A stretch of DNA of 64,000 nt from Fibrobacterota bacterium (GTDB lineage Bacteria; Fibrobacterota; Chitinivibrionia; Chitinivibrionales; FEN-1185): contig PLWQ01000012.1 of the NCBI GenBank assembly GCA_003165595.1, forward strand, positions 8,856 to 72,855, given 5' to 3'. The translations under genes were made by a program, and so were the position numbers. The number at the start of each line of letters is the position of its first letter. The first letter of the stretch is position 1. The notes below the pieces were generated by a model, which saw only the letters and a list, made by a program, of their open reading frames with translations, had not been told where the DNA came from and ran no database searches. Below are positions 1-64,000 of the stretch, piece after piece.

Positions 1-1523
1 CAGCTTGCTGCGGGGTTCTTCAACCAAAAGGTTTGCGCACGCGTACGCCGCAACCGCCACAGGATTGCCATGGGAACGAGCAGAAAGGCGGTGAGCAGCG
101 CAATAAAGAGCGTGGCTATCACCGACACGCCCACGTGCTTGCCGATAAGCCGGATGGTGAAATCCGACGCGAACAAGAAAGGTACGAAAACGATTGCCGT
201 GGTGAGCGTGGAGGCAAGAACCGGCCGGAACACCTCCCGCGTCCCCTGTACCACCGCCCGGTCCGGGTCGAGGTTGCGCGATGCGAGACGGTACACATTC
301 TCCATCACAACCACGCTGCTGTCGACAAGCATGCCGATTGCAAGCGCCATGCCTACGAGCGTAAGGCTGTTAAGCGTGATGCCGAAAAGGTAAAACAGAT
401 TGAATGCCCCCAGCACCGAAACCGGAATCGCCGCGGCAACGATGAGCGTCAGGCGCAGGTTGCGCAGGAAGATCCACAGCACCCATACCGCCAGAAGCCC
501 GCCGATGGCGACCAGGAGGGCGATTTGCATCAGGCCCTGCTCGATATCATCCGCGGCGTTGGACTGGATCACGATCTGCACATCCTGTGGCGCCAGGGTC
601 AGATTCAGCCTCTTTATGGCCGTTTTCACGGCATGCGACAGGTCGATCATGTTGACCTGCGCGTCGCGCACCAGCTGAACGGTAACCGCCTCCTTGCCGT
701 CCACGCGGCTGAGCGTGGTGGGCTCCTTGACGCCGTAGAAAACCCTGGCGATGTCCTTGAGAAAAACCTTGCCGTTCTTGTTGCTCACCATGATGTTTTC
801 GAGGTCCGACAGGTTCCTGAACTCCGCGTCAAGGTTGACAAAGAATCGTTGCCCGCCGTCGCGCACGGCGCCCACGTACATGCGGGCGTTGTTGTTTCTC
901 GACAGCAGGTTCTGGACCCGGGCGGGCGTGATGCCTGCGGCGCGGCAGGCGTCGTCGTTCATCACGATCTCCACGGTCTTGCTGCGGCCGCCGAACACCT
1001 GGGCGGTGGCGATGCCGTCTACATCGGAAAGCGCGGGCGCGATCTGCTGGTCCACAATATTGCGCAGGCGATCCGCGCCGCCGCCGCCCCGCACTTGCAG
1101 GCTCATGAACTGATTGACGGCCGATTCGGTGTTCACCTTGTCGACGGTGACCGTGAATTCCGGAGGAATCTGGGAATCTGCCTTAACAAGCGCGACCTGC
1201 TGCTGCAGCTTGAGGAAGGCGTACTTGACGTTGACGTCCTTGTCGAAATACACATAGATCGTGCCGCGCTTCGACTCGGAATACGACAGGATGTTCTCTA
1301 CACGATCCATGAGGGCCGCCGCGCCCTCCAGGGGAACAACGCCGTTATTTTCCATATAGGCGGGGTCCACGTCGATGCGGCTGGCGATGCGGATGAGCAG
1401 CATGGGCAAATCGGCATTTGGGTAGAGTTCGAGCGGGAGATTGCGAAGCGATACAATGCCCAGCAGGCAGATGCCGGTAAAGAGCACGCCGATCAGAATT
1501 TTGCGGTCGAAGAGTTTGAGCAT
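1..1523 (-). CDS. RND-family efflux pump, N-terminal part (cut by window edge)
   Basis: Inner-membrane proton-driven exporter of the hydrophobe/amphiphile (AcrB-like) family; 507 residues are visible. The start (MLKLFDRKILIGVLF) is at 1523. The first transmembrane helix is at about residues 8-28, followed by a periplasmic porter region. A membrane block follows with the TM4 motif GMLVDSSVVVMENVYR, where the second Asp of the usual VDD is Ser. This is the last gene of the minus-strand export operon, 141 bp after the first RND gene, so the two pumps may form a heteromeric or alternative pair on the same adaptor. Oddity: the last 25 bases at the window edge match a hairpin repeat seen at 36194-36216, so the gene may be interrupted just there. 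The frame stays open to base 1. The family call is firm; whether it is intact is unknown. Confidence 0.85.
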   Translation of the reverse strand, partial: MLKLFDRKILIGVLFTGICLLGIVSLRNLPLELYPNADLPMLLIRIASRIDVDPAYMENNGVVPLEGAAALMDRVENILSYSESKRGTIYVYFDKDVNVKYAFLKLQQQVALVKADSQIPPEFTVTVDKVNTESAVNQFMSLQVRGGGGADRLRNIVDQQIAPALSDVDGIATAQVFGGRSKTVEIVMNDDACRAAGITPARVQNLLSRNNNARMYVGAVRDGGQRFFVNLDAEFRNLSDLENIMVSNKNGKVFLKDIARVFYGVKEPTTLSRVDGKEAVTVQLVRDAQVNMIDLSHAVKTAIKRLNLTLAPQDVQIVIQSNAADDIEQGLMQIALLVAIGGLLAVWVLWIFLRNLRLTLIVAAAIPVSVLGAFNLFYLFGITLNSLTLVGMALAIGMLVDSSVVVMENVYRLASRNLDPDRAVVQGTREVFRPVLASTLTTAIVFVPFLFASDFTIRLIGKHVGVSVIATLFIALLTAFLLVPMAILWRLRRTRAQTFWLKNPAAS

Positions 1524-1606
1524 AGGAAGGTGATACTGTCGGTGGAAGAAAATTAACCAACCGAAGAATGAAGCTTTTGTTTCGTTCGTTTGACCTCATC
1601 CCCCAA

Positions 1607-1631
1607 CCCCTTCTCCCACGGGGAGAAGGGG
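1607..1631. repeat. Perfect 11-bp hairpin between the two RND genes
   Basis: Left arm CCCCTTCTCCC (1607-1617), loop ACG, right arm GGGAGAAGGGG (1621-1631), inside a longer stretch starting CCTCATCCCCC and ending GGGGTGAGG. Hairpins of this sequence type are common intergenic repeats in bacteria. It sits in the 141-bp gap between the pumps and may weaken read-through into the second one. There is no T-run, so I do not call a terminator. Confidence 0.7.
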
Positions 1632-1664
1632 TGAGGCCGACGCTCATTTGTACAATAGAACAGT

Positions 1665-4600
1665 CTACTTCTTCCTTCCGATCCTTTCGAATAGCTCATC
1701 CGCCACGTCGTACACGCACGGAATGACCACCAGCGTAAGCAGCGTGGACGCGGCCAAGCCGCCCATCACCGCCAGCGCCATGGGCGTGCGCAGCGCCGCT
1801 CCCTCGCCGAAACCGAATGCCAGCGGCAGGAGAGCCAGAATCGTGGTGAGACTCGTGATCACGATGGGCCGGAACCTGCGCTGACCGGCCGCAAGGATAG
1901 CCTCATGCCGGTCCACGCCCTCAAGGCGCAATTGACGGATGGCGTCAAGCAGAACGATGGCGTTGCTCACCACGATGCCCACCAGCATGATGACGCCGAT
2001 AAGGGCCATAATGTTGAAGGATTTACCCAGAACAAAGAACAGCGGCACCACGCCCACCACCGCAAGCGGCACGGTGCAGATAATCACGAACGGATGAATC
2101 AGCGATTCGAGCTGCGCGGCCAGCACCATGTATACGAGCAGAATGGCCAGCGCCAGCGCTGCCGCGAGGCTGCGGAACGATTCGGCGCGCTTCTGTTCGT
2201 CGCCGGAAATTTCCAGCCGATAGCCCGGCGGAATGTCCATCTTCTGCAGCCGCTGCCTCACGCGGTCCATCACCCGGCTGAAGGCTGCGCCCCCGGCAAG
2301 CTGCGCCGTGATCCTGGCCAGTCTTGTCTGGTCGCGCCGCAGGATTTCCTTGGGAGAGAATCCCTGCTTGATCTGCGCGACATCCTGCAACGGCACGCTC
2401 ACCCCGGCTTCGGCAAGCATGAACTGCGACAACTGCGCCCTGGTCATTCCCGGAAATTTTACCGTGATGTCCTTGAGCTCGCCGCCGTGGTTCCATTGTC
2501 CGGCATTGTGGCCCAGAAGCTCGTCGCTCAACTGGGTCGCGATGTCGGCGGCGCTGGCATTGTAGTCGCCGGCCCGAAGCCTGTCCACAACTACCTCTAT
2601 GGATGGAGCGCCCTGTTCGAAGTTGGAGCTCACGTTGGTGAGGCCGGGTGTTGCACGCAGCGCTGCGGTGATGGAATCGGCCGTCTTTTCCAGTATGTCA
2701 AGATCACCCCCCTTTACCTGCACCACAACCGGGGGCTCGTCGCCTCCCAAAACACTCTGCAGCACATTCTGCGCGGGTTTATACTGGATGGTGAGCCCGC
2801 TGCCCGCAATGCCGGCATGGGAAAGCAGGACAGAGGCCTGCGCCGCGTCCAGCGGTTGGCGCGGATCGAGCACCACCCGTATCTCGGCGGTATTCTCATC
2901 CTGCGGCTGATTGCTGGACGTGGCGATACTCGTGGTTGTCACCGGACCGCTCTCGCTGTACACGGTTTGCACCGCGCCGTGCAGCGCCGACGCAATGAGC
3001 TTTTCGAGACCGTCCACGGTCTGGGCCGTCCGTTCCAGGCTGGTGCCCTCGGGGAGGTGCACGGCCACGGTGAACTCACGGGAGCTTACGGTCGGGAAAA
3101 ATTCGGTCCCCACCAGCGGAACCATTGCCGCCGCCCCGGCCATGAGCACGGCGGCGCATACCAGCACCATGCCCCGTCTCTTGAGCGCTTTGTCAAGCAG
3201 ACCGCGGTACCAGCCGAAATGCAGCGACTGATGCAGGTGTTTTCTTCCGAGAAACCGCGAGGCCAGCATCGGAACAAGACTCAGGGCCACCGCGAGCGAC
3301 GAAAAGAGCGCGAATGCAACGGTCCACGCCTGGTCGCGGAACAGTTCCGCGGACAGGCCATGCAGGTACACGATGGGAAGAAAAACCACCACGGTGGTGA
3401 GCGTGGATGCGAGCACCGCGGTTCCCACCTGAGCCGTTCCCTTGACAGCCGCCTCACGTATCGGCAGCCCTTCCTCGAAATTCCTGATGATGTTTTCCAC
3501 CACCACCACGGCATCGTCCACCAGCCTGCCCGCGGCCAACGCAATGCCGCCGAGGGTCATGAGGTTGAGCGTGAGGCCTTTGAAGTACATCAGATTGAAC
3601 GTGGCAACGATGGAAAACGGAATCGCAATGCTGATGATGAGCGTGGGGCCGAACTGCCGCAGGAAAAACAGGAGCACGAGTACCGCCAGCAGTATTCCAA
3701 CGAGCGCCGCCTGCTTCATCTCCCCTATGGATTCGTCGATGAAACGGCCCTGGTTTTGCACAATAGTAAACTCACACCCGGGCAAAGTGGCTCGCAGATG
3801 CCTGATCTCGTCGCTGATTTCGTTTACGGCCGTGATGGTGTTGAACTTGTTTTCCTTGTAAACGCGCAATCCAATGCAGCGCACGCCGTTGACACGCACG
3901 ATATTCTGCGGGTCCTTGTTGCTGAGGGTGATTTTCGCCACGTCCTTGAGGTGGATGGGCGTTTTGTTCCCGGCGGCCGTGTCTTGGCCTGAGGCGGGCA
4001 TCGAATCCTTGCTGAAGCCCACTACCAGGTCTTCGAAATCGGCGAGCGAATTGAAAACGCCCGCGCCCTTGACAACGTACTTGAGACCCAGTTCGGTAAT
4101 CGATCCGCCCGACACGTTCCGGTTGAAATTCTGGATCTGGGTTGCGAGCGTTGCAGCCGACAGGCCATAGGCCTGCAGCAGATAATCGTTGGTCTGGATT
4201 TCAACCTCGTCCTGATCCTGGCCGCAGATCTCGACGTCCGCGATGCCGGGCTGGCGCACCAGTTCCGTACGCACGCAGGTTTCCGCGGTCTTCCGCATGG
4301 AGTTCATGTCGTCATTCTTCTTGTTTGAAAAGGCCAGGATCATCACCGGCTCGTCGTTGGGATCGTATTGCGTGACGTCAACCGCGGCCATGTCGGACGT
4401 CTGGGCAAATGCGGTGACCGCCTTCTGCAGATCCAACATCGCTTCGTTCATGTCGGTGTTCCAGGCATATTCCACGGTGATGTGGCCGATGCCCACGGCG
4501 CACGTAGAAAAAACGCCGGACGCGCCTCGCTGCCGCACGGCCAGCGCTTCGAGTTTCTGCACGTACTGTTTTTCGATTTCTTCGGGCGGGCGTTCGCCCG

Positions 4601-4754
4601 CGGTGAGATCTATGTACAAACGAGGATTGTTGAGGCTCGGGAAAAGCTCCATTCCCAGGCGGTTGTACGACAGAATACCGAGCAGGAGCACGGCCAGCGC
4701 TGCCATGAGGACTGCTACCGGGTTCTTTACCGAAAATGCAACGAGTTTATGCAT
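1665..4754 (-). CDS. RND-family efflux pump (HAE1/AcrB-like), full length
   Basis: Full-length (1029 aa) inner-membrane transporter; AcrB relatives are 1020-1050 aa. The N-terminus MHKLVAFSVKNPVAVLM gives the amphipathic helix plus TM1. The porter domain is followed by the TM4 motif GRLVDDAVVVVENIIR with the proton-relay Asp pair. A second repeat begins near residue 530 (RRGMVLVCAAVLMAG), and the C-terminal membrane half contains GIVVSNAIVLLDAIRQLR. It lies 13 bp downstream of the adaptor gene and after a TolC-type gene, so the three form a tripartite pump across both membranes. Substrate is not predictable. The pump shares an operon with an ABC transporter, so lipid, peptide or drug export are all possible. 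The antisense strand shows a 695-codon open frame here, which is a coding shadow. Confidence 0.95.
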   Translation of the reverse strand: MHKLVAFSVKNPVAVLMAALAVLLLGILSYNRLGMELFPSLNNPRLYIDLTAGERPPEEIEKQYVQKLEALAVRQRGASGVFSTCAVGIGHITVEYAWNTDMNEAMLDLQKAVTAFAQTSDMAAVDVTQYDPNDEPVMILAFSNKKNDDMNSMRKTAETCVRTELVRQPGIADVEICGQDQDEVEIQTNDYLLQAYGLSAATLATQIQNFNRNVSGGSITELGLKYVVKGAGVFNSLADFEDLVVGFSKDSMPASGQDTAAGNKTPIHLKDVAKITLSNKDPQNIVRVNGVRCIGLRVYKENKFNTITAVNEISDEIRHLRATLPGCEFTIVQNQGRFIDESIGEMKQAALVGILLAVLVLLFFLRQFGPTLIISIAIPFSIVATFNLMYFKGLTLNLMTLGGIALAAGRLVDDAVVVVENIIRNFEEGLPIREAAVKGTAQVGTAVLASTLTTVVVFLPIVYLHGLSAELFRDQAWTVAFALFSSLAVALSLVPMLASRFLGRKHLHQSLHFGWYRGLLDKALKRRGMVLVCAAVLMAGAAAMVPLVGTEFFPTVSSREFTVAVHLPEGTSLERTAQTVDGLEKLIASALHGAVQTVYSESGPVTTTSIATSSNQPQDENTAEIRVVLDPRQPLDAAQASVLLSHAGIAGSGLTIQYKPAQNVLQSVLGGDEPPVVVQVKGGDLDILEKTADSITAALRATPGLTNVSSNFEQGAPSIEVVVDRLRAGDYNASAADIATQLSDELLGHNAGQWNHGGELKDITVKFPGMTRAQLSQFMLAEAGVSVPLQDVAQIKQGFSPKEILRRDQTRLARITAQLAGGAAFSRVMDRVRQRLQKMDIPPGYRLEISGDEQKRAESFRSLAAALALAILLVYMVLAAQLESLIHPFVIICTVPLAVVGVVPLFFVLGKSFNIMALIGVIMLVGIVVSNAIVLLDAIRQLRLEGVDRHEAILAAGQRRFRPIVITSLTTILALLPLAFGFGEGAALRTPMALAVMGGLAASTLLTLVVIPCVYDVADELFERIGRKK

Positions 4755-4767
4755 GGTGGAAGACGGG

Positions 4768-5826
4768 TTACTCCATTACTTTCACGCGGCTGCCGTCCTG
4801 CAGGGTTTCGAAGCCCTTGACAACCAGTCGATCGCCGATCGAAACACCCTGGAGGATTTCAATCTGCTTGTCGCCTTCTATGCCGGTCTTGATAACGCGA
4901 AGCTGGGCGCGACCCCGGTCCACCACGAACAGGCTGTGTCCCTTGAGGTCCGAAAGGATCACGGTCTTGGGCACCACAACGGTGCTGTCCTTGTGCGCAA
5001 TGACGATGTCGGCCTTTACAAACATCCCGGGAAGAAATTTCTTCTGCGGGTTATTGATGATGCACACGGTTTGGAACGTGCGGGAGGTCGGGTCGATGGC
5101 CGGAGAGATCTGCGAAATGGTTCCCTTGATCGTATCGTTTTGCAGCGTGTAGTTGGTAACCAGCACGGTCTGGCCGAGGTGAAGCTGCGCCATGTCCTGT
5201 GCGGGAAGCTTGCATTGCAGGTTCAAATGGGAATACTCCATGGCCGTAAGCATCACCGACCCGCTCGCTACGCGCGTGTTCTGCGTGTAGTAGGGCAGCG
5301 CCACGAGCACGCCGGAAAAGGGCGTCTGTATACACAGTTTTGATTCCTTGAATGCCGCGTCCGTGTAATTGTACTTGGCATTGGAATAGGCAAGCTGCGC
5401 ATTCTGCAAGTCGTTGGAGGCCGCTCCCCCCTTGTCGTACATCGCCTGTTCCTGCGAAAGAGTGGTCTGGGCTATGTCCTGGGACAGTTTCTGCGCGTCC
5501 ACACGGTTGGTGCTTTCGTAGTCGGCGTCCGAAAGCTTGACAATGGTGTCGCTCTTCTCGACCCGGTCGTTGAGGGCGTAGGGCTTCTTCGTGCGCGGAT
5601 TGGTCTGCAGGCAATAGTATGCCGTCACCTCGCTCGAGATGGTGACTTCCTTTTCCGCGCTCACGGTCCCGGTGGTTTCGAGAAGTTGGGAAATCGACTG
5701 CGGTTTCACTTCCTGCACCGAAACCGGGACGGTGACGACGGTGCTGTCCTGCGATTGCCGGCTCCCGCAGCCTGCGACAAGCAGACCCGCAGCGGTGAGG
5801 GCGACAAGGGTTCGCAACGGATGCAT
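4768..5826 (-). CDS. RND periplasmic adaptor (membrane fusion protein), lipoprotein
   Basis: 352 aa. The N-terminus MHPLRTLVALTAAGLLVAGCG is a lipoprotein signal with Cys at about residue 20, so the protein is anchored in the inner membrane. The order typical of the family is visible: a beta segment, a biotinyl-lipoyl half, an alpha-helical hairpin around residues 110-170 (Gln/Ala-rich, AQKLSQDIAQTTLSQEQAMY), the second lipoyl half, then beta-barrel and membrane-proximal domains ending in LVVKGFETLQDGSRVKVME. It bridges the RND pump (13 bp downstream) and the TolC-like channel (5 bp upstream). Gene order channel-adaptor-pump implies one transcript. The family is certain, the substrate unknown. 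Confidence 0.93.
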   Translation of the reverse strand: MHPLRTLVALTAAGLLVAGCGSRQSQDSTVVTVPVSVQEVKPQSISQLLETTGTVSAEKEVTISSEVTAYYCLQTNPRTKKPYALNDRVEKSDTIVKLSDADYESTNRVDAQKLSQDIAQTTLSQEQAMYDKGGAASNDLQNAQLAYSNAKYNYTDAAFKESKLCIQTPFSGVLVALPYYTQNTRVASGSVMLTAMEYSHLNLQCKLPAQDMAQLHLGQTVLVTNYTLQNDTIKGTISQISPAIDPTSRTFQTVCIINNPQKKFLPGMFVKADIVIAHKDSTVVVPKTVILSDLKGHSLFVVDRGRAQLRVIKTGIEGDKQIEILQGVSIGDRLVVKGFETLQDGSRVKVME

Positions 5827-5831
5827 AGGGA

Positions 5832-7301
5832 TTATTCCTTTACGGGAGAGATTTCCGGGAAAACGGGTTTGTTTTCGTCAAAATCCCACAGGCTCAGCAC
5901 CTTCATGTTCAACATTTCGATCTTGTGATTGACAATAGCATTTGTCAATGCGCTTTTGGCCTGGGTAAGCTGGATCTCGTACTGGTTGAGGTCGAGCGCG
6001 CTCATGGCGCCGCGCTTGTATTTCTCCAGGTAGAGGTCGTAGGTGAACTGAGCGTTCCGCTCCGACTCGCGCGCGATGGAAATCTGCGAGCGAAGGTTGA
6101 GGATGGTGCGGTACTCCCTGCGGATCGACAGAACAACGGTGGTCTTTTCGTCCTCAAGCGTAAGCCGGCTCTGGTGGACGCCGATCTCCGATGCTTTCAC
6201 GCTCGCGCGGTTGGCGCCGAAATCCCACAGCGGCAGCGCCAGGGAAATCGAAACGGCCTGGCTCTTGGCCGGGCTCTGGAACAATGTCTGAAGATCCTTT
6301 GAGTTCCCGGCCAGGCCGACCGAGGCGTTGACCGTGCCGCTCACAAAGCCGCTGCTCTTCGTCTGAATCAGGCTGAACTGCGCGTTCTGGAGCGTGATGG
6401 CGTCCTGGCGCAGCTCCATTCGCTTTTGCAAACCGTTGGCGACGGCCTTGCCGAGATCGATGGGTGCGGGCTTGGTTGCGGTATCAACCGTGATCACCAC
6501 CACGCTGTCCAGACCGATGCCCAGCCGCTGCTTGAACGCCTCGGCAGCGTTCTGCCACGTTACCAGACTATTCTGCACGCTCGATTGGCTCTGGGCAAGG
6601 TTGATTTCGGCCTGGTAGAGATCGGACTGGGCCGAAAGCCCGATGATTACCTTATTCTTGGTAATGTCGTAACTCTGCTGGTCGTCGCGCAACTGGTCCT
6701 TGGCAATCTCGTAATTGACCTGATCCTGGTAGAGGCCGTAAAAATCGCTTGCGATGTCGTGCTCCATGGACAGCACTTTCATCGCATACATGAGCTGGTT
6801 GTTCTCCAGGGTGAGCTTCTGCTGGTTAAGCGTCATTCGCAGCTGGTTGTACAGGAGTATCGGCTGCGAGTATCCGATTGTCGAATGATAATCGAACGAC
6901 CTGTTCTCGCGGTTGAAGAGGCTGGTGTACAGGTCGTTCCAGCCGAGGTTGCCGTCGAGGGACACCGTGCCGCCCGTGAGCCACACGGGCTGGGACAGCT
7001 TGAGGTCGGCGCTGGATTGCGTGTTGCGAATTGTGTTCCAGGTGTTGTAGGTATTGTTGAGCTGCAAATCGTTCGAATATCCCAGCGGAGTGAGCGACAG
7101 GGCGACGTTGAGCTTCTGGCCCGCAACCACGGCGCGATACGCTTCCTCGCTCTGCTCCAGGGTGAGGCGCGCCTGTACCACCTCCGGACTCTGCCGCAAC
7201 GCACGGTCAAGCGCCGTCTGGTATGTCAAGGTATCCGCGGCGCGGACAAACCCGGCCCAGGTAAAGGCGACACAAAGGAAAGCTGCCGATGCCGGCTTCA
7301 T
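5832..7301 (-). CDS. TolC-family outer-membrane efflux channel
   Basis: 489 aa from the ATG at 7301, chosen because MKPASAAFLCVAFTWAGFVRAADT is a clean Sec signal peptide and because this ATG overlaps the stop of the upstream gene (ATGA, 7298-7301). A longer frame to 7418 would only overlap that gene. The sequence shows the duplicated TolC architecture: long helices rich in Gln/Ala/Leu (SPEVVQARLTLEQSEEAYR near the start; YDLYLEKYKRGAMSALDLNQ near the end) and intervening beta strands. Trimers form the outer-membrane pore for the adaptor and pump encoded immediately downstream. Its translational coupling to the ABC permease suggests the ABC and RND machines are made together and perhaps share this exit duct. 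Confidence 0.92.
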   Translation of the reverse strand: MKPASAAFLCVAFTWAGFVRAADTLTYQTALDRALRQSPEVVQARLTLEQSEEAYRAVVAGQKLNVALSLTPLGYSNDLQLNNTYNTWNTIRNTQSSADLKLSQPVWLTGGTVSLDGNLGWNDLYTSLFNRENRSFDYHSTIGYSQPILLYNQLRMTLNQQKLTLENNQLMYAMKVLSMEHDIASDFYGLYQDQVNYEIAKDQLRDDQQSYDITKNKVIIGLSAQSDLYQAEINLAQSQSSVQNSLVTWQNAAEAFKQRLGIGLDSVVVITVDTATKPAPIDLGKAVANGLQKRMELRQDAITLQNAQFSLIQTKSSGFVSGTVNASVGLAGNSKDLQTLFQSPAKSQAVSISLALPLWDFGANRASVKASEIGVHQSRLTLEDEKTTVVLSIRREYRTILNLRSQISIARESERNAQFTYDLYLEKYKRGAMSALDLNQYEIQLTQAKSALTNAIVNHKIEMLNMKVLSLWDFDENKPVFPEISPVKE

Positions 7302-10300
7302 CGTTGTTTCACCCACTTCACCGCGTCGCCCATCACAAACGCCATGCCGTCTCCCTTGTCGGTAAGCTCCACCGTGGAAGTCCCGGCCGAACAGTGATAC
7401 CTCCCCAGCAGGTTCCATCCATTCTGGATGTCACGTAAGTCAAGTGGAACCTCCGAAACGCCGTCGTCGTGGTGAACCAGGTAGTGAAAGGAGCCTTTTA
7501 CGGCATCCTGACCGCCCCGGCGGCCAAAGCCCTGACGAAAACCCGCGCTGTTGTAATAGGCGAAAACCTCATACGTGCCTTGCTCTTTGAGCGTGGCGTT
7601 CCAGGCTATCCGCTTGCCGCCGACGCCGGCCTTCACATAGTAGGCCGAGCGCACGTACTTTCCGTAGTAAAGCGGACCGGCCACCTGCGTCCAGTCTACG
7701 GGAGGATCGAAAAATCGCGCGCCCGCGTAGCGCTCCCGGGCCCCGGCCCGGCCAAAAATCCTGTCCAGCGCCCGGGACGCGGGCCTGGTCTCAACGGCAA
7801 ACCCGCTGTCCTGGTCGTCAACGATTACCGTGTTCGCTTCCGATGCGCGGAGGCTGTCGATTACGCGTTCCCCTTCGAAAGGTCTGCCATCCTTGTCAAA
7901 ATCGACACGGTCGAAACCGTAGGTGATCGTGGCGGGAATGTTCCGGGAAATAAAGGTGTTTATCGCAAGCGTGCGCGGCGGGTTGTCCATCATTACGCCG
8001 ATTTCCTTGCTCTGGCGCGGCGCAAACGCGATCATCCGTTCCTCGGTGCCGCCACCGCGGTTTGAGCCGGGCCCGCCGCCTCCGAACCGGCCGCCGCCGA
8101 ACGAGCCGGTCCGCACGCTCACCTTTATCAGGCCTTCCGCCGATTCGGGATTCTGTACCTCGAAGCGGACCAGATAGCGGTTGGCCGATTTGTCGAGCAC
8201 CTCGCTGGCCGCGACATTGTCCACGATGTACCCGGGAAGCGCATGTTTGCGGTAGCACGCCAGGGCGGCCGGTGCGAGGTCGAACCCGAAGCGCTGCTTG
8301 ACGTCTGCGCACACCGACGCGAAATCCATCGTCTTGAAACGGCTTGCGGCCAGCAGGTCCTGCAGGTAGCCGTCAAACGATTGGGCCGGGATGTTCCTTT
8401 GCAAATCGGCCATTAGATAATCGCACAGCGCCTGGACAACGTCGCGCAGAACCGGCCGATTGCCTTCGTCTTTGCAGATGTCGCCGAAGCTTGCGCCCTG
8501 GAGCAGCAGGTTCACCTTTTCGTCGGTTGACGCGCCGGAAGAGAACATGCGCGCCATGCCGCCGAAAGCGCCGCCGGCGCGCTTCCTGAAATACGATTCG
8601 AGGGCGACGCCGAACAGCGGACACTGCGGCGCGTGCACGGCGCAGGCATAGGAGACATATTCCGGGAAGACAAACAGATTTGCCGCCTGCGCGGCCACGG
8701 GCGGCAGCCATTGCAGAGCCCAGGCCGTGGGGCTGTTGCGGTCCTGCGGCCGCAGCAAGATTTGCCGGCCGTCGTTATCGCGCGCAAATGTTGACGCCAC
8801 GAACCGCTGAAAAAGCGCGCTCTCCCGTTCGAAGGGCGTCTGGGTTTCCTGCGCCTGCTGGCCGCGATTTCCGTAGTCGGGCCGGGCATGACCAAAGTCC
8901 GCGTCCGCAAGGGCAAACCCGTTCTCGGGCAGCAGGGCCATTTCCGGTTGAATCGCCTCGTGACCCGCGGTCCAGAGGCGCGGAAAATCGGTGAATTCCA
9001 GCGGAACCTCCACGAGCCGGAACCGCTGGAACGGATACGAAATCTTGATCCTGCTTTCGAAGTCGGCCCGGAGGGTTCGGATCAGGGAGGCGACGCTGTC
9101 GGCCGGAAGGTCCCTAAAGAACGGTTTGTAATAATCGTGATTCGCAAGTGTGAAGAGACTGTATTCCACGGAATCCACCCGCATCACCGGCTGCCGGTAC
9201 GGGCCCGCGACAACCGAAACGCCCGGCAGCGGTTCGCCGGGCGCGAATGTGGTGTTGCCCGGCGACGCGCCCTGGCACAGCACGCTGAGCCCGGGGCTGG
9301 TCGACACCGAGACGGTAAATTGGCTCAGGTCCGCGTCGTCGCATTCCGGATGCGCAGGGGAAAAGCCCGCGCCGGCGCGGGGGTAAAATCCGGTTTCCGG
9401 AGTAAGCAGCAGGAAGCGATCGTTGATAAATGAAAATCGCGGCCGCCGGTGAAGGAAGAAGACGGTCGCGCTCTTTTGCACATCGTCGCGCGCAATGTCG
9501 AGATAACAGGCCGCGTCGTTTATGGAGCCCTCGTAGCTCACCCTCACGGTGTCTTGCGAACCAGGCGGCAGGGCCGCACTTGGCTTGACAAAAAGAAGAT
9601 CCAGCGAGCGGCGGAAGGAGGCCGCCCGACCGCCATCCACCCTGCGCACGACAAGGCCGGGATTGAGCCGCAGCACATATTCTGCGAGCGGTTGTTCGCC
9701 CGGATTGCACACGATGAGCTTTGCCGTGGCGCGAATGATTTTGCCCTGGTGAACCAGCGAAAGGTTATCGTGCGTCACCCGGACGTTGGGCACGCCGAAA
9801 TAGCGGTTGTGCTGCTCGGTGATCTCCGACCTCATGCGCTGGTTCCGCAGGTTGCCGCCGACAAAAAGCGCGCCGATCACTCCGGCCGCACCAATCGCCA
9901 GCACCGCAGCGACAAGTGCGGCCCGTTGAACAGTTTCCGATTGCGGCAGGCGCTTGAGCCGCAAGCCCGTTATCAGAACAAAGGCGACGCCGAGCAGGAG
10001 ATACGCGCAGCGGAGCGCTGCCGCGCCGAGAAGAGAACCGAAGCCGGTAAAGTCCGATACCATGAGCGGCGCGCGCAGCGCGGCAAAATCAAAGATCGAA
10101 AAGAGCGTGTCCTGCAGAAAGAAGAATGCCATGCCAAGGGATCCGAGCAGCACAAGAAGCGCAAGCGGCTGGCTGAGAAAAAGAGACATGACCACAAAAG
10201 AGTAACCGATGCAGAACGCGAGCGTCGGGATGCCGATGAACAACGGATAATACACGTAGGCGGCCCAGTTTACCGGGACGCCGCCCGAAAAGAAATTGAA

Positions 10301-10714
10301 CAGCCCGGCGACGAGAACCGCAGCGAAATCGAGACACGCAAAAACAAAAAGATTGCCGCATGCCTTCCCGATCACGTAGGCCGTGTTGGAGATCGAGCGC
10401 ACATACACCACATCGGTAGTATCGAGGGATCGGTCGCGCTTCATGAAGTCGGACGCCAGGATAACAGCCACCACCGACTGGACAAGATTTACAAGGAGCA
10501 TGGTGAGATAGGGGATATCGGCGGGAATCGCCTTGACGGTCCAGACGTTTATCTGGCCGGCGCCGAACACGAGTGCGTTGACAACAGCAACAAGCGCAAG
10601 CAGAACACCTCCGAAAATGCGGAAGAACCAACTGCGCCACAGCGTGAGCGCCTCGTACTGCGCGACGGCCAGGATCTTGAGAAACGAACCTTTCACCGCT
10701 TCCGCCTTTCCCAT
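7298..10714 (-). CDS. ABC transporter permease fused to M1-aminopeptidase-like and golvesin-like domains
   Basis: 1138 aa. The start at 10714 (MGKAEAVKGSFLKILAV) is preferred; an in-frame ATG at 10750 lies inside a dispersed repeat. Residues 1-300 form an ABC-2-type membrane block of about six helices (AQYEALTLWRSWFFRIFGG; ALLVLLGSLGMAFFFL). Residues about 310-850 are periplasmic and resemble the M1 aminopeptidase-like part of large Bacteroidota permeases, but the zinc motif HExxH is absent: where the active site should lie I see only LWTAGHEAIQPEMALL. A Gly/Arg-rich linker follows near residue 900. The last 130 residues (GTYEVFAYYN ... DAVKWVKQR) look like the golvesin/xanthan-lyase C-terminal beta-sandwich, which may bind carbohydrate. 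The partner ATPase is the next gene upstream. Function is probably export or envelope remodelling, without peptidase activity. Confidence 0.8.
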   Translation of the reverse strand: MGKAEAVKGSFLKILAVAQYEALTLWRSWFFRIFGGVLLALVAVVNALVFGAGQINVWTVKAIPADIPYLTMLLVNLVQSVVAVILASDFMKRDRSLDTTDVVYVRSISNTAYVIGKACGNLFVFACLDFAAVLVAGLFNFFSGGVPVNWAAYVYYPLFIGIPTLAFCIGYSFVVMSLFLSQPLALLVLLGSLGMAFFFLQDTLFSIFDFAALRAPLMVSDFTGFGSLLGAAALRCAYLLLGVAFVLITGLRLKRLPQSETVQRAALVAAVLAIGAAGVIGALFVGGNLRNQRMRSEITEQHNRYFGVPNVRVTHDNLSLVHQGKIIRATAKLIVCNPGEQPLAEYVLRLNPGLVVRRVDGGRAASFRRSLDLLFVKPSAALPPGSQDTVRVSYEGSINDAACYLDIARDDVQKSATVFFLHRRPRFSFINDRFLLLTPETGFYPRAGAGFSPAHPECDDADLSQFTVSVSTSPGLSVLCQGASPGNTTFAPGEPLPGVSVVAGPYRQPVMRVDSVEYSLFTLANHDYYKPFFRDLPADSVASLIRTLRADFESRIKISYPFQRFRLVEVPLEFTDFPRLWTAGHEAIQPEMALLPENGFALADADFGHARPDYGNRGQQAQETQTPFERESALFQRFVASTFARDNDGRQILLRPQDRNSPTAWALQWLPPVAAQAANLFVFPEYVSYACAVHAPQCPLFGVALESYFRKRAGGAFGGMARMFSSGASTDEKVNLLLQGASFGDICKDEGNRPVLRDVVQALCDYLMADLQRNIPAQSFDGYLQDLLAASRFKTMDFASVCADVKQRFGFDLAPAALACYRKHALPGYIVDNVAASEVLDKSANRYLVRFEVQNPESAEGLIKVSVRTGSFGGGRFGGGGPGSNRGGGTEERMIAFAPRQSKEIGVMMDNPPRTLAINTFISRNIPATITYGFDRVDFDKDGRPFEGERVIDSLRASEANTVIVDDQDSGFAVETRPASRALDRIFGRAGARERYAGARFFDPPVDWTQVAGPLYYGKYVRSAYYVKAGVGGKRIAWNATLKEQGTYEVFAYYNSAGFRQGFGRRGGQDAVKGSFHYLVHHDDGVSEVPLDLRDIQNGWNLLGRYHCSAGTSTVELTDKGDGMAFVMGDAVKWVKQR

Positions 10715-10745
10715 GGGAATACCTAAACATTCAAAAACGCGTTTT

Positions 10746-10829
10746 GTCATTGCGAGCGAAGCGAAGCAATCTCGCGTTTTTGCAAAGGATTACGGGAGAT
10801 TGCCGCGTCGCTACGCTCCTCGCAATGAC
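10746..10829. repeat. 84-bp CATTGCGAG inverted-repeat element
   Basis: Terminal inverted repeats GTCATTGCGAG (10746-10756) and CTCGCAATGAC (10819-10829) flank an imperfectly palindromic body containing CGAAGCGAAGCAATCTCG and GATTGCCGCGTCGCTACGCTCC. This pattern is a non-coding palindromic element found in many bacterial genomes. It lies in the 183-bp gap between the ABC ATPase and the permease, and it supplies a spurious upstream ATG for the permease. Confidence 0.8.
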
Positions 10830-10897
10830 ATCGAGGCAGTTTTTAGAGGTTCCCCTATTTCAATACCTGCTGCCCCGAACGAAGCTGCGGCGGTCGT

Positions 10898-11776
10898 CTA
10901 GGCCCCGTCGCGTCCCATCAAGTAAACGTATGCCTGCTCAAGGTTCGGCTGCACAAGCTCTCCCCGCACGTCCTCGCCCTCGCGCGCCACGATCTCCACA
11001 TCCCAGCCGCTTTCCGAAGGGATCGTTGCAACCACCGCGTATCGCTGTTTGACGGATTCAAGTTCGTCCGGGCCGACCGACACGCGGAATACATGTCCCT
11101 GAGCCCGCCGGATCAGTTCGTCGGGGGTCCCGCAATAGGCCAGTTCGCCCTTTGCAAGCAGCGCCACGTTTTTGCAGGTGCTCGAAACATCGCCCACGAT
11201 ATGCGTTGAAAAAATGGTGACGATGTCTCGCTGGCTCATTGTGCCGATGAGGTTGCGAAAGCGAATGCGCTCCTCCGGATCAAGCCCGGTGGTGGGTTCG
11301 TCCACGATAACGATCTGCGGATTGCCGATGAGCGCCTGAGCAATGCCCAGGCGCCGCTTCATGCCGCCCGAAAGATGGTTGGCCATCCGGTCGCGAGCCT
11401 CAAAAAGTCCCACCTGCGAAAGCATTTCCTCAACGGCCCGGCGGCGATCGGCCCGTTTGCGCATGCCCGCGAGTACCGCGGAATAGTCCAGGAACTCCGC
11501 GGTAGTGAGCCGGGAAAAGAACTTGAATTCCTGCGGCAGGTAGCCGAGCATGGAGCGGATGGCGCGCCGATCCTTTTTCACATCCATGCCGTTCACCAGC
11601 ACCCGGCCGCCGGTCGGCTCAAGAAGGGTTACCAATATACGCATGAGCGTTGTCTTGCCCGCCCCGTTTGGACCGAGCAATCCGAACATGCCGCTCTCGA
11701 TTTCGAGATTAAGTTTGGAAAGCGCCCTTTTCCCGTTTGGATAGATCTTTTCCAACGACTCTATGGAAATGTGCAT
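10898..11776 (-). CDS. ABC transporter ATP-binding protein
   Basis: 292 aa cytoplasmic ATPase, first gene of the export operon. Walker A is GLLGPNGAGKTT (about residues 30-41), the signature is LSGGMKRRLGIAQ, Walker B is IVIVDEPTTGLDPEE, and the switch His is in IFSTHIVGD. The ATG at 11776 has AAAGGGAAAG just before it; a GTG five codons upstream is less likely. The subfamily (single NBD, Q-loop YLPQEFKFF) is that of ABC-2 exporters, matching the permease domain of the downstream gene. The C-terminal 60 residues form the usual regulatory tail (EQAYVYLMGRDGA). Confidence 0.93.
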   Translation of the reverse strand: MHISIESLEKIYPNGKRALSKLNLEIESGMFGLLGPNGAGKTTLMRILVTLLEPTGGRVLVNGMDVKKDRRAIRSMLGYLPQEFKFFSRLTTAEFLDYSAVLAGMRKRADRRRAVEEMLSQVGLFEARDRMANHLSGGMKRRLGIAQALIGNPQIVIVDEPTTGLDPEERIRFRNLIGTMSQRDIVTIFSTHIVGDVSSTCKNVALLAKGELAYCGTPDELIRRAQGHVFRVSVGPDELESVKQRYAVVATIPSESGWDVEIVAREGEDVRGELVQPNLEQAYVYLMGRDGA

Positions 11777-12222
11777 TCTTTCCCTTTGCACGACAAAAGA
11801 GTTCGGTAGTTACTATTTTATTGGACGCACCTAGATCGCATTTCGTTACGGGGCCACGGGGTCACTACTGGGCATTCGGGACTGGCGGTTCGGCCCACAG
11901 GTCAGACGAATCCTGTACTCTGACGCAGGAGAATAGACTGGTCAAAATAGATCGCGCATGCATTACGTATCTATTCGGCCCCACACATAGGATAACCCTA
12001 ATCAGGATCTAGAGCATATCCGAGAACCTTCTTCTTACAACAGTACCTCCGGCAAGCATCGTGCTCATTCCATCAGCCGCAAACGTGCGGCAACCCTTTC
12101 CGGCAGGCAGATCCGCATCACAAACCCGTCAACGAATAGTATTTTGCAGCATCATACATCGTCCGGTAACATTTTCAGGTTTTCCAAGTGTCCAATAGAT
12201 GAACTTTGGAAGGAGACTCCCG
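11777..12222. other. Intergenic stretch, no gene seen
   Basis: This 446-bp divergent region separates the export operon (minus) from the small lipoprotein gene (plus) and should hold both promoters. I saw no convincing ORF, repeat or RNA. Confidence 0.5.
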
Positions 12223-12834
12223 ATGGCTAAACAGAGAAAAATGATTTGGCTGTTAGCAGCCGGCGCGGTCATTGCCGCATCTAACTTTTCCTGCATTGTC
12301 CCTCCGCCGCCGGGCAGGGTCATAGTGCCGGCTCCCAGAGCGGGTTTCTACTACTACGGACGCCATGGACGTGTTCGTTACTCTGCGTCGGCAAGGCTCG
12401 GCGTCGCGGTTGTCGTGCCGCCGGTAGGCGCGTTTGTCGGAACTCTTCCGGACAGGTACGCCACGCTTGTAGTCGGCGGAGTGCCATACTATTATTGCAA
12501 CGGCGTGTACTTGCGGCCCTATAGAACCGGATACATCGTTGTGACCGCTCCCGTTGAAAATCCGCCTGGCGAATCCCCGGCTGCCGCGGCCCCGCCCGGT
12601 GTCGCCCCAAGTGCCGCCGACCAGTTACAAGCCACGCCGCCTGCGAACGGTGAAGCCAAATCCCTTTCCGCCGCACCTTTGGCCGACACGGTTAACGTGA
12701 GCGTTCCGAATTCGAAAGGCGGGTTCACGGCGGTGAAGCTTGTCAAACGCGATGGAGGCTACATCGGTCCTCAGGGAGAATTCTATGCGGGTCATCCGAC
12801 CGTGGACCAATTGAAGGCGCTGTACGGGAATTGA
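12223..12834 (+). CDS. Small lipoprotein, DUF6515-like
   Basis: 203 aa from the ATG at 12223, which has AAGGAG seven bases upstream; an in-frame start 24 bases earlier lacks a ribosome site. The signal sequence MIWLLAAGAVIAASNFSC ends in a lipobox Cys, so the product is probably a lipoprotein. The mature part begins Pro-rich, then has a Tyr/Gly/Val-rich segment (VGGVPYYYCNGVYLRPYRTGYIVV) typical of DUF6515-like envelope proteins. An Ala/Pro linker follows, and a C-terminal 45-residue domain ends GEFYAGHPTVDQLKALYGN. The role is unknown. It stands alone, with a hairpin directly after the stop. Confidence 0.75.
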   Translation: MAKQRKMIWLLAAGAVIAASNFSCIVPPPPGRVIVPAPRAGFYYYGRHGRVRYSASARLGVAVVVPPVGAFVGTLPDRYATLVVGGVPYYYCNGVYLRPYRTGYIVVTAPVENPPGESPAAAAPPGVAPSAADQLQATPPANGEAKSLSAAPLADTVNVSVPNSKGGFTAVKLVKRDGGYIGPQGEFYAGHPTVDQLKALYGN

Positions 12835-12837
12835 AGA

Positions 12838-12858
12838 GCCTCGCAGCAGCTGCGAGGC
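12838..12858. terminator. Hairpin after the DUF6515-like gene
   Basis: Arms GCCTCGCAG and CTGCGAGGC around CAG begin 4 bp after the stop codon. There is no T-run, so termination would be weak. Similar CCCCGCAG/CTGCGGGG hairpins head other copies of the dispersed repeat (36194, 39045), so this may be the first part of that element. Confidence 0.5.
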
Positions 12859-13028
12859 ATCTTCCATCCCTAAAAAAAAAGAATTTTGTGGTCGTTGCTC
12901 ACCCGAAGCATCACGACTACGACTGCCCGCAACACTACAGGAATAGCCGCGACAGCGAACCCTCGAGGACCGCGATTACAACCGGATGTACGCCCCAGTG
13001 AGCGGCCTGCAATCCGCAAACTTTTGGA
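12859..13028 (+). repeat. Dispersed intergenic repeat family 1, copy A
   Basis: Three blocks occur in order. Block X (12860-12905, ATCTTCCATCCCTA then an A-run) resembles 39177-39275 and the reverse complement of 36095-36190. Block Y (12912-12961, with CGACTACGACTGC and CAACACTACAGG) matches 39059-39107 almost base for base. Block Z (12969-13026, with CCGCGATTACAACCGGATG) matches 16128-16186. The element is non-coding and fills most of the gap between two genes. Confidence 0.75.
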
Positions 13029-13078
13029 TTGACAACCACCAGCCACAGCAAATAAAGAGGAAGACCTGCGCCTCTCCT

Positions 13079-13121
13079 AAAAGCAAGAAAGCATCCCGCG
13101 GCGGGATGCTTTCTTGCTTTT
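13079..13121. terminator. Strong bidirectional terminator
   Basis: A 21-bp perfect stem (left arm 13079-13099 starting AAAAGCAAGAAAGC, right arm 13101-13121 ending TTTCTTGCTTTT) with an A-run before and a T-run after. It lies 20 bp beyond the stop of the minus-strand GH2 gene and can also stop plus-strand transcripts. Confidence 0.9.
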
Positions 13122-13141
13122 CTTGACTTTTGGATCGCTTG

Positions 13142-15976
13142 TCAACGCATCACGAAGATTCGTTTCACCGACTGATAATTCCCGTTGATTGAAAAACGCG
13201 CGAAATAAACGCCTGCGCCCGCGTTATTGCTGCTGCTTCCCGGCCCAAAAAGCGGTATCGAGTGCCAACCGTCAGCCTGTCTCGATTCGGGAATTTGCCT
13301 CAGGATTCTTCCGCTTGCGTCAAGTATCTCCACGGAAACCAGCGACGGAATGCTTATGTGGTACCGCAACACGCCGTTGGCTGTTCGGACGTTGAGCATT
13401 GGCATGACCGAAGCCGCCGTCGAACGCGTCGCCGGTCTCACGCTACCTACTATTCCGTTGTTTGGTACCGCAACCGTGGTGAACGATGCCGTGCCGTTGC
13501 CGAGGCCGGCCGAGGTTGCCGTTACGGTCACCACACCGGGCGTGAACGTCGAGCGTACAGCCACTTTGCACATGCCGCCTTCCGCCGAAAGCTCGGGATC
13601 AAGTGGTGAATGGTATCCCAGAGGCTGACCGGCGGTCACGAATTGGTCCGAGCCGCCGCGATAATTGCCTGGCCCGGTAACGGTGAAATGGACAGTATTT
13701 GTCGCGGTGGGGCACCAGTTGCCGTTTGCGTCAACCACCTTGGCCACGATCAAAGCGGCATCGCTGCCATTGGCAAGAATGCTGAATACTTCTCCGTCCG
13801 GCTTTACTATAGGCGGATCCTGGATGAGGACGATATGATCTGGAGCGCCGGCCGTCACTTTCTGATCGGAACAGACCACGTTGCCGTTTGCGTCAAGGCC
13901 TTGGGCCAGCAGTGTTCCCGCGGCCCAGGTCACGTCCCAATGGCATTGGAACGGCATGGAAGTCGGATAATTGGGAGGTTGGGTCGAAAAGTCGTTTTGA
14001 CCGGCTACCCCGGAATCCGAGTTGGGCGTCTGGTTTCCCAGATCCGTGCCGTTGAGCTTGAGCTTAACCGTGGGACAATTGCTGAATACATTGACCCGGA
14101 CAGTGCCCGTGCGGTTCCAATGATGGGCGATAAAGACCACAGGTTTGACCGAAAAGGGCAGCCAAGCCGCCGAATATATCTTGTACAGCATCTTTGGAAG
14201 ACGGTTGAAATCCATCATCGAAGACCCGAATGACCTTGGGCTGCCTCCCTCAGGGAAAGTCCCTACTTCACCGGGGGTCTCGGCCAGATACCACTGGCAG
14301 AGACCGAAGGGGTGAGTGGTGTTTGTTATATCCGCCGACCAGTTTCGCAGGAACTCAGCGGCAAACCATATCTCCCAATCATACGCCGCCCTCGAAGACT
14401 GCCTGCCCCATGATTCCGCTCCCCACCAGGGGCATTGCGGATGAAACGGTTTCTGCTGTGCATCGCAGCCGGTCAATGTGCACGCGATAAGATCGCCGGG
14501 CACATATCCCGGACCGCCCCGGCAAGATTGGGCCCTCGGAGCAAGAGAGTCCCACGTCGTCGAAACTGCCCTTGTCAAATCGGCAAATGCAGGATCTATG
14601 TCCCCGTTGCTCGCTTCCCAGGCAAGAATCGAAGGATTGTTTCTGTCTCGTATGACCATGTCCCTGTGCAATTCCAGCTTGAGACCTTTGGTGTATGCAG
14701 TGGCGTTTGCGCCGGCGGAGAATGCGCCCTCGCCTTCGCCGCTGGGCTGGATGAGCATGACTCCATACGCGTCGCAGGCTGCAACAAATCCCGGGCTGCA
14801 CGATGAATGTCCGGGCCTCCAGAGTCTGCCGCCGGCGTCCGCGAGTACCTTCGCGTCGCGGTATTCGACCTCAGGAGGCAATGCCGTGCCGAGGGCGGGA
14901 TAGTCGTAACGCGCCGAAGCGCCCCACATCAAATGCTTGTGTCCATTGATATAGGGGAAATCGGCGTCCCATGTAATCCTTCGTATTCCCAGCGGGGTTT
15001 GGGCCACGTCGAGCGTCGTGGCGCCGACCTTGACTATGTGGTACACCTTGTACATATATGGACTGCCGTAGATGCTTGCGTTCGGATACCACAGGTGAGG
15101 GCTGGTGATGGTGCTGGTCTGGCTAAAAACGTAACTGGAGCCTGCGTTGATGGACTGGGTATTGTCCTGGGTCCACACCACGTTATTGGCTGCGTCCACG
15201 ATCTTGGTAGTAAGGGTGACGTTTGCCGCGCCGGCGCCGTCGTTTTCAACGTTTGTGAGGATCCGTACCGTTGCCGAAGCGTCTGTCGCCGCCGTGGTGG
15301 CCACGTAGGTTCCCCATTTGTTAAGAACGGAATACACGTTCATCGGTATGTGGACATTGTCGGTAATATGCATCCATACGGGACGGAATATTCCGCCGTC
15401 GGCTTGACCAAAGCGGAACCCGAGGGAAATACCGGGGTCGGCATAGGTTGCTCCGTTCTTGCTGAGCCGCACGGCGATAACGTTGTCGGCGCCGCCGAAT
15501 TGCACGTAGGGAGTAGCATCTATGACGAATCCCATAAACCCGATCACGTGCGTGCATTGAGGATTGTACGCGCTGTTCCCCGGAATAAATGTGCCGTTTA
15601 CATAGACCGAAGCGCCCACATGGGCTCCTTCAAACTCTATGAAGATCTTTCTTCCGGCATACGAATTATCCAGAGTGAAGTGTTTGCGATACCAGTTTGT
15701 GCCGCCGTACATGGATCCGTCGCCGCCGCCGCTCACCTGATTGATGAACGTGTCGGTGTCGTTCCAGCAATGCGGAATCCCGACATCTTTCCACGCAGCG
15801 TCGTTGTATGCGGGCGCCTGAGCGCCGGTCGCATCTGATTTTGTGAACTTCCAGGGAGTCTGCCCTAAATTGATCTTCACCCTGTTGCTTGTTTCCCCTG
15901 TATAGGTATCCGCATTACATGCCCAGCTCGAAATGAGCAAGGCTATTGACACTGATACCAGCATTTTCCTTAACAT
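13142..15976 (-). CDS. Secreted glycoside hydrolase family 2-like protein with C-terminal sorting domain
   Basis: 944 aa. The Sec signal is MLRKMLVSVSIALLISSWACNA; the Cys makes a lipoprotein possible. Domains in order: a GH2 sugar-binding jelly roll (about 30-210, PWKFTKSDATG ... GGTNWYRKHF), an immunoglobulin-like domain (about 220-330), a TIM barrel (about 340-640) with DRNNPSILAWEASNGD where GH2 enzymes carry the acid/base Glu, then Big/DUF4982-type beta domains (LKLNGTDLGNQ). The last 90 residues are FlgD/T9SS-like (VSVEILDASGRILRQIPE ... GAGVYFARFSINGN). The enzyme is therefore probably exported across the outer membrane to hydrolyse a beta-linked or related plant or algal glycan; the exact substrate cannot be read. 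It is monocistronic, with an AT-rich nested palindrome 60-105 bp upstream. Confidence 0.88.
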   Translation of the reverse strand: MLRKMLVSVSIALLISSWACNADTYTGETSNRVKINLGQTPWKFTKSDATGAQAPAYNDAAWKDVGIPHCWNDTDTFINQVSGGGDGSMYGGTNWYRKHFTLDNSYAGRKIFIEFEGAHVGASVYVNGTFIPGNSAYNPQCTHVIGFMGFVIDATPYVQFGGADNVIAVRLSKNGATYADPGISLGFRFGQADGGIFRPVWMHITDNVHIPMNVYSVLNKWGTYVATTAATDASATVRILTNVENDGAGAANVTLTTKIVDAANNVVWTQDNTQSINAGSSYVFSQTSTITSPHLWYPNASIYGSPYMYKVYHIVKVGATTLDVAQTPLGIRRITWDADFPYINGHKHLMWGASARYDYPALGTALPPEVEYRDAKVLADAGGRLWRPGHSSCSPGFVAACDAYGVMLIQPSGEGEGAFSAGANATAYTKGLKLELHRDMVIRDRNNPSILAWEASNGDIDPAFADLTRAVSTTWDSLAPRAQSCRGGPGYVPGDLIACTLTGCDAQQKPFHPQCPWWGAESWGRQSSRAAYDWEIWFAAEFLRNWSADITNTTHPFGLCQWYLAETPGEVGTFPEGGSPRSFGSSMMDFNRLPKMLYKIYSAAWLPFSVKPVVFIAHHWNRTGTVRVNVFSNCPTVKLKLNGTDLGNQTPNSDSGVAGQNDFSTQPPNYPTSMPFQCHWDVTWAAGTLLAQGLDANGNVVCSDQKVTAGAPDHIVLIQDPPIVKPDGEVFSILANGSDAALIVAKVVDANGNWCPTATNTVHFTVTGPGNYRGGSDQFVTAGQPLGYHSPLDPELSAEGGMCKVAVRSTFTPGVVTVTATSAGLGNGTASFTTVAVPNNGIVGSVRPATRSTAASVMPMLNVRTANGVLRYHISIPSLVSVEILDASGRILRQIPESRQADGWHSIPLFGPGSSSNNAGAGVYFARFSINGNYQSVKRIFVMR

Positions 15977-16034
15977 TTGCCATCCCTCCCAAGAAGGTTT
16001 AAATGTTTCTTCTCAAGAAACACACATCCTGCGA

Positions 16035-16081
16035 ATAAAATATAAGGGAATCAATAATATATTGATACGCTTATATTTTAT
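16035..16081 (-). promoter_or_regulatory. Nested AT-rich palindromes upstream of the GH2 gene
   Basis: The outer inverted repeat ATAAAATATAAG (16035-16046) / CTTATATTTTAT (16070-16081) is perfect over 12 bp. It encloses a second one, ATCAATA (16050-16056) / TATTGAT (16060-16066). It lies 59-105 bp before the GH2 start codon, where an operator or promoter is expected. It could equally be a hairpin. Confidence 0.5.
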
Positions 16082-16089
16082 GTTGTTCA

Positions 16090-16190
16090 CCGCAGTGAAC
16101 GGTTAACCCCGAAGCACGCTTCGGGGACCGCGATTACAACCGGATGTACACCCCGGTGAGCAGACTGTAATACGCAAACTTTGGGTTTCA
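16090..16190 (+). repeat. Dispersed intergenic repeat family 1, copy B
   Basis: It begins with a hairpin CCCCGAAGC/GCTTCGGGG (16108-16127), followed by block Z (16128-16186). Block Z is shared with 12969-13026: CCGCGATTACAACCGGATGTAC is conserved and then about 75% of the following 35 bases. It sits between the GH2 promoter and tRNA-Arg. Confidence 0.7.
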
Positions 16191-16217
16191 ACGGTTTCCC
16201 ATGTATTTTATTTTTTT

Positions 16218-16294
16218 GCGCCCTTAGCTCAATTGGATAGAGCACCTGGCTTCGAACCAGACGGTTGGGAGTTCGAGTCTCTCAGGGCGCACCA
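16218..16294 (+). tRNA. tRNA-Arg (anticodon TCG)
   Basis: A complete cloverleaf: acceptor GCGCCCT/AGGGCGC, D stem GCTC/GAGC, anticodon loop CTTCGAA with anticodon TCG (decodes CGA), T arm GGGAG-TTCGAGT-CTCTC, and encoded CCA (16292-16294). The bottom pair of the anticodon stem is C-A rather than the usual T-A. No integrase or attachment-site duplication is seen next to it. Confidence 0.93.
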
Positions 16295-16587
16295 TTTAGA
16301 ACCCCAAAAAATCTTCGCTTTCGACGGGTGGCCTGTGTCACCTCTCCCCTTACCAAGAGATCAACTTATCTGTGTGCCACAACCATCCCTGGTGGTGTAA
16401 TTTGTGAAGGCTGTGATCAGCGGTCAAGAGCGCGATCAAGCCTTGCGCTGAGCCTGGCCGAAGTGATGATCGTGGCACATGTTTGGCGGTTTCAGGCACA
16501 CAGGGCACCCGTTCGCGGGCAAAAGCAACCGTTTCTTGCCCATCTCCCGAAACTCGTTTCCCCAACGGTCAAACAAATCCGGTTTCC

Positions 16588-16995
16588 TCACGGCGTCGAG
16601 GCTTGGCCGGGAACGGCAGGCGTGCACCCGCTTGCGGCCAGGCGTGTGACAATGTCCGGTATCTTTTCCAACTCCATTTTCGACATCACCGCATCCGCAC
16701 CGGCTCGCAGCGCCGATTCACCGAAGTAGTCGGTTTGGTGGATGCTCGCCACGAGAATCTTCATACCGGGAAAGGCCTTCCTGATTTCTGAAACAAGCTC
16801 CACGCCGTTCATCCCGGGAAGTGACACGTCCGTGATGACAACGTCCGCCCCCGCCTCCGGAAGCTTTTCCAGGGCCTCCTCGCCCGTCTCGGCCTCGCCG
16901 CACACAACGATTGCGTCGCCCATACCGGCAATATTCACTTTGTAAAGCACCCGCATTTCACGGTGATCGTCGACAATAAACACTCTTATGGCCAT
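16588..16995 (-). CDS. Stand-alone response-regulator receiver protein
   Basis: 135 aa, a single CheY-like receiver. Acidic pocket VFIVDDHREMR, phosphoacceptor Asp in VVITDVSLPGMNG, switch Ser in ILVASIHQT, and Lys in AVMSKMELEKI. The start at 16995 is chosen for AGGA six bases upstream; longer frames have no such site. The NarL-like sequence style without a DNA-binding domain suggests either a truncated regulator or a phosphorelay shuttle. No kinase is adjacent. It is divergent from the ThuA-like gene. Confidence 0.82.
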   Translation of the reverse strand: MAIRVFIVDDHREMRVLYKVNIAGMGDAIVVCGEAETGEEALEKLPEAGADVVITDVSLPGMNGVELVSEIRKAFPGMKILVASIHQTDYFGESALRAGADAVMSKMELEKIPDIVTRLAASGCTPAVPGQASTP

Positions 16996-17177
16996 ACAAG
17001 ATCCTGCTGCAAAACCGGTGCCAGGTAACAAAAGCAGGCGCCCCGACCTCATGAGAGCTATGGGAAGCGGGAAATCCATTTCTTGCTTATATTTGCATCA
17101 GATACCTTGTAGCGCCGCAGGCCCGTCGACCGCCCTGTGGCCTGCGCACTTTAATCAACCTATTTGGAGGCATTCCC

Positions 17178-18215
17178 ATGGTGTTTTCTAATGATTACCG
17201 CTTCGCCTTGCCGCCGATGCCGGTTCTTGTGTGGATACTGCTGTGCGTGTTGTCGGCTTCGTCGCAAACCAAGCCAAAGGTGCTTTGCTTCACAAGAACC
17301 CAGGGGTTCGACCACGGGACACGTACAGTTTCCGATTCCCTTATCATGGCCCTTGGCGCAAAGAACGGTTTTGACGTTGATACCACCGACGATACGGCAG
17401 GGTACTTCAAGGACGCCAAGCTCAAGGAATACAAAGCAGTCTGTTTTGTCAACGTCACCGGGAACATCTTCAACGATTCCACAAAGGCGGCTTTCCAGCG
17501 GTATTTTACGGCCGGGGGCGGGTTTGTGGGAATGCACGCATGCGCCGATTGCGAATATACCTGGCACTGGTACCACCAGATGCTCGGCGCTTACTTTGCC
17601 GGACACCCGTTTGGCATCGCGCCCGCCAAACTCGCTGTTCTCGATCACAACAGTCCGTCAACACAGTTCATCAAGACGGACACCATTTCCCGCAGCGACG
17701 AATGGTATTTCTTCGACACGCAGACCTACGACACGCTCATCGATCCGGCAAAGGAAAAGGACCTAACGGTACTGATGAACCTTGTCGAATCGTCATTACC
17801 AAATAGCAAGCAAAGCAAGTATCACCCCATATGCTGGGCCCACCCGTTCCAGGGCGGAAGAGCCTGGTACTCAGGATTTGGGCACATGCCCGATTATTTC
17901 CGCGATACCGTAGTGCAAAAGAACCTCCTCGGCGGAATTCTCTGGGCTGCGGGCATTGGGAACTCGGCCGTCCTGCAGGGGAATAGCGCACATCATCCCG
18001 CACTGGCGCCGATTGCGGCATCAGCGGTGTACGACGCGATGGGAAGAAGGGTTCGCACACTGGCCGAGCGAAGCAGCGGCGGGTTCGACGTCTGGAGAAT
18101 GTGGGACAAGAAAGACGACGCAGGCAGAGCGGTTTGCGCAGGACGTTATTTTCTGGAAGTTAAACGGGAGGGGATGCCGCAACTCGTACCTGTGTCGGTG
18201 AGTTCGGCCAGGTAG
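17178..18215 (+). CDS. Secreted ThuA-like protein with C-terminal sorting domain
   Basis: 345 aa. GGAGG lies seven bases before the ATG. A signal peptide (PVLVWILLCVLSASSQ) is followed by a ThuA-like (glutamine-amidotransferase-fold) domain over about residues 35-265: TQGFDHGTRTVSDSLIMAL, GGGFVGMHACADC, WYHQMLGAYFAGHP, HPFQGGRAWYSGFGH. The C-terminal 70 residues form a FlgD-like segment (AVYDAMGRRVRTLAE ... AGRYFLEVKREG). Such proteins are common beside glycan-degradation genes; the biochemical activity of the domain is not settled. It is probably exported or surface-attached, like the GH2 protein nearby. It converges with the M48 gene, 35 bp apart. Confidence 0.88.
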   Translation: MVFSNDYRFALPPMPVLVWILLCVLSASSQTKPKVLCFTRTQGFDHGTRTVSDSLIMALGAKNGFDVDTTDDTAGYFKDAKLKEYKAVCFVNVTGNIFNDSTKAAFQRYFTAGGGFVGMHACADCEYTWHWYHQMLGAYFAGHPFGIAPAKLAVLDHNSPSTQFIKTDTISRSDEWYFFDTQTYDTLIDPAKEKDLTVLMNLVESSLPNSKQSKYHPICWAHPFQGGRAWYSGFGHMPDYFRDTVVQKNLLGGILWAAGIGNSAVLQGNSAHHPALAPIAASAVYDAMGRRVRTLAERSSGGFDVWRMWDKKDDAGRAVCAGRYFLEVKREGMPQLVPVSVSSAR

Positions 18216-18250
18216 CCCGCAGCCGTCGGTTGACGGCCCAATCCGGGCGT

Positions 18251-19099
18251 CTAGTTCCCGTCGAATACCGAAGGCAGCCTGCGCTTGACGTTTCTCCAAT
18301 CGATATTGAAACGTTTTTCCGTCTTCACGTCAAAGCGTTTGGCGGCGGCATAGGCGCTGTCGATGCGCGCGTGCACGTCCGGGTGCGTACTGAAGTACTC
18401 GATTTCGGGCCGATCCTTCTTGCCGGCGGCCGTGTCCGGCGCGAGGTTCTCCATGAATTTTGCGAAATGGGAAGGATTGATGTGACTGTCGGCAAGGAGG
18501 CGCAGACCGTACTGGTCGGCCGCGCGTTCCTGCTCGCGGGTATATTGTACGTTCACAAAATCTTTCACCATGGTCTCCAGCATGGGCGCAGCCCTGCCTC
18601 CGTTTACCATGGATAGCACCGTGGAAACCCCGAGTTCCTTGACGATCTGCTTGATAGGATCGCGGTGTTCCACGTGCCCGATCTCGTGCGCGAGCACGGC
18701 CGCAAGCTCCTCCGGCGACGAAGTGAGACGCAAAAGCGGCGTGAATACCACAATGAGACCGCCCGGAAACGTCACCGCGTTCACCTGGTCGGATTCCACG
18801 ACGACTACTTCTATTTTGTAAACAGTATCGGCCACGTGCGCGAGCAACCGGTTCCTCACGGAGTCGACGGCCGCGGTGATTACCTTGTCGTCCAGCACTT
18901 TTGAATCGTTCTCCAGGTATTTCTTGAGCCCGTCCTTCAGGTGCATCTCCCACGATAGCGGCACGCTGTCCACGCCCTTTGCGGCCTTCGCAAGGGGAAC
19001 GCGCACAAGCTTGACTATCGCGTATGATGCGCCTGCTATCAGGACCGTAAGCGTTGCCAGGAACAGAAGCTCCCTGGCCATTGCTTTGGGCTGTTTCAC
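18251..19099 (-). CDS. M48-family membrane-associated metallopeptidase
   Basis: 282 aa if the GTG at 19099 is used (GGAGGGAA upstream, overlapping the preceding stop); the ATG at 19081 is the alternative. One N-terminal helix (LLFLATLTVLIAGASYAIV) anchors it. The zinc site is complete: AAVLAHEIGHVEHRDP (HExxH) and the third ligand in EQERAADQYGLRLLAD. The following STHPDVHARIDSAY is the usual M48 end motif. It probably degrades misfolded envelope proteins, like BepA or Oma1-type enzymes. It is the third gene of a compact cluster with the DUF4870 and DUF4389 membrane proteins. Confidence 0.9.
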   Translation of the reverse strand: MKQPKAMARELLFLATLTVLIAGASYAIVKLVRVPLAKAAKGVDSVPLSWEMHLKDGLKKYLENDSKVLDDKVITAAVDSVRNRLLAHVADTVYKIEVVVVESDQVNAVTFPGGLIVVFTPLLRLTSSPEELAAVLAHEIGHVEHRDPIKQIVKELGVSTVLSMVNGGRAAPMLETMVKDFVNVQYTREQERAADQYGLRLLADSHINPSHFAKFMENLAPDTAAGKKDRPEIEYFSTHPDVHARIDSAYAAAKRFDVKTEKRFNIDWRNVKRRLPSVFDGN

Positions 19100-19623
19100 A
19101 TTCCCTCCGGCGGCAGGTTCCGCTCGCTGCTCGGTGCTGTTGCGCGGGTCGGCGCCAGGTAGTATTTCGCAAACGAAAGGCGGCCAAAAACCCAGAAGTA
19201 ATAGAACTTTCCCTTTCGCGCCTTTACACAGGCGATTATCGAATACACCATGTACAGCGCGTTCCAGATCCCGGCAAACACGCAGAACATCGCATAGATG
19301 CGGAGATGGTGAGAGTACTTGCCCAGCACCAGAACGATCCCCCATATAACCGCGGCCGCATTGAGGAGAGATATGGGTATGTGGGTAAGCAGCCCCTGGT
19401 ACGAGTGAAACGCCGTGAAGGGGGAAGATTTCTTATTCAGATGAAAATAGATAACAGAGGCAATGAGCCCTACCATGGGAAGCGGGAAACCTGCACCCCA
19501 TGCGGCAAACATCATGAGGTACGCCCCCATGGCGTCCTCCTTTTCCCGCTCGGTAAGCTCCTGCGGCTGCGGGAGCACGATGCCGGTCCCGTTAGTTTCC
19601 TGCTGTTCCATTGCCGGGCTCAT
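19096..19623 (-). CDS. DUF4870-family membrane protein
   Basis: 175 aa with four predicted membrane helices after a 30-residue cytoplasmic N-terminus (AYLMMFAAWGAGFPLPMVG; NKKSSPFTAFHSYQGLLTHI, the characteristic hydrophilic turn; AVIWGIVLVLGKY; MFCVFAGIWNALYMVYSIIAC). DUF4870 proteins (Tic20-like fold) have no known activity. The start codon directly abuts the stop of the upstream DUF4389 gene and its stop overlaps the M48 gene, so the three are co-translated. A joint role in envelope quality control is a guess. Confidence 0.85.
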   Translation of the reverse strand: MSPAMEQQETNGTGIVLPQPQELTEREKEDAMGAYLMMFAAWGAGFPLPMVGLIASVIYFHLNKKSSPFTAFHSYQGLLTHIPISLLNAAAVIWGIVLVLGKYSHHLRIYAMFCVFAGIWNALYMVYSIIACVKARKGKFYYFWVFGRLSFAKYYLAPTRATAPSSERNLPPEGM

Positions 19624-20208
19624 TCAGGGCCTTCCCGAGAAAGGCGGATACGTATCGGTGAGCAGGCCGTTGTACAGGCCGAACCTGAGTATCCACCGCA
19701 TGGTGCCCACGTTGAATTCGTGCCATGTTGCAGGATAGGAACCTGTAAAAAGCACCACCCACCATGCAAGAAACACCAGAAACCCTGTGGCAATCATGCG
19801 GAAGAACAGGCAGAATCCGTGCGGGATGGTCACGTAAAAGATCCCGAAGAACAGCCTGACGAGCACCAGCCCTCTGCTGAGACGTTCGGGGTATTCCACA
19901 ACAAGCGTTACTTTATCGCTTGTGCCGTTGAGACCAAAGGCGGGATACCCGTCTATCAGGTTGTGCATCGTGGCGAATACCCTCTGGTGCCAGTTGAGCA
20001 ATTTCACCTGGAAATCGAACATGCTCTGCGGATAGCGGCCGGTAAAGAGAATTGCCCAGAATGCGACAAACCCGAGGATGGCCGACCATATTCCGACGAA
20101 TATCCAGAGGAAGAAGTGGGGAACTCCGATGTAAATCGCACCAAAGATCGTGCGGAGCAGCAATTCCCCGCGAGAATACAAGTCCTGCCGGACCACGGTC
20201 AATTGCAT
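19624..20208 (-). CDS. DUF4389-family membrane protein, duplicated domain
   Basis: 194 aa from the ATG at 20208, preceded by AGGAGG. Two copies of the DUF4389 unit are visible, each with two helices and the signature FTGRYP or FTGSYP followed by an amphipathic W/H-containing stretch (ILFTGRYPQSMFDFQVK; VLFTGSYPATWHEFNVG), and ending TDTYPPFSGRP. The function is unknown. It is first in the DUF4389-DUF4870-M48 cluster. A single-gene relative sits at 50171-50791. Confidence 0.85.
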   Translation of the reverse strand: MQLTVVRQDLYSRGELLLRTIFGAIYIGVPHFFLWIFVGIWSAILGFVAFWAILFTGRYPQSMFDFQVKLLNWHQRVFATMHNLIDGYPAFGLNGTSDKVTLVVEYPERLSRGLVLVRLFFGIFYVTIPHGFCLFFRMIATGFLVFLAWWVVLFTGSYPATWHEFNVGTMRWILRFGLYNGLLTDTYPPFSGRP

Positions 20209-20536
20209 GGGTTCCTCCTTTGAAAACGGCGGTGGTGTTGAGAAAATCAATCCGGCGGTGACGGGAAGTCAAGAGAATAAGCCGAGAGGAAAATATTGAG
20301 GCAGGGCATCAGAATGGCTATGGAGGCGAAACCCCTTGGGTTTCCCCTGGGGTGCAGCTTCGCGGCATGTGAAACAGGACAAGGCACTTGCATAGCGATA
20401 CCTTAAATTGGAAGGTCGGGAAAAGAGGATTGTTCAAACGAGTTTGCGGTCAAACAGGCACCGTCATGAAGCACAAAAAGACCCGTCCAATTTTTTCCAA
20501 TTCCCTACCCGCTTCAAGCTATTTTTCCGTATAATC
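20209..20536. other. Divergent intergenic region, no gene seen
   Basis: 328 bp between the DUF4389 gene and dnaG. It contains a small hairpin-like CCCCTTGGGTTTCCCCTGGGG stretch near 20333. The sequence TATAAT lies immediately before the chosen dnaG ATG. No ORF or RNA is evident. Confidence 0.4.
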
Positions 20537-22339
20537 ATGCTCCCACGGCTCAACTCCTCCAGACCATTCGACGACAGCGTAAAGGAAGAAATACGCTCGG
20601 CCATCAACATCGCAGACGTGGTGGGCCGCCATGTTGCGCTAAAACCCGCGGGCCAGAACCTCAAGGGTTTGTGCCCTTTCCACAAGGAGAAAACGCCGTC
20701 GTTTACCGTGTCGCCCGCAAAGGGCATCTTCTACTGTTTCGGCTGCCACAAGGGCGGCGACGTATTCAATTTCCTCATGGAACTGGAAGGCCTCACGTTC
20801 CCGGAAGCCCTGAGCCTTCTGGCCGATGAAGCGGGAATTAAGCTCCGGCCGCACACCCGCGAATCCGGATACGTTCCCTCTGCCGAGGAAGAGAGCGCGC
20901 CATCGTCCTTGTCAAAGGACGATCTCTTTAAAATCAACGAACTTGCGCTTGATTTCTTCTACCGGCAAACGCGGAATTTTCCCAAAGCCATAGAGTACTT
21001 TCTGTCACGAAAATTGTTGAAGGAGATAATCCGGGAGTTCCGGCTCGGGTATGCTCCGCCCGGATGGTCGTCGTTTCTCGACCATGCCAGGAAAAACGGG
21101 GTTGCGGATTCACTGGTGGCACAGGCTGGACTTGCCATCGTAAAGCAGGAGACCGGCCGCATGTACGACCGGTTCCGCGACCGTATCATCTTCCCCATAT
21201 TCGACAGCGCAAAGCGTCCGGTGGGCTTCGCCGGCCGAAGCCTCACGGCCGACGAGATGCCGAAGTATCTCAATTCCCCGGAAACGCCGCTCTACCAGAA
21301 GAACAAGATCCTGTACGGGTTCCACGTTACCCAGCAGTTTGTCCGCGAAAAGAAGAGCGTTATCATCGTGGAAGGCTACATGGATTTTCTGGCCCTGTAC
21401 CAGGCCGGCATTAAGAACGTTATCGCCACCTCGGGCACTGCGTTCACAGACACGCACGCCCGCACGCTTCGCAGGTTTACAGATACGATTTTCCTTGTGT
21501 TCGACGGCGATTCGGCGGGCATAGAGGCCGCGCGGCGCGCCATCTTCGTGCTGGCGCCCTACAATTTCAACATCCGGGTGCTTACCATTCCCGACGACGA
21601 AGACCCGGATGACTTCGTGAAGGCCCGCGGGCCGCAGGCGTTTACGGAGCTGCTCGAAAAGTCGTCGAAGGATTACATGGAATTCATTCTTGATAGGATC
21701 GCAAAAGAATTCAACGTGACGACTCCGTCTGGAAAAATAGCGGTTATTGAGGCCCTTGCTCCGCTGGTCAAAGGATTTTCCGAATCGGTTGTTCGAGAGA
21801 AATTCTTGAAGCTCATTGTCGAAAAGCTGTCTCTCAGTCCCGACATTGTCTACAATAAGATCGCATCAGGAGAATACAAGCACGGCATATCTTCAAGTAA
21901 TGTCGACATCGGTCCAGCCTCGTCATATTTTGGGTCCATCGAAGGCAACTTTGTCCGGCTGCTGCTCGCCAACCCGTCGCTCATTCCCGAGGCGCGGCAG
22001 TTCATTTTGCCGGAAACATTCTCCGACAAATTCTCCAGTGAATTATATTCTACCATATTAAGAAGTTACGATGAGAACGCCAATCTCGACACTCTCTTGG
22101 GTCATGCCGACGACCCCGAGACGAAGCGCCTTATCAGTTATGCTGCACTGAATAAGAGTTTTCAGGAAGATGTGAACGAGGAAATTGTTCATATCATGAG
22201 AAGATTACAAGAGAAATTCATCAGATTCAAGATGAAGGCCAATCAAGAACTAATGCAAAAAGAACCTGGCAAACGACCAAGTTTGCTCGCAAAAAATAAA
22301 GAGTTATCCCTCCAACTTAAAGCGCTTGCCGGACAATAA
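20537..22339 (+). CDS. dnaG: DNA primase
   Basis: 600 aa; synthesises RNA primers for replication. The zinc-binding domain has Cys46, His49, Cys67, Cys70 ([19 protein letters not shown]). The RNA-polymerase core holds the TOPRIM motifs [15 protein letters not shown] and [13 protein letters not shown], the latter with the metal-binding DxD, preceded by KRPVGFAGR and [11 protein letters not shown]. The C-terminal 150 residues are the weakly conserved DnaB-binding helices. The ATG at 20537 fits the usual short N-terminus but has no ribosome site, and a -10-like TATAAT abuts it. It is followed after 5 bp by rpoD, the classic macromolecular-synthesis pair. Confidence 0.97.
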
Positions 22340-22344
22340 TTGCC

Positions 22345-23877
22345 ATGAGCGAACCCCAACCAACCTTGTCCCTTGAGAAAATTACAGGCCGGCTGCGCAA
22401 GCTTGCCCAACTCCAGGGCTTTGTAACTCCGGACCAGATCGAGGAACTCGCCCCGACTATCGAGGAACGCGATAAGCTGGAGACCGTCCTGGAGCGGGAA
22501 AGCATCAGCATCAATGCGCTCGTGTCCGAGAAGAAAGAGCCGGTTCTCGACCGCCGCCCGCGGCGTGTCATTTCGGTCCGGCGAATTCCCCGATACGCCG
22601 ATCCCACGTGGGTGTATCTCAACAGCGTGGGCCGCGTTCCGCTGTTGTCGCGCGACCAGGAAGCCCAGTATGCCATGCAGATGGAGTCGGCGCAGGAAAA
22701 GCTGTTCGACATGGCGTTTCGGTCCCCCGTTGCGCTCGAAAGCCTGTACCGCATCGCCGCGGAACTCAAGCGCAACATGCTGGAGTGCGCCGACGTTCTT
22801 CAGGTGGAAGAAGACCAGATTGACAATAAAGAAGAATGCGAGAAGTTGCGCACGTCCTTCGTCCGCACTGTCGCACATATCAAACACAAAAGCAAGTTGC
22901 TTGCCGATCTTTCCGACAAATTCAAGACGACCCAGGCCAAGAACCGCAAGGAAGATCTGCGCGGCAAGATCGACCTGTTGCGCAAGGAGAACGTGGCGCT
23001 GTGCCGGCAGCTCAACCTTAACGCCAAGCAGGTGCAGCATATTCTCGACAAGTTCAAGGAGCACCTCAAGCTCAAGAATCAGGAGGCGCTTCTTGTCGAA
23101 TTCAAGAAATGGGAAGACGAGCGCAACCAGGCCAAATGCGCCATCATCGAAGCCAATGTTCGCCTCGTGGTGAGCATCGCCAAGAAATACACGCTCCGCG
23201 GCATGGAAATAATCGACCTCATCCAGGAAGGCAACCGCGGGCTCATCAAGGCCGTGGAAAACTTCGATTACCGCAAAGGGTACAAATTCTCCACGTATGC
23301 AACCTGGTGGATCAAGCAGGCCATATCGCGCGCCATCAACGACAAATCGAAGACTATCCGTATACCGGCGAACACGCTCGACCTTGTCAACAAGACCATC
23401 CGCTTCTGCCGCAAGCGCGTCACCGAGATGGGCACCGAGCCCACGCACGAGGAAATCGCCCAGGCACTCGGCTACTCCGTTACCAAAGTGCAAATGGCGC
23501 TCGAATATTCCATGGATCCCATTTCTCTGGACATGGAGATCGGCAGCGACGGTACCACCACCTTCGGCGAATACATCGAAGACACCAAGGCGGAGGATCC
23601 CGCTCAGAGAATGTCGCTTATCAAGCTGCGGGAGCATATCAAGACCGTGCTCGATTCGCTCGCCGACAAGGAACGCGAAATCGTCACTATGCGCTTCGGC
23701 CTCGACGACGGCCGCATAAAGACCCTCAAGGAGATCGGCGAGGCGTTCAACATCTCCCGCGAACGCGTACGCCAGATCGAAACAAAGGCCCTCTCAAAAC
23801 TCAAGCACCCCAGCCGCACCAAGCAGCTCGCCGCGTGGAAGGAAGACCGCGACGAGATGACAATGGAAGATATTTGA
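22345..23877 (+). CDS. rpoD: Primary RNA polymerase sigma factor (sigma-70)
   Basis: 510 aa. Region 1.1 is short. Region 1.2 ([18 protein letters not shown]) is followed by a non-conserved insertion of about 150 residues, then regions 2.1-2.4 ([66 protein letters not shown]), region 3, and region 4 with the -35-binding helix ([20 protein letters not shown]). The -10 and -35 recognition residues are standard, so canonical TTGACA/TATAAT promoters are expected. The gene starts 5 bp after dnaG and its ribosome site lies within the dnaG end. Confidence 0.97.
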
Positions 23878-24181
23878 TTATCCTCCCGTCTGTAAATCTG
23901 TGAAAATGTTTTCTTGTGGGGGAAGTATCCCCCTGCCTCCGGCCGCCTACGGCGTCCTCCGTCACCCCCTCCTGGGTGCACCCCAAGATAGTCTTGCTGC
24001 TGGAATGAAGCTTCTGCTCGGGGGCACCCACGAAACAGTTGACAAATTGACAAATTGAAGAGGGAATGAAGGAATGATCATCGAGTCCACGCGTGAACCC
24101 GATAACGCATCAACGCTTTTTGTGCGAATGGGCAAAAGTCCCCCTGCCCCGCGCTAGGGGCGACTGGACGGGCGCCGGAGC
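23878..24181. other. Intergenic stretch, GC-rich, no gene seen
   Basis: About 300 bp separate the convergent rpoD and phoU. There is GGCCGCCTACGGC-type palindromic sequence around 23940 but no ORF with a ribosome site. The adjoining 24182-24292 is a dispersed repeat. Confidence 0.4.
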
Positions 24182-24292
24182 GCATTGCCGGCCGACCCGG
24201 CGCCACAGGCGCATAGGGCGGTCCGGCAACGAGGCCGGAGGGCCGAGCGGGAAGGAGAACCGCCCCGGCGCTCCGCGACGGGGAGCGCCCAA
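24182..24292 (+). repeat. Dispersed repeat family 2, copy A
   Basis: A GC-rich segment (GCCGGCCGACCCGG, ACAGGCGCATAGGGCGG, then CCGAGCGGGA) is matched in reverse complement by 58122-58236 over about 110 bases. It ends with the hairpin GGCGCTCC/GGAGCGCC next to the 3' end of phoU. Non-coding. Confidence 0.65.
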
Positions 24293-24328
24293 GTTTTGTT
24301 GTTTTTCAATGAAAAGCGGCTCAAGGGG

Positions 24329-25003
24329 CTAGTGCTGCTGCTTGAACTTCTCCGCGCTGTGCCGGATGATGGACCCTTCTATCATGTAAATCACATCCTC
24401 GGCGATATTGGTGGCGTGGTCGGCGATGCGTTCGAGATGGCGCGAGATGGAGAGCATATCGAGATAGTCGTCGATGCTGTCCGGAGACTGCCTGATCCCG
24501 GTCTTTACTTTTTCGAACATTTCCCGGTAGAGCGCGTCGACTTCATCGTCGGACGCGCAGACTTCCAGGGCGAGCTTGGCGTCGAGGTTGACAAGTGAGT
24601 CGAGGCATTTCTTGAGCATGAGCCGCGCCTTCTCCATCATGGCGGGGAAATTGGAGGAAAAAGCGAAGTCTGGCCGGTTGGCGAGCACCAGCGACCGCTC
24701 TGCGATGTTCACCGTGAGGTCGCCGATGCGCTCCAGGTCGTTGTTGATTTTGAGCACGGCGACGATGAACCGGAGATCGGTGGCCACGGGCTGGTGCAGA
24801 GCAAGCACCTTGAGGCACTCTTCCTCGACTTCGATTTCCATGATGTCGACAGCTTTGTCCATGTCGATCACTTTGTCGGCAAGATCGGCTTCCCGCTTCT
24901 CAACCGAACGCACGGCGCGTTCGACGTTCTCCTCCACCATGGTAGACAGCCGTAGAATCTTCTTCTTGAGGCTCTCGATCTCTCGTTGCAGATGAACCGC
25001 CAT
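24329..25003 (-). CDS. phoU: PhoU phosphate-signalling regulator (copy 1)
   Basis: 224 aa, the normal PhoU length, with two three-helix bundles. Each bundle carries the metal-binding E/D-x-x-x-D pattern (ERIGDLTVNIAERS; HLERIADHATNIAEDV). It links the Pst transporter to PhoR, keeping the kinase in phosphatase mode when phosphate is plentiful. It is the last gene of the pstC-to-phoU series, 32 bp after phoR. A second phoU lies between pstB and phoB; the two copies are clearly different in sequence. Confidence 0.95.
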   Translation of the reverse strand: MAVHLQREIESLKKKILRLSTMVEENVERAVRSVEKREADLADKVIDMDKAVDIMEIEVEEECLKVLALHQPVATDLRFIVAVLKINNDLERIGDLTVNIAERSLVLANRPDFAFSSNFPAMMEKARLMLKKCLDSLVNLDAKLALEVCASDDEVDALYREMFEKVKTGIRQSPDSIDDYLDMLSISRHLERIADHATNIAEDVIYMIEGSIIRHSAEKFKQQH

Positions 25004-25035
25004 GATTTCTCCTTTTTGAAGCAGCCGCGGGCCCG

Positions 25036-26877
25036 CTATGCCGGCCGCTTTTCCTGTGAGGGGGCTGCGTTGGTTTCGTCTGGGACGGCAGGCAGGACTA
25101 TATAAAACGTGCTGCCGGTCCCTACTTCGCTTTCGGCCCAGACTCTCCCCTTATGGGCAAGAACGATGTGCTTGACAATAGAAAGGCCGAGGCCCGTGCC
25201 GCCCAGCTTCCTGCTTCGCGCCTTGTCGACCCGGTAAAACCGTTCAAAAATCCTCTCAAGATGTTCTGCCGGTATGCCGATGCCCTCATCGCGCACCTCA
25301 ATGAGCGACTCGCCGCCCTCGCCCGTTCTTCCCCGGATCCGCACCGTCTTCTTTTCTTCGCTGTAATTGATTGCGTTGTCGATGAGGTTCACCACGGCCT
25401 GTTCCAGGAGCGGCTTCTCCATGAGTGCTCTGACGGTGACGTCGCATGTCACTTCGAGCGCGATGCCCTTGACGGACGCCTTGTGGCGGCAGGTGTCGGC
25501 TGCGGAAGAAAGCACATCGCGGACCGCACCGGGCGTCAGGTCGATGGTCTTGCTTTCGGCGTCGCGCTCAATGCGCGACAGTGAAAGCAGGTCTTCCACG
25601 ATCGAATTGATGCGGTCGACCTGGTTCGAAATAATGGAGAGAAACCGCTCGGCCTCCGCCCGGTTTTCCATTGCGCCGTTCTGCAGCGTTTCCACATAGC
25701 CCTTTATCGAGGTGAGCGGCGTGCGAAGTTCGTGCGATACGTTGGCCACAAAATCCTTGCGGATATTTTCGAGCTTCTTTATGGTGGTGATGTCGTTGAC
25801 AACCATGAGGGCACCGATGGCTTTCCCTTGGCCGTTGCGAAGCGCGCTGCCGTGCAGCTGCAAGAAAAGCTCGGAGTCCTTGGTTGCGCCGCCGGCGCGG
25901 ACCGGCAGGAGCAATTCGCATTCGGCCGGCCCCTCGGCTTTGAGGGTGGCATTCAGGAAATCCTGCACTTCTATGTTGCGGAGCGCCTCGCCTATCAATT
26001 TTCCTTTGGCGTGCTCGCGGTCTATGGAAAACAGCTCCCCGGCAGCGCTATTAATGGTGATCACCCGTTCTTCGGCATCTATTGCGACAACGCCCTCTAT
26101 CATACTCGACAGCACCGCATCGCGCTCGTTGCGCTGCTCGGTAATGGTGGAGAGCCGATCGCTGAGTTGCCTCGCCATTTCGTTGAGACCGTCGGCAAGC
26201 TGCCGCGCCTCTTGGTATCCCGCCTTTTGCAGCTTCACGCTGAAATCGCCGGACGCGAAGCGCTGCGTGCCGCGCTTCATTGCCGCGATGGGCAGGCTGA
26301 TATTTCTTGACACAAGGTAACTTACAAGCGCGGCGAGCAGGGCCATAAAGGCGACCGCCACCGCAATCCTGGAATACAGTCTGCGCAATGCGGCCTTTAT
26401 CACGGCAACGGGGAAAGACGTCCGAACAACCGCCGCCACCGCCGTGCCTTTGTAGGCGGGCAGGGCAACATAGACCATATGTTCGCTCAGCGTCACGCTG
26501 AATCGCTCCGATACTCCCACTCTTCCGTCAAGCGCAGCTATGATTTCCGGCCTGCTTCCGTGGTTTTCCATGGAGTCGGGATTCTTCTCCGAGTCTCCGA
26601 TAACTTTTCCGTTCGGAGCAATTACCGTAAATCGCGTGGGCGTCTTTCTGGCAAGCACTTTGCAGAGCGAATCAACGTTGCCGATCTCGGGACCTTTGAG
26701 ATGCTCTTCGATCTGGGCGCCTATGAGGTATGCGCGCGCCGTGAGCTCTTCCACCATCTGCGTTCTGTAGAACCTTGTAAAGGTGTCGGCCGCATACCAC
26801 GTGACGATGATCACCGGCACGCCCATAAGAAGCAGGTATGAAAAATACAATTGCCAAATGAGTTTTTTGGGCCACAT
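25036..26877 (-). CDS. phoR: Phosphate-regulon sensor histidine kinase PhoR
   Basis: 613 aa. TM1 (about 8-28) and TM2 (about 170-190) bracket an extracytoplasmic domain of about 140 residues, as in Gram-positive-type PhoR and unlike E. coli PhoR. Then come HAMP (about 190-245), PAS (about 255-365, INSAAGELFSIDREHAKGK), HisKA with His in FVANVSHELRTPLTSIKGY, and HATPase_c with NLIDNAINYS, DEGIGIPAEH and GTGLGLSIVKH. It phosphorylates PhoB, encoded 6 bp upstream. The genomic setting in the pst operon makes the assignment firm. Confidence 0.94.
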   Translation of the reverse strand: MWPKKLIWQLYFSYLLLMGVPVIIVTWYAADTFTRFYRTQMVEELTARAYLIGAQIEEHLKGPEIGNVDSLCKVLARKTPTRFTVIAPNGKVIGDSEKNPDSMENHGSRPEIIAALDGRVGVSERFSVTLSEHMVYVALPAYKGTAVAAVVRTSFPVAVIKAALRRLYSRIAVAVAFMALLAALVSYLVSRNISLPIAAMKRGTQRFASGDFSVKLQKAGYQEARQLADGLNEMARQLSDRLSTITEQRNERDAVLSSMIEGVVAIDAEERVITINSAAGELFSIDREHAKGKLIGEALRNIEVQDFLNATLKAEGPAECELLLPVRAGGATKDSELFLQLHGSALRNGQGKAIGALMVVNDITTIKKLENIRKDFVANVSHELRTPLTSIKGYVETLQNGAMENRAEAERFLSIISNQVDRINSIVEDLLSLSRIERDAESKTIDLTPGAVRDVLSSAADTCRHKASVKGIALEVTCDVTVRALMEKPLLEQAVVNLIDNAINYSEEKKTVRIRGRTGEGGESLIEVRDEGIGIPAEHLERIFERFYRVDKARSRKLGGTGLGLSIVKHIVLAHKGRVWAESEVGTGSTFYIVLPAVPDETNAAPSQEKRPA

Positions 26878-26883
26878 GGAAAA

Positions 26884-27576
26884 TTATGCCTCTTCCTTGA
26901 AGCGGTATCCTGCGCCGCGCACGGTTTCTATATAGGCGCCGGCCTCACCCAGTTTCCTGCGCAGTCCCACGATCAGGACATCCACCGAGCGGTCGGTGAC
27001 CGGATAATTGTCGCCGCGTACGCCTTCGACGATCTGGTACCGCGAAAACACCCAACCCGGCCTGGAGGCAAGAAAATGCAGCACGCGAAATTCCATATTG
27101 GTGAGCTGCACCGGGGCTTTTCCCACCAGCACCTCACGCCTGCCGGGATGGATCGACAGGTCGAAAATGGAAACGGGGTTCGATTCGTCGAATGGTTCCG
27201 CGCTTTTTCTGCGGAGCACCGTCTTGATTCGCGCGACAAGAACCTTGGGGGAGAACGGCTTGACGATGTAGTCGTCCGCGCCGAGTTCCAGCCCGGTCAC
27301 CATGTCGGATTCCTCGCCTTTGGCGGTGAGCATCACCACCGGGATGGTCTGGGTCTTCTCATCCTTGCGGATTGCCTTGCATACGTCAAGCCCGTCCATG
27401 CCCGGGAGCATAAGATCGAGGAGAATAAGGTCAACCCGGTCGGACCGAGCCTTCTTGAGCGCGTCTTCCCCGGAAGAAGCCACCGATGTGCGGAAACCCT
27501 CCTTCGAAAGGTTGTACGCTATAAGTTCCTGAATTTCCTCTTCGTCTTCAACGATGAGAATGTGTTCTCGGGGCAT
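26884..27576 (-). CDS. phoB: Phosphate-regulon response regulator PhoB
   Basis: 230 aa from the ATG at 27576 (GGAAGGA upstream); longer frames are not supported. The receiver has VEDEEEI, the phosphoacceptor Asp in LILLDLMLPGMDG, Thr in VVMLTAKGEES and Lys in DYIVKPFSP. An OmpR-type winged helix follows (LTNMEFRVLHFLASRPG ... DRSVDVLIVGLRRKLGE ... ETVRGAGYRFKEEA). PhoB of this type binds direct repeats spaced 11 bp, which matches the arrays found across this region. It is the likely regulator of those arrays. Confidence 0.95.
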   Translation of the reverse strand: MPREHILIVEDEEEIQELIAYNLSKEGFRTSVASSGEDALKKARSDRVDLILLDLMLPGMDGLDVCKAIRKDEKTQTIPVVMLTAKGEESDMVTGLELGADDYIVKPFSPKVLVARIKTVLRRKSAEPFDESNPVSIFDLSIHPGRREVLVGKAPVQLTNMEFRVLHFLASRPGWVFSRYQIVEGVRGDNYPVTDRSVDVLIVGLRRKLGEAGAYIETVRGAGYRFKEEA

Positions 27577-27698
27577 ATTCCTTCCGTTTCTGGATGATAC
27601 CGTGGCGGAAACAACGTGTTGCAGGGTTTCTAACCCGGCCCTATTCTTAATATAATGCACGGACTGCCGCTTCCCTGCGGCAGCCGCGGCCCGAATAG

Positions 27699-28379
27699 TC
27701 AATGAGAGAAAGGCGGCACGGTGGTATCGGTGTGATGCTTCACCATCCGCGCCTGGTCGTGAAAAATCTCCTCCTCGGCGATATTCGTCGACAGGTCCGC
27801 AATCCGTTCGAGGTTCTTGCTCACGCGGATATACTCGATTGCGGGCTCTATGAGCGCCGGATTTTTCTTGACAATGTCGATCGATTTCAGGATCATGCTC
27901 CTGTTCATCTCGTCGACCTCGTCGTCCTTGAGAAGCTGCGCCCGTGCAAGTTCGGAATTCTTTGTAAAGAAACTTTCGAGCGAATTTCCGAGCATGGTCG
28001 TGACCATTTCGCCCATGCGGAACAGGTCGGGAAGGTCTTCGAGGGGGTCAAACGGCGAGCATTGGATCGCCGATTCCGCAATGTTCACCGCATGATCTCC
28101 GATTCGCTCCAGTTCGTTGTTCACCATCTGGATCGCCAGCACGAGCCGGAGGTCCACCGCCACGGGCTGCTGAAGCGCAAAAAATTTCACGACGTCGTTG
28201 TCGATGGTGATTTCGAACGTGTTGATCGCGTGCTCGTTGTCGAGTACCGATTGCGCCGCGGCCGCGTCCTTGGCGAGAAACGCCTGCAGGGACGCCTTGA
28301 CGGCTTTTTCCGCCTCGTCGGCCATGGCCAAAAGGGTCTCCATCACTCTGGCGATTTCTTTTTCGAAGTGCCGTTCCAC
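27699..28379 (-). CDS. phoU: PhoU-family phosphate regulator (copy 2)
   Basis: 226 aa with the same two-bundle layout as copy 1: ERIGDHAVNIAESAIQ in the first half and NLERIADLSTNIAEEEI in the second. It starts MERHFEKEIARVMETLLAM. It sits at the canonical PhoU position directly after pstB (23 bp), while copy 1 trails phoR. Two PhoU proteins in one operon may serve PhoR and Pst separately; this is inference. The 122-bp gap to phoB shows no clear extra promoter. Confidence 0.93.
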   Translation of the reverse strand: MERHFEKEIARVMETLLAMADEAEKAVKASLQAFLAKDAAAAQSVLDNEHAINTFEITIDNDVVKFFALQQPVAVDLRLVLAIQMVNNELERIGDHAVNIAESAIQCSPFDPLEDLPDLFRMGEMVTTMLGNSLESFFTKNSELARAQLLKDDEVDEMNRSMILKSIDIVKKNPALIEPAIEYIRVSKNLERIADLSTNIAEEEIFHDQARMVKHHTDTTVPPFSH

Positions 28380-28402
28380 AATAGCGCCTTTCCCGAAGAG
28401 GG

Positions 28403-29179
28403 TTAACCGAACCTGCCCGTGATGTAGTCCTCGGTGCGCTTTATCTTGGGCGAGGTGAATATGGCATTGGTGGTATCAAACTCGATGAGTTCACCCAAGT
28501 AAAGGAATGCGGTGTAGTCGCTTACCCGGGAAGCTTGCTGGAGGTTGTGGGTTACCATGATGACGCAATACTCGTGACGCAGCTCTTCTATGAGTTCGTC
28601 GATTTGCCCCATTGATATCGGATCCAGCGCCGATGCCGGTTCGTCAAGGAGCACTATTTCCGGCTTGATGGCAATGGTGCGTGCGATGCAAAGCCGCTGC
28701 TGCTGCCCCCCGGAGAGACTCAAGCCGCTCCGGTTAAGCTTGTCCTTCACTTCGTTCCACAGCGCTGCCTTGGAAAGCACCTCCTCCACCAATTCGTCCA
28801 TTTGCTGCCGGGGCAACCTCCGGTACAGCCGGACCGGGAACGCAATGTTGTCGTAAATTGACATAGGAAAAGGGGTGGGACGCTGGAATACCATGCCTAT
28901 CTTTGCCCGAAGGGCCGACACCGTGACGCCCGGGCTTATAATGTTCTCGCCGTCCACCTCTACCCTGCCTTCGGCGCGCTGGCCCGGGTACAGGTCGTAC
29001 ATTCTGTTAAGCACGCGCAGCAGCGTAGACTTTCCGCATCCCGACGGACCTATGAGCGCCGTGACGCTACGGTCCGGGAAATCCAGCGAAATGTCCTTGA
29101 GCGCCAGCGTGTCGTTGTAAAAGAAGTTGAGCTGCTTCACAGACACTTTTATTTTCGTTTCAGGAGAATTGTCGTTCAT
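28403..29179 (-). CDS. pstB: Phosphate ABC transporter ATP-binding protein
   Basis: 258 aa from the ATG at 29179 (GGAGGAAG upstream), whose first bases overlap the pstA stop (ATGA). Walker [18 protein letters not shown] is the PstB hallmark. The signature [16 protein letters not shown], Walker [15 protein letters not shown] and the switch [18 protein letters not shown] follow. It powers high-affinity phosphate import with PstC, PstA and PstS. Confidence 0.97.
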
Positions 29180-30021
29180 GTCTTCCTCCGGCTGAACAAT
29201 CGGGCGAAAATGCTGAGCGCAAGCACGGTCACGGTGATGAGCAGCGAGCCCACCCACGCCAGCTGCTGCCAGTCCCGGTAGGGACTCATTGCAAATTGGA
29301 AGATTACTATGGGCAGCGTTGAAAGCGGCGCATTCATGGAGAACGAGGTAAATTGGTTATTGAGCGAGGTGAACAGCAACGGCGCGGTTTCCCCGCTGAT
29401 CCGGGCCAGAGCCAGGATGATACCCGTAACGATACCCGGCCGCGCCGCACGCCACCCGATGCTAACGATCATTTTCCAATAGGGACATCCCAGAGCAATG
29501 GTTGCTTCGCGCAAGGTGTCGGGCACCAGCCGCAACATGTCTTCGGTGGTGCGAATGATTACCGGCAGCGCTATAAAGCACAAGGCGAGGGCGCCCGCCC
29601 ACCCGGAAAAATGGCCGACCGGAAGAACCACGAGACCGTAGATGAACAGGCCGGTTATGATGGACGGCGCGCTCAGCAGAATGTCATTGCAGAATCGGAC
29701 AACGTGGCCGAACCTCGAATCGCGCCCGTATTCGGCAAGGTACGTCCCGGCAAGGACGCCTATGGGAACGGCAAAGAGTATGGCAAAAAAGACGACCAGA
29801 ACGCTTCCCACGATTGCGTTGAAGAGTCCGCCTTTGCTTCCCGGCGCCGGCGTGCTCATGGTGAAAACGGAAGGAGCCAGCGAGTGCACGCCGTCGGCAA
29901 CCAGCTTGATAAGAATGGCGGCAAGCACGCCAATGGAAACAATCATTGCCAGATGAAACAATCCGATCATGAACCGGTTCATCAGGCGACGTTTGCGCAA
30001 AATGCCGGGATCCAGTTTCAT
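29176..30021 (-). CDS. pstA: Phosphate ABC transporter permease PstA
   Basis: 281 aa. The ATG at 30021 overlaps the pstC stop (ATGA, 30018-30021). Six helices; the EAA loop is [23 protein letters not shown]-like (about residues 185-210), with the PstA-type [13 protein letters not shown]. The start lies after a Lys/Arg-rich [14 protein letters not shown] longer frame extending to 30585 is the pstC shadow. Confidence 0.96.
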
Positions 30022-31043
30022 ACGGGTATCTTGCGGTTTGCCGAGTGGAGAAGAATTCTGGTTATTACGAGAACTACAAACGTGATGGCAAACAATATCA
30101 GACCCAGGGCCAGGAGCGAGGACAAGTACATTTTGCCAAATGCCTCCGTAAACTCGTTGGCCAGCGTTGCGGAAATAGTGGTCCCCGGAGCAAAGAGAGA
30201 CATCTGAATGCGATGGGCATTGCCGATCACGAACGTAACGGCCATGGTTTCGCCGAGCGCACGCCCCAGGCCGAGCATTATTGCGCCGATAATGCCGGTT
30301 TTGGTATACGGCAGAATAATGCGATAGCAGACCTCCCATACCGACGCGCCTGTGCCATAGGCCGCTTCGCGCAACGCAACAGGCACGGTTGCAAACGCCT
30401 GAAGACTCACCGAGGCGATAAACGGCAGGATCATGATGCTCAGGATAAGCCCTGCGGTGAGCATTCCTATCCCGAAAGGCGGGCCCTGGAAGAACGCGCC
30501 AATCAGGGGTAGCGGACCAAGCGCATTGATAACTGCCGGTTGTATGATTTTCGACATGATGGGCACAAGAACGAACAATCCCCACATGCCGTAGATAATG
30601 CTGGGAATTGCCGCAAGAAGTTCAATGGTTGTCGTGAGAATTGAGCGCAACCGGAACGGGCAAAGCTCATTAAGATAGAATGCAACACCGAGCGCCAGCG
30701 GCGCACCACATACTACCGCGACAATGGAGGTAATAAGTGTGCCGGTGACTGCCGGCAAAGCTCCGAACTTGTCGGTTACGGGATTCCAGGAGCTGTTAAA
30801 AATAAAAGGCAGCCCAAAGGTCTTGAAGGCCGGGAAACTCTGGTAACAGAGCGTGGCGAAAATACCGGCCATTACCAGAACCACCAGCAAAGCGGCAGCC
30901 CTGGAAGCAAGCCCGAAAACAGGCTCGAACCCGCTGCCGAAGGCAACCAGCCTGGGCCTCTGCGCGGCCGGGACCTTTGCCTGATCGAAAGCGTTCGAAT
31001 TCCGTGATGCCATTGTACCGGCCGGTGCGGTTTCTTCCATCAT
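30018..31043 (-). CDS. pstC: Phosphate ABC transporter permease PstC
   Basis: 341 aa with a 40-residue cytoplasmic N-terminus, then six helices. The EAA loop is [18 protein letters not shown], followed by [18 protein letters not shown], both PstC signatures. It is the first gene of the pstCAB-phoU-phoB-phoR-phoU series. A four-unit 11-bp array (31135-31172) lies 92 bp upstream of the start, so this transcript is predicted to be PhoB-activated independently of pstS. Confidence 0.96.
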
Positions 31044-31134
31044 GATTCCACAGGCCTTTCCATTCTCTTTCTTTCGCCGACAAAAGCTCGGTGAATAGCC
31101 GCAATCACCTCAAGGATCAAAATCTAAAAATAAT

Positions 31135-31172
31135 GTTAGGATTGCGTTAGTGAAAGATTACAAATTCATTAG
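31135..31172 (-). promoter_or_regulatory. Pho-box array for pstC
   Basis: Units GTTAG (31135), GTTAG (31146), ATTAC (31157), ATTAG (31168) on the plus strand start exactly 11 bp apart, antisense to pstC. Four in-phase units equal two adjacent PhoB dimer sites. This is one of the cleanest arrays and sits before a certain phosphate gene. Confidence 0.85.
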
Positions 31173-31192
31173 CGATCTTCCTGAGGTTTGAG

Positions 31193-31216
31193 AGGCCGGC
31201 CTGCGCGGGCCGGCCT
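31193..31216. terminator. Hairpin after the porin gene
   Basis: Arms AGGCCGGCC and GGCCGGCCT around TGCGCG lie 24 bp past the porin stop. They could end the pstS-porin transcript before the pstC promoter. There is no T-run. Confidence 0.55.
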
Positions 31217-31239
31217 TCTGCCGTTTCGTTAAAAAGGCG

Positions 31240-32469
31240 TCAATAGTCGAATTCGCCGTTGAGAAAGACCTTGTTCATTGCAATGGAAGCACCCTGGACT
31301 CTGGGTTTGACGCGTTGATAATCAAGCGCCAGTTTCACCCTTGACACAGGGCAGTACTCAAGGCCGGCCATCATAGTCTGACCATCGTTGGCACTCCAGG
31401 AGTTCCTCGAGGAAGCAAGGTCAAACCTGCCAAATACACCGAGTTCCTTGATGATATTGTACATGGCGTACGCGGAAACGCCGTTCGCATCGTGGAGCCT
31501 TTTGCCTCCCTGGCTGATCTGGTTATCGTATTCCAGACCGACCTTTGCCATATTGAGAATATTGTACCCAACAAATGCGGCAATGGTTTTCTGGGCCGAA
31601 TCCTTCATGTCTTTCTGCTCGGGCATCCAATCGCCGTACACGTAGACGGTGAGATCCTTGATGGGATTTACCTGCACTGCGCCGGCCACTTTGTAGTCGC
31701 CGTAGGCGTCCTGGTTCGACTTGTAGCCTTCGCCCTGGGTGACGCCGACCGTAATCTTGAGCATGTCGATTGGGTTAACAAGAACTTTTGCGCCCAGGTC
31801 CGCGCTCGATGCCCAGCCCTCCTGGTCCATGAAGGATTTGAAGACATAGCGGTGTCCCCAGAAGGATTCCATTACGTCAAACGCAAAATAGGTAAACTGT
31901 CCGAGGGTGAGCGTGGTCGTCGGAAGAATGCCTTTCCACGCGACGTAGGCGGTTTTCAGATATGTAATGTAGCTGTCGTTTATCTTGAGCGACAACGGGG
32001 CTTCCACCGACACGGTGCCAAGGTTGGCGGTCTTTCCGGTATCCACCTTGATTGAACTGCCCACATTACTATTATTGGGTGCCGTATACGGATCAATGCG
32101 CTGCACGTCCAACATCGCTTCCGTTGAAAATGCTTTGTTGATCTTGAAATCGTAACCAAGGTAAACCCTGTTCAGTTCGACAAAGGATTTTTCCGTTGCG
32201 GTAGCCGGCGTATTCTGCGTTGCGTCGTAATTCCAATCCGCAAAGATCTTCCCCACAATTTTGCCCTCGGGCTTGTCTTCCGCGGGCTTCGCTGCCGGAG
32301 CCTTCATTTCCGCAGGTTTTGCCTCAGGTTCGGGAGCCTTCGCTTCCGCCGGCGCAACTTGAGCTGCAGCCTGGGTCGTGTCCGGCGCCTTGTCTTGTGC
32401 CGATGATGCCACGACACCACCCGACGCAAGCACGCAGGTCGCTATGCTGAGTATGGTTGAGATACGCAT
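31240..32469 (-). CDS. Outer-membrane porin, probably phosphate-starvation-induced
   Basis: 409 aa. The signal peptide MRISTILSIATCVLASGGVVASSA is followed by an Ala/Pro/Glu/Lys-rich linker (about 25-70), then a beta-barrel with alternating amphipathic strands (KIVGKIFADWNYDA, FVELNRVYLGYDFKI, VKLALDYQRVKP) and a C-terminal aromatic strand NKVFLNGEFDY. The layout resembles OprO/OprP-type or related Fibrobacterota barrels. It lies 66 bp downstream of pstS on the same strand, so it probably admits phosphate or phosphorylated compounds to the periplasm. The phosphate link comes from position and not from conserved residues. Confidence 0.8.
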   Translation of the reverse strand: MRISTILSIATCVLASGGVVASSAQDKAPDTTQAAAQVAPAEAKAPEPEAKPAEMKAPAAKPAEDKPEGKIVGKIFADWNYDATQNTPATATEKSFVELNRVYLGYDFKINKAFSTEAMLDVQRIDPYTAPNNSNVGSSIKVDTGKTANLGTVSVEAPLSLKINDSYITYLKTAYVAWKGILPTTTLTLGQFTYFAFDVMESFWGHRYVFKSFMDQEGWASSADLGAKVLVNPIDMLKITVGVTQGEGYKSNQDAYGDYKVAGAVQVNPIKDLTVYVYGDWMPEQKDMKDSAQKTIAAFVGYNILNMAKVGLEYDNQISQGGKRLHDANGVSAYAMYNIIKELGVFGRFDLASSRNSWSANDGQTMMAGLEYCPVSRVKLALDYQRVKPRVQGASIAMNKVFLNGEFDY

Positions 32470-32535
32470 TGTAAATAGTCCTCCTCGTTATGGTTGTAGA
32501 ATAGGTGACGGTTTCTGTTGCATCGAACAGGTGCG

Positions 32536-33588
32536 TTACTTCGTGTAAATCGTCTTTCCATCCGCCGACTTGATCTGTTCGGACCAGGTCTTCTCAACTA
32601 TGTCAATAACGGCCTGGGGCATCGGAACGTAATTGAGTTCGTCGGCCATCTTGGACCCATTGGTGTAGCACCACGCAAAGAAGTTCAGGGCTTCCAGGGC
32701 CCTGTCCGGCTTTTCCTGTGATGTATGCATCAGGATGAAGCTCGCGCCGGTAATAGGCCAGCTCTCTTTCCCGGCCTGGTCGGTAAGGACGAGGTAAAAC
32801 CCGGGAGCGTTCTTCCAATCGGCATGAGCGGCGGCAGACTGAAACGTGCTGCTGCTGGGACTCAGGTATGCGCCGTCGTGAGAGGCAAGCATGGTGTAGG
32901 CGAGCTTATTCTGAAGTGCGTAAGCATATTCCACGTACCCGATGGAGCCCGGCGTTTGCGCGGTAAAGTTCGCCACACCTTCGTTGCCCTTGCCGCCTAT
33001 ACCCACCGGCCATTCAACCGACGTGTTGTTGCCGACCTTATCTGCCCAAGTCTTGCTCACCTTCATAAGGTAATTCGTGAAAAGAAACGTAGTTCCGGAC
33101 CCGTCGGAACGGTGCACGACCGCAATGTCCTGGGCGGGCAGTTTGACGCCCTTGTTAAGAGCTGCAATGGCCTTGTCGTTCCATTTCTTGATAGTGCCGA
33201 GATAGATATCGGCCAGGACCGCGCCGGTGAGCTTGATTTCTCCGGCCGTGATCCCCTGAACATTGACAACCGGAACAACGCCGCCCATAATCATGGGCCA
33301 TTGCACCAGACCGTCCTCTTTCAGCTTGTCTGCCTTGAGCGGCATGTCGGATGCGCCGAAATCGACAGTCTTCGCCTCGATCTGTTTGATACCGCCCCCC
33401 GAACCTATGGATTGATAATTGAGGCTCAGGTCCCGCTGCGCCTTGTAGGCCTCGGCCCATTTCGAATACACGGGGTAGGGAAACGTAGCGCCGGCGCCGG
33501 TGATTTCTCCAGCAGCCGCAGTCAAAGGCATCGACAGGCATGCCAGCGATAACGCCAGACAACTAACCTCGACAATGCGTGCCTTCAT
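32536..33588 (-). CDS. pstS: Phosphate ABC transporter substrate-binding protein
   Basis: 350 aa from the ATG at 33588 (AAGGAG upstream). The signal peptide runs MKARIVEVSCLALSLACLSMPLTAAAG. PstS motifs: GAGATFPYPVYSKWAEAY, SIGSGGGIKQI, the phosphate-binding loop DFGASDMPL, and HRSDGSGTTFLFTNYL. It is a soluble periplasmic receptor. Its promoter carries three to five 11-bp units (33655-33681, 33799-33814). It is transcribed separately from pstCAB, with the porin gene between. Confidence 0.97.
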   Translation of the reverse strand: MKARIVEVSCLALSLACLSMPLTAAAGEITGAGATFPYPVYSKWAEAYKAQRDLSLNYQSIGSGGGIKQIEAKTVDFGASDMPLKADKLKEDGLVQWPMIMGGVVPVVNVQGITAGEIKLTGAVLADIYLGTIKKWNDKAIAALNKGVKLPAQDIAVVHRSDGSGTTFLFTNYLMKVSKTWADKVGNNTSVEWPVGIGGKGNEGVANFTAQTPGSIGYVEYAYALQNKLAYTMLASHDGAYLSPSSSTFQSAAAHADWKNAPGFYLVLTDQAGKESWPITGASFILMHTSQEKPDRALEALNFFAWCYTNGSKMADELNYVPMPQAVIDIVEKTWSEQIKSADGKTIYTK

Positions 33589-33654
33589 GGCAAACTCCTT
33601 TTGTTGATGGTGAGGGTGGACTCTTATAATATGGAAAAAAACCAATTCTCACAA

Positions 33655-33681
33655 ATTAGATATGTGTTAGTGTTTTGTTAG
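33655..33681 (-). promoter_or_regulatory. Pho-box array for pstS (proximal)
   Basis: Units ATTAG (33655), GTTAG (33666), GTTAG (33677) on the plus strand, period 11 bp, 67 bp before the pstS start. A TATTAT-type -10 candidate (antisense of 33625-33632) lies between the array and the gene. Confidence 0.85.
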
Positions 33682-33798
33682 CAGCCACATTCCCGGCGAT
33701 TTCGTTTGTGTTGCTGTGTTCTTCCTCGAAAATTCGCCTTCAACTTGTTGGTGCACTACAAAAATTGCCTTTGGAGATGATTTTAGTATGTGTTTTAG

Positions 33799-33814
33799 GT
33801 TAGATTTTGGTTAC
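33799..33814 (-). promoter_or_regulatory. Pho-box pair upstream of pstS (distal)
   Basis: GTTAG (33799) and GTTAC (33810), period 11 bp, same orientation as the proximal array, 211 bp before pstS. Two units only, so chance is not excluded. The rest of the 342-bp pstS/GDPD gap shows no gene. Confidence 0.5.
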
Positions 33815-33930
33815 GACGCTTGGTTGCTCATGCACTCGGAGACGAATCAAGCACTACTATAAGGAATAAGGGAAGCCGCTTGGAACCGCGCTTTGGAAAA
33901 AACCCGCGCACCGCCTGGCAGTAACCTGTC

Positions 33931-34665
33931 CTAATCGCACAGCGCTAAACGCTTTCCCTCGTACCGGAGAAACCGCCAGGTTACGATTTTGTCCGGGAAG
34001 TCGGAAACCACCCCATCAACCCCCATCGCTTCCATGAGCAGGTATTCTTCTTCGCTATTGACAACATGCGCAACGACCTCCAACCCGCGCTCGTGGCATT
34101 CGGACACAAGGTCGGAAGTCACCTGGACCTTGTTCACAAATACGGAATGCGCCCCGATCTTTTCGGCGTATTTTACCGCCACATGGGGCACGCCGAGGAT
34201 CACGCAACCGGTCCGGATGTTCGGATCATAGCACCGCGCAGTTTCGAGTTCGTGGAAATTTGCGCTTGCGACGATAAATTGCGAATACTTCCACCTGCCT
34301 CGAAACAGAGCCTTGTGAATTTCCCGAACGACAAGCGACGCTCCGCCCGGGTTGTCTATTTGAATGCAGAGGCCTGCCTTGGTCTCCACTGCTTCTACAA
34401 CAGCCTCCAGCATTGGGGCCGCCTGATACCGCGCCGCATCAGCCGCGCGAAGAAATTCCAGGATTCCTCCGGGAGCGATCTTCCGGTCCCCGATTGCCCT
34501 CTCGAGCGCTTCGGTACTGATCGCAACGGGTTTGTCCCCGATGATGGTAGTATTCACAAGGATCCAGTCGGCCCCCAGGTCGGCAGCGCGGTTCACCGAA
34601 TTGATGGTATTCTCCGGTTCGTAGCCGGCTGCGCCGCGATTTCCAAAACACTTGACCTGCACCAT
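33931..34665 (-). CDS. Glycerophosphodiester-phosphodiesterase-like protein lacking catalytic residues
   Basis: 244 aa from the ATG at 34665 (AAAGGAGG upstream). The GDPD TIM-barrel frame is clear: GNRGAAGYEPENTINSVNRAADLGADWILVN at the N-terminus and GVDGVVSDFPDKI at the C-terminus. The active-site His of H-R-G is Asn, the E-x-D metal pair after GAD is V-N-type, and the second catalytic His (H-D) is replaced in AISTEALE; the later E-x-K is IQIDN. Catalysis as in GlpQ/UgpQ is therefore unlikely. There is no signal peptide, so it is cytoplasmic. A Pho-box array lies 60 bp upstream. A ligand-binding or regulatory role is possible. Confidence 0.8.
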   Translation of the reverse strand: MVQVKCFGNRGAAGYEPENTINSVNRAADLGADWILVNTTIIGDKPVAISTEALERAIGDRKIAPGGILEFLRAADAARYQAAPMLEAVVEAVETKAGLCIQIDNPGGASLVVREIHKALFRGRWKYSQFIVASANFHELETARCYDPNIRTGCVILGVPHVAVKYAEKIGAHSVFVNKVQVTSDLVSECHERGLEVVAHVVNSEEEYLLMEAMGVDGVVSDFPDKIVTWRFLRYEGKRLALCD

Positions 34666-34724
34666 TGCCGCCTCCTTTGTGTCCATTGGAATATTTCCCG
34701 AATATAAGAAAGTACCGGCCGTGT

Positions 34725-34762
34725 GTTAGCGCCGTCTGAGGAACTCATTACAATTTTGCAAA
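34725..34762 (-). promoter_or_regulatory. Pho-box array for the GDPD-like gene
   Basis: GTTAG (34725), CTGAG (34736), ATTAC (34747), GCAAA (34758), starts exactly 11 bp apart on the plus strand; the last unit is degenerate. The nearest unit is 60 bp before the minus-strand start codon. Confidence 0.7.
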
Positions 34763-34790
34763 AAGCATGCCTGCGTTTCCACACGCATTT

Positions 34791-34817
34791 CTCGCACTAT
34801 TCTCACTTCTTGCTAAG
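34791..34817 (+). promoter_or_regulatory. Weak Pho-box array for the receiver gene
   Basis: CTCGC (34791), CTCAC (34802), CTAAG (34813), period 11 bp, sense to the gene at 34896 and 79 bp before it. Only one unit is close to CTAAC, so the call is tentative. Confidence 0.45.
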
Positions 34818-34895
34818 CGCGGCATCCTACTTTTTTGAAAGGATGGCCGGGAAGCGCCGTTCATCCGTTGTGGCCCTTTTCCAGAGGCGATTCCA

Positions 34896-35279
34896 ATGTT
34901 GCAAAACAGTATTCTTATCGTTGAAGACGATCCCAACATATGCGAGCTTATCCAACTCACGCTCGACAAAGGAGAGTATTCTTTCGTTTCAGCCGACACT
35001 GGAAGCAAGGCGCTCCACAAGATTGCAGATGAAAAGCCCGATCTGGTTATTCTCGACATCCTGATGCCGGAGCCGGACGGATGGAAAGTGTATGAGACAA
35101 TTCGAAAGGATCCGGCTCTATCGCAAACAAGGGTTCTGATTCTTACCGCGCTTCCGATCAAACCGGACATACTTGCCGAGAAGCACTTGCTGCCCGCGGA
35201 CCGGTTCATGACAAAGCCCTTTGAGCTAGACGATTTGAGAACGGCCGTGAGAGATCTTCTCGAAGATACCCAACGCTAG
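34896..35279 (+). CDS. Stand-alone receiver-domain response regulator
   Basis: 127 aa CheY-like receiver and nothing else. Acidic pocket ILIVEDDPNI, phosphoacceptor Asp in LVILDILMPEPDGWK, Thr in VLILTALPI, Lys in RFMTKPFELDDLR. GAGGCG precedes the ATG by eight bases. The hybrid kinase at 37392 is the nearest candidate partner; both have Pho-type repeats upstream, which suggests an accessory signalling branch in phosphate starvation. The target is unknown. Confidence 0.88.
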   Translation: MLQNSILIVEDDPNICELIQLTLDKGEYSFVSADTGSKALHKIADEKPDLVILDILMPEPDGWKVYETIRKDPALSQTRVLILTALPIKPDILAEKHLLPADRFMTKPFELDDLRTAVRDLLEDTQR

Positions 35280-35595
35280 GAATTCGAAATGCCAGGATAC
35301 CCCCATCCCAACCGCAGGAGGCATTGCAAGCCAACCCCCTTACCAACCTAACGGGACATAAAAGCGGCTGCGAGCAGGTGAGCAAGCACGGGGTAAGGAC
35401 CAGCGCGATCTGCGGCCGATGTGCTGTTCGGTGACGAAGCGGAACCGTGACGAAGCTGCGAGTACATCCATTTCCGAAGAAGAAAAGGGAAGGCAAGCAC
35501 GGAGGTTTTTTGGCGACAAAAGATGCCTGCCCCCCTTCGGAAAGACCTTACGGAAAGCTTGCGGCTTTCGCCGCTTTGCGAAACAGCATTCATGG
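35280..35595. other. Intergenic stretch, no gene seen
   Basis: 316 bp between convergent genes. Many small frames are open on both strands but none has a ribosome site or recognisable product. Short palindromes (GCTTGCGGCTTTCGCCGC near 35558) may serve termination. Confidence 0.4.
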
Positions 35596-35958
35596 CTACA
35601 TCTGGAACGCAAGCGCGCCGCGTCTACGCTCCACTCGAAAACGGGAGTACCGGGGATGCATCACAAAGACATACCCGGGGTTGTCCCCGCTTTCCACCGG
35701 AACGTCTGTAAAGATCGCCTGGGAGTATCCCTCGCTTTCGGCTATAAGCGAGTACAATGCCGGCATGACATTGATAAGCACGAAATTTCCGTTCTCGTCC
35801 GTGTAGGTGAACCGGCCGTTCTCGCGTATCCACACCCGGCTGTGCCTGATGCCGCTTCCGTCTATGTCCAGAACTCTGCCGCGAATATGGCCGAGCCTGG
35901 GGTTCATGCCGGATTTCCCGCCGCTCAGGTCTGTGGCAAAAATGGCTTTCAAGTTCAT
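35596..35958 (-). CDS. Small carboxypeptidase-regulatory-like domain protein
   Basis: 120 aa; AAGGAGG precedes the ATG. Residues about 22-105 form one beta-sandwich of the carboxypeptidase-regulatory-like type (GHIRGRVLDIDGSGIRHSRVWI ... YTDENGNFVLINVMPALYSLIAESEGY). There is no signal peptide: MNLKAIFATDLSGGKSG is polar, so the product is apparently cytoplasmic, unusual for a domain mostly found in secreted proteins. A four-unit Pho-box array lies 49 bp upstream. Function unknown. Confidence 0.75.
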   Translation of the reverse strand: MNLKAIFATDLSGGKSGMNPRLGHIRGRVLDIDGSGIRHSRVWIRENGRFTYTDENGNFVLINVMPALYSLIAESEGYSQAIFTDVPVESGDNPGYVFVMHPRYSRFRVERRRGALAFQM

Positions 35959-36006
35959 GGGGCCTCCTTGTTCGAAGTTTTCCGCATATAAAAATCACTT
36001 GCAGGA

Positions 36007-36044
36007 ATTAGGCGGTTCTGAGGTTGTTGTTAGAAATTCGTGAG
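36007..36044 (-). promoter_or_regulatory. Pho-box array for the carboxypeptidase-regulatory-like gene
   Basis: ATTAG (36007), CTGAG (36018), GTTAG (36029), GTGAG (36040), exactly 11 bp apart on the plus strand and 49 bp before the minus-strand start. All four units fit N-T-T/G-A-G. Confidence 0.8.
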
Positions 36045-36094
36045 GAAGACGCCGGAACCACAACTGGTTGTGCGGAGGAGAATAATCACCGTTT

Positions 36095-36216
36095 TCCGTC
36101 GCAGTTGAATCCCACAGCGAGCGCAATCCCGGAAGCTTGCTTCGGGGGTAGCGAGCGAATTCAAATATTTCTTTTTCCATAGGGATGGAAGATTCCCCGC
36201 AGCTTGCTGCGGGGTC
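36095..36216 (-). repeat. Dispersed intergenic repeat family 1, copy C (inverted)
   Basis: The reverse complement of 36095-36190 matches 39177-39275 closely: AATCTTCC, TCCCTAT, AAGAAATATTTGAATTCGCT, CCCCGAAG and GCGCTCGCT all recur. It is preceded by the hairpin CCCCGCAG CTTG CTGCGGGG (36194-36213), the sequence also found at the window edge (1-25). Confidence 0.75.
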
Positions 36217-36268
36217 TTTCAATGCCGGGGAACCAGGCGCGGTATTTTCCTTTGCGTTTGCATGTGCG

Positions 36269-37150
36269 CTACGCCGCCGGAACTGATTGTAGAGCCTGCA
36301 GCGGGTAGGGCGATTCAAACGCCGCCTGGTTCGGGCAAGGGGCGTCCTCTACCGGGAAGACCACGGAATCAAGGGGATCCACCTTCCGCATGGAGTACAC
36401 TTTGTCAATAGCATTCTCCATTTTCTTCTGGTCAACAAGGAATAGGTTGCCCGCCAACCGGCCGCACTGCAGAGCAACCTTCTGTGAAACCAGGGAATAA
36501 AACGGAGCTGCGCCCGGCAAGACGCACAAGGGAAACCCTTCGTCGCAGGGAATGGAAAACGAAGCCACGCTCCCCGGGTATCGCTTTCGCAATGCAACAA
36601 GCGATTCCCTGCATTGATTTGTCTCTCTCGGGGCAATGGGAACGATTTTGCAATTCGACCCCAGATTTGCCGCCGCCATAACCTTGTGCAGGCTTAAAAG
36701 CGACAGTGCGGACAGGTCGGTTGGAATGCACACTTGATCGGCCGCGCGAAGCGAGATTTCCTGTACATGGCCCATGCCGGGCGGCGTGTCGATCACCACG
36801 AAATCGTAGACCGACTCAAGGTTGAAGAATCTGAACCGCTTCTTCAAATGAAATGGATCCGTGGTCCGCCTGTCGCACCACTCTGTCGACAATGCTACCA
36901 CGTCAAGATTGGGGGCTGCATTTTTCCGGATGATTTGTTCCAGTATTCCGGATGCGCAGCCCCGGGAGGCGCGAAGCGAGGGTTGTTCCCTTTCCGCTCC
37001 GCCAAGCGCCGCGGATAAATGGTTCTGGTGGGCGTCCATATCCACTGCCAGGACCCGGTAACCTGCCGTTGCGAGGGCCTGCGACATGGTTACGCAGAAC
37101 GTGGTCTTGCCTGTGCCGCCTTTGTAATGACATACGGTGATGGTTCTCAT
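36269..37150 (-). CDS. Orphan ParA/Soj-like ATPase
   Basis: 293 aa from the ATG at 37150 (GGAGAG upstream). The deviant Walker A is VCHYKGGTGKTTFCVTMSQ, including the signature Lys; A' motif VLAVDMDAHQN; Walker B FVVIDTPPGM. This is the ParA/MinD superfamily, ParA-like in length. No parB or parS lies beside it, so plasmid or chromosome partition is doubtful. Orphan ParAs position protein clusters such as chemosensory arrays or storage bodies. The upstream repeats (37232-37258) are Pho-box-like, so a role in phosphate stress, for instance polyphosphate-granule positioning, is a hypothesis only. Confidence 0.85.
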   Translation of the reverse strand: MRTITVCHYKGGTGKTTFCVTMSQALATAGYRVLAVDMDAHQNHLSAALGGAEREQPSLRASRGCASGILEQIIRKNAAPNLDVVALSTEWCDRRTTDPFHLKKRFRFFNLESVYDFVVIDTPPGMGHVQEISLRAADQVCIPTDLSALSLLSLHKVMAAANLGSNCKIVPIAPRETNQCRESLVALRKRYPGSVASFSIPCDEGFPLCVLPGAAPFYSLVSQKVALQCGRLAGNLFLVDQKKMENAIDKVYSMRKVDPLDSVVFPVEDAPCPNQAAFESPYPLQALQSVPAA

Positions 37151-37231
37151 GATGGTAAACTCTCCGTAAGAGTGTAGAACACTTCCTCGGGACCGGCGAT
37201 AGTTAAAATAGGCATGCTGGACTTTTTTCAC

Positions 37232-37258
37232 GTGAGAGTCGTGTTAGAATTCTGCAAA
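37232..37258 (-). promoter_or_regulatory. Pho-box-like array for the ParA-like gene
   Basis: GTGAG (37232), GTTAG (37243), GCAAA (37254), period 11 bp on the plus strand, 82 bp before the ParA start. One perfect unit and two degenerate ones. Confidence 0.5.
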
Positions 37259-37307
37259 GATGGCAGTGGCAAGCGCAATTCCGACACGCAAACCGCATCG
37301 CAGGATC

Positions 37308-37334
37308 CTAACGCTTTCATAACAAGTGCCCAAT
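37308..37334 (+). promoter_or_regulatory. Pho-box array for the hybrid kinase gene
   Basis: CTAAC (37308), ATAAC (37319), CCAAT (37330), period 11 bp in sense orientation, 58 bp before the ATG at 37392. A GATAAT -10 candidate follows nine bases after the last unit. Confidence 0.65.
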
Positions 37335-37391
37335 GCCGTTCGGATAATTTTATTGCGTCGCGAATATCGGCACCGGGGAGCAGGCAGCACA

Positions 37392-38981
37392 ATGAAGGTT
37401 TTTGCAACACAGTCAAGGTCTATGAACATCTCGCGCCACATCAAATACCTCACTCCAATCCCGATAACGGCCGGCATGTATGACGTTTTCGGATTGTTTC
37501 GGAACAACAAGGATACCACGTTTTTCCCCGTCGTCGATGCCAACGGCACACCCATCGGGGTGGTCCGGGAATACAATCTCAAAGACTATACCTACGGCAT
37601 GTTCGGCAGGGAACTCATCAAACGGGAATCAATCAAGCGATTCATCACTCCCTGCCTCACCGTCTCGGTTGAGATGCCGCTTGAAGACGTTCTGCGCCTC
37701 TCGCCTTCCAATGATAATCCCGACGGCGTCGTGGTCCTCAAGGACGGCGTGTATGCAGGCGTGGTCCTGAATTCTTCGCTTCTCTGGCTCTTCGAGGAGA
37801 ACCGCAAACACACCCGCGCTCGCCTGCTGCAAGCCCAGAAGATGGAATCAATAGGCACCTTGGCGGGCGGCATTGCGCATGACTTCAACAACATCCTTAT
37901 GCCCATTATCGGGTACGCTGAGCTGCTTAAGCATTTTGTCAAGAAAAAGGATTCCCCGCAACTCAACTTCATAGACCAGATCATTACCGCGGGCAACAGG
38001 GCAAAAGACCTTGTGGCGCAGATCCTCAAGTTCAGCAGACAGAGCAGCGAAGAAAAGACGCATGTGCGGCTGTCGATGGTGGTCTCCGAAGTTCTCGACT
38101 TGCTGCGTTCGTCCCTGCCGAAGACCATCGAAATACGAATGTCGCTTGACGCGTCGCACGATTTGATCTGCGCCAGCGCCACCGAAATCCACCAGGTGCT
38201 GATGAACCTGTGCGCCAATTCGGCGCACGCGATGAGGGAAACCGGCGGAATCCTTGAAGTAAAGCTTGCCGACCACTCGGGACCACTCATCGGATGGTCG
38301 GGCGACTCCGACGCCGACGTATCGGGCAGCCTTCGCCTCACCGTGCGCGAGACCGGCCACGGCATAGACCCGTCCGTCATCGGCAGGATCTTCGACCCAT
38401 TCTTTACAACAAAGAAGCAAGGCGAGGGCACGGGCATGGGACTCGCCGTTGTACACGGGATCGTCAAGGGTTGCGGCGGTGCGATCTCCGTGGAAACCGG
38501 TTTGGGCGCCGGCGCCGCGTTCCACATTTACTTTCCAAAATCGTATCCGGTTGCCGCCAAGGACCAAACACCCTGCGACACCGAGGCAATCGAGCCAAAA
38601 GCGGACCTGTCGATCCTGTTCGTTGACGACGAACCGATGATAACCGCCATGGCAGAGGAAATGTTCACCATCCTGGGTTTCCTGGCGGTGTGCGTCGCCG
38701 ACAGCAGGGAGGCGCTCGACATTTTCTCGGCCAACCCGGAGAAATTCGACGCCGTCGTCACCGACCAGACCATGCCCGGCCTTACCGGCGTGGAACTTGC
38801 GAAGAAGCTCATTGCACTGCGCCCCGGCCTGCCGGTGGTGCTGTGCACGGGGTACAGCGAGATCGTGAGCGCGGAAATTGCAAAGTCGATGGGTGTGGCC
38901 GAGTACCTCACCAAGCCCGTGGATTTCGAGAAGCTCAAGAGAATAATCGTGCGGTTGACAAGCAACGCGACTTCCGCGTAG
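37392..38981 (+). CDS. Hybrid histidine kinase with CBS-like sensor and C-terminal receiver
   Basis: 529 aa from the ATG at 37392; a second ATG at 37422 (AAGG upstream) is possible. There are no membrane helices. The N-terminal 150 residues look like a CBS pair (FFPVVDANGTPIGVVREYNLKDY; SPSNDNPDGVVVLKDGVYAGVV), suggesting adenine-nucleotide sensing. HisKA is MESIGTLAGGIAHDFNN. HATPase_c follows (LMNLCANSAHAM, GHGIDPSVIGRIFDPFFTTK, GTGMGLAVVHGIV). The receiver is at about 405-525, with Asp in DAVVTDQTMPGLTG and Lys in EYLTKPVDFEKL. It could feed the stand-alone receiver at 34896. Pho-box units precede it, implying induction in phosphate starvation. Confidence 0.9.
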   Translation: MKVFATQSRSMNISRHIKYLTPIPITAGMYDVFGLFRNNKDTTFFPVVDANGTPIGVVREYNLKDYTYGMFGRELIKRESIKRFITPCLTVSVEMPLEDVLRLSPSNDNPDGVVVLKDGVYAGVVLNSSLLWLFEENRKHTRARLLQAQKMESIGTLAGGIAHDFNNILMPIIGYAELLKHFVKKKDSPQLNFIDQIITAGNRAKDLVAQILKFSRQSSEEKTHVRLSMVVSEVLDLLRSSLPKTIEIRMSLDASHDLICASATEIHQVLMNLCANSAHAMRETGGILEVKLADHSGPLIGWSGDSDADVSGSLRLTVRETGHGIDPSVIGRIFDPFFTTKKQGEGTGMGLAVVHGIVKGCGGAISVETGLGAGAAFHIYFPKSYPVAAKDQTPCDTEAIEPKADLSILFVDDEPMITAMAEEMFTILGFLAVCVADSREALDIFSANPEKFDAVVTDQTMPGLTGVELAKKLIALRPGLPVVLCTGYSEIVSAEIAKSMGVAEYLTKPVDFEKLKRIIVRLTSNATSA

Positions 38982-39044
38982 CGGTTCCGTCGTGCGGCAT
39001 ACCGGACGTTTCCCTGTGCCGAACCTTGGGCCGACTTTGAAAGC

Positions 39045-39280
39045 CCCCGCAGCAGCTCGACTACGACTGCATGCAACACTACAGGAGTAGCCGCTCTTGC
39101 GAACCTGCGGGGAAAAGGCAAATGATATAATGTTAAGCGCGAAGCGCTCTTACCATGCCGTAGGGAATTAAATGACAATCTTCCGTCCCTATAGAGGAAG
39201 AAATATTTGAATTCGCTCGCTAACCCCGAAGAAGACTTTGGGGAACGCGCTCGCTATGGATTCACACCAGAATCTCTTCC
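39045..39280 (+). repeat. Dispersed intergenic repeat family 1, copy D
   Basis: A hairpin (CCCCGCAG at 39045 ... CTGCGGGG at 39106) encloses block Y (39059-39107), nearly identical to 12912-12961. Block X (39177-39275) is the inverted partner of 36095-36190. The copy fills most of the 424-bp gap between the hybrid kinase and the PHP-GT4 gene; no ORF or clear Pho box is seen in the remainder. Confidence 0.75.
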
Positions 39281-39405
39281 GATCCGAACACCACCGTAAC
39301 AATCGCAGCCTATCTTTATTGATAGGAATTGGCAAACGGCAACGTTTCCTCGCAGGGGAGCGTTTGCGAATGCGCACGAGCTTACCACCCACCTGGAGGT
39401 TGACA

Positions 39406-41862
39406 ATGGCAAAAGCCGACTGTCATGTCCACTCGAGCTTCTCCGAGCGCCCGTCCGAATGGTTCCTGCAGCGCATAGGCACCAGGGAATCGTATATCGC
39501 CCCGGAGGACGCATACGCAACCGCAAAACGCGCCGGAATGGATTTTGTCACCATAACCGATCACAACGTGATTGAAGGCGTTATGCGCCTGCGCGACCGG
39601 CACCCCGGCGACGTTTTTACGGGAGTCGAAGCGACTACCTATTTTCCGGAAGACGGCACCAAGATCCATGTGCTGGTGTGGGGACTTGAGCCGGAACAGT
39701 TCGCGGTAATCGACAAAGCGCGTTCGAGCATCTACGAGCTGCGCGAGTATCTGCGGGAGCAACAACTTGCCCACGCGGTGGCACACCCGACGTTTTCCAT
39801 AAACGGCCTGCTCACGCTCGAGCACGTTGAGCGGCTGTTTCTTCTTTTCGACCATTTCGAAAGCGCCAACGGCTCACGGGCAAGGCTCGATGGCGAGGTG
39901 CTTGGAAAAGTGTTCGCATCGCTTACACCCCAGCGCCTGGAAGATCTCGGCGACCGCTATTGCATTGAGCCGGCAAGCGGCGAATCATGGCGAAAGGGCG
40001 CTACAGGAGGATCTGACGATCACAGCGGGCTGTTTATCGGCACAACATTCACACAGGCAGATGCGCGAACACCGGAAGAGTTCCTCCTGCGCATCGCGGA
40101 CAAAAAGACCTCGGTATCGGGCCGCCACAACGATTATCGCGGGCTGGCGTTCTCCATTTATAAAGTGGCGTACGACTTCTCCAAATCGCGCGCGCCAATG
40201 GCAACCACACTTTTAGGATCAATCAATGAGCTGCTTTTCGACGAAAAGCCCCTCGACCTCAAGCGGAGGATACTGTTTGACAGAATGAAATTCTCCAAGG
40301 CCGGCCGGGAAGATCCCCTTCGCAGGCTGCTTTCGAGGCTGGTTGACAACCTTCAGCAAGATCGTACGCGCCCCACCGAGGCCAAGCTCGACCTGATAAG
40401 CGATGCAATTGCCGAGGCGTCGGACATCCTCTTGCGCGGCATGTTCGAGAATGTTGGCGGCGACCTTACCGCGGGCGACCTTATGGGTCTCATCAGGCAC
40501 ATTTCGAGCATGCTTCCCGGCGTATTCGTTTCCCTGCCCTTCTTTACATCGCTCAACGTGATCAACGGCTCGCGCGAACTTCTCGACGATCTCGCAGAAT
40601 CGTACGTGGGCAAAGAGCACAAGCGGGGCAAGCGGATACTCTGGTTCTCCGACACGTTCCTTGAGCTTTCCGGCGTGTGCGCCACGCTCCAGGAAATGTC
40701 GCGACTGGCCCGGGAACGCGGCCTCGACTTGACCATGGCAACCTGCCTGCCTCCCGCCGCCGAACGCAACGCGGAAATTCCGTCCAACGTGCTCGATCTC
40801 CCGTGTATTTATTCCTACACGCCGGAATTCTTCAGCACCTACACGGCGCGGATTCCCTCGGTGCTGTCGGCAATTCGAGCATCGAGCGCAGCCGCTCCCG
40901 ACGAGATTTACATCTCAACGCCCGGCCCGGTGGGCCTTGTGGGACTGCTCACCGCCAAGCTTCTCCATGTGCCGTGCACGGCGGTCTATCACACCGACTT
41001 TACGCGCCAGATGCGCCAGATCCTCGGCGACGCCACCATGTGCCGCGTCACCGAAGACTTTGTCAACTGGTTCTATTCGGTTGCGGATTCCGTGGCCGTG
41101 TCGACGCCCGACTACATGACCCTCTTGTCGCAACGCGGGCTTTCCCGGGCAAAAATGCGGCTCTTTCGTCGCGGCATTAACCCGGATCTTTTTGCGCCCG
41201 ATGGGCGGGGAACGGCGTATCTGGCGCAAACGCTGGGCATCCGCGATGGCGTGACGCTGCTGCACGCGGGCAGGGTAAGCAAGGAAAAGAACGTCGACTT
41301 CCTCGCCGGTGTTTACGAGGCGGTGCTTGCGAAACACGACAATGTGAACCTTGTGTTCGCGGGTGACGGGCCGTATCTTGACGAATACAAATCGCGCATG
41401 GCCTCGCACGACCGCGTGTATTTTGCCGGCCGCACCCGCAGGGAAACCCTTCCCCTCTTCTACTCCGGCGCGCACCTGCTGGTTTTCCCCAGCGTCACCG
41501 ACACCTTCGGCCTCGTGGTACTGGAGGCACAGGCGTGCGGCCTGCCCGCCCTTGTCTCGGATTTCGGCGGCCCAAAGGAAATCATTCGCGACGGCAAGAC
41601 CGGCTATGTGGCCGAGTCGAATAACCGTGACGATTGGGCAAACAAAATATGCGGCGTGGTCGACATGGTGAAATCATATCCCGACCTGTACGCCGAAATG
41701 CGAGCTGCTGCGCGAAGTCACGTTGCACTCACCTACTCATGGGACGTGGTATTCGACGACATATTCAACTCCGGCCGGCGGGGCTATGGAGCTTCGGCGG
41801 TCTCCGATCCGTCTACTGCGTACGCCGACATTCTTGCCGTCGGGGAACCGCCGGCCCGGTAG
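39406..41862 (+). CDS. PHP-domain phosphoesterase fused to GT4 glycosyltransferase
   Basis: 818 aa from the ATG at 39406 (TGGAGG upstream). Residues 1-260 are a complete PHP metal site: His7/His9 (CHVHSSF), Asp52/His53 (TITDHN), Glu75, His88, His127 (HAVAHP), Asp204-His206 (GGSDDHSG). A helical linker (about 270-400) follows. From about 405 a GT-B glycosyltransferase of family 4 is clear: HTDFTRQMRQI, VAVSTPDYMTLL, LLHAGRVSKEKNVDFLAG, and the E-x7-E region TDTFGLVVLEAQACGLPAL. The GT half resembles lipid glycosyltransferases of the SqdX/mannosyl- or glucosyl-diacylglycerol type. In a Pho region it may replace phospholipids by glycolipids, the PHP part removing a phosphate from the acceptor. 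That activity is inference. Confidence 0.85.
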   Translation: MAKADCHVHSSFSERPSEWFLQRIGTRESYIAPEDAYATAKRAGMDFVTITDHNVIEGVMRLRDRHPGDVFTGVEATTYFPEDGTKIHVLVWGLEPEQFAVIDKARSSIYELREYLREQQLAHAVAHPTFSINGLLTLEHVERLFLLFDHFESANGSRARLDGEVLGKVFASLTPQRLEDLGDRYCIEPASGESWRKGATGGSDDHSGLFIGTTFTQADARTPEEFLLRIADKKTSVSGRHNDYRGLAFSIYKVAYDFSKSRAPMATTLLGSINELLFDEKPLDLKRRILFDRMKFSKAGREDPLRRLLSRLVDNLQQDRTRPTEAKLDLISDAIAEASDILLRGMFENVGGDLTAGDLMGLIRHISSMLPGVFVSLPFFTSLNVINGSRELLDDLAESYVGKEHKRGKRILWFSDTFLELSGVCATLQEMSRLARERGLDLTMATCLPPAAERNAEIPSNVLDLPCIYSYTPEFFSTYTARIPSVLSAIRASSAAAPDEIYISTPGPVGLVGLLTAKLLHVPCTAVYHTDFTRQMRQILGDATMCRVTEDFVNWFYSVADSVAVSTPDYMTLLSQRGLSRAKMRLFRRGINPDLFAPDGRGTAYLAQTLGIRDGVTLLHAGRVSKEKNVDFLAGVYEAVLAKHDNVNLVFAGDGPYLDEYKSRMASHDRVYFAGRTRRETLPLFYSGAHLLVFPSVTDTFGLVVLEAQACGLPALVSDFGGPKEIIRDGKTGYVAESNNRDDWANKICGVVDMVKSYPDLYAEMRAAARSHVALTYSWDVVFDDIFNSGRRGYGASAVSDPSTAYADILAVGEPPAR

Positions 41863-41872
41863 GATTTACCGC

Positions 41873-43582
41873 ATGCTGTACATTGCCGACACGCTGTCGG
41901 CGTTCGCGCTTCCCTCCTGCCTGCCGCCGGGAGCAACCGTCAATTGGTCTAAAACTCCGTTCTCCCTCCTGGAACGCAACGGCCGGTTGCCGTTTGTCAC
42001 GCAGGAGCGGATACTGCGGCGATTCGCGACTTACTGCTATACGGTTGCAGCGCTCGGATTCAACGCCGTATCGGTGGACGATGTGGCGCACCTGGCTGCC
42101 CTCACGTGGTATCCACCCCGGCTCGCCGGTACAATCGAAGACTATTGCTCGCTGTTTTTCCGGCTGTGCGAGGCTGCCGCGGCATGCGGTCTGGCGGTAT
42201 TCGTGACCACCGACGCGAAATTCGCGCCGGCGAGCGGCCGTTTGTCCGGCGAAACCGACGCCGCGATCCTTTCCTGCGCGTGCGAACTTCTCTTTAAGCA
42301 ATTTCCCGGTGTGGCAGGCGTAATCCTTCGCCTCGGCGAATGCGATGGCCTCGACGTAGACCACGAAATGCGATCTAATCTGCTGGTGCGAACGCCCAAG
42401 CAGGCCCGCTCGCTTGTCCAATCGCTGCTCCCGCTATTTGAAGCGCGATGCCGGACGCTTGTGGTGCGCACGTGGACCGTTGGTGCATTTAAGGTGGGCG
42501 ACCTCATGTGGAACCCGCGCACTTATGACGCCGTCTTTGCCGGCCTCACGAGTTCCGCGCTCATTGTTTCGCACAAGTATGGAACGACCGATTTCTTTCG
42601 ATACCTCGGCCTCAATCCGCTCATTTTCCGGGGAACGCAACGCAAGCTTGTGGAATTCCAGGCACGGCGAGAATACGAAGGATTCGGGGAATTCCCTTCG
42701 TTTGCGGGCGACTACTACGAGCGGCTGAGGCAAAAACTGATGCGATGCGAGAACCTCGCCGGAATCATGGTCTGGTGCCAGACAGGCGGCTGGTCACGGT
42801 TCCGAAACGCCACTTTTATGCCCGGCTCGTCGATATACAATGAAATCAACGCTGCGGTTGCCGTATCGCTGTTTGCAAAGGGCGACGGCGTCGAGGCGGC
42901 TGTTTTGCGCTTTTGCAGGCAGCGCGCACCGCATATTGACTCAAAGCAACTTCTGCTGCTGCTCAGGCTTTCGTCGAGCGTCGTCGAATCGCTGTGGTAT
43001 ATGCCGGAGTTTTCGCGCCGCACCATCTTTTTCCGGCGAACCCGGGTGCCGCCGCTGTTGTGGGTGTTTTGGGATACCATCGTGATCAGCGCAACGCTGA
43101 GACTCTTTGTGCGGCGCTTTGCAAGACCCGGAGATTCGCGCAAGCCCGCCGATATTGCACTTGCGAAAATCCTCAAGATGCGAGACCTTGCCCTTCGCAT
43201 GGGGCTCGACGCGCAACCGTTTGTCCTTATGCACCGTACCTTTTGCCTGCTCGACCTTGCACGCCAGTATTTTCTTGGCGATGCAACGCCGACCCTGCAG
43301 CGCCGCATACAACGAGAGGTTGACGAATACAAGCATGATTTCCCGCGGGACCGGCGGTTTTCGGTTGTGTGCGACTTCGCTTCCCCCGCCGTGGAAGAAT
43401 CGCTGCTGCGGGTGATTTTCGGGCTCCTTACGCGAACCAGGCACCAGTATCGGCTGGCCGACGTGGTCCTGCTCAACAGGCTTGGCGCGGCCGTTATCCC
43501 ACTTGTTAAAGCTTGGAACAAGCGGCGGCTTCCCGCTTTCGTGAGAGAGCGGGGCATGGGATTCGAATCGTTGCTTCGGTAA
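41873..43582 (+). CDS. Unrecognised protein, possibly TIM-barrel glycosidase-like
   Basis: 569 aa from the ATG at 41873 (TAGGAT upstream), 10 bp after the PHP-GT4 gene and surely co-transcribed with it. No signal peptide. The N-terminal 330 residues alternate hydrophobic strands and helices like a TIM barrel (LGFNAVSVDDVAHLAAL; CGLAVFVTTDAKFA; GVAGVILRLGECDGLD; LIVSHKYGTTDF). The segment VEFQARREYEGFGEFPSF vaguely recalls alpha-glucuronidase-type hydrolases, as does GIMVWCQTGGWSRF. The last 200 residues are helical and Arg-rich. I do not recognise the family. The context suggests work on the product or substrate of the glycosyltransferase. Confidence 0.7.
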   Translation: MLYIADTLSAFALPSCLPPGATVNWSKTPFSLLERNGRLPFVTQERILRRFATYCYTVAALGFNAVSVDDVAHLAALTWYPPRLAGTIEDYCSLFFRLCEAAAACGLAVFVTTDAKFAPASGRLSGETDAAILSCACELLFKQFPGVAGVILRLGECDGLDVDHEMRSNLLVRTPKQARSLVQSLLPLFEARCRTLVVRTWTVGAFKVGDLMWNPRTYDAVFAGLTSSALIVSHKYGTTDFFRYLGLNPLIFRGTQRKLVEFQARREYEGFGEFPSFAGDYYERLRQKLMRCENLAGIMVWCQTGGWSRFRNATFMPGSSIYNEINAAVAVSLFAKGDGVEAAVLRFCRQRAPHIDSKQLLLLLRLSSSVVESLWYMPEFSRRTIFFRRTRVPPLLWVFWDTIVISATLRLFVRRFARPGDSRKPADIALAKILKMRDLALRMGLDAQPFVLMHRTFCLLDLARQYFLGDATPTLQRRIQREVDEYKHDFPRDRRFSVVCDFASPAVEESLLRVIFGLLTRTRHQYRLADVVLLNRLGAAVIPLVKAWNKRRLPAFVRERGMGFESLLR

Positions 43583-43613
43583 CAAACGTCCAAATCTCAT
43601 GGCAAGAACGAGG

Positions 43614-43651
43614 CTCACCGTTTGCTAATACAATTCTAACTATTCTGTAAC
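43614..43651 (+). promoter_or_regulatory. Pho-box array upstream of the pyruvate-kinase-like gene
   Basis: CTCAC (43614), CTAAT (43625), CTAAC (43636), GTAAC (43647), exactly 11 bp apart, in sense orientation. A TATTTG -10 candidate starts 11 bp after the last unit (43662). The coding start is 229 bp further on, after a hairpin-rich leader. Confidence 0.75.
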
Positions 43652-43693
43652 CTGCAAATGCTATTTGAATGATCCCTTGTCCGATTGAAGAAC

Positions 43694-43850
43694 CCGCCCC
43701 AAGTGGCGGGGATTGTCACTTCGTTCTTAAAGGTAAAGTGCTCGGGCCTTCGGCCCAATTTACTATTATAATAGCCTTTTCTTCCTTAACTATGGAAATA
43801 ATTTGCTCTATATTCGCCCGCTAATCCCGCGCCAAGTCGCGGAGAATGCG
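43694..43850 (+). repeat. Structured leader of the pyruvate-kinase-like gene, including repeat family 1 copy E
   Basis: Hairpins in order: CCGCC/GGCGG (43695-43709); GGGCC-TTC-GGCCC (43744-43756) nested in GTAAA/TTTAC; the palindrome CTATTATAATAG; and CCCGCGC/GCGCGGG (43826-43854). The part from 43791 (TATGGAAATAATTTGCTCT ... CCGCTAATCCCGCG) is a diverged block X of repeat family 1. It could be a regulatory 5' leader or simply repeat debris. Confidence 0.5.
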
Positions 43851-43879
43851 CGGGCTGTGTTATTCAAACGAGAGGGCCA

Positions 43880-45874
43880 ATGGCATCATCACCTGTTTCC
43901 AAGAAACGCAGACCATTGTCCAAAACATCTGAGCGTATTCCCGAGTCTTCCGTGACGAGCGGCACCGATCTCGAAACGCTCCTGCGCTCGCTCAAACATC
44001 TCCGCGCTGATCTTCTTACCATGAGGGAGCGTTTTGCAAGAGTCGTTGACGGCCTGCACCCCGACAACCGGCACAGCGCCCGGAACCTTCTTGGGTATCT
44101 TGCGTTGCGAAGGCACGACATCCGCGATGTCCAGGAAACACTTGCGAGCCTCGGCCTCTCGTCGCTGGGCAGGGCCGAAGCGCACGTTCTCGCAACGTTG
44201 AATACGGTAATAAGCACCGTGAGCGCTCTTGCCCACCGGCCCGAAAAGGTACATCCGTCAACATACACGCAAATTACCCGTGAGCGGGGCCGGGAGATCC
44301 TGCGCCGGCACACCGAATCGCTGCTGGGCCCGGCACCGGCGGGCAGGGCTACCCGCATCATGGTAACCATGCCGCCCGAGGCGGCGCAGGACTACAAGCT
44401 TGTCAAAAACATGCTTGTGCGCGGCATGAACTGCATGCGGATCAATTGCGCGCATGACGCGCCTGCGGCCTGGGAGGCGATGATAACAAACCTGCGCCGC
44501 GCCGAACGGGAATCGCACAGGAGCTGCAAACTCCTGATGGACCTTGCCGGCCCCAAGCTGCGCACCGGCCCGCTGCTCGCCGGTCCCAAGGTGGTTAAGT
44601 GGCGGCCAAGCCGCGATGCCCTGGGAAGGGTTATTGCGCCGGCGCGGATCTGGCTCAAGGCAATTGACGGACAGGAACCAGCACTCTCCGGGCTTGATGC
44701 CGTCCTGGGCGTGAGCGTCAAATGGCTCACCCGGATAAAGAAAGGTGATACAATCGTCTTTACGGATTCCCGTAATGCCGAGAGACGTATGAAGGCCGTG
44801 CTCGCGGGGACCGAAGGTTGGCTGTGCGAAAGCGAGCTTACGTCCTACGTCACGGAGCGGGTCGTTCTGGCCATCGATCGAGAGGCAAAAGCCGCGCAGG
44901 CATGGTCACGCGTTGTGCTGGAAAACGTGCCGGAAAATGCGGACCCCATTGTTCTGCGCGTCGGCGACAACCTGATTCTCACCCCGGACACCATCCCGGG
45001 CATGCCCGCCCAAACCGACGCCCGCGGCAGGGTCGTTTCGCCCGCGACAATCGGATGCACCCTTCCCGCGGTATTTGCAGATGCGAAAGTGGCCCACCGG
45101 ATTTGGTTCGACGACGGCAAAATCGGCGGCGTCGTAAGAAAGCGCATGCCGCAGCAACTGGAAATAGAGATCGTCCACGCCCGTGCAAAGGGCGAAAGGC
45201 TCCGAGGGGAAAAGGGCATCAACCTTCCCGATACAACGCTCAAGATGTGTCCGCTCACGGCAAAAGACCTGTCGGACCTGGATTTCGCCGCACGCCACGC
45301 CGACATCATCGGCATGTCTTTTGTCCAGAAAATATCGGACGTAAGATTGCTTCAGAATCATCTTGCGGCCCGCGGAGGCCAAAACGCAGGTATGCTGCTC
45401 AAGATTGAGACACAGCGCGGATTCAAGCAGCTTCCCGATTTGCTGCTTGCCGCGATGCGCAGCGAAAAGGTGGGCGTCATGATCGCGCGGGGAGACCTTG
45501 CCGTGGAATGCGGATGGGAACGGCTTGCAGAAATCCAGGAAGAAATTCTGTGGATTTGCGAGGCCGCTCATGTTCCGGTCGTGTGGGCAACGCAGGTGCT
45601 GGAGACCGTTGCAAAAGACGGACAGCCCTCTCGCGCAGAGATTACCGACGCTGCCATGGGCCAGCGCGCCGAATGCGTGATGCTCAACAAGGGCCCGCAT
45701 ATTCTCGAGGCGATCCGCATCCTCGACGATATCCTGCGCCGCATGCAGCTTCACCAGCGGAAAAAGCGCACGCTGCTTCGGCGCCTCAACTTCTGGTGGA
45801 GCCCCAAACGGCACCTGTCCTCGCTCCAGTCACTGCCGGGACGCGACGCCGCGCCGCCGCAATTGCATTTATAA
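43880..45874 (+). CDS. Pyruvate-kinase-like protein with extended N-terminus
   Basis: 664 aa. The first 130 residues are a helical domain absent from normal pyruvate kinase. The barrel follows: MVTMPPEAAQDYKLVKNML, GMNCMRINCAHD (Arg and Asn ligands), LMDLAGPKLRTG, a B-domain-like insertion, DIIGMSFVQKISDV, LLKIETQRGF (catalytic Lys, metal Glu), MIARGDLAVECGW, WATQVLETVAKDGQPSRAE. The usual MLSGETA motif has become MLNKGPHI, and the C-terminal allosteric domain is missing; a basic tail (KKRTLLRRLNFWWSPK) ends the protein. It is probably a PEP-binding relative, with ADP phosphotransfer uncertain. A Pho-box array upstream suggests expression in phosphate starvation. Confidence 0.82.
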   Translation: MASSPVSKKRRPLSKTSERIPESSVTSGTDLETLLRSLKHLRADLLTMRERFARVVDGLHPDNRHSARNLLGYLALRRHDIRDVQETLASLGLSSLGRAEAHVLATLNTVISTVSALAHRPEKVHPSTYTQITRERGREILRRHTESLLGPAPAGRATRIMVTMPPEAAQDYKLVKNMLVRGMNCMRINCAHDAPAAWEAMITNLRRAERESHRSCKLLMDLAGPKLRTGPLLAGPKVVKWRPSRDALGRVIAPARIWLKAIDGQEPALSGLDAVLGVSVKWLTRIKKGDTIVFTDSRNAERRMKAVLAGTEGWLCESELTSYVTERVVLAIDREAKAAQAWSRVVLENVPENADPIVLRVGDNLILTPDTIPGMPAQTDARGRVVSPATIGCTLPAVFADAKVAHRIWFDDGKIGGVVRKRMPQQLEIEIVHARAKGERLRGEKGINLPDTTLKMCPLTAKDLSDLDFAARHADIIGMSFVQKISDVRLLQNHLAARGGQNAGMLLKIETQRGFKQLPDLLLAAMRSEKVGVMIARGDLAVECGWERLAEIQEEILWICEAAHVPVVWATQVLETVAKDGQPSRAEITDAAMGQRAECVMLNKGPHILEAIRILDDILRRMQLHQRKKRTLLRRLNFWWSPKRHLSSLQSLPGRDAAPPQLHL

Positions 45875-45923
45875 AGCAACCTCGCACAGGACGCCGAGAC
45901 TGCTATAGCAGGTGCAAAAAAGG

Positions 45924-45955
45924 AAGCGGCGCCGGTGTAACGCCCGGCGCCGCTT
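45924..45955 (+). terminator. Terminator-like hairpin after the pyruvate-kinase-like gene
   Basis: An 11-bp stem AAGCGGCGCCG / CGGCGCCGCTT with a 10-base loop, 50 bp past the stop. An A-run precedes it, which would terminate minus-strand transcripts better than plus. The rest of the 300-bp gap to 46174 shows no gene. Confidence 0.7.
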
Positions 45956-46174
45956 ATCTTCGCACCTGGTAATGCGAAGTTTGCCCTTTCGTTTTCCCTG
46001 CCCATCGTGGCTGGACCATGCATCCGATTAATGTTGACGGCAGGAGGCGGGAATCAAAGAGGTATTTGATTCTATTGAAAAATGCCGTCGGCTCGTTAGA
46101 AAACAATGTTGGTTATGTTTGAAAATGGTTTTACGATCGAGGGCCTTGCTCTCAACCGGAACGCCCCACGCATT

Positions 46175-47362
46175 TCAACCGCGCAATCTCGGGCTGCTTT
46201 CCAGGGCCGGTATCAACCGCGCCGAAAAAAAGGCCACCAGCGGCACCGTGAGAATCACGGCGATGCTGCCGGAAACCGCTTGAACAATGTAAATGCCGAT
46301 CATGTTATTATTTATCAATTGATAGTATCGCACATCCCACGAATAAAGCAGAACCAGGATATTGAGCGATGTTCCCGTGAAAGCTATGATAAGCGTGTTT
46401 GCCATGGTTCCCATCATGTCTCGCCCTACATTCATGCCGGAGGCGAATAGTTCCTTGAGCCCGAGACTGCTGTTTCTTTGATAGACTTCGTGTACCGAAG
46501 CGGCGATCGAAATGGCTATGTCCATTATGGCGCCTAATGAGGAAATGAGAATTGCAGCAAACAGGAGTTCCGCCACCTTCATGTGGGTCTTTCCGGCGAT
46601 CTGTATAAGCGTGTCGGCCTCATTGGTTGAGAATCCCGAAAGGTGCGTGATTCTCAGGGCAAAGAAGAGAAAGAGTCCCGAAATGACAACGCCGGAAATC
46701 GTGCCCAATAGTGCGGCAAGTACTTTGGTTGTAAGCCCGCCGAGAAGAACAAGCGTCACGCAGAGTGTCACCATCACCACCCCAATTGCCGCCAGGGCCG
46801 GAGAATAGCCCCGGTACAGCATTGGTATGAAGAGGAATATGATGCCGGTAAAGGTGAAAACGATTCCCAAGACAGATCTGACGCCTCGGCTTCCTCCAAC
46901 AATGGACAACACTGCGACGAAAAGCCCCAGCAACAGGTAAAGATACGGCCCCCTGTCGTAGCTGTAAATCCAGCAGTCGTAGGTGCTTTTGTTTGCAGTA
47001 TCGATGCAGACGATCACGCCGGCGCCGGGCCTGGCCCGGACGTTGGTTGTATAGTTGAGAGTATTTCTCACAGACATCACTTCGCCCTTGTGCTCTCCGG
47101 ACAGCACCCTGATCTTGACAGTCTGATACCCGACGTCGAACCCCGTGGCAGGGTCTTTTGTCAAGGATTCCTGCTCCACCTCCAGCACGTGTGCCTTTTC
47201 GTAGCGGACATAGGAACCGGGGGCCGAACTGTAGAGATGATGGATGCGGGTGTGGGTATAGGAAAAAAACGTCAGAGCCACATATATCGCCAGCGATGCC
47301 GCACCCGCAAGAGCGTAACCGACCTTCCCGACTTCCAATTTCTTTAGTTTGACACCGACCAT
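46175..47362 (-). CDS. YibE/F-family membrane protein
   Basis: 395 aa from the ATG at 47362. One N-terminal helix (GYALAGAASLAIYVALTFFSY) and an extracytoplasmic beta domain of about 100 residues (VKIRVLSGEHKGEVMSVRNTL) are followed by seven or more helices with the family motifs GGSRGVRSVLGIVFT, LGGLTTKVLAALLGT, SLGAIMDIAISIAASVHEV and GRDMMGTMANTLIIAFTG. The YibE/F family has no proven function. It follows the phosphatase gene on the same strand, separated by a strong hairpin, so it is not clearly in the Pho regulon. Confidence 0.88.
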   Translation of the reverse strand: MVGVKLKKLEVGKVGYALAGAASLAIYVALTFFSYTHTRIHHLYSSAPGSYVRYEKAHVLEVEQESLTKDPATGFDVGYQTVKIRVLSGEHKGEVMSVRNTLNYTTNVRARPGAGVIVCIDTANKSTYDCWIYSYDRGPYLYLLLGLFVAVLSIVGGSRGVRSVLGIVFTFTGIIFLFIPMLYRGYSPALAAIGVVMVTLCVTLVLLGGLTTKVLAALLGTISGVVISGLFLFFALRITHLSGFSTNEADTLIQIAGKTHMKVAELLFAAILISSLGAIMDIAISIAASVHEVYQRNSSLGLKELFASGMNVGRDMMGTMANTLIIAFTGTSLNILVLLYSWDVRYYQLINNNMIGIYIVQAVSGSIAVILTVPLVAFFSARLIPALESSPRLRG

Positions 47363-47394
47363 TCTTTGATCCGTGTGTTGCGGATTATGTGAGC

Positions 47395-47425
47395 AATAAT
47401 CCACCCGGACAGCGGGTGGATTATT
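47395..47425 (-). terminator. Hairpin after the purple-acid-phosphatase-like gene
   Basis: A perfect 12-bp stem AATAATCCACCC / GGGTGGATTATT with a 7-base loop, 17 bp beyond the phosphatase stop codon. It should separate that transcript from the YibE/F gene. Confidence 0.75.
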
Positions 47426-47441
47426 GCCAAACAGCATGCAA

Positions 47442-49076
47442 TCAGAGCTGAATCCATGCGAGCGGAATGTTTCCATTTCGAGCGCCCGTGATCCGGAGCA
47501 GGTAGAATCCGCAAGGCAGCGATCGTTTCAATGGAACCTCTTGTGCGCTTCCATTGAAAAGCTTATTGCCAAGGTCCTGTACCTGTGCGCCCGAGGCGCT
47601 GAAAATTTCCAGCCGTGCAGTTCCATCCAGCCCTTGAACCACCAAGGAACTTCTGGACAGTCGGGCGGTAACTGGGCAATTAAAGAGTCTTGCTTTATTG
47701 GTCGGCATTGCAAGGGAAGAGCTGTTCTTGACAATCGTGTACCCGTCAATGGCGGTTGTTACATTGCTATTTATGGCGTAGGTAACGATGGAAAATGTGT
47801 CCGCGTGAATCTTGACGCGCGAGAAGGTCGGTTCATTTTGCTGCCAGTAAACTTTCGAGTAGACCGGGTAGGCCGGCTGACCGTTCACCACATAGGCGGA
47901 GTTGAGCTGGTAATACTTGCTGCCGCTTCCGGAATTGAACGTCATGTAGAGCGTGCCCTGGGGATTAACCGCCATGACGCTGTCCCCTGCTCTCGACACC
48001 GGCATTCCGCCAAGCATTTGATACGATCTGGTGTAGGAATGGTCGTGGCCGGACATGACGACATCGATGCCATATTTGTCAAAAACCGGAGGGTAAGCAC
48101 TCCTTCGAAAAACAATGTCGGCATCCAAAGCATGGTCGGCTTCGCTGTACAAGGAGTGATGGAAGGAAACGATTTTCCACTTGGCGTTCGGGTTGGCGGT
48201 AATGGCCTGCCCTATGAAGACATCATGGGTAGTGGCGCTCTGGGTATTGCTGTTAATCACCATAAACAAAGCTTGGCCATAAGCGAACCAGTAGTCACCA
48301 TCATTGCCAAATGCGGTTGCGCCGTCCAGAGCCGACTGGTTGGGAAGATTATAGTGATAGGCATAGTAGTGGCCCAGCCCGTAATCATGGTTGCCTTCTA
48401 TTGTGGCAACAGGAAGGCCAAGCAACTGTGATGGGCTAAAGTAGCCATTGTATTGCAGTTCCACGCCTGCTCTGGAGGTCGTATTGTCGATCTGGTCACC
48501 GAGCGAAAGGATAAAACTGGCACTCGAGACTGTTTGCGTTGCAACGGTCATTGCATTCTGCCAGCCAACAGTGTCATAGCGAAGAACATTACTGTCTTGA
48601 GCGGCTATCCCGCCCGTGGAAGCGCCGATCTGCGGGTCGCCCACGGCGATGAAGGTGAAGGAACTTGTGTCCCTGGTTTGGATCGTGTGGAAGTCGCTCC
48701 ACGTTGTGCCGTAGCCGACTCGATATGTGTAATTGGTGGAAAGCGCAAGACCCGTGACTGCTACCTTGTTCTGATACCATCCCGCCGATAGCTTCCCGGT
48801 GGTGGTATCGTAATAGGCCAGAGAGTCTACGCCGGTGAAAGTCGCCGTATCTCCTCCGGCTGTCTTGACGATCTGAACTGCCGGTGTGTGGGACGTACTG
48901 GTGGCCCACGAAAAGCATAGCTGCGAAGCATCACTGCCCGGCGTGATATTCAGCCAGGAGTTGGGGGCATGGACGGCGTCGGGAACATCGGCAATTCCGG
49001 GTTGCGCAGTTGAGAGCAACGCTATCGCCAGCGGCGCCAACAAAACATTTCTAAATTTTCCGAGTTTAAGTGACAT
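47442..49076 (-). CDS. Exported purple-acid-phosphatase-like metallophosphoesterase
   Basis: 544 aa from the ATG at 49076 (AAGGAG upstream). The Sec signal runs about residues 1-30. A fibronectin-III-like N-terminal domain (about 36-135) is followed by the calcineurin-like phosphoesterase: VGDPQIG (146), LGDQIDN (193), EGNHDYG (about 227-233), then VSFHHSLY and MSGHDHSYTR. These are all the metal ligands of the purple acid phosphatase class. The last 75 residues are a FlgD/T9SS-like domain (ARLEIFSASGAQVQDLG ... CGFYLLRITGA), so the enzyme is probably displayed or secreted. It should release phosphate from organic esters outside the cell. Two Pho-box arrays lie upstream. Confidence 0.92.
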   Translation of the reverse strand: MSLKLGKFRNVLLAPLAIALLSTAQPGIADVPDAVHAPNSWLNITPGSDASQLCFSWATSTSHTPAVQIVKTAGGDTATFTGVDSLAYYDTTTGKLSAGWYQNKVAVTGLALSTNYTYRVGYGTTWSDFHTIQTRDTSSFTFIAVGDPQIGASTGGIAAQDSNVLRYDTVGWQNAMTVATQTVSSASFILSLGDQIDNTTSRAGVELQYNGYFSPSQLLGLPVATIEGNHDYGLGHYYAYHYNLPNQSALDGATAFGNDGDYWFAYGQALFMVINSNTQSATTHDVFIGQAITANPNAKWKIVSFHHSLYSEADHALDADIVFRRSAYPPVFDKYGIDVVMSGHDHSYTRSYQMLGGMPVSRAGDSVMAVNPQGTLYMTFNSGSGSKYYQLNSAYVVNGQPAYPVYSKVYWQQNEPTFSRVKIHADTFSIVTYAINSNVTTAIDGYTIVKNSSSLAMPTNKARLFNCPVTARLSRSSLVVQGLDGTARLEIFSASGAQVQDLGNKLFNGSAQEVPLKRSLPCGFYLLRITGARNGNIPLAWIQL

Positions 49077-49343
49077 GGGTTTCTCTCCTTGATGACATTT
49101 TGGTTTCTTCTTCTGGATGATGCTCATAGTGTACAACCACGCACAGGGACTTTCGATTGTTGACAGCTTTGGTCCGAAGTCTACGGGATAATCTCTTTTT
49201 GCAAGACGCACTCCTCGGGTATTTGCTGAATCATTCCCTCCTTTTCTCAAAAGGTTTTGGGCCCGGCACAGTCTCAAAGCTTCAGGAAGCCAGTACTCGT
49301 TGCTCAACGACCAGATAAAATCGCCCGGTTGCATTATGTGGCG

Positions 49344-49370
49344 GTTTAATGTCCGTTACATTTTCGTGAG
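49344..49370 (-). promoter_or_regulatory. Pho-box array for the phosphatase gene (proximal)
   Basis: GTTTA (49344), GTTAC (49355), GTGAG (49366), period 11 bp on the plus strand, antisense orientation as for the other minus-strand genes, 268 bp before the start codon. Confidence 0.6.
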
Positions 49371-49421
49371 GGACTTTTGCGCGGCATCCCTTCACGGAAT
49401 CTTTCTGAGACGAGCGATATT

Positions 49422-49448
49422 GTTAGAAAGTTGTTAAGATGGTGTTGC
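49422..49448 (-). promoter_or_regulatory. Pho-box array for the phosphatase gene (distal)
   Basis: GTTAG (49422), GTTAA (49433), GTTGC (49444), period 11 bp. The orientation fits the minus-strand phosphatase gene and not the plus-strand gene at 49557. Confidence 0.6.
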
Positions 49449-49556
49449 CGCTTGCATGTTAAGAAGGGAATTTATAGATTTCACAGGTGGCATGGTGAGC
49501 GCGAACCGCGCGGATCGAACAATTCGCTTGTCACATGGAAACCACGGGGATATCCT

Positions 49557-50081
49557 ATGAATCAACTGCCGAATTCCGGACAAACCAAACCTGTCGCCAA
49601 GAGACGGTTCAACAGTCAATTGGGCGCCTACAGCGGCTTGATCGGAACTTTCATCATGAACTGGAGCAAGCTGGAGCACGAACTGGATGTTGCGATTTCC
49701 AAAATTCTCAACGACGGGGAGCACCAGGTCGGATATCTGATACTGGAAAGTTTAACCGCATTCAAGAAGATCGAGCTGTTCCACAAACTCTATCTTGAGA
49801 TTGAAAAACCCAAGTCCAAGAGCAATGCAATTAAACTTCTCTCCCTCAAATACCAATTGACCGACCTGAATTCATTCAAGAACAGTATTGTGCATGCCAA
49901 CTGGCCTACCCTGAGCAAGAGCGGGTTTGTGCGAACGAAGGCCAGGCAGCAGGAAGACGACGGTTCAATAGAGTTCAGGAGCGTTCTGATAAAACCGAAA
50001 ACGATCAGGACGCAGATAGGGAATGCCAAAAAGGTGACGGCCGCGCTCACCAGGTACGCTACCAAAGCGCCTGTCAATTGA
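49557..50081 (+). CDS. Uncharacterised cytoplasmic protein
   Basis: 174 aa from the ATG at 49557 (GGGGA seven bases upstream). Largely helical: LIGTFIMNWSKLEHELDVAISKIL, LTAFKKIELFHKLYLEIE, LKYQLTDLNSFKNSIVHANW. The pattern of an N-terminal W-x-x-L-E helix and later N-x-I-x-H-A-N-W recalls HEPN-like or DUF4145-type helical proteins, but R-x4-6-H is not evident. No signal peptide or membrane helix. It is divergent from the phosphatase gene. Function unknown. Confidence 0.65.
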   Translation: MNQLPNSGQTKPVAKRRFNSQLGAYSGLIGTFIMNWSKLEHELDVAISKILNDGEHQVGYLILESLTAFKKIELFHKLYLEIEKPKSKSNAIKLLSLKYQLTDLNSFKNSIVHANWPTLSKSGFVRTKARQQEDDGSIEFRSVLIKPKTIRTQIGNAKKVTAALTRYATKAPVN

Positions 50082-50170
50082 TTCGGAATCCGGACGCTTG
50101 AGAAACATCGGCATCTTCCCGGCGAGCACGATTGACAACATCACATCCATAACAAATGACGGAGGACTGC

Positions 50171-50791
50171 ATGAATGGCAAAAACCCCTCAAACTCCTTT
50201 TCGTGCGCAAAGGTTTCCATCCCGCATTCCCCTGTTTCTAATCGGTTGACCGCTTTCTTCAGAATATTTTGCGCCCTGCCGGTCTTTGTTATTCTCGTCT
50301 TGCTGTCCGGATTTCATTCAAAGGATGTTCAATGGGTGGCGCCCGGCATTTTGTTCCTGCCCACAATTCTAGCCATTCTATTCAGGAAAAAATATCCGAG
50401 GTGGTGGTTCGACTGGAACTGTGCGCTTACGAAATTCTCCCTGAGGGTAATGGCCTTTGCCCTGCTGTTGCGGGATGAAATTCCCGCACTTGAAGATGAC
50501 CAGTCCGTGATGGTGGAACTGGCGTATCCGGATGCTTTAAAAGACTTGTCCAGGGGAATGCCGCTCGTAAAGTGGTTTCTTGCTATTCCCCACATTGTCA
50601 TCCTGATTTTTCTGTTTGCAGCTGTTGTTATCATGACCGTTGCAGCCTGGTTTGCGATTCTATTCACCGGCAGGTATCCTGCCAAAATCCATGGGTTCGT
50701 TGTGGGCGTTGTGCGGTGGGGTTTGCGGGTAAATGCGTATGCTTTCCTGCTCATTACGGATAGATATCCGCCGTTCACGCTGGCCGACTAA
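50171..50791 (+). CDS. DUF4389-family membrane protein, single unit
   Basis: 206 aa; GGAGG lies five bases before the ATG at 50171. Three or four helices: FFRIFCALPVFVILVLLSG, then a hydrophilic loop with the FRKKYPRWWFDWNCAL turn, then IPHIVILIFLFAAVVIMTVAAWFAILFTG-type helices, the family signature FTGRYP, and the end TDRYPPFTLAD. It is related to the second half of the 19624-20208 product. Role unknown. Confidence 0.85.
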   Translation: MNGKNPSNSFSCAKVSIPHSPVSNRLTAFFRIFCALPVFVILVLLSGFHSKDVQWVAPGILFLPTILAILFRKKYPRWWFDWNCALTKFSLRVMAFALLLRDEIPALEDDQSVMVELAYPDALKDLSRGMPLVKWFLAIPHIVILIFLFAAVVIMTVAAWFAILFTGRYPAKIHGFVVGVVRWGLRVNAYAFLLITDRYPPFTLAD

Positions 50792-50855
50792 AGCGCCCTA
50801 TTAAGAGCAAACTCGACCGTGGTGAAACGCGTGAGATTGTCGTAGGTTGCCGAAG

Positions 50856-51491
50856 CTAGAAGTAACAAAGCCACTTTTCTCCGGCGAAATTCACAACCGA
50901 ATTGCCTATGGTAACCGGTGTCTCAATCAACTCCGCGATCTTTTCGCCGATTTCCATGGAAGTCGCCATGTTGATGGGCGGTTCGGGCGACAAATCGTTT
51001 TCGAAAAACCTTGGAGGGGTGAAATGTTCCCTGTAATCAAACACATTCTCAAGTACGTACCCTGCCCGCAAGATGACAACATCAATATTCTCCAATGTGA
51101 TCAATTTGCGTTCGATATCCTTGATGCCGGGCATTGCGACCGTCCTGGCATTGGGCTCAAGTATCTGGGAAGAGAGAAAAACAACTTTGCGCACGCTCGA
51201 TTTGCTGATCGCACCAACAGCCGCTTCAATCGATTTGGTGTAACAATCAACCTGAATATCCTCTCCGGGCTTGCCGGGCACAATCAGGCAAACCGCCTCG
51301 GCGCCCGCAAAAGCCTTTGTCAGGAAATGCTCATTCGATTGGTCGCCGGCAAGGATTTCCGCGCCCTGTGCACCCAGCCATTTTAGATTGTCTGGGGACC
51401 AGCCCACTATTCGCACGTCTTGATCTCTTGCCAAAAGGCACTCCGCGGCCCTTGATCCGGCTCCGGTTCCAGCTCCTGTGATTACAATCAT
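50856..51491 (-). CDS. NmrA-like NAD(P)-binding protein, shortened
   Basis: 211 aa from the ATG at 51491 (GGGGGAGAG upstream). Rossmann motif MIVITGAGTGAGSRAAECLL, then GWSPDNLKWLGAQGAEILAGD, AVCLIVPG and KVVFLSSQILEPNA, as in NmrA/SDR-a5 atypical reductases or sensors. Typical members are about 280 aa; here the chain stops soon after MEIGEKIAELIETP with an unusual FAGEKWLCYF end. This suggests C-terminal truncation by a frameshift or early stop. The function of an intact homologue would be NAD(P)-linked reduction or redox sensing. Confidence 0.8.
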   Translation of the reverse strand: MIVITGAGTGAGSRAAECLLARDQDVRIVGWSPDNLKWLGAQGAEILAGDQSNEHFLTKAFAGAEAVCLIVPGKPGEDIQVDCYTKSIEAAVGAISKSSVRKVVFLSSQILEPNARTVAMPGIKDIERKLITLENIDVVILRAGYVLENVFDYREHFTPPRFFENDLSPEPPINMATSMEIGEKIAELIETPVTIGNSVVNFAGEKWLCYF

Positions 51492-51741
51492 GCTCTCCCC
51501 CGATCCTGTTACACGAATTGTTCCCTGCTCCTGATACTTTGCAATTATCATCCCAAGTACGATTCCCCCAGAATGGCAACATAGCTGCACCGGCAATGAA
51601 TTTCTCATTCCCACTTGAAGATTTGAGAAACCCAAGGACCAAAGTGCTCGCGAAAGAACCCCGTGTCGGCTCAGCTAAGGACCCATCAACTTCGTCCGGG
51701 CCAACACTGCCGATCCGGGTAGGAGAATTTATCCAATGCGC

Positions 51742-51978
51742 CTATTCTCTAAATCCGATTATCTGCCTGTCATGTTCCGCGTTGAGAATTGAAATAAGCA
51801 CCGACTTACCTTGCACAGTTCGGAAGTCCTCAGCCCGCGCGGCAATGTCGTCGTTTACGACATTAACACGGTTTTTGTCCAATACCTCTTGAATCATGTG
51901 AGAGATAGTCGATTTCCCGCTATGAGGAGATCCGATTATTTGAATAACAAAATCGAACTGCTGCTGTTCCGATTGCAT
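51742..51978 (-). CDS. 78-residue P-loop protein
   Basis: 78 aa, GGGAG five bases before the ATG. The N-terminal half is a nucleoside-kinase-type Walker A (IQIIGSPHSGKSTISHMIQ) followed by helix and strand KNRVNVVNDDIAARAEDF. The chain ends after SVLISILNAEHDRQIIGFRE. It resembles the first 70 residues of adenylylsulfate or polynucleotide kinases, with no lid or second domain. Four 11-bp-spaced units upstream (52039-52076) suggest it is a real Pho-regulated gene and not debris. Activity uncertain. Confidence 0.65.
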   Translation of the reverse strand: MQSEQQQFDFVIQIIGSPHSGKSTISHMIQEVLDKNRVNVVNDDIAARAEDFRTVQGKSVLISILNAEHDRQIIGFRE

Positions 51979-52038
51979 TGTTTCTCCCTAAGTTGCCTTG
52001 TCGAGGGCTTTTGCCGGACCAGAAGATACCACAGGAGC

Positions 52039-52076
52039 GATAGGATTTGATGAGATTTGGGTGACAAACGTGTGAG
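52039..52076 (-). promoter_or_regulatory. Pho-box-like array for the mini P-loop gene
   Basis: GATAG (52039), ATGAG (52050), GTGAC (52061), GTGAG (52072), exactly 11 bp apart on the plus strand, 61 bp before the minus-strand start. Every unit deviates from GTTAG, but the spacing is strict. Confidence 0.55.
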
Positions 52077-52157
52077 AAAGGCAGAAACATGTCTCCACCA
52101 CGTGCCGCGCAACTCGAATTATAAATGGTCCTGCCCAGGGAAAAGGCTTTGTCAATT

Positions 52158-52184
52158 CTAATCACACCTTAACGCTTTCGAAAC
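52158..52184 (+). promoter_or_regulatory. Pho-box array for the 97-residue protein gene
   Basis: CTAAT (52158), TTAAC (52169), GAAAC (52180), period 11 bp in sense orientation, 99 bp before the gene. A degenerate CTTTG at 52147 is in phase. TATTAT (52197-52202) follows as the -10 candidate. Confidence 0.65.
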
Positions 52185-52282
52185 AATGATGCGACATATT
52201 ATTCGGCTGGCGGTTTCAGGGGCATTTTCGGCCCGTACAGCCAGAATAGAAACCGAAGCCCGGGAAGGAAGCCAATTCCACT

Positions 52283-52576
52283 ATGAAAACCGATTCCCTG
52301 ATTGTCTCGGATGAAAAAGTCCAGCCGACAGACATTGAATCGCTGCGCGCCATCGTCACCACCTGCCTTTGGCACGAGCCGCATTCCTTGCGCGAAATAA
52401 TTGCAGACATCGAAGACGCGCATCACCCATGGGCGGAATCAAAGCGGGATTTGATAGCGCGCATTTGTTCCGGTCTTCGCATGGCAATGGCTTGCGGGTT
52501 GATAAAGCATAATTCAGGCTACCTTCTTCTCACTAGATCAGGAAGAGAAACGGTTGGAAAAGCGTTCGGGTTGTAA
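52283..52576 (+). CDS. Small uncharacterised protein, possible winged helix
   Basis: 97 aa. It has the look of a winged-helix domain: HSLREIIADIEDAHHPWAE, DLIARICSGLRMAMACGLI, then a beta hairpin KHNSGYLLLTRSGRETVGKAF. That C-terminal part resembles the wing of many small DNA-binding or scaffold proteins. No enzyme motif. AGGAAG lies 11 bases upstream of the ATG. A Pho-box array precedes it, and arsC follows on the same strand after 155 bp with its own array. Function unknown. Confidence 0.65.
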   Translation: MKTDSLIVSDEKVQPTDIESLRAIVTTCLWHEPHSLREIIADIEDAHHPWAESKRDLIARICSGLRMAMACGLIKHNSGYLLLTRSGRETVGKAFGL

Positions 52577-52632
52577 GACGGCCGTTGCGCCGCAAAATGT
52601 TTCCGCGATCAGTTCCGGTCCAGAGGGGGTCG

Positions 52633-52670
52633 GTAACCGTTTTCTAACCATTTCACAACAACCGCATAAC
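52633..52670 (+). promoter_or_regulatory. Pho-box array for arsC
   Basis: GTAAC (52633), CTAAC (52644), ACAAC (52655), ATAAC (52666), exactly 11 bp apart, sense orientation. A TATTTT -10 candidate starts at 52681, ten bases after the last unit, the spacing expected for a PhoB-activated promoter. Confidence 0.8.
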
Positions 52671-52731
52671 GCGGCTCTCGTATTTTGGATCTTTTCCGTT
52701 GATCTTTTCGTGTGACAAACATGGAGGCGAT

Positions 52732-53184
52732 ATGGCTATACCAAAGGTTCTTTTTCTGTGCACTCAAAATTCGGCCCGAAGTCAGATTGCGGAAGCATTC
52801 TTGAGGAAATACTCGGACAGCTTCGACGTGACGAGCGCGGGCCTTGAAGCCGGGACCTTGAATCCGCTCGTGGTTGAGGCAATGAATGAAGTAGGGATCG
52901 ATATTTCGAACAACAAAACCAAAAGTGCGTTCGATCTCTACAAAGCAGGCGCGTCCTTTACGTACGTGGTTACCGTTTGCGACAAAGAATCGGCGCAACG
53001 GTGTCCTGTCTTCCCGGGCGTAGCCGCCCGGTTCCACTGGTCGTTCGACGATCCGGCGGGTTTTGCAGGATCTCGGGACGAAGTAATGGCAAGAACAAGA
53101 CTTGTAAGAGATGCAATCGAGTCGAGAGTCAAGGCATTTGTCCTGGTCGTTGCACCGGAGAGCATTAAAGAGCAAGTCCGATAA
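52732..53184 (+). CDS. arsC: Thioredoxin-coupled arsenate reductase (LMW-phosphatase fold)
   Basis: 150 aa from the ATG at 52732 (GGAGG upstream). The nucleophile loop is Cys10-x5-Arg16 (LCTQNSARSQ). The redox pair Cys83 and Cys91 lies in VCDKESAQRCPVFPG, followed by FHWSFDDPAG, the hallmark of the Bacillus/Staphylococcus-type ArsC. It reduces arsenate to arsenite using thioredoxin. No arsR, arsB or acr3 is adjacent; instead a Pho-box array precedes it. Pst and Pit import arsenate when phosphate is scarce, so co-induction is sensible. Confidence 0.93.
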   Translation: MAIPKVLFLCTQNSARSQIAEAFLRKYSDSFDVTSAGLEAGTLNPLVVEAMNEVGIDISNNKTKSAFDLYKAGASFTYVVTVCDKESAQRCPVFPGVAARFHWSFDDPAGFAGSRDEVMARTRLVRDAIESRVKAFVLVVAPESIKEQVR

Positions 53185-53238
53185 TCCGTCGCAAACAAAC
53201 CGGGGCATAACAGCAGCGCAGTGACATTACGCCGCCCC

Positions 53239-53646
53239 TTACCGAAGCGCAATCGCCTCTTCGTCCTGTCTGCGGCATGCTTCCAAGAGCAGCGTCATGG
53301 GATTCTCGCGGATGGTGGTTGTGCCCGGCTGATGGCCTGCAAAGAAGGAGAATTCCCCTTTGGTAATCTTGAGCGCTTTCCAGAGAGCGTCGTAACCGCC
53401 GTTTTCGCCGTGCTCGGCGTGCACGATATTGCCCCTGTGAAGGAAAACGGCGCACGGGAATGTTTGAGCGCCGATACCCTCCGGATGGAGTTCGAGTCTT
53501 CCGGATTTTGCGGTTCGGACGAGCAGTTGCACCACGTCAAGAATGCAGCCGTCGTCGAGCCGGCCCTGTATGTCCGCCCCGGATCTCCCGGCGGCCGCAA
53601 CGGGCGCCATCTTTGCCTTCTTCGCCCATACGTTGATGCAGTCCAT
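53239..53646 (-). CDS. DUF4388-domain protein
   Basis: 135 aa from the ATG at 53646, which has GGAGG five bases upstream. The DUF4388 (PatA N-terminal-like) pattern is visible: IQGRLDDGCILDVVQLLVRTAKSGRLELH, FLHRGNIVHAEHGENGGYDALWKAL, KGEFSFFAG. Such domains occur in gliding, heterocyst and signalling proteins and are thought to mediate protein contacts. Here it stands alone with no receiver or kinase attached. Repeats of the Pho-box type lie directly upstream. Function unknown. Confidence 0.8.
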   Translation of the reverse strand: MDCINVWAKKAKMAPVAAAGRSGADIQGRLDDGCILDVVQLLVRTAKSGRLELHPEGIGAQTFPCAVFLHRGNIVHAEHGENGGYDALWKALKITKGEFSFFAGHQPGTTTIRENPMTLLLEACRRQDEEAIALR

Positions 53647-53673
53647 GCGTTCCTCCATGGGAAGAAAGTTGCC

Positions 53674-53733
53674 ATTACGAAAATAGCGCAGCGTGATTAG
53701 AAAACGTTTATTATACTGTTAGCATTTCGTGCG
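53674..53733 (-). promoter_or_regulatory. Pho-box-like array for the DUF4388 gene
   Basis: ATTAC (53674), ATTAG (53696), GTTAG (53718), GTGCG (53729): good units are spaced 22, 22 and 11 bp, with poor units at the intermediate positions. Antisense orientation as for other minus-strand genes. The proximal unit is 28 bp from the start codon. Confidence 0.55.
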
Positions 53734-53880
53734 GGCGAAGATTCACGACAGAGGACACAGAGAAGAAGAAATTAAGTACGATCTTGGATCGCTGAGGTAG
53801 CGCGAAACTCTCCCCTGACAAGAAATAAATTCTGGTTCCGGAATTATCATCCCGGGCAGACAAGCAACGCCAGTGTCGAT

Positions 53881-54882
53881 TCACTTGCCTACAAGAGGCC
53901 TCAGGACCAGGTAGGCTATCGCGCCAAACGCTGCCGTCGCCGGAATGGTCAGCAGCCAGGCATACAGAATTTTTCTCGCCGTTATCCACCGTACTTTTGC
54001 AGCCTGCTCAACCGCGCCGACGCCCATGATTGACCCGGCGATCACATGCGTGGTGCTGACGGGGATGCCGAAATGCGCGGTGCCGAGGAGCACGAGCGCG
54101 GCAGCGCTTTCCGCGCAGAACCCTTCTTTGGCCTGGATCTTGGTTATTTTAGTGCCCATGGTCTTTACAATTCGCCATCCGCCCAGCATGGTGCCCAGGC
54201 CTATTGCGGTGTAGCAGGAAAGTACAATCCACCCCTGCAACTCAAACGAATGCGTAAGGCCTCCTGAAAAGAGCGCGAGGGCGATCACGCCCATGGTTTT
54301 TTGCGCGTCATTTGTACCGTGGCCGATGCTGTACCAAAATGAAGAAACAAGCTGAAGATACTTGAACACTTTTGTGGTTCCGGTGTAGCTCGCCCGCCTG
54401 AAGAGCCAGAACATGATGAGGGTGAAAATCGATGAGCCGATCATGCCGATGAGCGGTGCGAGCACGATAAACAGAACTATGGTAAGAACGCCGCCCCAGA
54501 TAACAACCTGAGGGCCTGCTGCCGCAATGCCCGCGCCCACAAGCCCGCCTATGAGTGCGTGACTGCTCGATGTGGGCAAGCCCAGCAGCCACGTGATGAT
54601 GTTCCAGGCGATGGCGCCCACAAGCGCGGCGCACACCACGGTGAGCGTCACGTGGTCAATGTGAATAATGCCTTTGCCGACCGTTTTTGCAATGGCAGTG
54701 CCGAATGCAAAATAGCCGACAAAGTTGGCCAGTCCGGCCATGAGTACTGCCTGGCCGGGAGTGAGGGTGCGGGTAACGACCACAGTGGCAATTGAGTTTG
54801 CGGAGTCGTGAAAGCCGTTGACAAAATCAAACAACAGAGCGATAATGACCACGGCAACAACAAGACCAAAGGTACTGATCAT
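53881..54882 (-). CDS. pit: Low-affinity inorganic phosphate transporter (Pit/PiT family)
   Basis: 333 aa with about ten helices and the duplicated PiT signature: FDFVNGFHDSANSIATVV near the N-terminus and IGHGTNDAQKTMGVIALAL in the middle. GLPTSSSHALIGGLVGAG and GIPVSTTHVIAGSIMGVG are the paired half-site motifs. GGGAG precedes the ATG. It is a cation-coupled phosphate (or metal-phosphate) importer in the inner membrane. No PhoU-like Pit regulator (DUF47) sits beside it. The promoter has a strong three-unit Pho-box array, unlike constitutive E. coli pitA. Confidence 0.96.
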   Translation of the reverse strand: MISTFGLVVAVVIIALLFDFVNGFHDSANSIATVVVTRTLTPGQAVLMAGLANFVGYFAFGTAIAKTVGKGIIHIDHVTLTVVCAALVGAIAWNIITWLLGLPTSSSHALIGGLVGAGIAAAGPQVVIWGGVLTIVLFIVLAPLIGMIGSSIFTLIMFWLFRRASYTGTTKVFKYLQLVSSFWYSIGHGTNDAQKTMGVIALALFSGGLTHSFELQGWIVLSCYTAIGLGTMLGGWRIVKTMGTKITKIQAKEGFCAESAAALVLLGTAHFGIPVSTTHVIAGSIMGVGAVEQAAKVRWITARKILYAWLLTIPATAAFGAIAYLVLRPLVGK

Positions 54883-54940
54883 GCTCGTTCTCCCTATTCG
54901 ATTGTGAATTGATAAAATGTTTGTCGCAAGTTTTGATTTG

Positions 54941-54967
54941 GTTAGCTAATCGTTAGAATAGTGTTAG
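54941..54967 (-). promoter_or_regulatory. Pho-box array for pit
   Basis: Three perfect units GTTAG at 54941, 54952 and 54963, exactly 11 bp apart, 59 bp before the pit start. Degenerate in-phase units flank it (GTTTT at 54930, GTGCG at 54974). This is the best example of the motif. Confidence 0.88.
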
Positions 54968-55071
54968 GAAAACGTGCGTGGCAGTTCATGATTTCCCGGT
55001 AACGATCGGCGGCCGTGCGGCTTGTTTGGCCCCCATTGCGGAGACCGATCCCGGCCACCTCCGCATCCATC

Positions 55072-55087
55072 CTAATCAAAAAGTAAC
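55072..55087 (+). promoter_or_regulatory. Weak two-unit Pho-box-like site
   Basis: CTAAT (55072) and GTAAC (55083), 11 bp apart, sense to the flavodoxin gene but 300 bp away. It may be chance, or may have served the decayed gene in between. Confidence 0.3.
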
Positions 55088-55189
55088 CTCATTTCCCACG
55101 GTTCCGCAAAGGCAAGATTGTATATTGTCCGCTGTCCATGGAAGTCCGAATCCTTTCGGGAGCTTCCACGAGAAAGGGAGCGGGGCGAA

Positions 55190-55321
55190 ATGGTTACCGC
55201 TGATTCTTCGCGGTACAGAGAAGATTTTTGCGGCCATGGCCATCGGGTATCCTGATGTTGCCTTTCACAACAAGATTCCAAACAGAGGAGCGCAAGTCCA
55301 GTGGAACAGTTCAAGATCATA
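55190..55321 (+). pseudogene. Remnant of a nitroreductase C-terminus
   Basis: The frame reads LILRGTEKIFAAMAIGYPD and then VAFHNKIPNRGAQVQW, which resembles the C-terminal end of ferredoxin-type nitroreductases (pattern ...A-M-x-I-G-Y-P ... P-R-x-x-x-x-x-x-W). The preceding 200 bases do not give the flavin-binding part in any frame, so only a stub remains. It lies just before the flavodoxin gene, a plausible former redox partner. The rest of the 502-bp pit/flavodoxin gap is without other genes. Confidence 0.4.
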
Positions 55322-55384
55322 ACAAAGCGCGTGCGTCTCCACCTGCATGCAATCACCAATCACCAACTATAAAGGAGAGCCCCT

Positions 55385-55933
55385 ATGAAAACCCTTGTTG
55401 TCTACTATTCCAATTCCGGAAGCAACAAGTATCTTGCGGAGAAAATCGCCCGTGCTTTGAAGTGCGACAGCGAAGCAATCAAACCAAGATTGAATTTTTT
55501 CCCGTTCCTTATCCTGTTCTCGCTGACGAAAACCAGTGTGGGAATCAAGCGCCTCAGCCGTAATGTGGCTGAATTTGATCGCATAATCGTATGTTGCCCG
55601 ATTTGGATGGGTCAGATTATTTCACCCTTGCGTGACTTTATCGGGAGATATCACACAAGCATCAACAAGCTTTGCTTAGCCTCCTGCTGCGGAAGCAGCG
55701 ACGCCGCCAAAGACGTTAAATTCGGATATGCCGGAGTGTTCCGTAAAGTCAAAGACATGCTTGGAGACAAGTGCGTTCTGTGCGAGGCCTTCCCCGTTGG
55801 CCTGGTTCTGGCGGAAGACAAGAAGGGAGACGGCAATGCAATGATGAAGGCTCGTTTGTCGGATGATAATTTTACCGGTGAGATTCAAAAGAGACTGGAT
55901 GATTTCATTCAAAGAATTGACAAGGTTGACTGA
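55385..55933 (+). CDS. Flavodoxin-like protein
   Basis: 182 aa, AAAGGAG before the ATG. The FMN phosphate loop is LVVYYSNSGSNKYLAEKIA at the N-terminus, with strand FDRIIVCCPIWMGQIISPLRDFI forming the second flavin loop and LCLASCCGSS the third. This is the flavodoxin_4-like class of small redox proteins, acting as an electron carrier or as an NAD(P)H:acceptor reductase subunit. It is monocistronic, converging with the acetyltransferase gene 55 bp away. Confidence 0.87.
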   Translation: MKTLVVYYSNSGSNKYLAEKIARALKCDSEAIKPRLNFFPFLILFSLTKTSVGIKRLSRNVAEFDRIIVCCPIWMGQIISPLRDFIGRYHTSINKLCLASCCGSSDAAKDVKFGYAGVFRKVKDMLGDKCVLCEAFPVGLVLAEDKKGDGNAMMKARLSDDNFTGEIQKRLDDFIQRIDKVD

Positions 55934-55988
55934 CTGGCCTGGGTCGGAGTTCTTCTTTAGCGAACAGCCTTTGCCGAACTCGACAGGC

Positions 55989-56537
55989 CTACTGCCTGAC
56001 CGCCGCCGTGCCCGTGTCGCCGAATGTAATCCAGTAGTGACATTGCGCATCATGCGTCTTTTCGAAAACACCGCCGTTGTTTTCGATGCATTTCCTTGAG
56101 GCAAGGTTCTTCTCCTGACACACAAGCAAGACCTTTCCGTATTTCATTTCACGCGCCTTTTCCAGGGTTTTCCGGAGTATGAGATTCCCGTACTTCTTGT
56201 TTCGCTCGGAAGGCCTGACGCAATAACTGATAAATCCCACGTCATTCAAAACCTCATTCAGCACTTTAAAATTCTGCAAACGGAATATCCTGCCCATTCC
56301 AACCGGATACCCGCCGATTCTGAGCCAGAATGTGGTCATCGGAACCTCGCCGAGGTTCAAATTGATCCCCTTCGATAATCGCATGCGGCATTTGAGATAC
56401 TCTTCGAATTTCTCCGGTTCCAAAGCATGGGCGTCGTTTTCGAACCCGGTTTCCAAAGCCGGTATCTCGCGCAACATCTCCAGAATGTCATGGCCGTCGC
56501 TTCGTGTCGCTTCATCAAGAGAGATCGTCTCTTCCAT
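55989..56537 (-). CDS. GNAT-family acetyltransferase
   Basis: 182 aa from the ATG at 56537 (GAGGA upstream). Fold elements in order: TRSDGHDILEMLREIP (beta1-alpha1), TTFWLRIGGYPVGMGRIFRLQ (beta2-beta4), VGFISYCVRPSERNKKYGNLIL with the acetyl-CoA-binding R/Q-x-x-G-x-G/A-like turn, then LLVCQEKNLASRKCIENNGGVF, the usual late Asn-containing helix. The length and GYPVGMGRIF segment match the predicted COG3981-type acetyltransferases. Substrate unknown. No signal peptide. Confidence 0.85.
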   Translation of the reverse strand: MEETISLDEATRSDGHDILEMLREIPALETGFENDAHALEPEKFEEYLKCRMRLSKGINLNLGEVPMTTFWLRIGGYPVGMGRIFRLQNFKVLNEVLNDVGFISYCVRPSERNKKYGNLILRKTLEKAREMKYGKVLLVCQEKNLASRKCIENNGGVFEKTHDAQCHYWITFGDTGTAAVRQ

Positions 56538-56815
56538 GACTGGTTCCTCGACTGTTCCAGTGTGAAGGTCCCGGGCCTTCGAAACGCAGATCAATTGGTC
56601 TATTTGACCTGCATCACAGCCCCTCTGTTTCCCTGGTCGCCCCAAATGGAATTTAAGCAAACTAAAGCAAGATCCTCCGGCCTCCGATCAGATAACGTAA
56701 GCCAAAAACCGAAGAATCTGGATACTTTGAGTTTTCGATCACAACATGGGGCTATTAAGGCCAAGGCAGCATCATCTCGCCTCTCCCCCAAGAACCTATA
56801 CCAAAGGAGTCTTTG

Positions 56816-57256
56816 ATGGATCCGTCACAGTTGGCAACCGGAAGCTTCTCAGCATCATCGAGTTCCGACGTTCAGGGCAGCCAAGGTCATCACCATCACC
56901 ACCGGAAAAACGTGTCGGACCAGGTGTCGGACATGACCTCCGCGATCGACAGCGCGGTCAAGGCCGGACAGCTCACCAGCGATCAGGCCACGACAATGAA
57001 GAAAGAGCTGGCGGACATCACGCAAACCCTTGCTCAAGCAAATTCCACCACCTCCACGACGGCCCAGAGCGGTTCTACCACAAGTCAAAATCCGTTGTCG
57101 CAGCTCTCGGCCGCCGACCGCCAAAAGGTGATGAAAGAGCTTCACGATGTCGGCAAGGAACTGTACCTGGCGACCAAACCGCAAGCAAAATCGCAGAATG
57201 GCGATCAGATTTCCGCGAGCACGGACGCGAATTCGTTGCTCAACATTTCCGCATGA
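56816..57256 (+). CDS. Small Ser/Thr/Gln-rich protein of unknown function (1)
   Basis: 146 aa from the ATG at 56816 (AAGGAG six bases upstream; a TTG one codon earlier is possible). N-terminal 30 residues Ser-rich with a five-His run (GSQGHHHHHRKN), then helices VSDQVSDMTSAIDSAVKAGQLTSDQATTMKKELADITQTL, a Ser/Thr/Gln linker, and SAADRQKVMKELHDVGKELYLA. The helical part resembles two EF-hand-like helix pairs without calcium loops. No signal peptide is seen. It is followed by a second Ser-rich protein; the pair may act together. Function not recognised. Confidence 0.65.
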   Translation: MDPSQLATGSFSASSSSDVQGSQGHHHHHRKNVSDQVSDMTSAIDSAVKAGQLTSDQATTMKKELADITQTLAQANSTTSTTAQSGSTTSQNPLSQLSAADRQKVMKELHDVGKELYLATKPQAKSQNGDQISASTDANSLLNISA

Positions 57257-57284
57257 AGTTTGGGTCCCTGAGACGGAAGCGCAA

Positions 57285-57313
57285 GCAACTACCGGCACGT
57301 GGCCGGCAGTTGC
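57285..57313 (+). terminator. Hairpin between the two Ser-rich protein genes
   Basis: Arms GCAACTACCGGC and GCCGGCAGTTGC (one mismatch) 29 bp after the first gene's stop. No T-run follows directly, so attenuation is more likely than full termination. Confidence 0.5.
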
Positions 57314-57449
57314 CTGCCTGTTTACGAGGTCAGAATATCCCGGGCGCGCAAGCGCCATGATGGCCGCTTAAGTCCGGGAAAAAATGCAGGATGCACACAT
57401 TTTCAAGGGAGTGAAAATGGGCAAAATAATTTAGACCGCGAGGTTTGAA

Positions 57450-58040
57450 ATGGACGTATCTCAGGTATCAAGTTCTTCTCTTCAAAGTTCACAGTTGCTG
57501 CAATCCTTGTTGTCTGCATCCGGAGCTTCGACTGCAACCGGGCAGGCAGCCTCCACATTTGCCAATACGCTCCAAAATGCCGCGCAAGCCTCCGGTTCGA
57601 CGGGAACAAGCAAGGCCAACGACTTGTCCATGCTCATGGCGCTCACCAACAATGACGACCTTGCGACATTGCTTAATTCTCAAGACACAAGCGGAAGCGC
57701 CGGCGACCTTTTCCCGTCGACTGCAGACACCGGCAACAGCAACAGCAGCAGCAGTCTTGCAATGCTCCAGAATTTGATGGGCTCCACAAGCAGTACCGAC
57801 CCGCTGGCGGCATTGCTGGATTCTGGCAGCAGCAGTTCGAGCGATCCTCTCCTGGACATGATGCAGTCGTCCGATGATTCCTCTTCGGACCCCGGCGACG
57901 TGTCGTCCATATTTGAGGATTTGCAAGGCGCGGGCGCCACGAGCAATCCCGAATTTGCCGCCCTGCAATCTCTGATACAATCCGGCGGCAACGCGAGCGA
58001 CCTGGCTAGTGTGTTTCAGAACATGCAGCAGACAACATGA
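57450..58040 (+). CDS. Ser/Asp-rich low-complexity protein of unknown function (2)
   Basis: 196 aa; GAGG precedes the ATG by six bases. It begins MDVSQVSSSSLQSSQLLQSLL, and the body repeats short units of the form L-x-x-L-L/M with Ser/Asp/Asn spacers (LMALTNNDDLATLLNSQD; LDSGSSSSSDPLLDMMQSSD; LQSLIQSGGNASDLASVFQNM). There is no Sec signal and Cys is absent. Composition and repeats recall secreted hook- or needle-associated proteins or phase-separating scaffolds, but nothing is specific. It follows the 56816 gene by 193 bp on the same strand. Confidence 0.65.
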   Translation: MDVSQVSSSSLQSSQLLQSLLSASGASTATGQAASTFANTLQNAAQASGSTGTSKANDLSMLMALTNNDDLATLLNSQDTSGSAGDLFPSTADTGNSNSSSSLAMLQNLMGSTSSTDPLAALLDSGSSSSSDPLLDMMQSSDDSSSDPGDVSSIFEDLQGAGATSNPEFAALQSLIQSGGNASDLASVFQNMQQTT

Positions 58041-58121
58041 CAAAACACAGTCTTTGTTTGCTGTGCGGTTCCACCTATATTTGACAACTAGGAATATGGG
58101 CGCCCCGCCGCAATTGCAATA

Positions 58122-58236
58122 TAGGGAGTTGGGCGTTGCCCCGCTTTGCGGGGCCGGTCTCCCTACAGGCTCGGCTATTCGCCTCGGTGCCGGTCCGCCC
58201 TATGCGCCTGCGGCGCGGGTCGGCCGGCACTTTGCT
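58122..58236 (-). repeat. Dispersed repeat family 2, copy B (inverted)
   Basis: The reverse complement of this stretch reproduces 24182-24292: GCCGGCCGACCCG, CAGGCGCATAGGGCGG, CCGGCA-CGAGGC, CCGAGC and GGAGA-CG recur in order, then a hairpin CCCCGCAAAGCGGGG. It occupies the middle of the 390-bp gap after the second Ser-rich gene. No ORF is seen in the rest of the gap. Confidence 0.65.
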
Positions 58237-58430
58237 TTTGCAAACCCTGCGGTCCACCTAACGCTGGACAGAAGACTAACGCCACAATTGTCAAGCTCCG
58301 CTTTTTCAATGACCGATAATGCATTTGGCTCCTCGAATGAGGCTAACAGCCGGGATCGCCAAGCCACTTCACTGTCAACTGTCAACTTTGAACTTTTAAC
58401 TTCTTTCCCCTTCACGCCACCAAAGAGCAA

Positions 58431-59465
58431 TCACCAGCAGATTCCAAAATTTATGCCGGCCTCCAGGGGGTATAAATTTTGCGTATTCGTCGTGTAACCT
58501 GAGACACTATCTAACAACTGGGTTGTTGTTGTGATGGGCAAGACATGCTGCGCAACTCTGATCTCGACATAGAAAACGGTCTTTCCCTGCGTGGGAAACA
58601 TGACCCCGGTCTGTATGTAGGGTGCAAGGGCGAAGGACAGGCCGGGATTGGAGGAGTTCAGGTTCGTGAAATAGATTCCGGGATTCAATCCAGCGCCAAG
58701 ATACCATCCCTCATTGCCGTTGCCCGATATGATATAGTAGTCGCCTCCCACATCAAAATAACCACCCCCGTACGATTGAGAGGTCGGTGTCGACGTTGCA
58801 TTTTGGGACGATGTGCCCATCGAAGTCGGCATCTTTGCGCCCCCGCCAATCTCTATGAAATACTTTTCCTCGTCAAGCCTCATGTCGAACCCGACAGTGA
58901 CCATTGGAGACAAGGCAGGGGAATTCCAATCATAGGGGTAAACTCCGCCTATCTTAATTCCCTTGCGTTTTAGGCTCTTGTTGGTGCTGCTCATTGTCTT
59001 GTTGACAATGGTTCCTTGAATTTGTTCCAGCGGAGTCTTCTTCCACAGAGCGACGGCGATGTTTTCACATTGCCCCTCGATGTCGCTATTCATTAGGGTT
59101 GTTGCCACCTTGTGGATTTCATTGCCGGTCTTGTCCCTGCGGAATACGGTCACGATGGTCTTCTGGCTATGCTCAAGCGAATCCAGGTCGGGAGAGAAGC
59201 CGACAGCCTCAATCTCAATGTATTCCGATACCCCCAGTTTTGCAGCAGCCGCAGCATAATTGGAATCAGCCGCAATGGCCTTGCCGGACCTGAGGGGCGA
59301 CACGACTCTGAGGCCCGAAACTCCTTCATACTTTTGTGACAGCAGCATGGCAAAGGCGCCAACGTAGCCACGGTCGACGTTAACACATTCCGGCGGGAAA
59401 ACCGCCACGTTTTCGGCGAACACAATCGCGGCAGACAGCATCAGAATGAAAGTGATCTTGTTCAT
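58431..59465 (-). CDS. Outer-membrane or envelope protein of unknown function
   Basis: 344 aa from the ATG at 59465 (GGAGGAAG upstream). The signal peptide is MNKITFILMLSAAIVFAENV. Residues about 20-150 form an alpha/beta domain with a VAVFPPECVNVDRGYVGAFAMLL start and AAAAKLGVSEYIEIEAVGF, resembling periplasmic domains that assemble curli or TolB-like components. From residue about 190 the chain looks like a beta-barrel or beta-sandwich (GIKIGGVYPYDW; KYFIEIGGGAKM; GGGYFDVGGDYYII; GWYLGAGLNPGIYF), ending LYPLEAGINFGICW. An 8-14-strand outer-membrane barrel is likely. It is monocistronic. Confidence 0.75.
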   Translation of the reverse strand: MNKITFILMLSAAIVFAENVAVFPPECVNVDRGYVGAFAMLLSQKYEGVSGLRVVSPLRSGKAIAADSNYAAAAAKLGVSEYIEIEAVGFSPDLDSLEHSQKTIVTVFRRDKTGNEIHKVATTLMNSDIEGQCENIAVALWKKTPLEQIQGTIVNKTMSSTNKSLKRKGIKIGGVYPYDWNSPALSPMVTVGFDMRLDEEKYFIEIGGGAKMPTSMGTSSQNATSTPTSQSYGGGYFDVGGDYYIISGNGNEGWYLGAGLNPGIYFTNLNSSNPGLSFALAPYIQTGVMFPTQGKTVFYVEIRVAQHVLPITTTTQLLDSVSGYTTNTQNLYPLEAGINFGICW

Positions 59466-59897
59466 TTCTTCCTCCTGCATTCTGGTGTGGTGATACAAAG
59501 TGATAATGAAGAACGGCGCGTTCAGTGATGGTATATGCATCAGTCATGCCACAGCAGAAATGCCAAAATTATCGTTATTTCGGGGATGAGTTGCTGCTGA
59601 TAGTCGCTTAAACGCCACTAGTCACGGTTGAAGTGTATTTGTGCGACCATGGATGGGTGTTGTCGAACATCTAACCAAACCGGAGATCGTAAGCTTGCAC
59701 TTCTCATTCTTTGTTACCGCCGTAAGAATGGCAAATGCAATACCAGCTTGACCAGAGCCGCATTGACGATATATACTTGTTTACTCAACCTCCCCGGTGC
59801 TCTCCTTGTTCTCGTTGCTTTTTGCCAGGACAGGCGGAGTAGTGAGTCAATTGCACAACAAGCTGACGGACAAGAACCTTACCTCAAGAGCATTTTT
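59466..59897. other. Intergenic stretch, no gene seen
   Basis: 432 bp between divergent genes. The reading frame of the downstream reductase extends upstream to 59628 but without homology-like sequence or a ribosome site there. The region is AT-richer than average and probably holds both promoters. Confidence 0.4.
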
Positions 59898-60854
59898 ATG
59901 AGAGCAATTTGCTGCACACGATACGGACCGCCGGAAGTGTTACAACTTCAAGAGGTGGAAAAACCAATTCCGCGCAATAATGAGTTATGCATTAAAATTT
60001 TTGCGACAACAATAACAGCGAGCGATTGCATAGTCCGCGGCTCCAAACTTCCGGTTTGGCACCCTATGGGCCTCATGATGGGCATTGTGTTGGGTTTTGG
60101 GAAACCACGCAATCCCATACTTGGGATGGTGCTATCCGGTGAAATTGAATCCGTGGGCAAACATGTTAAACGATTCCAAAAAGGAGATAGGGTTTTTGCT
60201 TTTACCGTAAATCCGGGTACCCAAATGCGCTTTGGTACCTATGCAGAATACATGTGCCTGTCGGAAGATTGGAAGGTTTCTCCAAAACCCTTAAATTTAA
60301 CATACGAAGAAGCAGCCGCTATTCCCTATGGAGGAATGCTCGCGCTGCACTTCCTGAAGAAGGCAAACATTCAGGAAGGAAATACGGTTCTTGTTTATGG
60401 CGCATCCGGCTCCATCGGAACTTCTGCAATTCAGCTTGCCAAATACTTTGGAGCGAACGTAACCGGGGTATGCAGCGCTGCAAATTTAGAATTGGTGAAA
60501 TCTCTCGGTGCCGATACGGTTATCGATTATACAAAAGACAACGCTCTTGAAAGCAAAACGCTTTACGACCTCGTCTTTGATGCCGTCGGAAAAAGAAAAA
60601 GTTCTCGATTCAAATTGCATTGCAAAACGAGCCTTACCGCTCGCGGGAAATACATTTCTGTCGATGATGGTTCGCCCATTCCAAAAATGAAGAATTTGAT
60701 TTTACTTAAGAATTTGGCAGAAGCGAATCTCATAAGACCTGTTATTGATAGATGCTATCCGCTGGAAGATATGGTCGAAGCACACAGGTATGTAGACACC
60801 GGGCATAAAAAGGGGAATGTCGTAATTACAGTAGCGCACGATAACAGTGCCTGA
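59898..60854 (+). CDS. Zinc-independent MDR-family NAD(P)H oxidoreductase
   Basis: 318 aa from the ATG at 59898, which begins the family-typical MRAICCTRYGPPEVLQL. GroES-like N-terminal half (ITASDCIVRGSKLP; ILGMVLSGEIESVGKHVKRFQKGDRVFAF) and Rossmann half (VLVYGASGSIGTSAIQLAKYFGANV; GADTVIDYTKDN). No zinc-binding Cys cluster, so it belongs with quinone oxidoreductase-like enzymes. Base composition is clearly AT-richer than neighbouring genes, with codons such as AAA, TTA and ATA frequent, suggesting recent transfer. Confidence 0.88.
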   Translation: MRAICCTRYGPPEVLQLQEVEKPIPRNNELCIKIFATTITASDCIVRGSKLPVWHPMGLMMGIVLGFGKPRNPILGMVLSGEIESVGKHVKRFQKGDRVFAFTVNPGTQMRFGTYAEYMCLSEDWKVSPKPLNLTYEEAAAIPYGGMLALHFLKKANIQEGNTVLVYGASGSIGTSAIQLAKYFGANVTGVCSAANLELVKSLGADTVIDYTKDNALESKTLYDLVFDAVGKRKSSRFKLHCKTSLTARGKYISVDDGSPIPKMKNLILLKNLAEANLIRPVIDRCYPLEDMVEAHRYVDTGHKKGNVVITVAHDNSA

Positions 60855-60879
60855 CGAAACCCTTCCGATGTGAAGACCC

Positions 60880-60950
60880 ACGCAGCAGAGCTTCGGGGAC
60901 CACGACTTAGGCCGCATACACTTGCTACAGGAGCAGTGCGCTCGCCGTAG
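60880..60950 (+). repeat. Dispersed intergenic repeat family 1, copy F (partial)
   Basis: CGCAGCAGAGCTTCGGGGACCACGACTT is followed by CGCATACACTTGCTACAGGAGCAG. It aligns with block Y of copies A and D (CACGACTAC ... CAACACTACAGGAGTAG) with several changes. It lies just after the MDR gene. Confidence 0.5.
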
Positions 60951-61114
60951 GATTCAAAACCTTCGACCAGCAAATCCGGGCTTGCATTTAATCTTGTCTT
61001 CTCTGTTTTTGCAGTGACTTTTCTCATTGGAAAGCCGACTCCCCGCCTCCTATTTTCTAGTATTGACTCAGACACGTTTTGCGCGTTAAGGCCCATTGCT
61101 AAAGGAGAAGCAGG

Positions 61115-62113
61115 ATGGTCAAGACTCCGCTGGAGATGCGTGCGCTCGCACAGGATCTGACTGTTTCGGTGTGGACCCTCAGCGCAATTGGAACGCTGTT
61201 CGAATCCGGTCTCGTGGAACATTTGCGCGAGTCAATGTCACTCGACGATCTCGCGGTGCGCTGCCCGGCGCTCTCGAAGACTCTCATCAAAAGGTGTCTG
61301 GCCGTCGCGGCCGCAGCAGGTGTGGTAGCGGCGGGAAACGGACATTATCAACTTGCCCAGGGAGCGATGCCGTTTTCTCAACAACCTTTTCGAATGACAT
61401 TGCAAGGGGAAATCCGCTCATCCCTGATGCAGCCTTTGGTCTTCCTCAATGCATCGGCCGGCAGGGTTTCCGGCTCGGGCTGGTCCCATGCGGACTCCGT
61501 GCTTCTACAGGCACAGGGTGACGCTTCGGCAATGTTCCCTCCGATGTTCAAGGCGAACATCGTTCCTTCCCTGGGCGATCTGGCGGCCCGGCTCGACGGG
61601 CCCGGCGCGCGTTTTCTCGACGTGGGCGTCGGCGTGGCTTCGCTTGCCATCGCGATGTGCCGTACCTGGCCGGGACTTCGGGTGGTCGGTCTGGATACGT
61701 TCGAGGCCACGCTTGCAATAGCGCTAGAGAACGTAACGCGCACGAACCTGCAAGATCGTATTGAACTGTTGAAAATAGCAGTTGAGGATTTTCGTGACGA
61801 GGAGAAGTACGATCTCGCATGGCTCCCCAGCTTCTTCATTGCCGCGCCTGATCTCCCTGCGGCCATCGGCCGCGTTCGAACCTCGCTCAGGCCCGGCGGT
61901 TGGCTGCTTTTTCCGATTGGCGACTATATCGGCGACGAGCTATCACGATCGGTCTTTGCCCTGATAAACGAGTGTTGGGGCGGTCCGGCGCTTTCCTTTT
62001 CGGAAGCGGAGTCTCTGTTAAAAGAGGCAGGGTTCGAGGCTATCCGCGCCTTACCGGCACCTCCTGCCTGGCCGCCGCTGTTTGTAGCTCAGCGTGCGAT
62101 GGAATCGCGCTAA
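61115..62113 (+). CDS. SAM-dependent methyltransferase with winged-helix N-terminus
   Basis: 332 aa, AAAGGAG before the ATG. The N-terminal 90 residues are a dimerisation/winged-helix domain (WTLSAIGTLFESGLVEHLRE; LIKRCLAVAAAAGVVAAGNGHYQL) as in plant-type O-methyltransferases and RebM-like enzymes. Class I motif I is ARFLDVGVGVASLAIAMC, with GLRVVGLDTFE for ribose binding and LRPGGWLLFPIGDY as motif III. Substrate unknown, probably a small molecule. High GC, in contrast to the preceding gene. Confidence 0.87.
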   Translation: MVKTPLEMRALAQDLTVSVWTLSAIGTLFESGLVEHLRESMSLDDLAVRCPALSKTLIKRCLAVAAAAGVVAAGNGHYQLAQGAMPFSQQPFRMTLQGEIRSSLMQPLVFLNASAGRVSGSGWSHADSVLLQAQGDASAMFPPMFKANIVPSLGDLAARLDGPGARFLDVGVGVASLAIAMCRTWPGLRVVGLDTFEATLAIALENVTRTNLQDRIELLKIAVEDFRDEEKYDLAWLPSFFIAAPDLPAAIGRVRTSLRPGGWLLFPIGDYIGDELSRSVFALINECWGGPALSFSEAESLLKEAGFEAIRALPAPPAWPPLFVAQRAMESR

Positions 62114-62137
62114 AATTGTTCGGCGTACAAAGCTATA

Positions 62138-62401
62138 GTGAGACTGCCGTACAAGGCAACCATGAGCGCGGTCATGGGCTTGAGCTACGCCGGTGACCAT
62201 GCATGCGGTTGGTTTACACTTGTGATTGGCTGGGCCGCGCTGAAGACCGGCAAACTCCCACGAATGCTCGGATACCTAATCCTGCTTGTAGGACTCTGCT
62301 TCCTATTCGATTTTCTATCAATGCTTCTTGCGCTTGTAGGTCTGCTGCTTTTGGCAATAATGTCGCTTTGGCTCGGCATTGTGCTGATGCGAACGAAGTA
62401 A
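62138..62401 (+). pseudogene. Fragment of a small membrane protein (DUF4386-like C-terminus)
   Basis: Up to 87 codons from a GTG at 62138, or 79 from the ATG at 62162. It has two or three helices with an Arg/Lys turn: GWFTLVIGWAALKTGKLPRMLGY, then LILLVGLCFLFDFLSMLLALVGLLLLAIMSLWLGI-type helices, ending VLMRTK. This looks like the last third of a DUF4386-type multi-helix protein; the upstream part is missing. There is no good ribosome site. It could also be a genuine small membrane protein. Confidence 0.45.
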
Positions 62402-62755
62402 GATGAAAATGGAGAGGGCGATCCGGCCGGCCCGCCGCAGGTGTGCCCGTGAGTGAGATTGCGCGTGTGAGATTGAGAAACCCCGCTCACCAAAAAGACA
62501 TCATTTGGTCACCAATCTCGAACACTGGCGGGTTATTTTATTGTCAATGGAATCGTACCGGAAGGTACTCAGGGGTCCTGGGCGCTGGTCGCCGAAGGGC
62601 CCCGTTCCTTTTTAGAAGCTTCTTTTTTGCGGATTGGGTTCCCGTCGTGCGGCCAATCTGTGTTGCCACTGGCAAAAAGACGATTTCCTTGCATGGTGCA
62701 CAAATCAATTGTACCATCCGTGGCTTTGATTCCTTCGTCTCAACCAGGAGAATCC
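62402..62755. other. Intergenic stretch, no gene seen
   Basis: 354 bp containing CCTGGGCGCTGGTCGCC and similar short palindromes near 62580 but no ORF with a ribosome site. Confidence 0.4.
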
Positions 62756-62911
62756 ATGAAGATGTTCAAAGTTACCCTCAGGAACAGGGCCGAGCCCGAG
62801 ATTGTAAATGCTGATAAATGCGAGGTTTCTTCAGACCAAATTTATTTCGGTGACAGGGACACATCCTTCTTTATGGAGGACGTCGTTTCCGTGGAAAAAG
62901 TTTCAGATTAG
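62756..62911 (+). CDS. 51-residue hypothetical protein
   Basis: 51 aa with a good ribosome site (AGGAGAA, then ATG). Sequence MKMFKVTLRNRAEPEIVNAD, then CEVSSDQIYFGDRDTSFFMED, ending VVSVEKVSD: one small antiparallel beta-sheet, resembling short proteins in which a V-x-A-x-x-C/V pattern precedes an F-x-D-x-D-x-x turn. No transmembrane segment. Orphan between fragments; function unknown. Confidence 0.6.
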   Translation: MKMFKVTLRNRAEPEIVNADKCEVSSDQIYFGDRDTSFFMEDVVSVEKVSD

Positions 62912-63132
62912 TCTGGTCAACCTCCCTCCCGCACAGTGCCGCTGTGGAGCGCAATGAGCACGTCAGGTGCAGGTAGACGCCTGTTTGCTTAAGCCGCTCG
63001 CAAAGAAGATTATGAAAGACAGGGAGGATGATTTCACTACGGAGGCGCCTGAAGATCGCCCTCCGGTTAGCGGGTCTTTACCGGCTACTTGACCGACGTG
63101 AAGATTTGACTGTCGTATGCCTGTGAGGAGCC

Positions 63133-63198
63133 ATGAACACCAAAAAGGACGAACTGTTCGGCAAGGTGCCGGAAGTCACTCTGATCTCTTGGTTCTAG
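63133..63198 (+). pseudogene. N-terminal stub of a COG4705-like membrane protein
   Basis: TGAGGAGCC and ATG open a 21-codon frame, MNTKKDELFGKVPEVTLISWF, then TAG. KVPEVTL-x-x-W is the start of the uncharacterised multi-helix COG4705 family (usually continuing W-I-I-K-x-L-A-T-T). The gene is cut exactly where the DHFR-like gene on the other strand ends (stops overlap at 63195-63198), indicating a past rearrangement. Confidence 0.5.
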
Positions 63199-63752
63199 GC
63201 CGTCGCTTCGTATTGAAGCAAGACATTTCCATTGCCAAAGGTTCGCGTCTTTATCAACCTCAAAGCTAGCCTATTTGTGATTCCCTCAAACATTGTTTTC
63301 CCTTTCCCAAGAGCAATGGGATTAAGCATGATTTGGTACTCGTCGATCAGCCCCGCCCGCGCCAACTGAGCGACGATAGTGCCGCTTCCCAGGATGGTCA
63401 GGTCCTTTCCATCCTGTGCTTTTAGAGTTCGTACTTCCTCCACCATGTTCTCTTTGACAAGCCGCGTATTTTCCCAATCGGCCTTGTTTAGCGTGCGGGA
63501 AAAAACAATTTTCGTTGAGTTGTTCATGCCTTGGGCTACGACTCGATCGTTCTTGAGCGCGTCCGGCGAAGTCCAGTAGCCGGCCATAAGTTCGTACGTC
63601 ACGCGTCCAAAGAGAAGCGTGTTGCCGGAATTGGAATTCCTCCGGGCATATTCCTGAAACTCCGCATCAACGTTATGCCAGGAAATATCGCCATCCATGC
63701 CTGCAAGGTAGCCATCCAAGGTGAGCATGTTAAAAACGGATAGTTTTCGCAT
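63195..63752 (-). CDS. DHFR/RibD-C-family reductase
   Basis: 185 aa, AGGAAG before the ATG. The YyaP/RibD-C pattern is complete: KLSVFNMLTLDGYLAGMDGD at the start, NTLLFGRVTYELMAGYW, KIVFSRTLNKADW, the NADPH loop DLTILGSGTIVAQLARAGLIDEYQIMLNPIALGKG, ending GNGNVLLQYEA. A dihydrofolate-reductase-fold enzyme acting on an unknown substrate. It is followed on the same strand (upstream coordinates) by an SRPBCC gene, a frequent pairing of small stress or detoxification genes. Confidence 0.9.
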   Translation of the reverse strand: MRKLSVFNMLTLDGYLAGMDGDISWHNVDAEFQEYARRNSNSGNTLLFGRVTYELMAGYWTSPDALKNDRVVAQGMNNSTKIVFSRTLNKADWENTRLVKENMVEEVRTLKAQDGKDLTILGSGTIVAQLARAGLIDEYQIMLNPIALGKGKTMFEGITNRLALRLIKTRTFGNGNVLLQYEATA

Positions 63753-63788
63753 TTTGTTCTTCCTTTCTTGGTCCCAGGCCTCTTTTTG

Positions 63789-64000
63789 TTACCCGGGAAT
63801 TTCCGCCTCGACAAGCTGCGCAAGAAGTGAAAGCGATTCCTGCCAGCCGAGGTAGCAGTTCTCGGGCGGAATGGCTTCGGGTATGCCCTCTTGCACGATG
63901 TTCAGCTCGGTTCCACAAGAAACCTGGTTTAGGGTAACTGTCGTCTTCATTTCTCCGGGCATGTTTGGATCATCGAACTTGTTGGTGTGACATATACGAC
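63789..64000 (-). CDS. SRPBCC/AHSA1-like protein, C-terminal part (cut by window edge)
   Basis: Seventy C-terminal residues are visible: ...TNKFDDPNMPGEMKTTVTLN, then QVSCGTELNIVQEGIPEAIP, then NCYLGWQESLSLLAQLVEAEIPG. The pattern MKTTVTL-x-x-x-x-x-GTEL-x-I-x-QEGIP and the W-x-x-SL-x-x-LA-x-LVE end are those of activator-of-Hsp90-like START-fold proteins. It lies 36 bp upstream of the DHFR-like gene on the same strand, probably one transcript. Confidence 0.85.
   Translation of the reverse strand, partial: RICHTNKFDDPNMPGEMKTTVTLNQVSCGTELNIVQEGIPEAIPPENCYLGWQESLSLLAQLVEAEIPG

Follow-up and report, generated by a model that had tools for sequence, protein, structure and literature searches.

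One of the main ways in which bacteria save phosphorus is to replace phospholipids with glycolipids, a process in which PlcP is the well-known phospholipase. The locus described here raises the question of whether a single protein could both free diacylglycerol (DAG) from phospholipid and glycosylate it. The earlier note proposed this for a protein encoded in the window (the whole 64,000-nucleotide stretch of Fibrobacterota DNA that was analyzed), in which a PHP phosphoesterase and a GT4 glycosyltransferase joined in one chain would act as a phospholipid-to-glycolipid remodeller under phosphate starvation.

The Fusion Gene and Its Phosphate-Gene Neighborhood

The fusion gene starts with an ATG at 39406 that is preceded by GGAGG, and this start position is common to the orthologues. 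The gene, its domains and its upstream neighbor are arranged as follows:

39406-41862, plus strand: PHP-GT4 fusion gene, an intact open reading frame of 818 aa
39406-40125, plus strand: PHP phosphoesterase domain, residues 1-240 (metal residues, hhalign, NCBIfam match under its cut-off)
40126-40620, plus strand: all-helical linker, residues 241-405 (predicted helices)
40621-41859, plus strand: GT4 glycosyltransferase domain, residues 406-818 (Pfam, GT-B fold, motifs, tree)
37326-38981, plus strand: CBS-histidine kinase-receiver hybrid, the upstream neighbor (Pfam)

Linker residues of approximately 371-387 are moderately hydrophobic, with a maximum 17-residue hydropathy of about 1.2-1.9 in the 83 members of our fusion alignment. 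These values rule out a transmembrane helix, and they are weak evidence for a possible membrane-contact region.

The phosphate-starvation region cited by the earlier note is borne out by a gdpD-pstSCAB-phoU-phoB-phoR region (25036-34686, minus strand) located 4.7 kb from the fusion. The genes of this region and two others in the window are:

33931-34686, minus strand: GDPD, glycerophosphodiester phosphodiesterase (Pfam E 4e-18)
32536-33645, minus strand: PstS-like phosphate-binding protein (Pfam)
30018-31043, minus strand: PstC (NCBIfam TIGR02138, over cut-off)
29176-30585, minus strand: PstA (NCBIfam TIGR00974, over cut-off)
28403-29257, minus strand: PstB (NCBIfam TIGR00972, over cut-off)
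27699-28379, minus strand: PhoU (Pfam)
26884-27702, minus strand: PhoB-like regulator (Pfam)
25036-26877, minus strand: PhoR-like kinase (Pfam)
47442-49334: purple-acid-phosphatase-like gene
53881-54882: PHO4-type transporter

Between PstC and PstS (31240-32469) there is also a 409-aa protein without a Pfam match, which has a counterpart of about 33% identity beside pst in one other locus (L039).

The link to phosphate genes recurs across phyla, with pst/phoU genes lying within about 9 kb at 17 of 94 fusion loci, in at least seven phyla, against approximately one expected if a 4-Mb genome is assumed to hold two pst/phoU clusters. The 94 loci include a few that are incomplete or unfused, and the neighborhood counts leave out the PhoB-like gene. 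The corresponding binomial probability is 2e-17, or 4e-6 at an assumed rate of 5%, both figures being subject to the fact that related genomes are not independent. Because no E. coli-type Pho box lies just upstream of the fusion (the window holds six weak matches vs. 3.3 expected), we infer phosphate regulation of the gene from its neighborhood only.

Kinship of the GT4 Half

The GT4 domain that had been described as joined to the PHP half matches PF00534 with an E of 4e-33, and structure prediction of the fusion recovers a GT-B fold (E 3e-16 to BshA). It carries the motifs GRVSKEKN (residues 622-629) and FPSVTDTFG (residues 694-702), with His529 and Asp699 as the predicted catalytic residues. 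DAG glycosyltransferases of the Agt/GTcp type are marked by the motifs GRVAxEKN and FPSxTDTFG, with Asp replacing the usual Glu (PMC8231724); the first motif of the fusion departs from theirs by one conservative change, and the second fits. The His-Asp dyad, with Asp for Glu, is held across the alignment of 83 fusions (His529 in 83/83 and Asp699 in 82/83). By motif position only, R589 (77/83) and W779 (44/83) were matched to Arg163 and Trp320, which contact DAG in GTcp. Both GTcp of Ca. Pelagibacter HTCC7211 (334 aa) and the A. tumefaciens Agt share the dyad and the two motifs with the fusion but, unlike it, are standalone proteins without a PHP domain.

Kinship was also examined in a quick tree of 96 GT4 sequences with many long branches. 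In it, the GT domains of the fusions make up a single clade (SH-aLRT 93), which is joined to the Agt1/Agt2 clade at a support of 87. They stand beside the proven Agts of the PlcP-Agt pathway as a clade of their own and not inside theirs, so that the fusion is a relative rather than a clade member. Given the quick method and the long branches, the tree supports kinship and is not proof of specificity. The sequences that we take to be Agt1 and Agt2 were recognized in plasmid records by gene order together with the PAO1 map. Agt2 matches the fusion GT domain with an E of 7e-33 and, of the 40 plasmid records listed, has the highest bit score; Agt1 and Agt2 of Pseudomonas aeruginosa are proven DAG glycosyltransferases (PMC8528852). 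Clustering with cell-wall or capsule enzymes, which the earlier note had named as contrary to its proposal, is not what the tree gives: 27 of the 28 other GT4s of the genome fall elsewhere, and E. coli WaaG, WaaB, WcaL and WcaI are likewise placed away from the fusion-Agt group. In the same genome, an open frame of 839 aa encodes two GT4 domains in tandem (L213, on contig C35 of G000).

Motifs and tree together place the GT half with the DAG glycosyltransferases, nearest the Agt clade among the sequences compared. We regard the glycolipid half of the remodeller interpretation as well supported, and its glycolipid-synthase part as likely right. That the GT4 domain instead decorates some other lipid or glycan (e.g., a phospholipid or a surface polysaccharide intermediate), with the phosphate neighborhood being incidental or a matter of general phosphate recovery, seems improbable to us. 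Sequence is a poor guide to the specificity of GT4 enzymes, and NF053787, the curated NCBIfam model that comes closest, describes a phosphatidylglycerol glycosyltransferase (100 bits, far short of the cut-off of 480), both of which speak for such an acceptor; it is opposed by the Agt-group motifs and tree, by the pst neighborhood in many phyla, and by the likely match to a glycolipid mutant of Desulfovibrio alaskensis.

Relation to Dde_3613 of Desulfovibrio alaskensis

Wild-type D. alaskensis makes glycolipids at low phosphate only, and a G20 mutant in Dde_3613, a gene described as an “Agt homolog” and “glycosyltransferase group I,” has no glycolipids at low phosphate and keeps its phospholipids (PMC5193443). 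The published text on Dde_3613 mentions neither a PHP domain nor a phospholipase, and it reports homologues at E <1e-100 in more than 50 deltaproteobacteria (PMC5193443). Among 297 sampled genomes of the D. alaskensis phylum, Agt-grade standalone glycosyltransferases occur in seven (six strong matches and one weaker). The fusion is found in about 60 of 119 sampled Desulfovibrionaceae, and the two occur together in three of the Desulfovibrionaceae sampled, a co-occurrence that counts against the remodeller reading. Since the standalone Agt is rare in the phylum and the fusion is common in the family, this indirect case makes it probable that Dde_3613, the MGDG/GADG synthase called “Agt,” is itself a PHP-GT4 fusion of the same family as ours. 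If so, genetics has already revealed part of the function, and the present fusion is less novel. The known Desulfovibrio “agt” would then carry an unrecognized second enzyme.

In another member of the Desulfovibrionaceae (L228, G201, positions 4569-17253), a fusion, a true standalone Agt and several GT4 genes lie within 13 kb, a region that is possibly a lipid-glycosylation island.

Distribution and Conservation of the Fusion

Besides the window's genome, 12 genomes of the same order encode a full-length orthologue, and in two more the gene is truncated by a contig end (37-61% identity); Chitinivibrionales and Chitinispirillaceae bacteria are among these fusion-bearing genomes. More divergent fusions, 860-900 aa long, were found in further families of the Fibrobacterota. 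A single-sequence scan of contigs found no relative; a profile scan of named genomes did. It revealed the PHP-GT4 architecture in about 20 phyla with the two catalytic sites preserved, which goes far beyond chance. These phyla include Spirochaetota, FCPU426, Cloacimonadota, KSB1, Marinimicrobia, Thermodesulfobacteriota, Myxococcota, Nitrospirota, Omnitrophota, Ignavibacteriota, Kiritimatiellota, Verrucomicrobiota, Planctomycetota, Hydrogenedentota, Chloroflexota and Cyanobacteriota/Melainabacteria, and the fusion is also found in the gammaproteobacterium Arenicella. Cultured species with a relative include Desulfuromusa kysingii and Solidesulfovibrio aerotolerans.

In the 83-fusion alignment, eight PHP metal positions are each kept in 80-83 rows (96-100%), Asp52 is kept in 78 rows and replaced by Asn in four, and N155 and K197 are further conserved residues of the PHP half. 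The conservation of the PHP metal site and of the GT His/Asp site, with few exceptions, indicates that both halves are under strong selection. The fusion is an old and widespread feature, and it is probably catalytic in both halves. As for the exceptions, L129 has lost three PHP ligands (H53Q, H88N and H206Q) and L086, L092, L108 and L120 have lost one each, which in L108 and L120 is E75Q; the GT is intact in L108, L120 and L129. These three make up three of the four Verrucomicrobiota members aligned, and their altered PHP sites beside a retained GT mean that the PHP half may not be needed everywhere.

Four distant fusions from other families of the phylum (L051, L052, L054 and L055, 25-26% identity) have Asn for Asp52, and L051 adjoins PhoR/PhoB-like genes. 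The planctomycete locus L099 may represent an unfused version: one open reading frame encodes a PHP part (432 aa), and another, at a distance of about 2.4 kb, a similar GT4 (390 aa).

The PHP Half and Its Possible Supply of Diacylglycerol

Each metal residue claimed for the N-terminal half (His7, His9, Asp52-His53, Glu75, His88, His127, Asp204 and His206) was found at its place in the open reading frame, and the PHP superfamily motifs H-x-H, T-D-H, E, H, H and D-x-H are all present and near-invariant in the 83 fusions. The fusion scores 15.4 bits with Pfam PF02811 (PHP), under the cut-off of 26.4, and the NCBIfam CehA/McbA metallohydrolase match of this half (5.5e-6) is likewise below its cut-off. 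When the fusion-family profile was compared by hhalign with an authentic PHP protein encoded in the same genome, the match had a probability of 96% and an E of 2e-9, and the N-terminal motifs (H-x-H, T-D-H, E and H) were aligned with one another. Motifs and profile comparison therefore suggest that the N-terminal half is PHP-like and belongs to a divergent PHP branch. Its metal ligands are shared with the PHP superfamily members histidinol phosphatase, PolX exonuclease, Elen0235 and Sb-PDE; unlike these, the fusion scores under the Pfam PHP cut-off and carries a GT4 domain. Around the PHP site the predicted structure is of low confidence (pLDDT <50 in parts), and the best 50 matches listed in its fold search are all GT-B, with no independent PHP match among them. 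Because Pfam does not recognize so divergent a PHP half, automatic annotation would probably label the protein a plain glycosyltransferase.

No PlcP match was found in the 64-kb window, nor was a close homologue of P. aeruginosa PlcP found in 50 genomes chosen mainly for the fusion, where the best hit has 31% identity and 66 bits (two true PlcPs, used as a benchmark, give 56% identity and 288 bits). With the usual DAG supplier apparently missing, the PHP half is the obvious candidate for this task, and a phospholipid-cleaving role for it is plausible, this being the weaker step of the overall reading. The PlcP-Agt pathway, represented by Sinorhizobium, Agrobacterium, Phaeobacter and Pseudomonas aeruginosa (PA3219/PA3218/PA0842), resembles the fusion in its phosphate-starvation setting and in the coupling of a phosphoesterase to a DAG glycosyltransferase, and the GT4s of the two belong to one wider group and have their catalytic motifs in common. 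The difference lies in the phosphoesterase, which in the fusion is a PHP with no relation to the metallophosphoesterase PlcP and shares its chain with the glycosyltransferase.

The PHP half could also do something else beside a GT4 half that is a phosphate-starvation DAG glycosyltransferase, either dephosphorylating UDP/UMP or a sugar phosphate or serving a regulatory or structural purpose, with DAG coming from ordinary turnover. We consider this arrangement rather unlikely. It agrees with the known PHP enzymes, which cleave small phosphomonoesters, nucleotides and alkyl phosphodiesters (PMC5460133), with the degraded PHP site and retained GT of L129, and with the finding that Pseudomonas retains some glycolipid when plcP is mutated, so that PlcP is not the sole source of DAG (PMC8528852). 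The near-universal presence of a full metal site together with N155 and K197 argues instead for a specific catalytic role, and a PlcP-grade enzyme was not found in the fusion genomes tested. The open-licence literature searched yielded no PHP-family phospholipase. A reversed order of events, in which a phosphorylated lipid (e.g., phosphatidate) is first glycosylated by the GT and only afterward dephosphorylated by the PHP half, would also explain the conserved fusion of two active sites, but the Agt relatives use DAG directly (PMC8528852, PMC8231724), and we think this order very improbable.

Proposed Mechanism and the Downstream GH67-like Gene

In the reading that we prefer, with the PHP half acting ahead of the glycosyltransferase, the fusion would be a cytoplasmic, membrane-facing glycolipid synthase for times of phosphate scarcity. 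Its GT4 half would move glucose and/or glucuronic acid from a UDP-sugar onto DAG to give alpha-glycosyl-diacylglycerol, through a retaining mechanism that uses His529 and Asp699 and is suggested by the motifs, the tree and the Desulfovibrio genetics. The PHP half would most likely supply the DAG through hydrolysis of a phospholipid head group or of phosphatidate, taking the place of PlcP. For the one-protein remodeller as a whole, we find the case evenly balanced.

A further gene begins 10 bp past the fusion stop:

41873-43582, plus strand: GH67 (alpha-glucuronidase)-like TIM barrel gene, 569 aa

Orthologues of it directly follow the fusion in the spirochaete locus L074 and, within the Fibrobacterota, in seven further contigs (two of them cut by the contig end); in the Desulfuromonadales locus L077 one is adjacent to the fusion on the other strand. 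Within the Fibrobacterota the gene is present in 9 of the 15 genomes with a close fusion vs. 0 of 153 others. The best PDB match of its predicted structure (model pLDDT 75) is the GH67 alpha-glucuronidase 1gql, with an E of 3e-10 and a TM of 0.52. A Pfam search of the 569-aa protein gave no match at E<=1, GH67 included, and hhalign aligns the GH67 catalytic region with it weakly (E 0.0046, probability 7.6%). Invariant among its orthologues, E156, D240 and E267 are candidate catalytic residues, with a spacing that we take to resemble that of the GH67 acid/base residues. The protein is GH67-like and is not filed here as GH67: it shares the TIM-barrel fold (1gql) and aligned candidate catalytic residues with GH67 alpha-glucuronidase, and unlike GH67 it has no Pfam GH67 match and, in Fibrobacterota, is confined to fusion genomes. 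It is possibly a new glycoside hydrolase family. Since glucosyl- and glucuronosyl-DAG are products of Agt-type enzymes, the idea of a partner that hydrolyses glycolipid is attractive, and the protein is perhaps a glycolipid-turnover enzyme that, more speculatively, may hydrolyse the glycolipid once phosphate returns.

The broader proposal that the PHP half represents a new, PlcP-independent class of lipid phosphoesterase, either a phospholipase C or a phosphatidate phosphatase, directly feeding a fused Agt-like synthase in about 20 phyla, with a GH67-like glycolipid-dismantling partner in the Fibrobacterota and a few others, is put forward as a tentative possibility that we hold with some doubt. 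A PHP enzyme that cleaves lipids would add a substrate class to the superfamily. Spread over about 20 phyla, most of them anaerobic or uncultured, the fusion would account for their membrane remodelling, and the gene would serve as a marker of phosphorus limitation in anoxic settings rich in MGDG lipids. No description of a PHP-GT4 glycolipid enzyme was found in the open-licence literature searched, and as far as we found the PHP half, the spread over phyla and the GH67-like partner are new.

Just past the fusion operon, at 43880-45874, lies a long atypical pyruvate kinase (NCBIfam NF011314, 788 bits).
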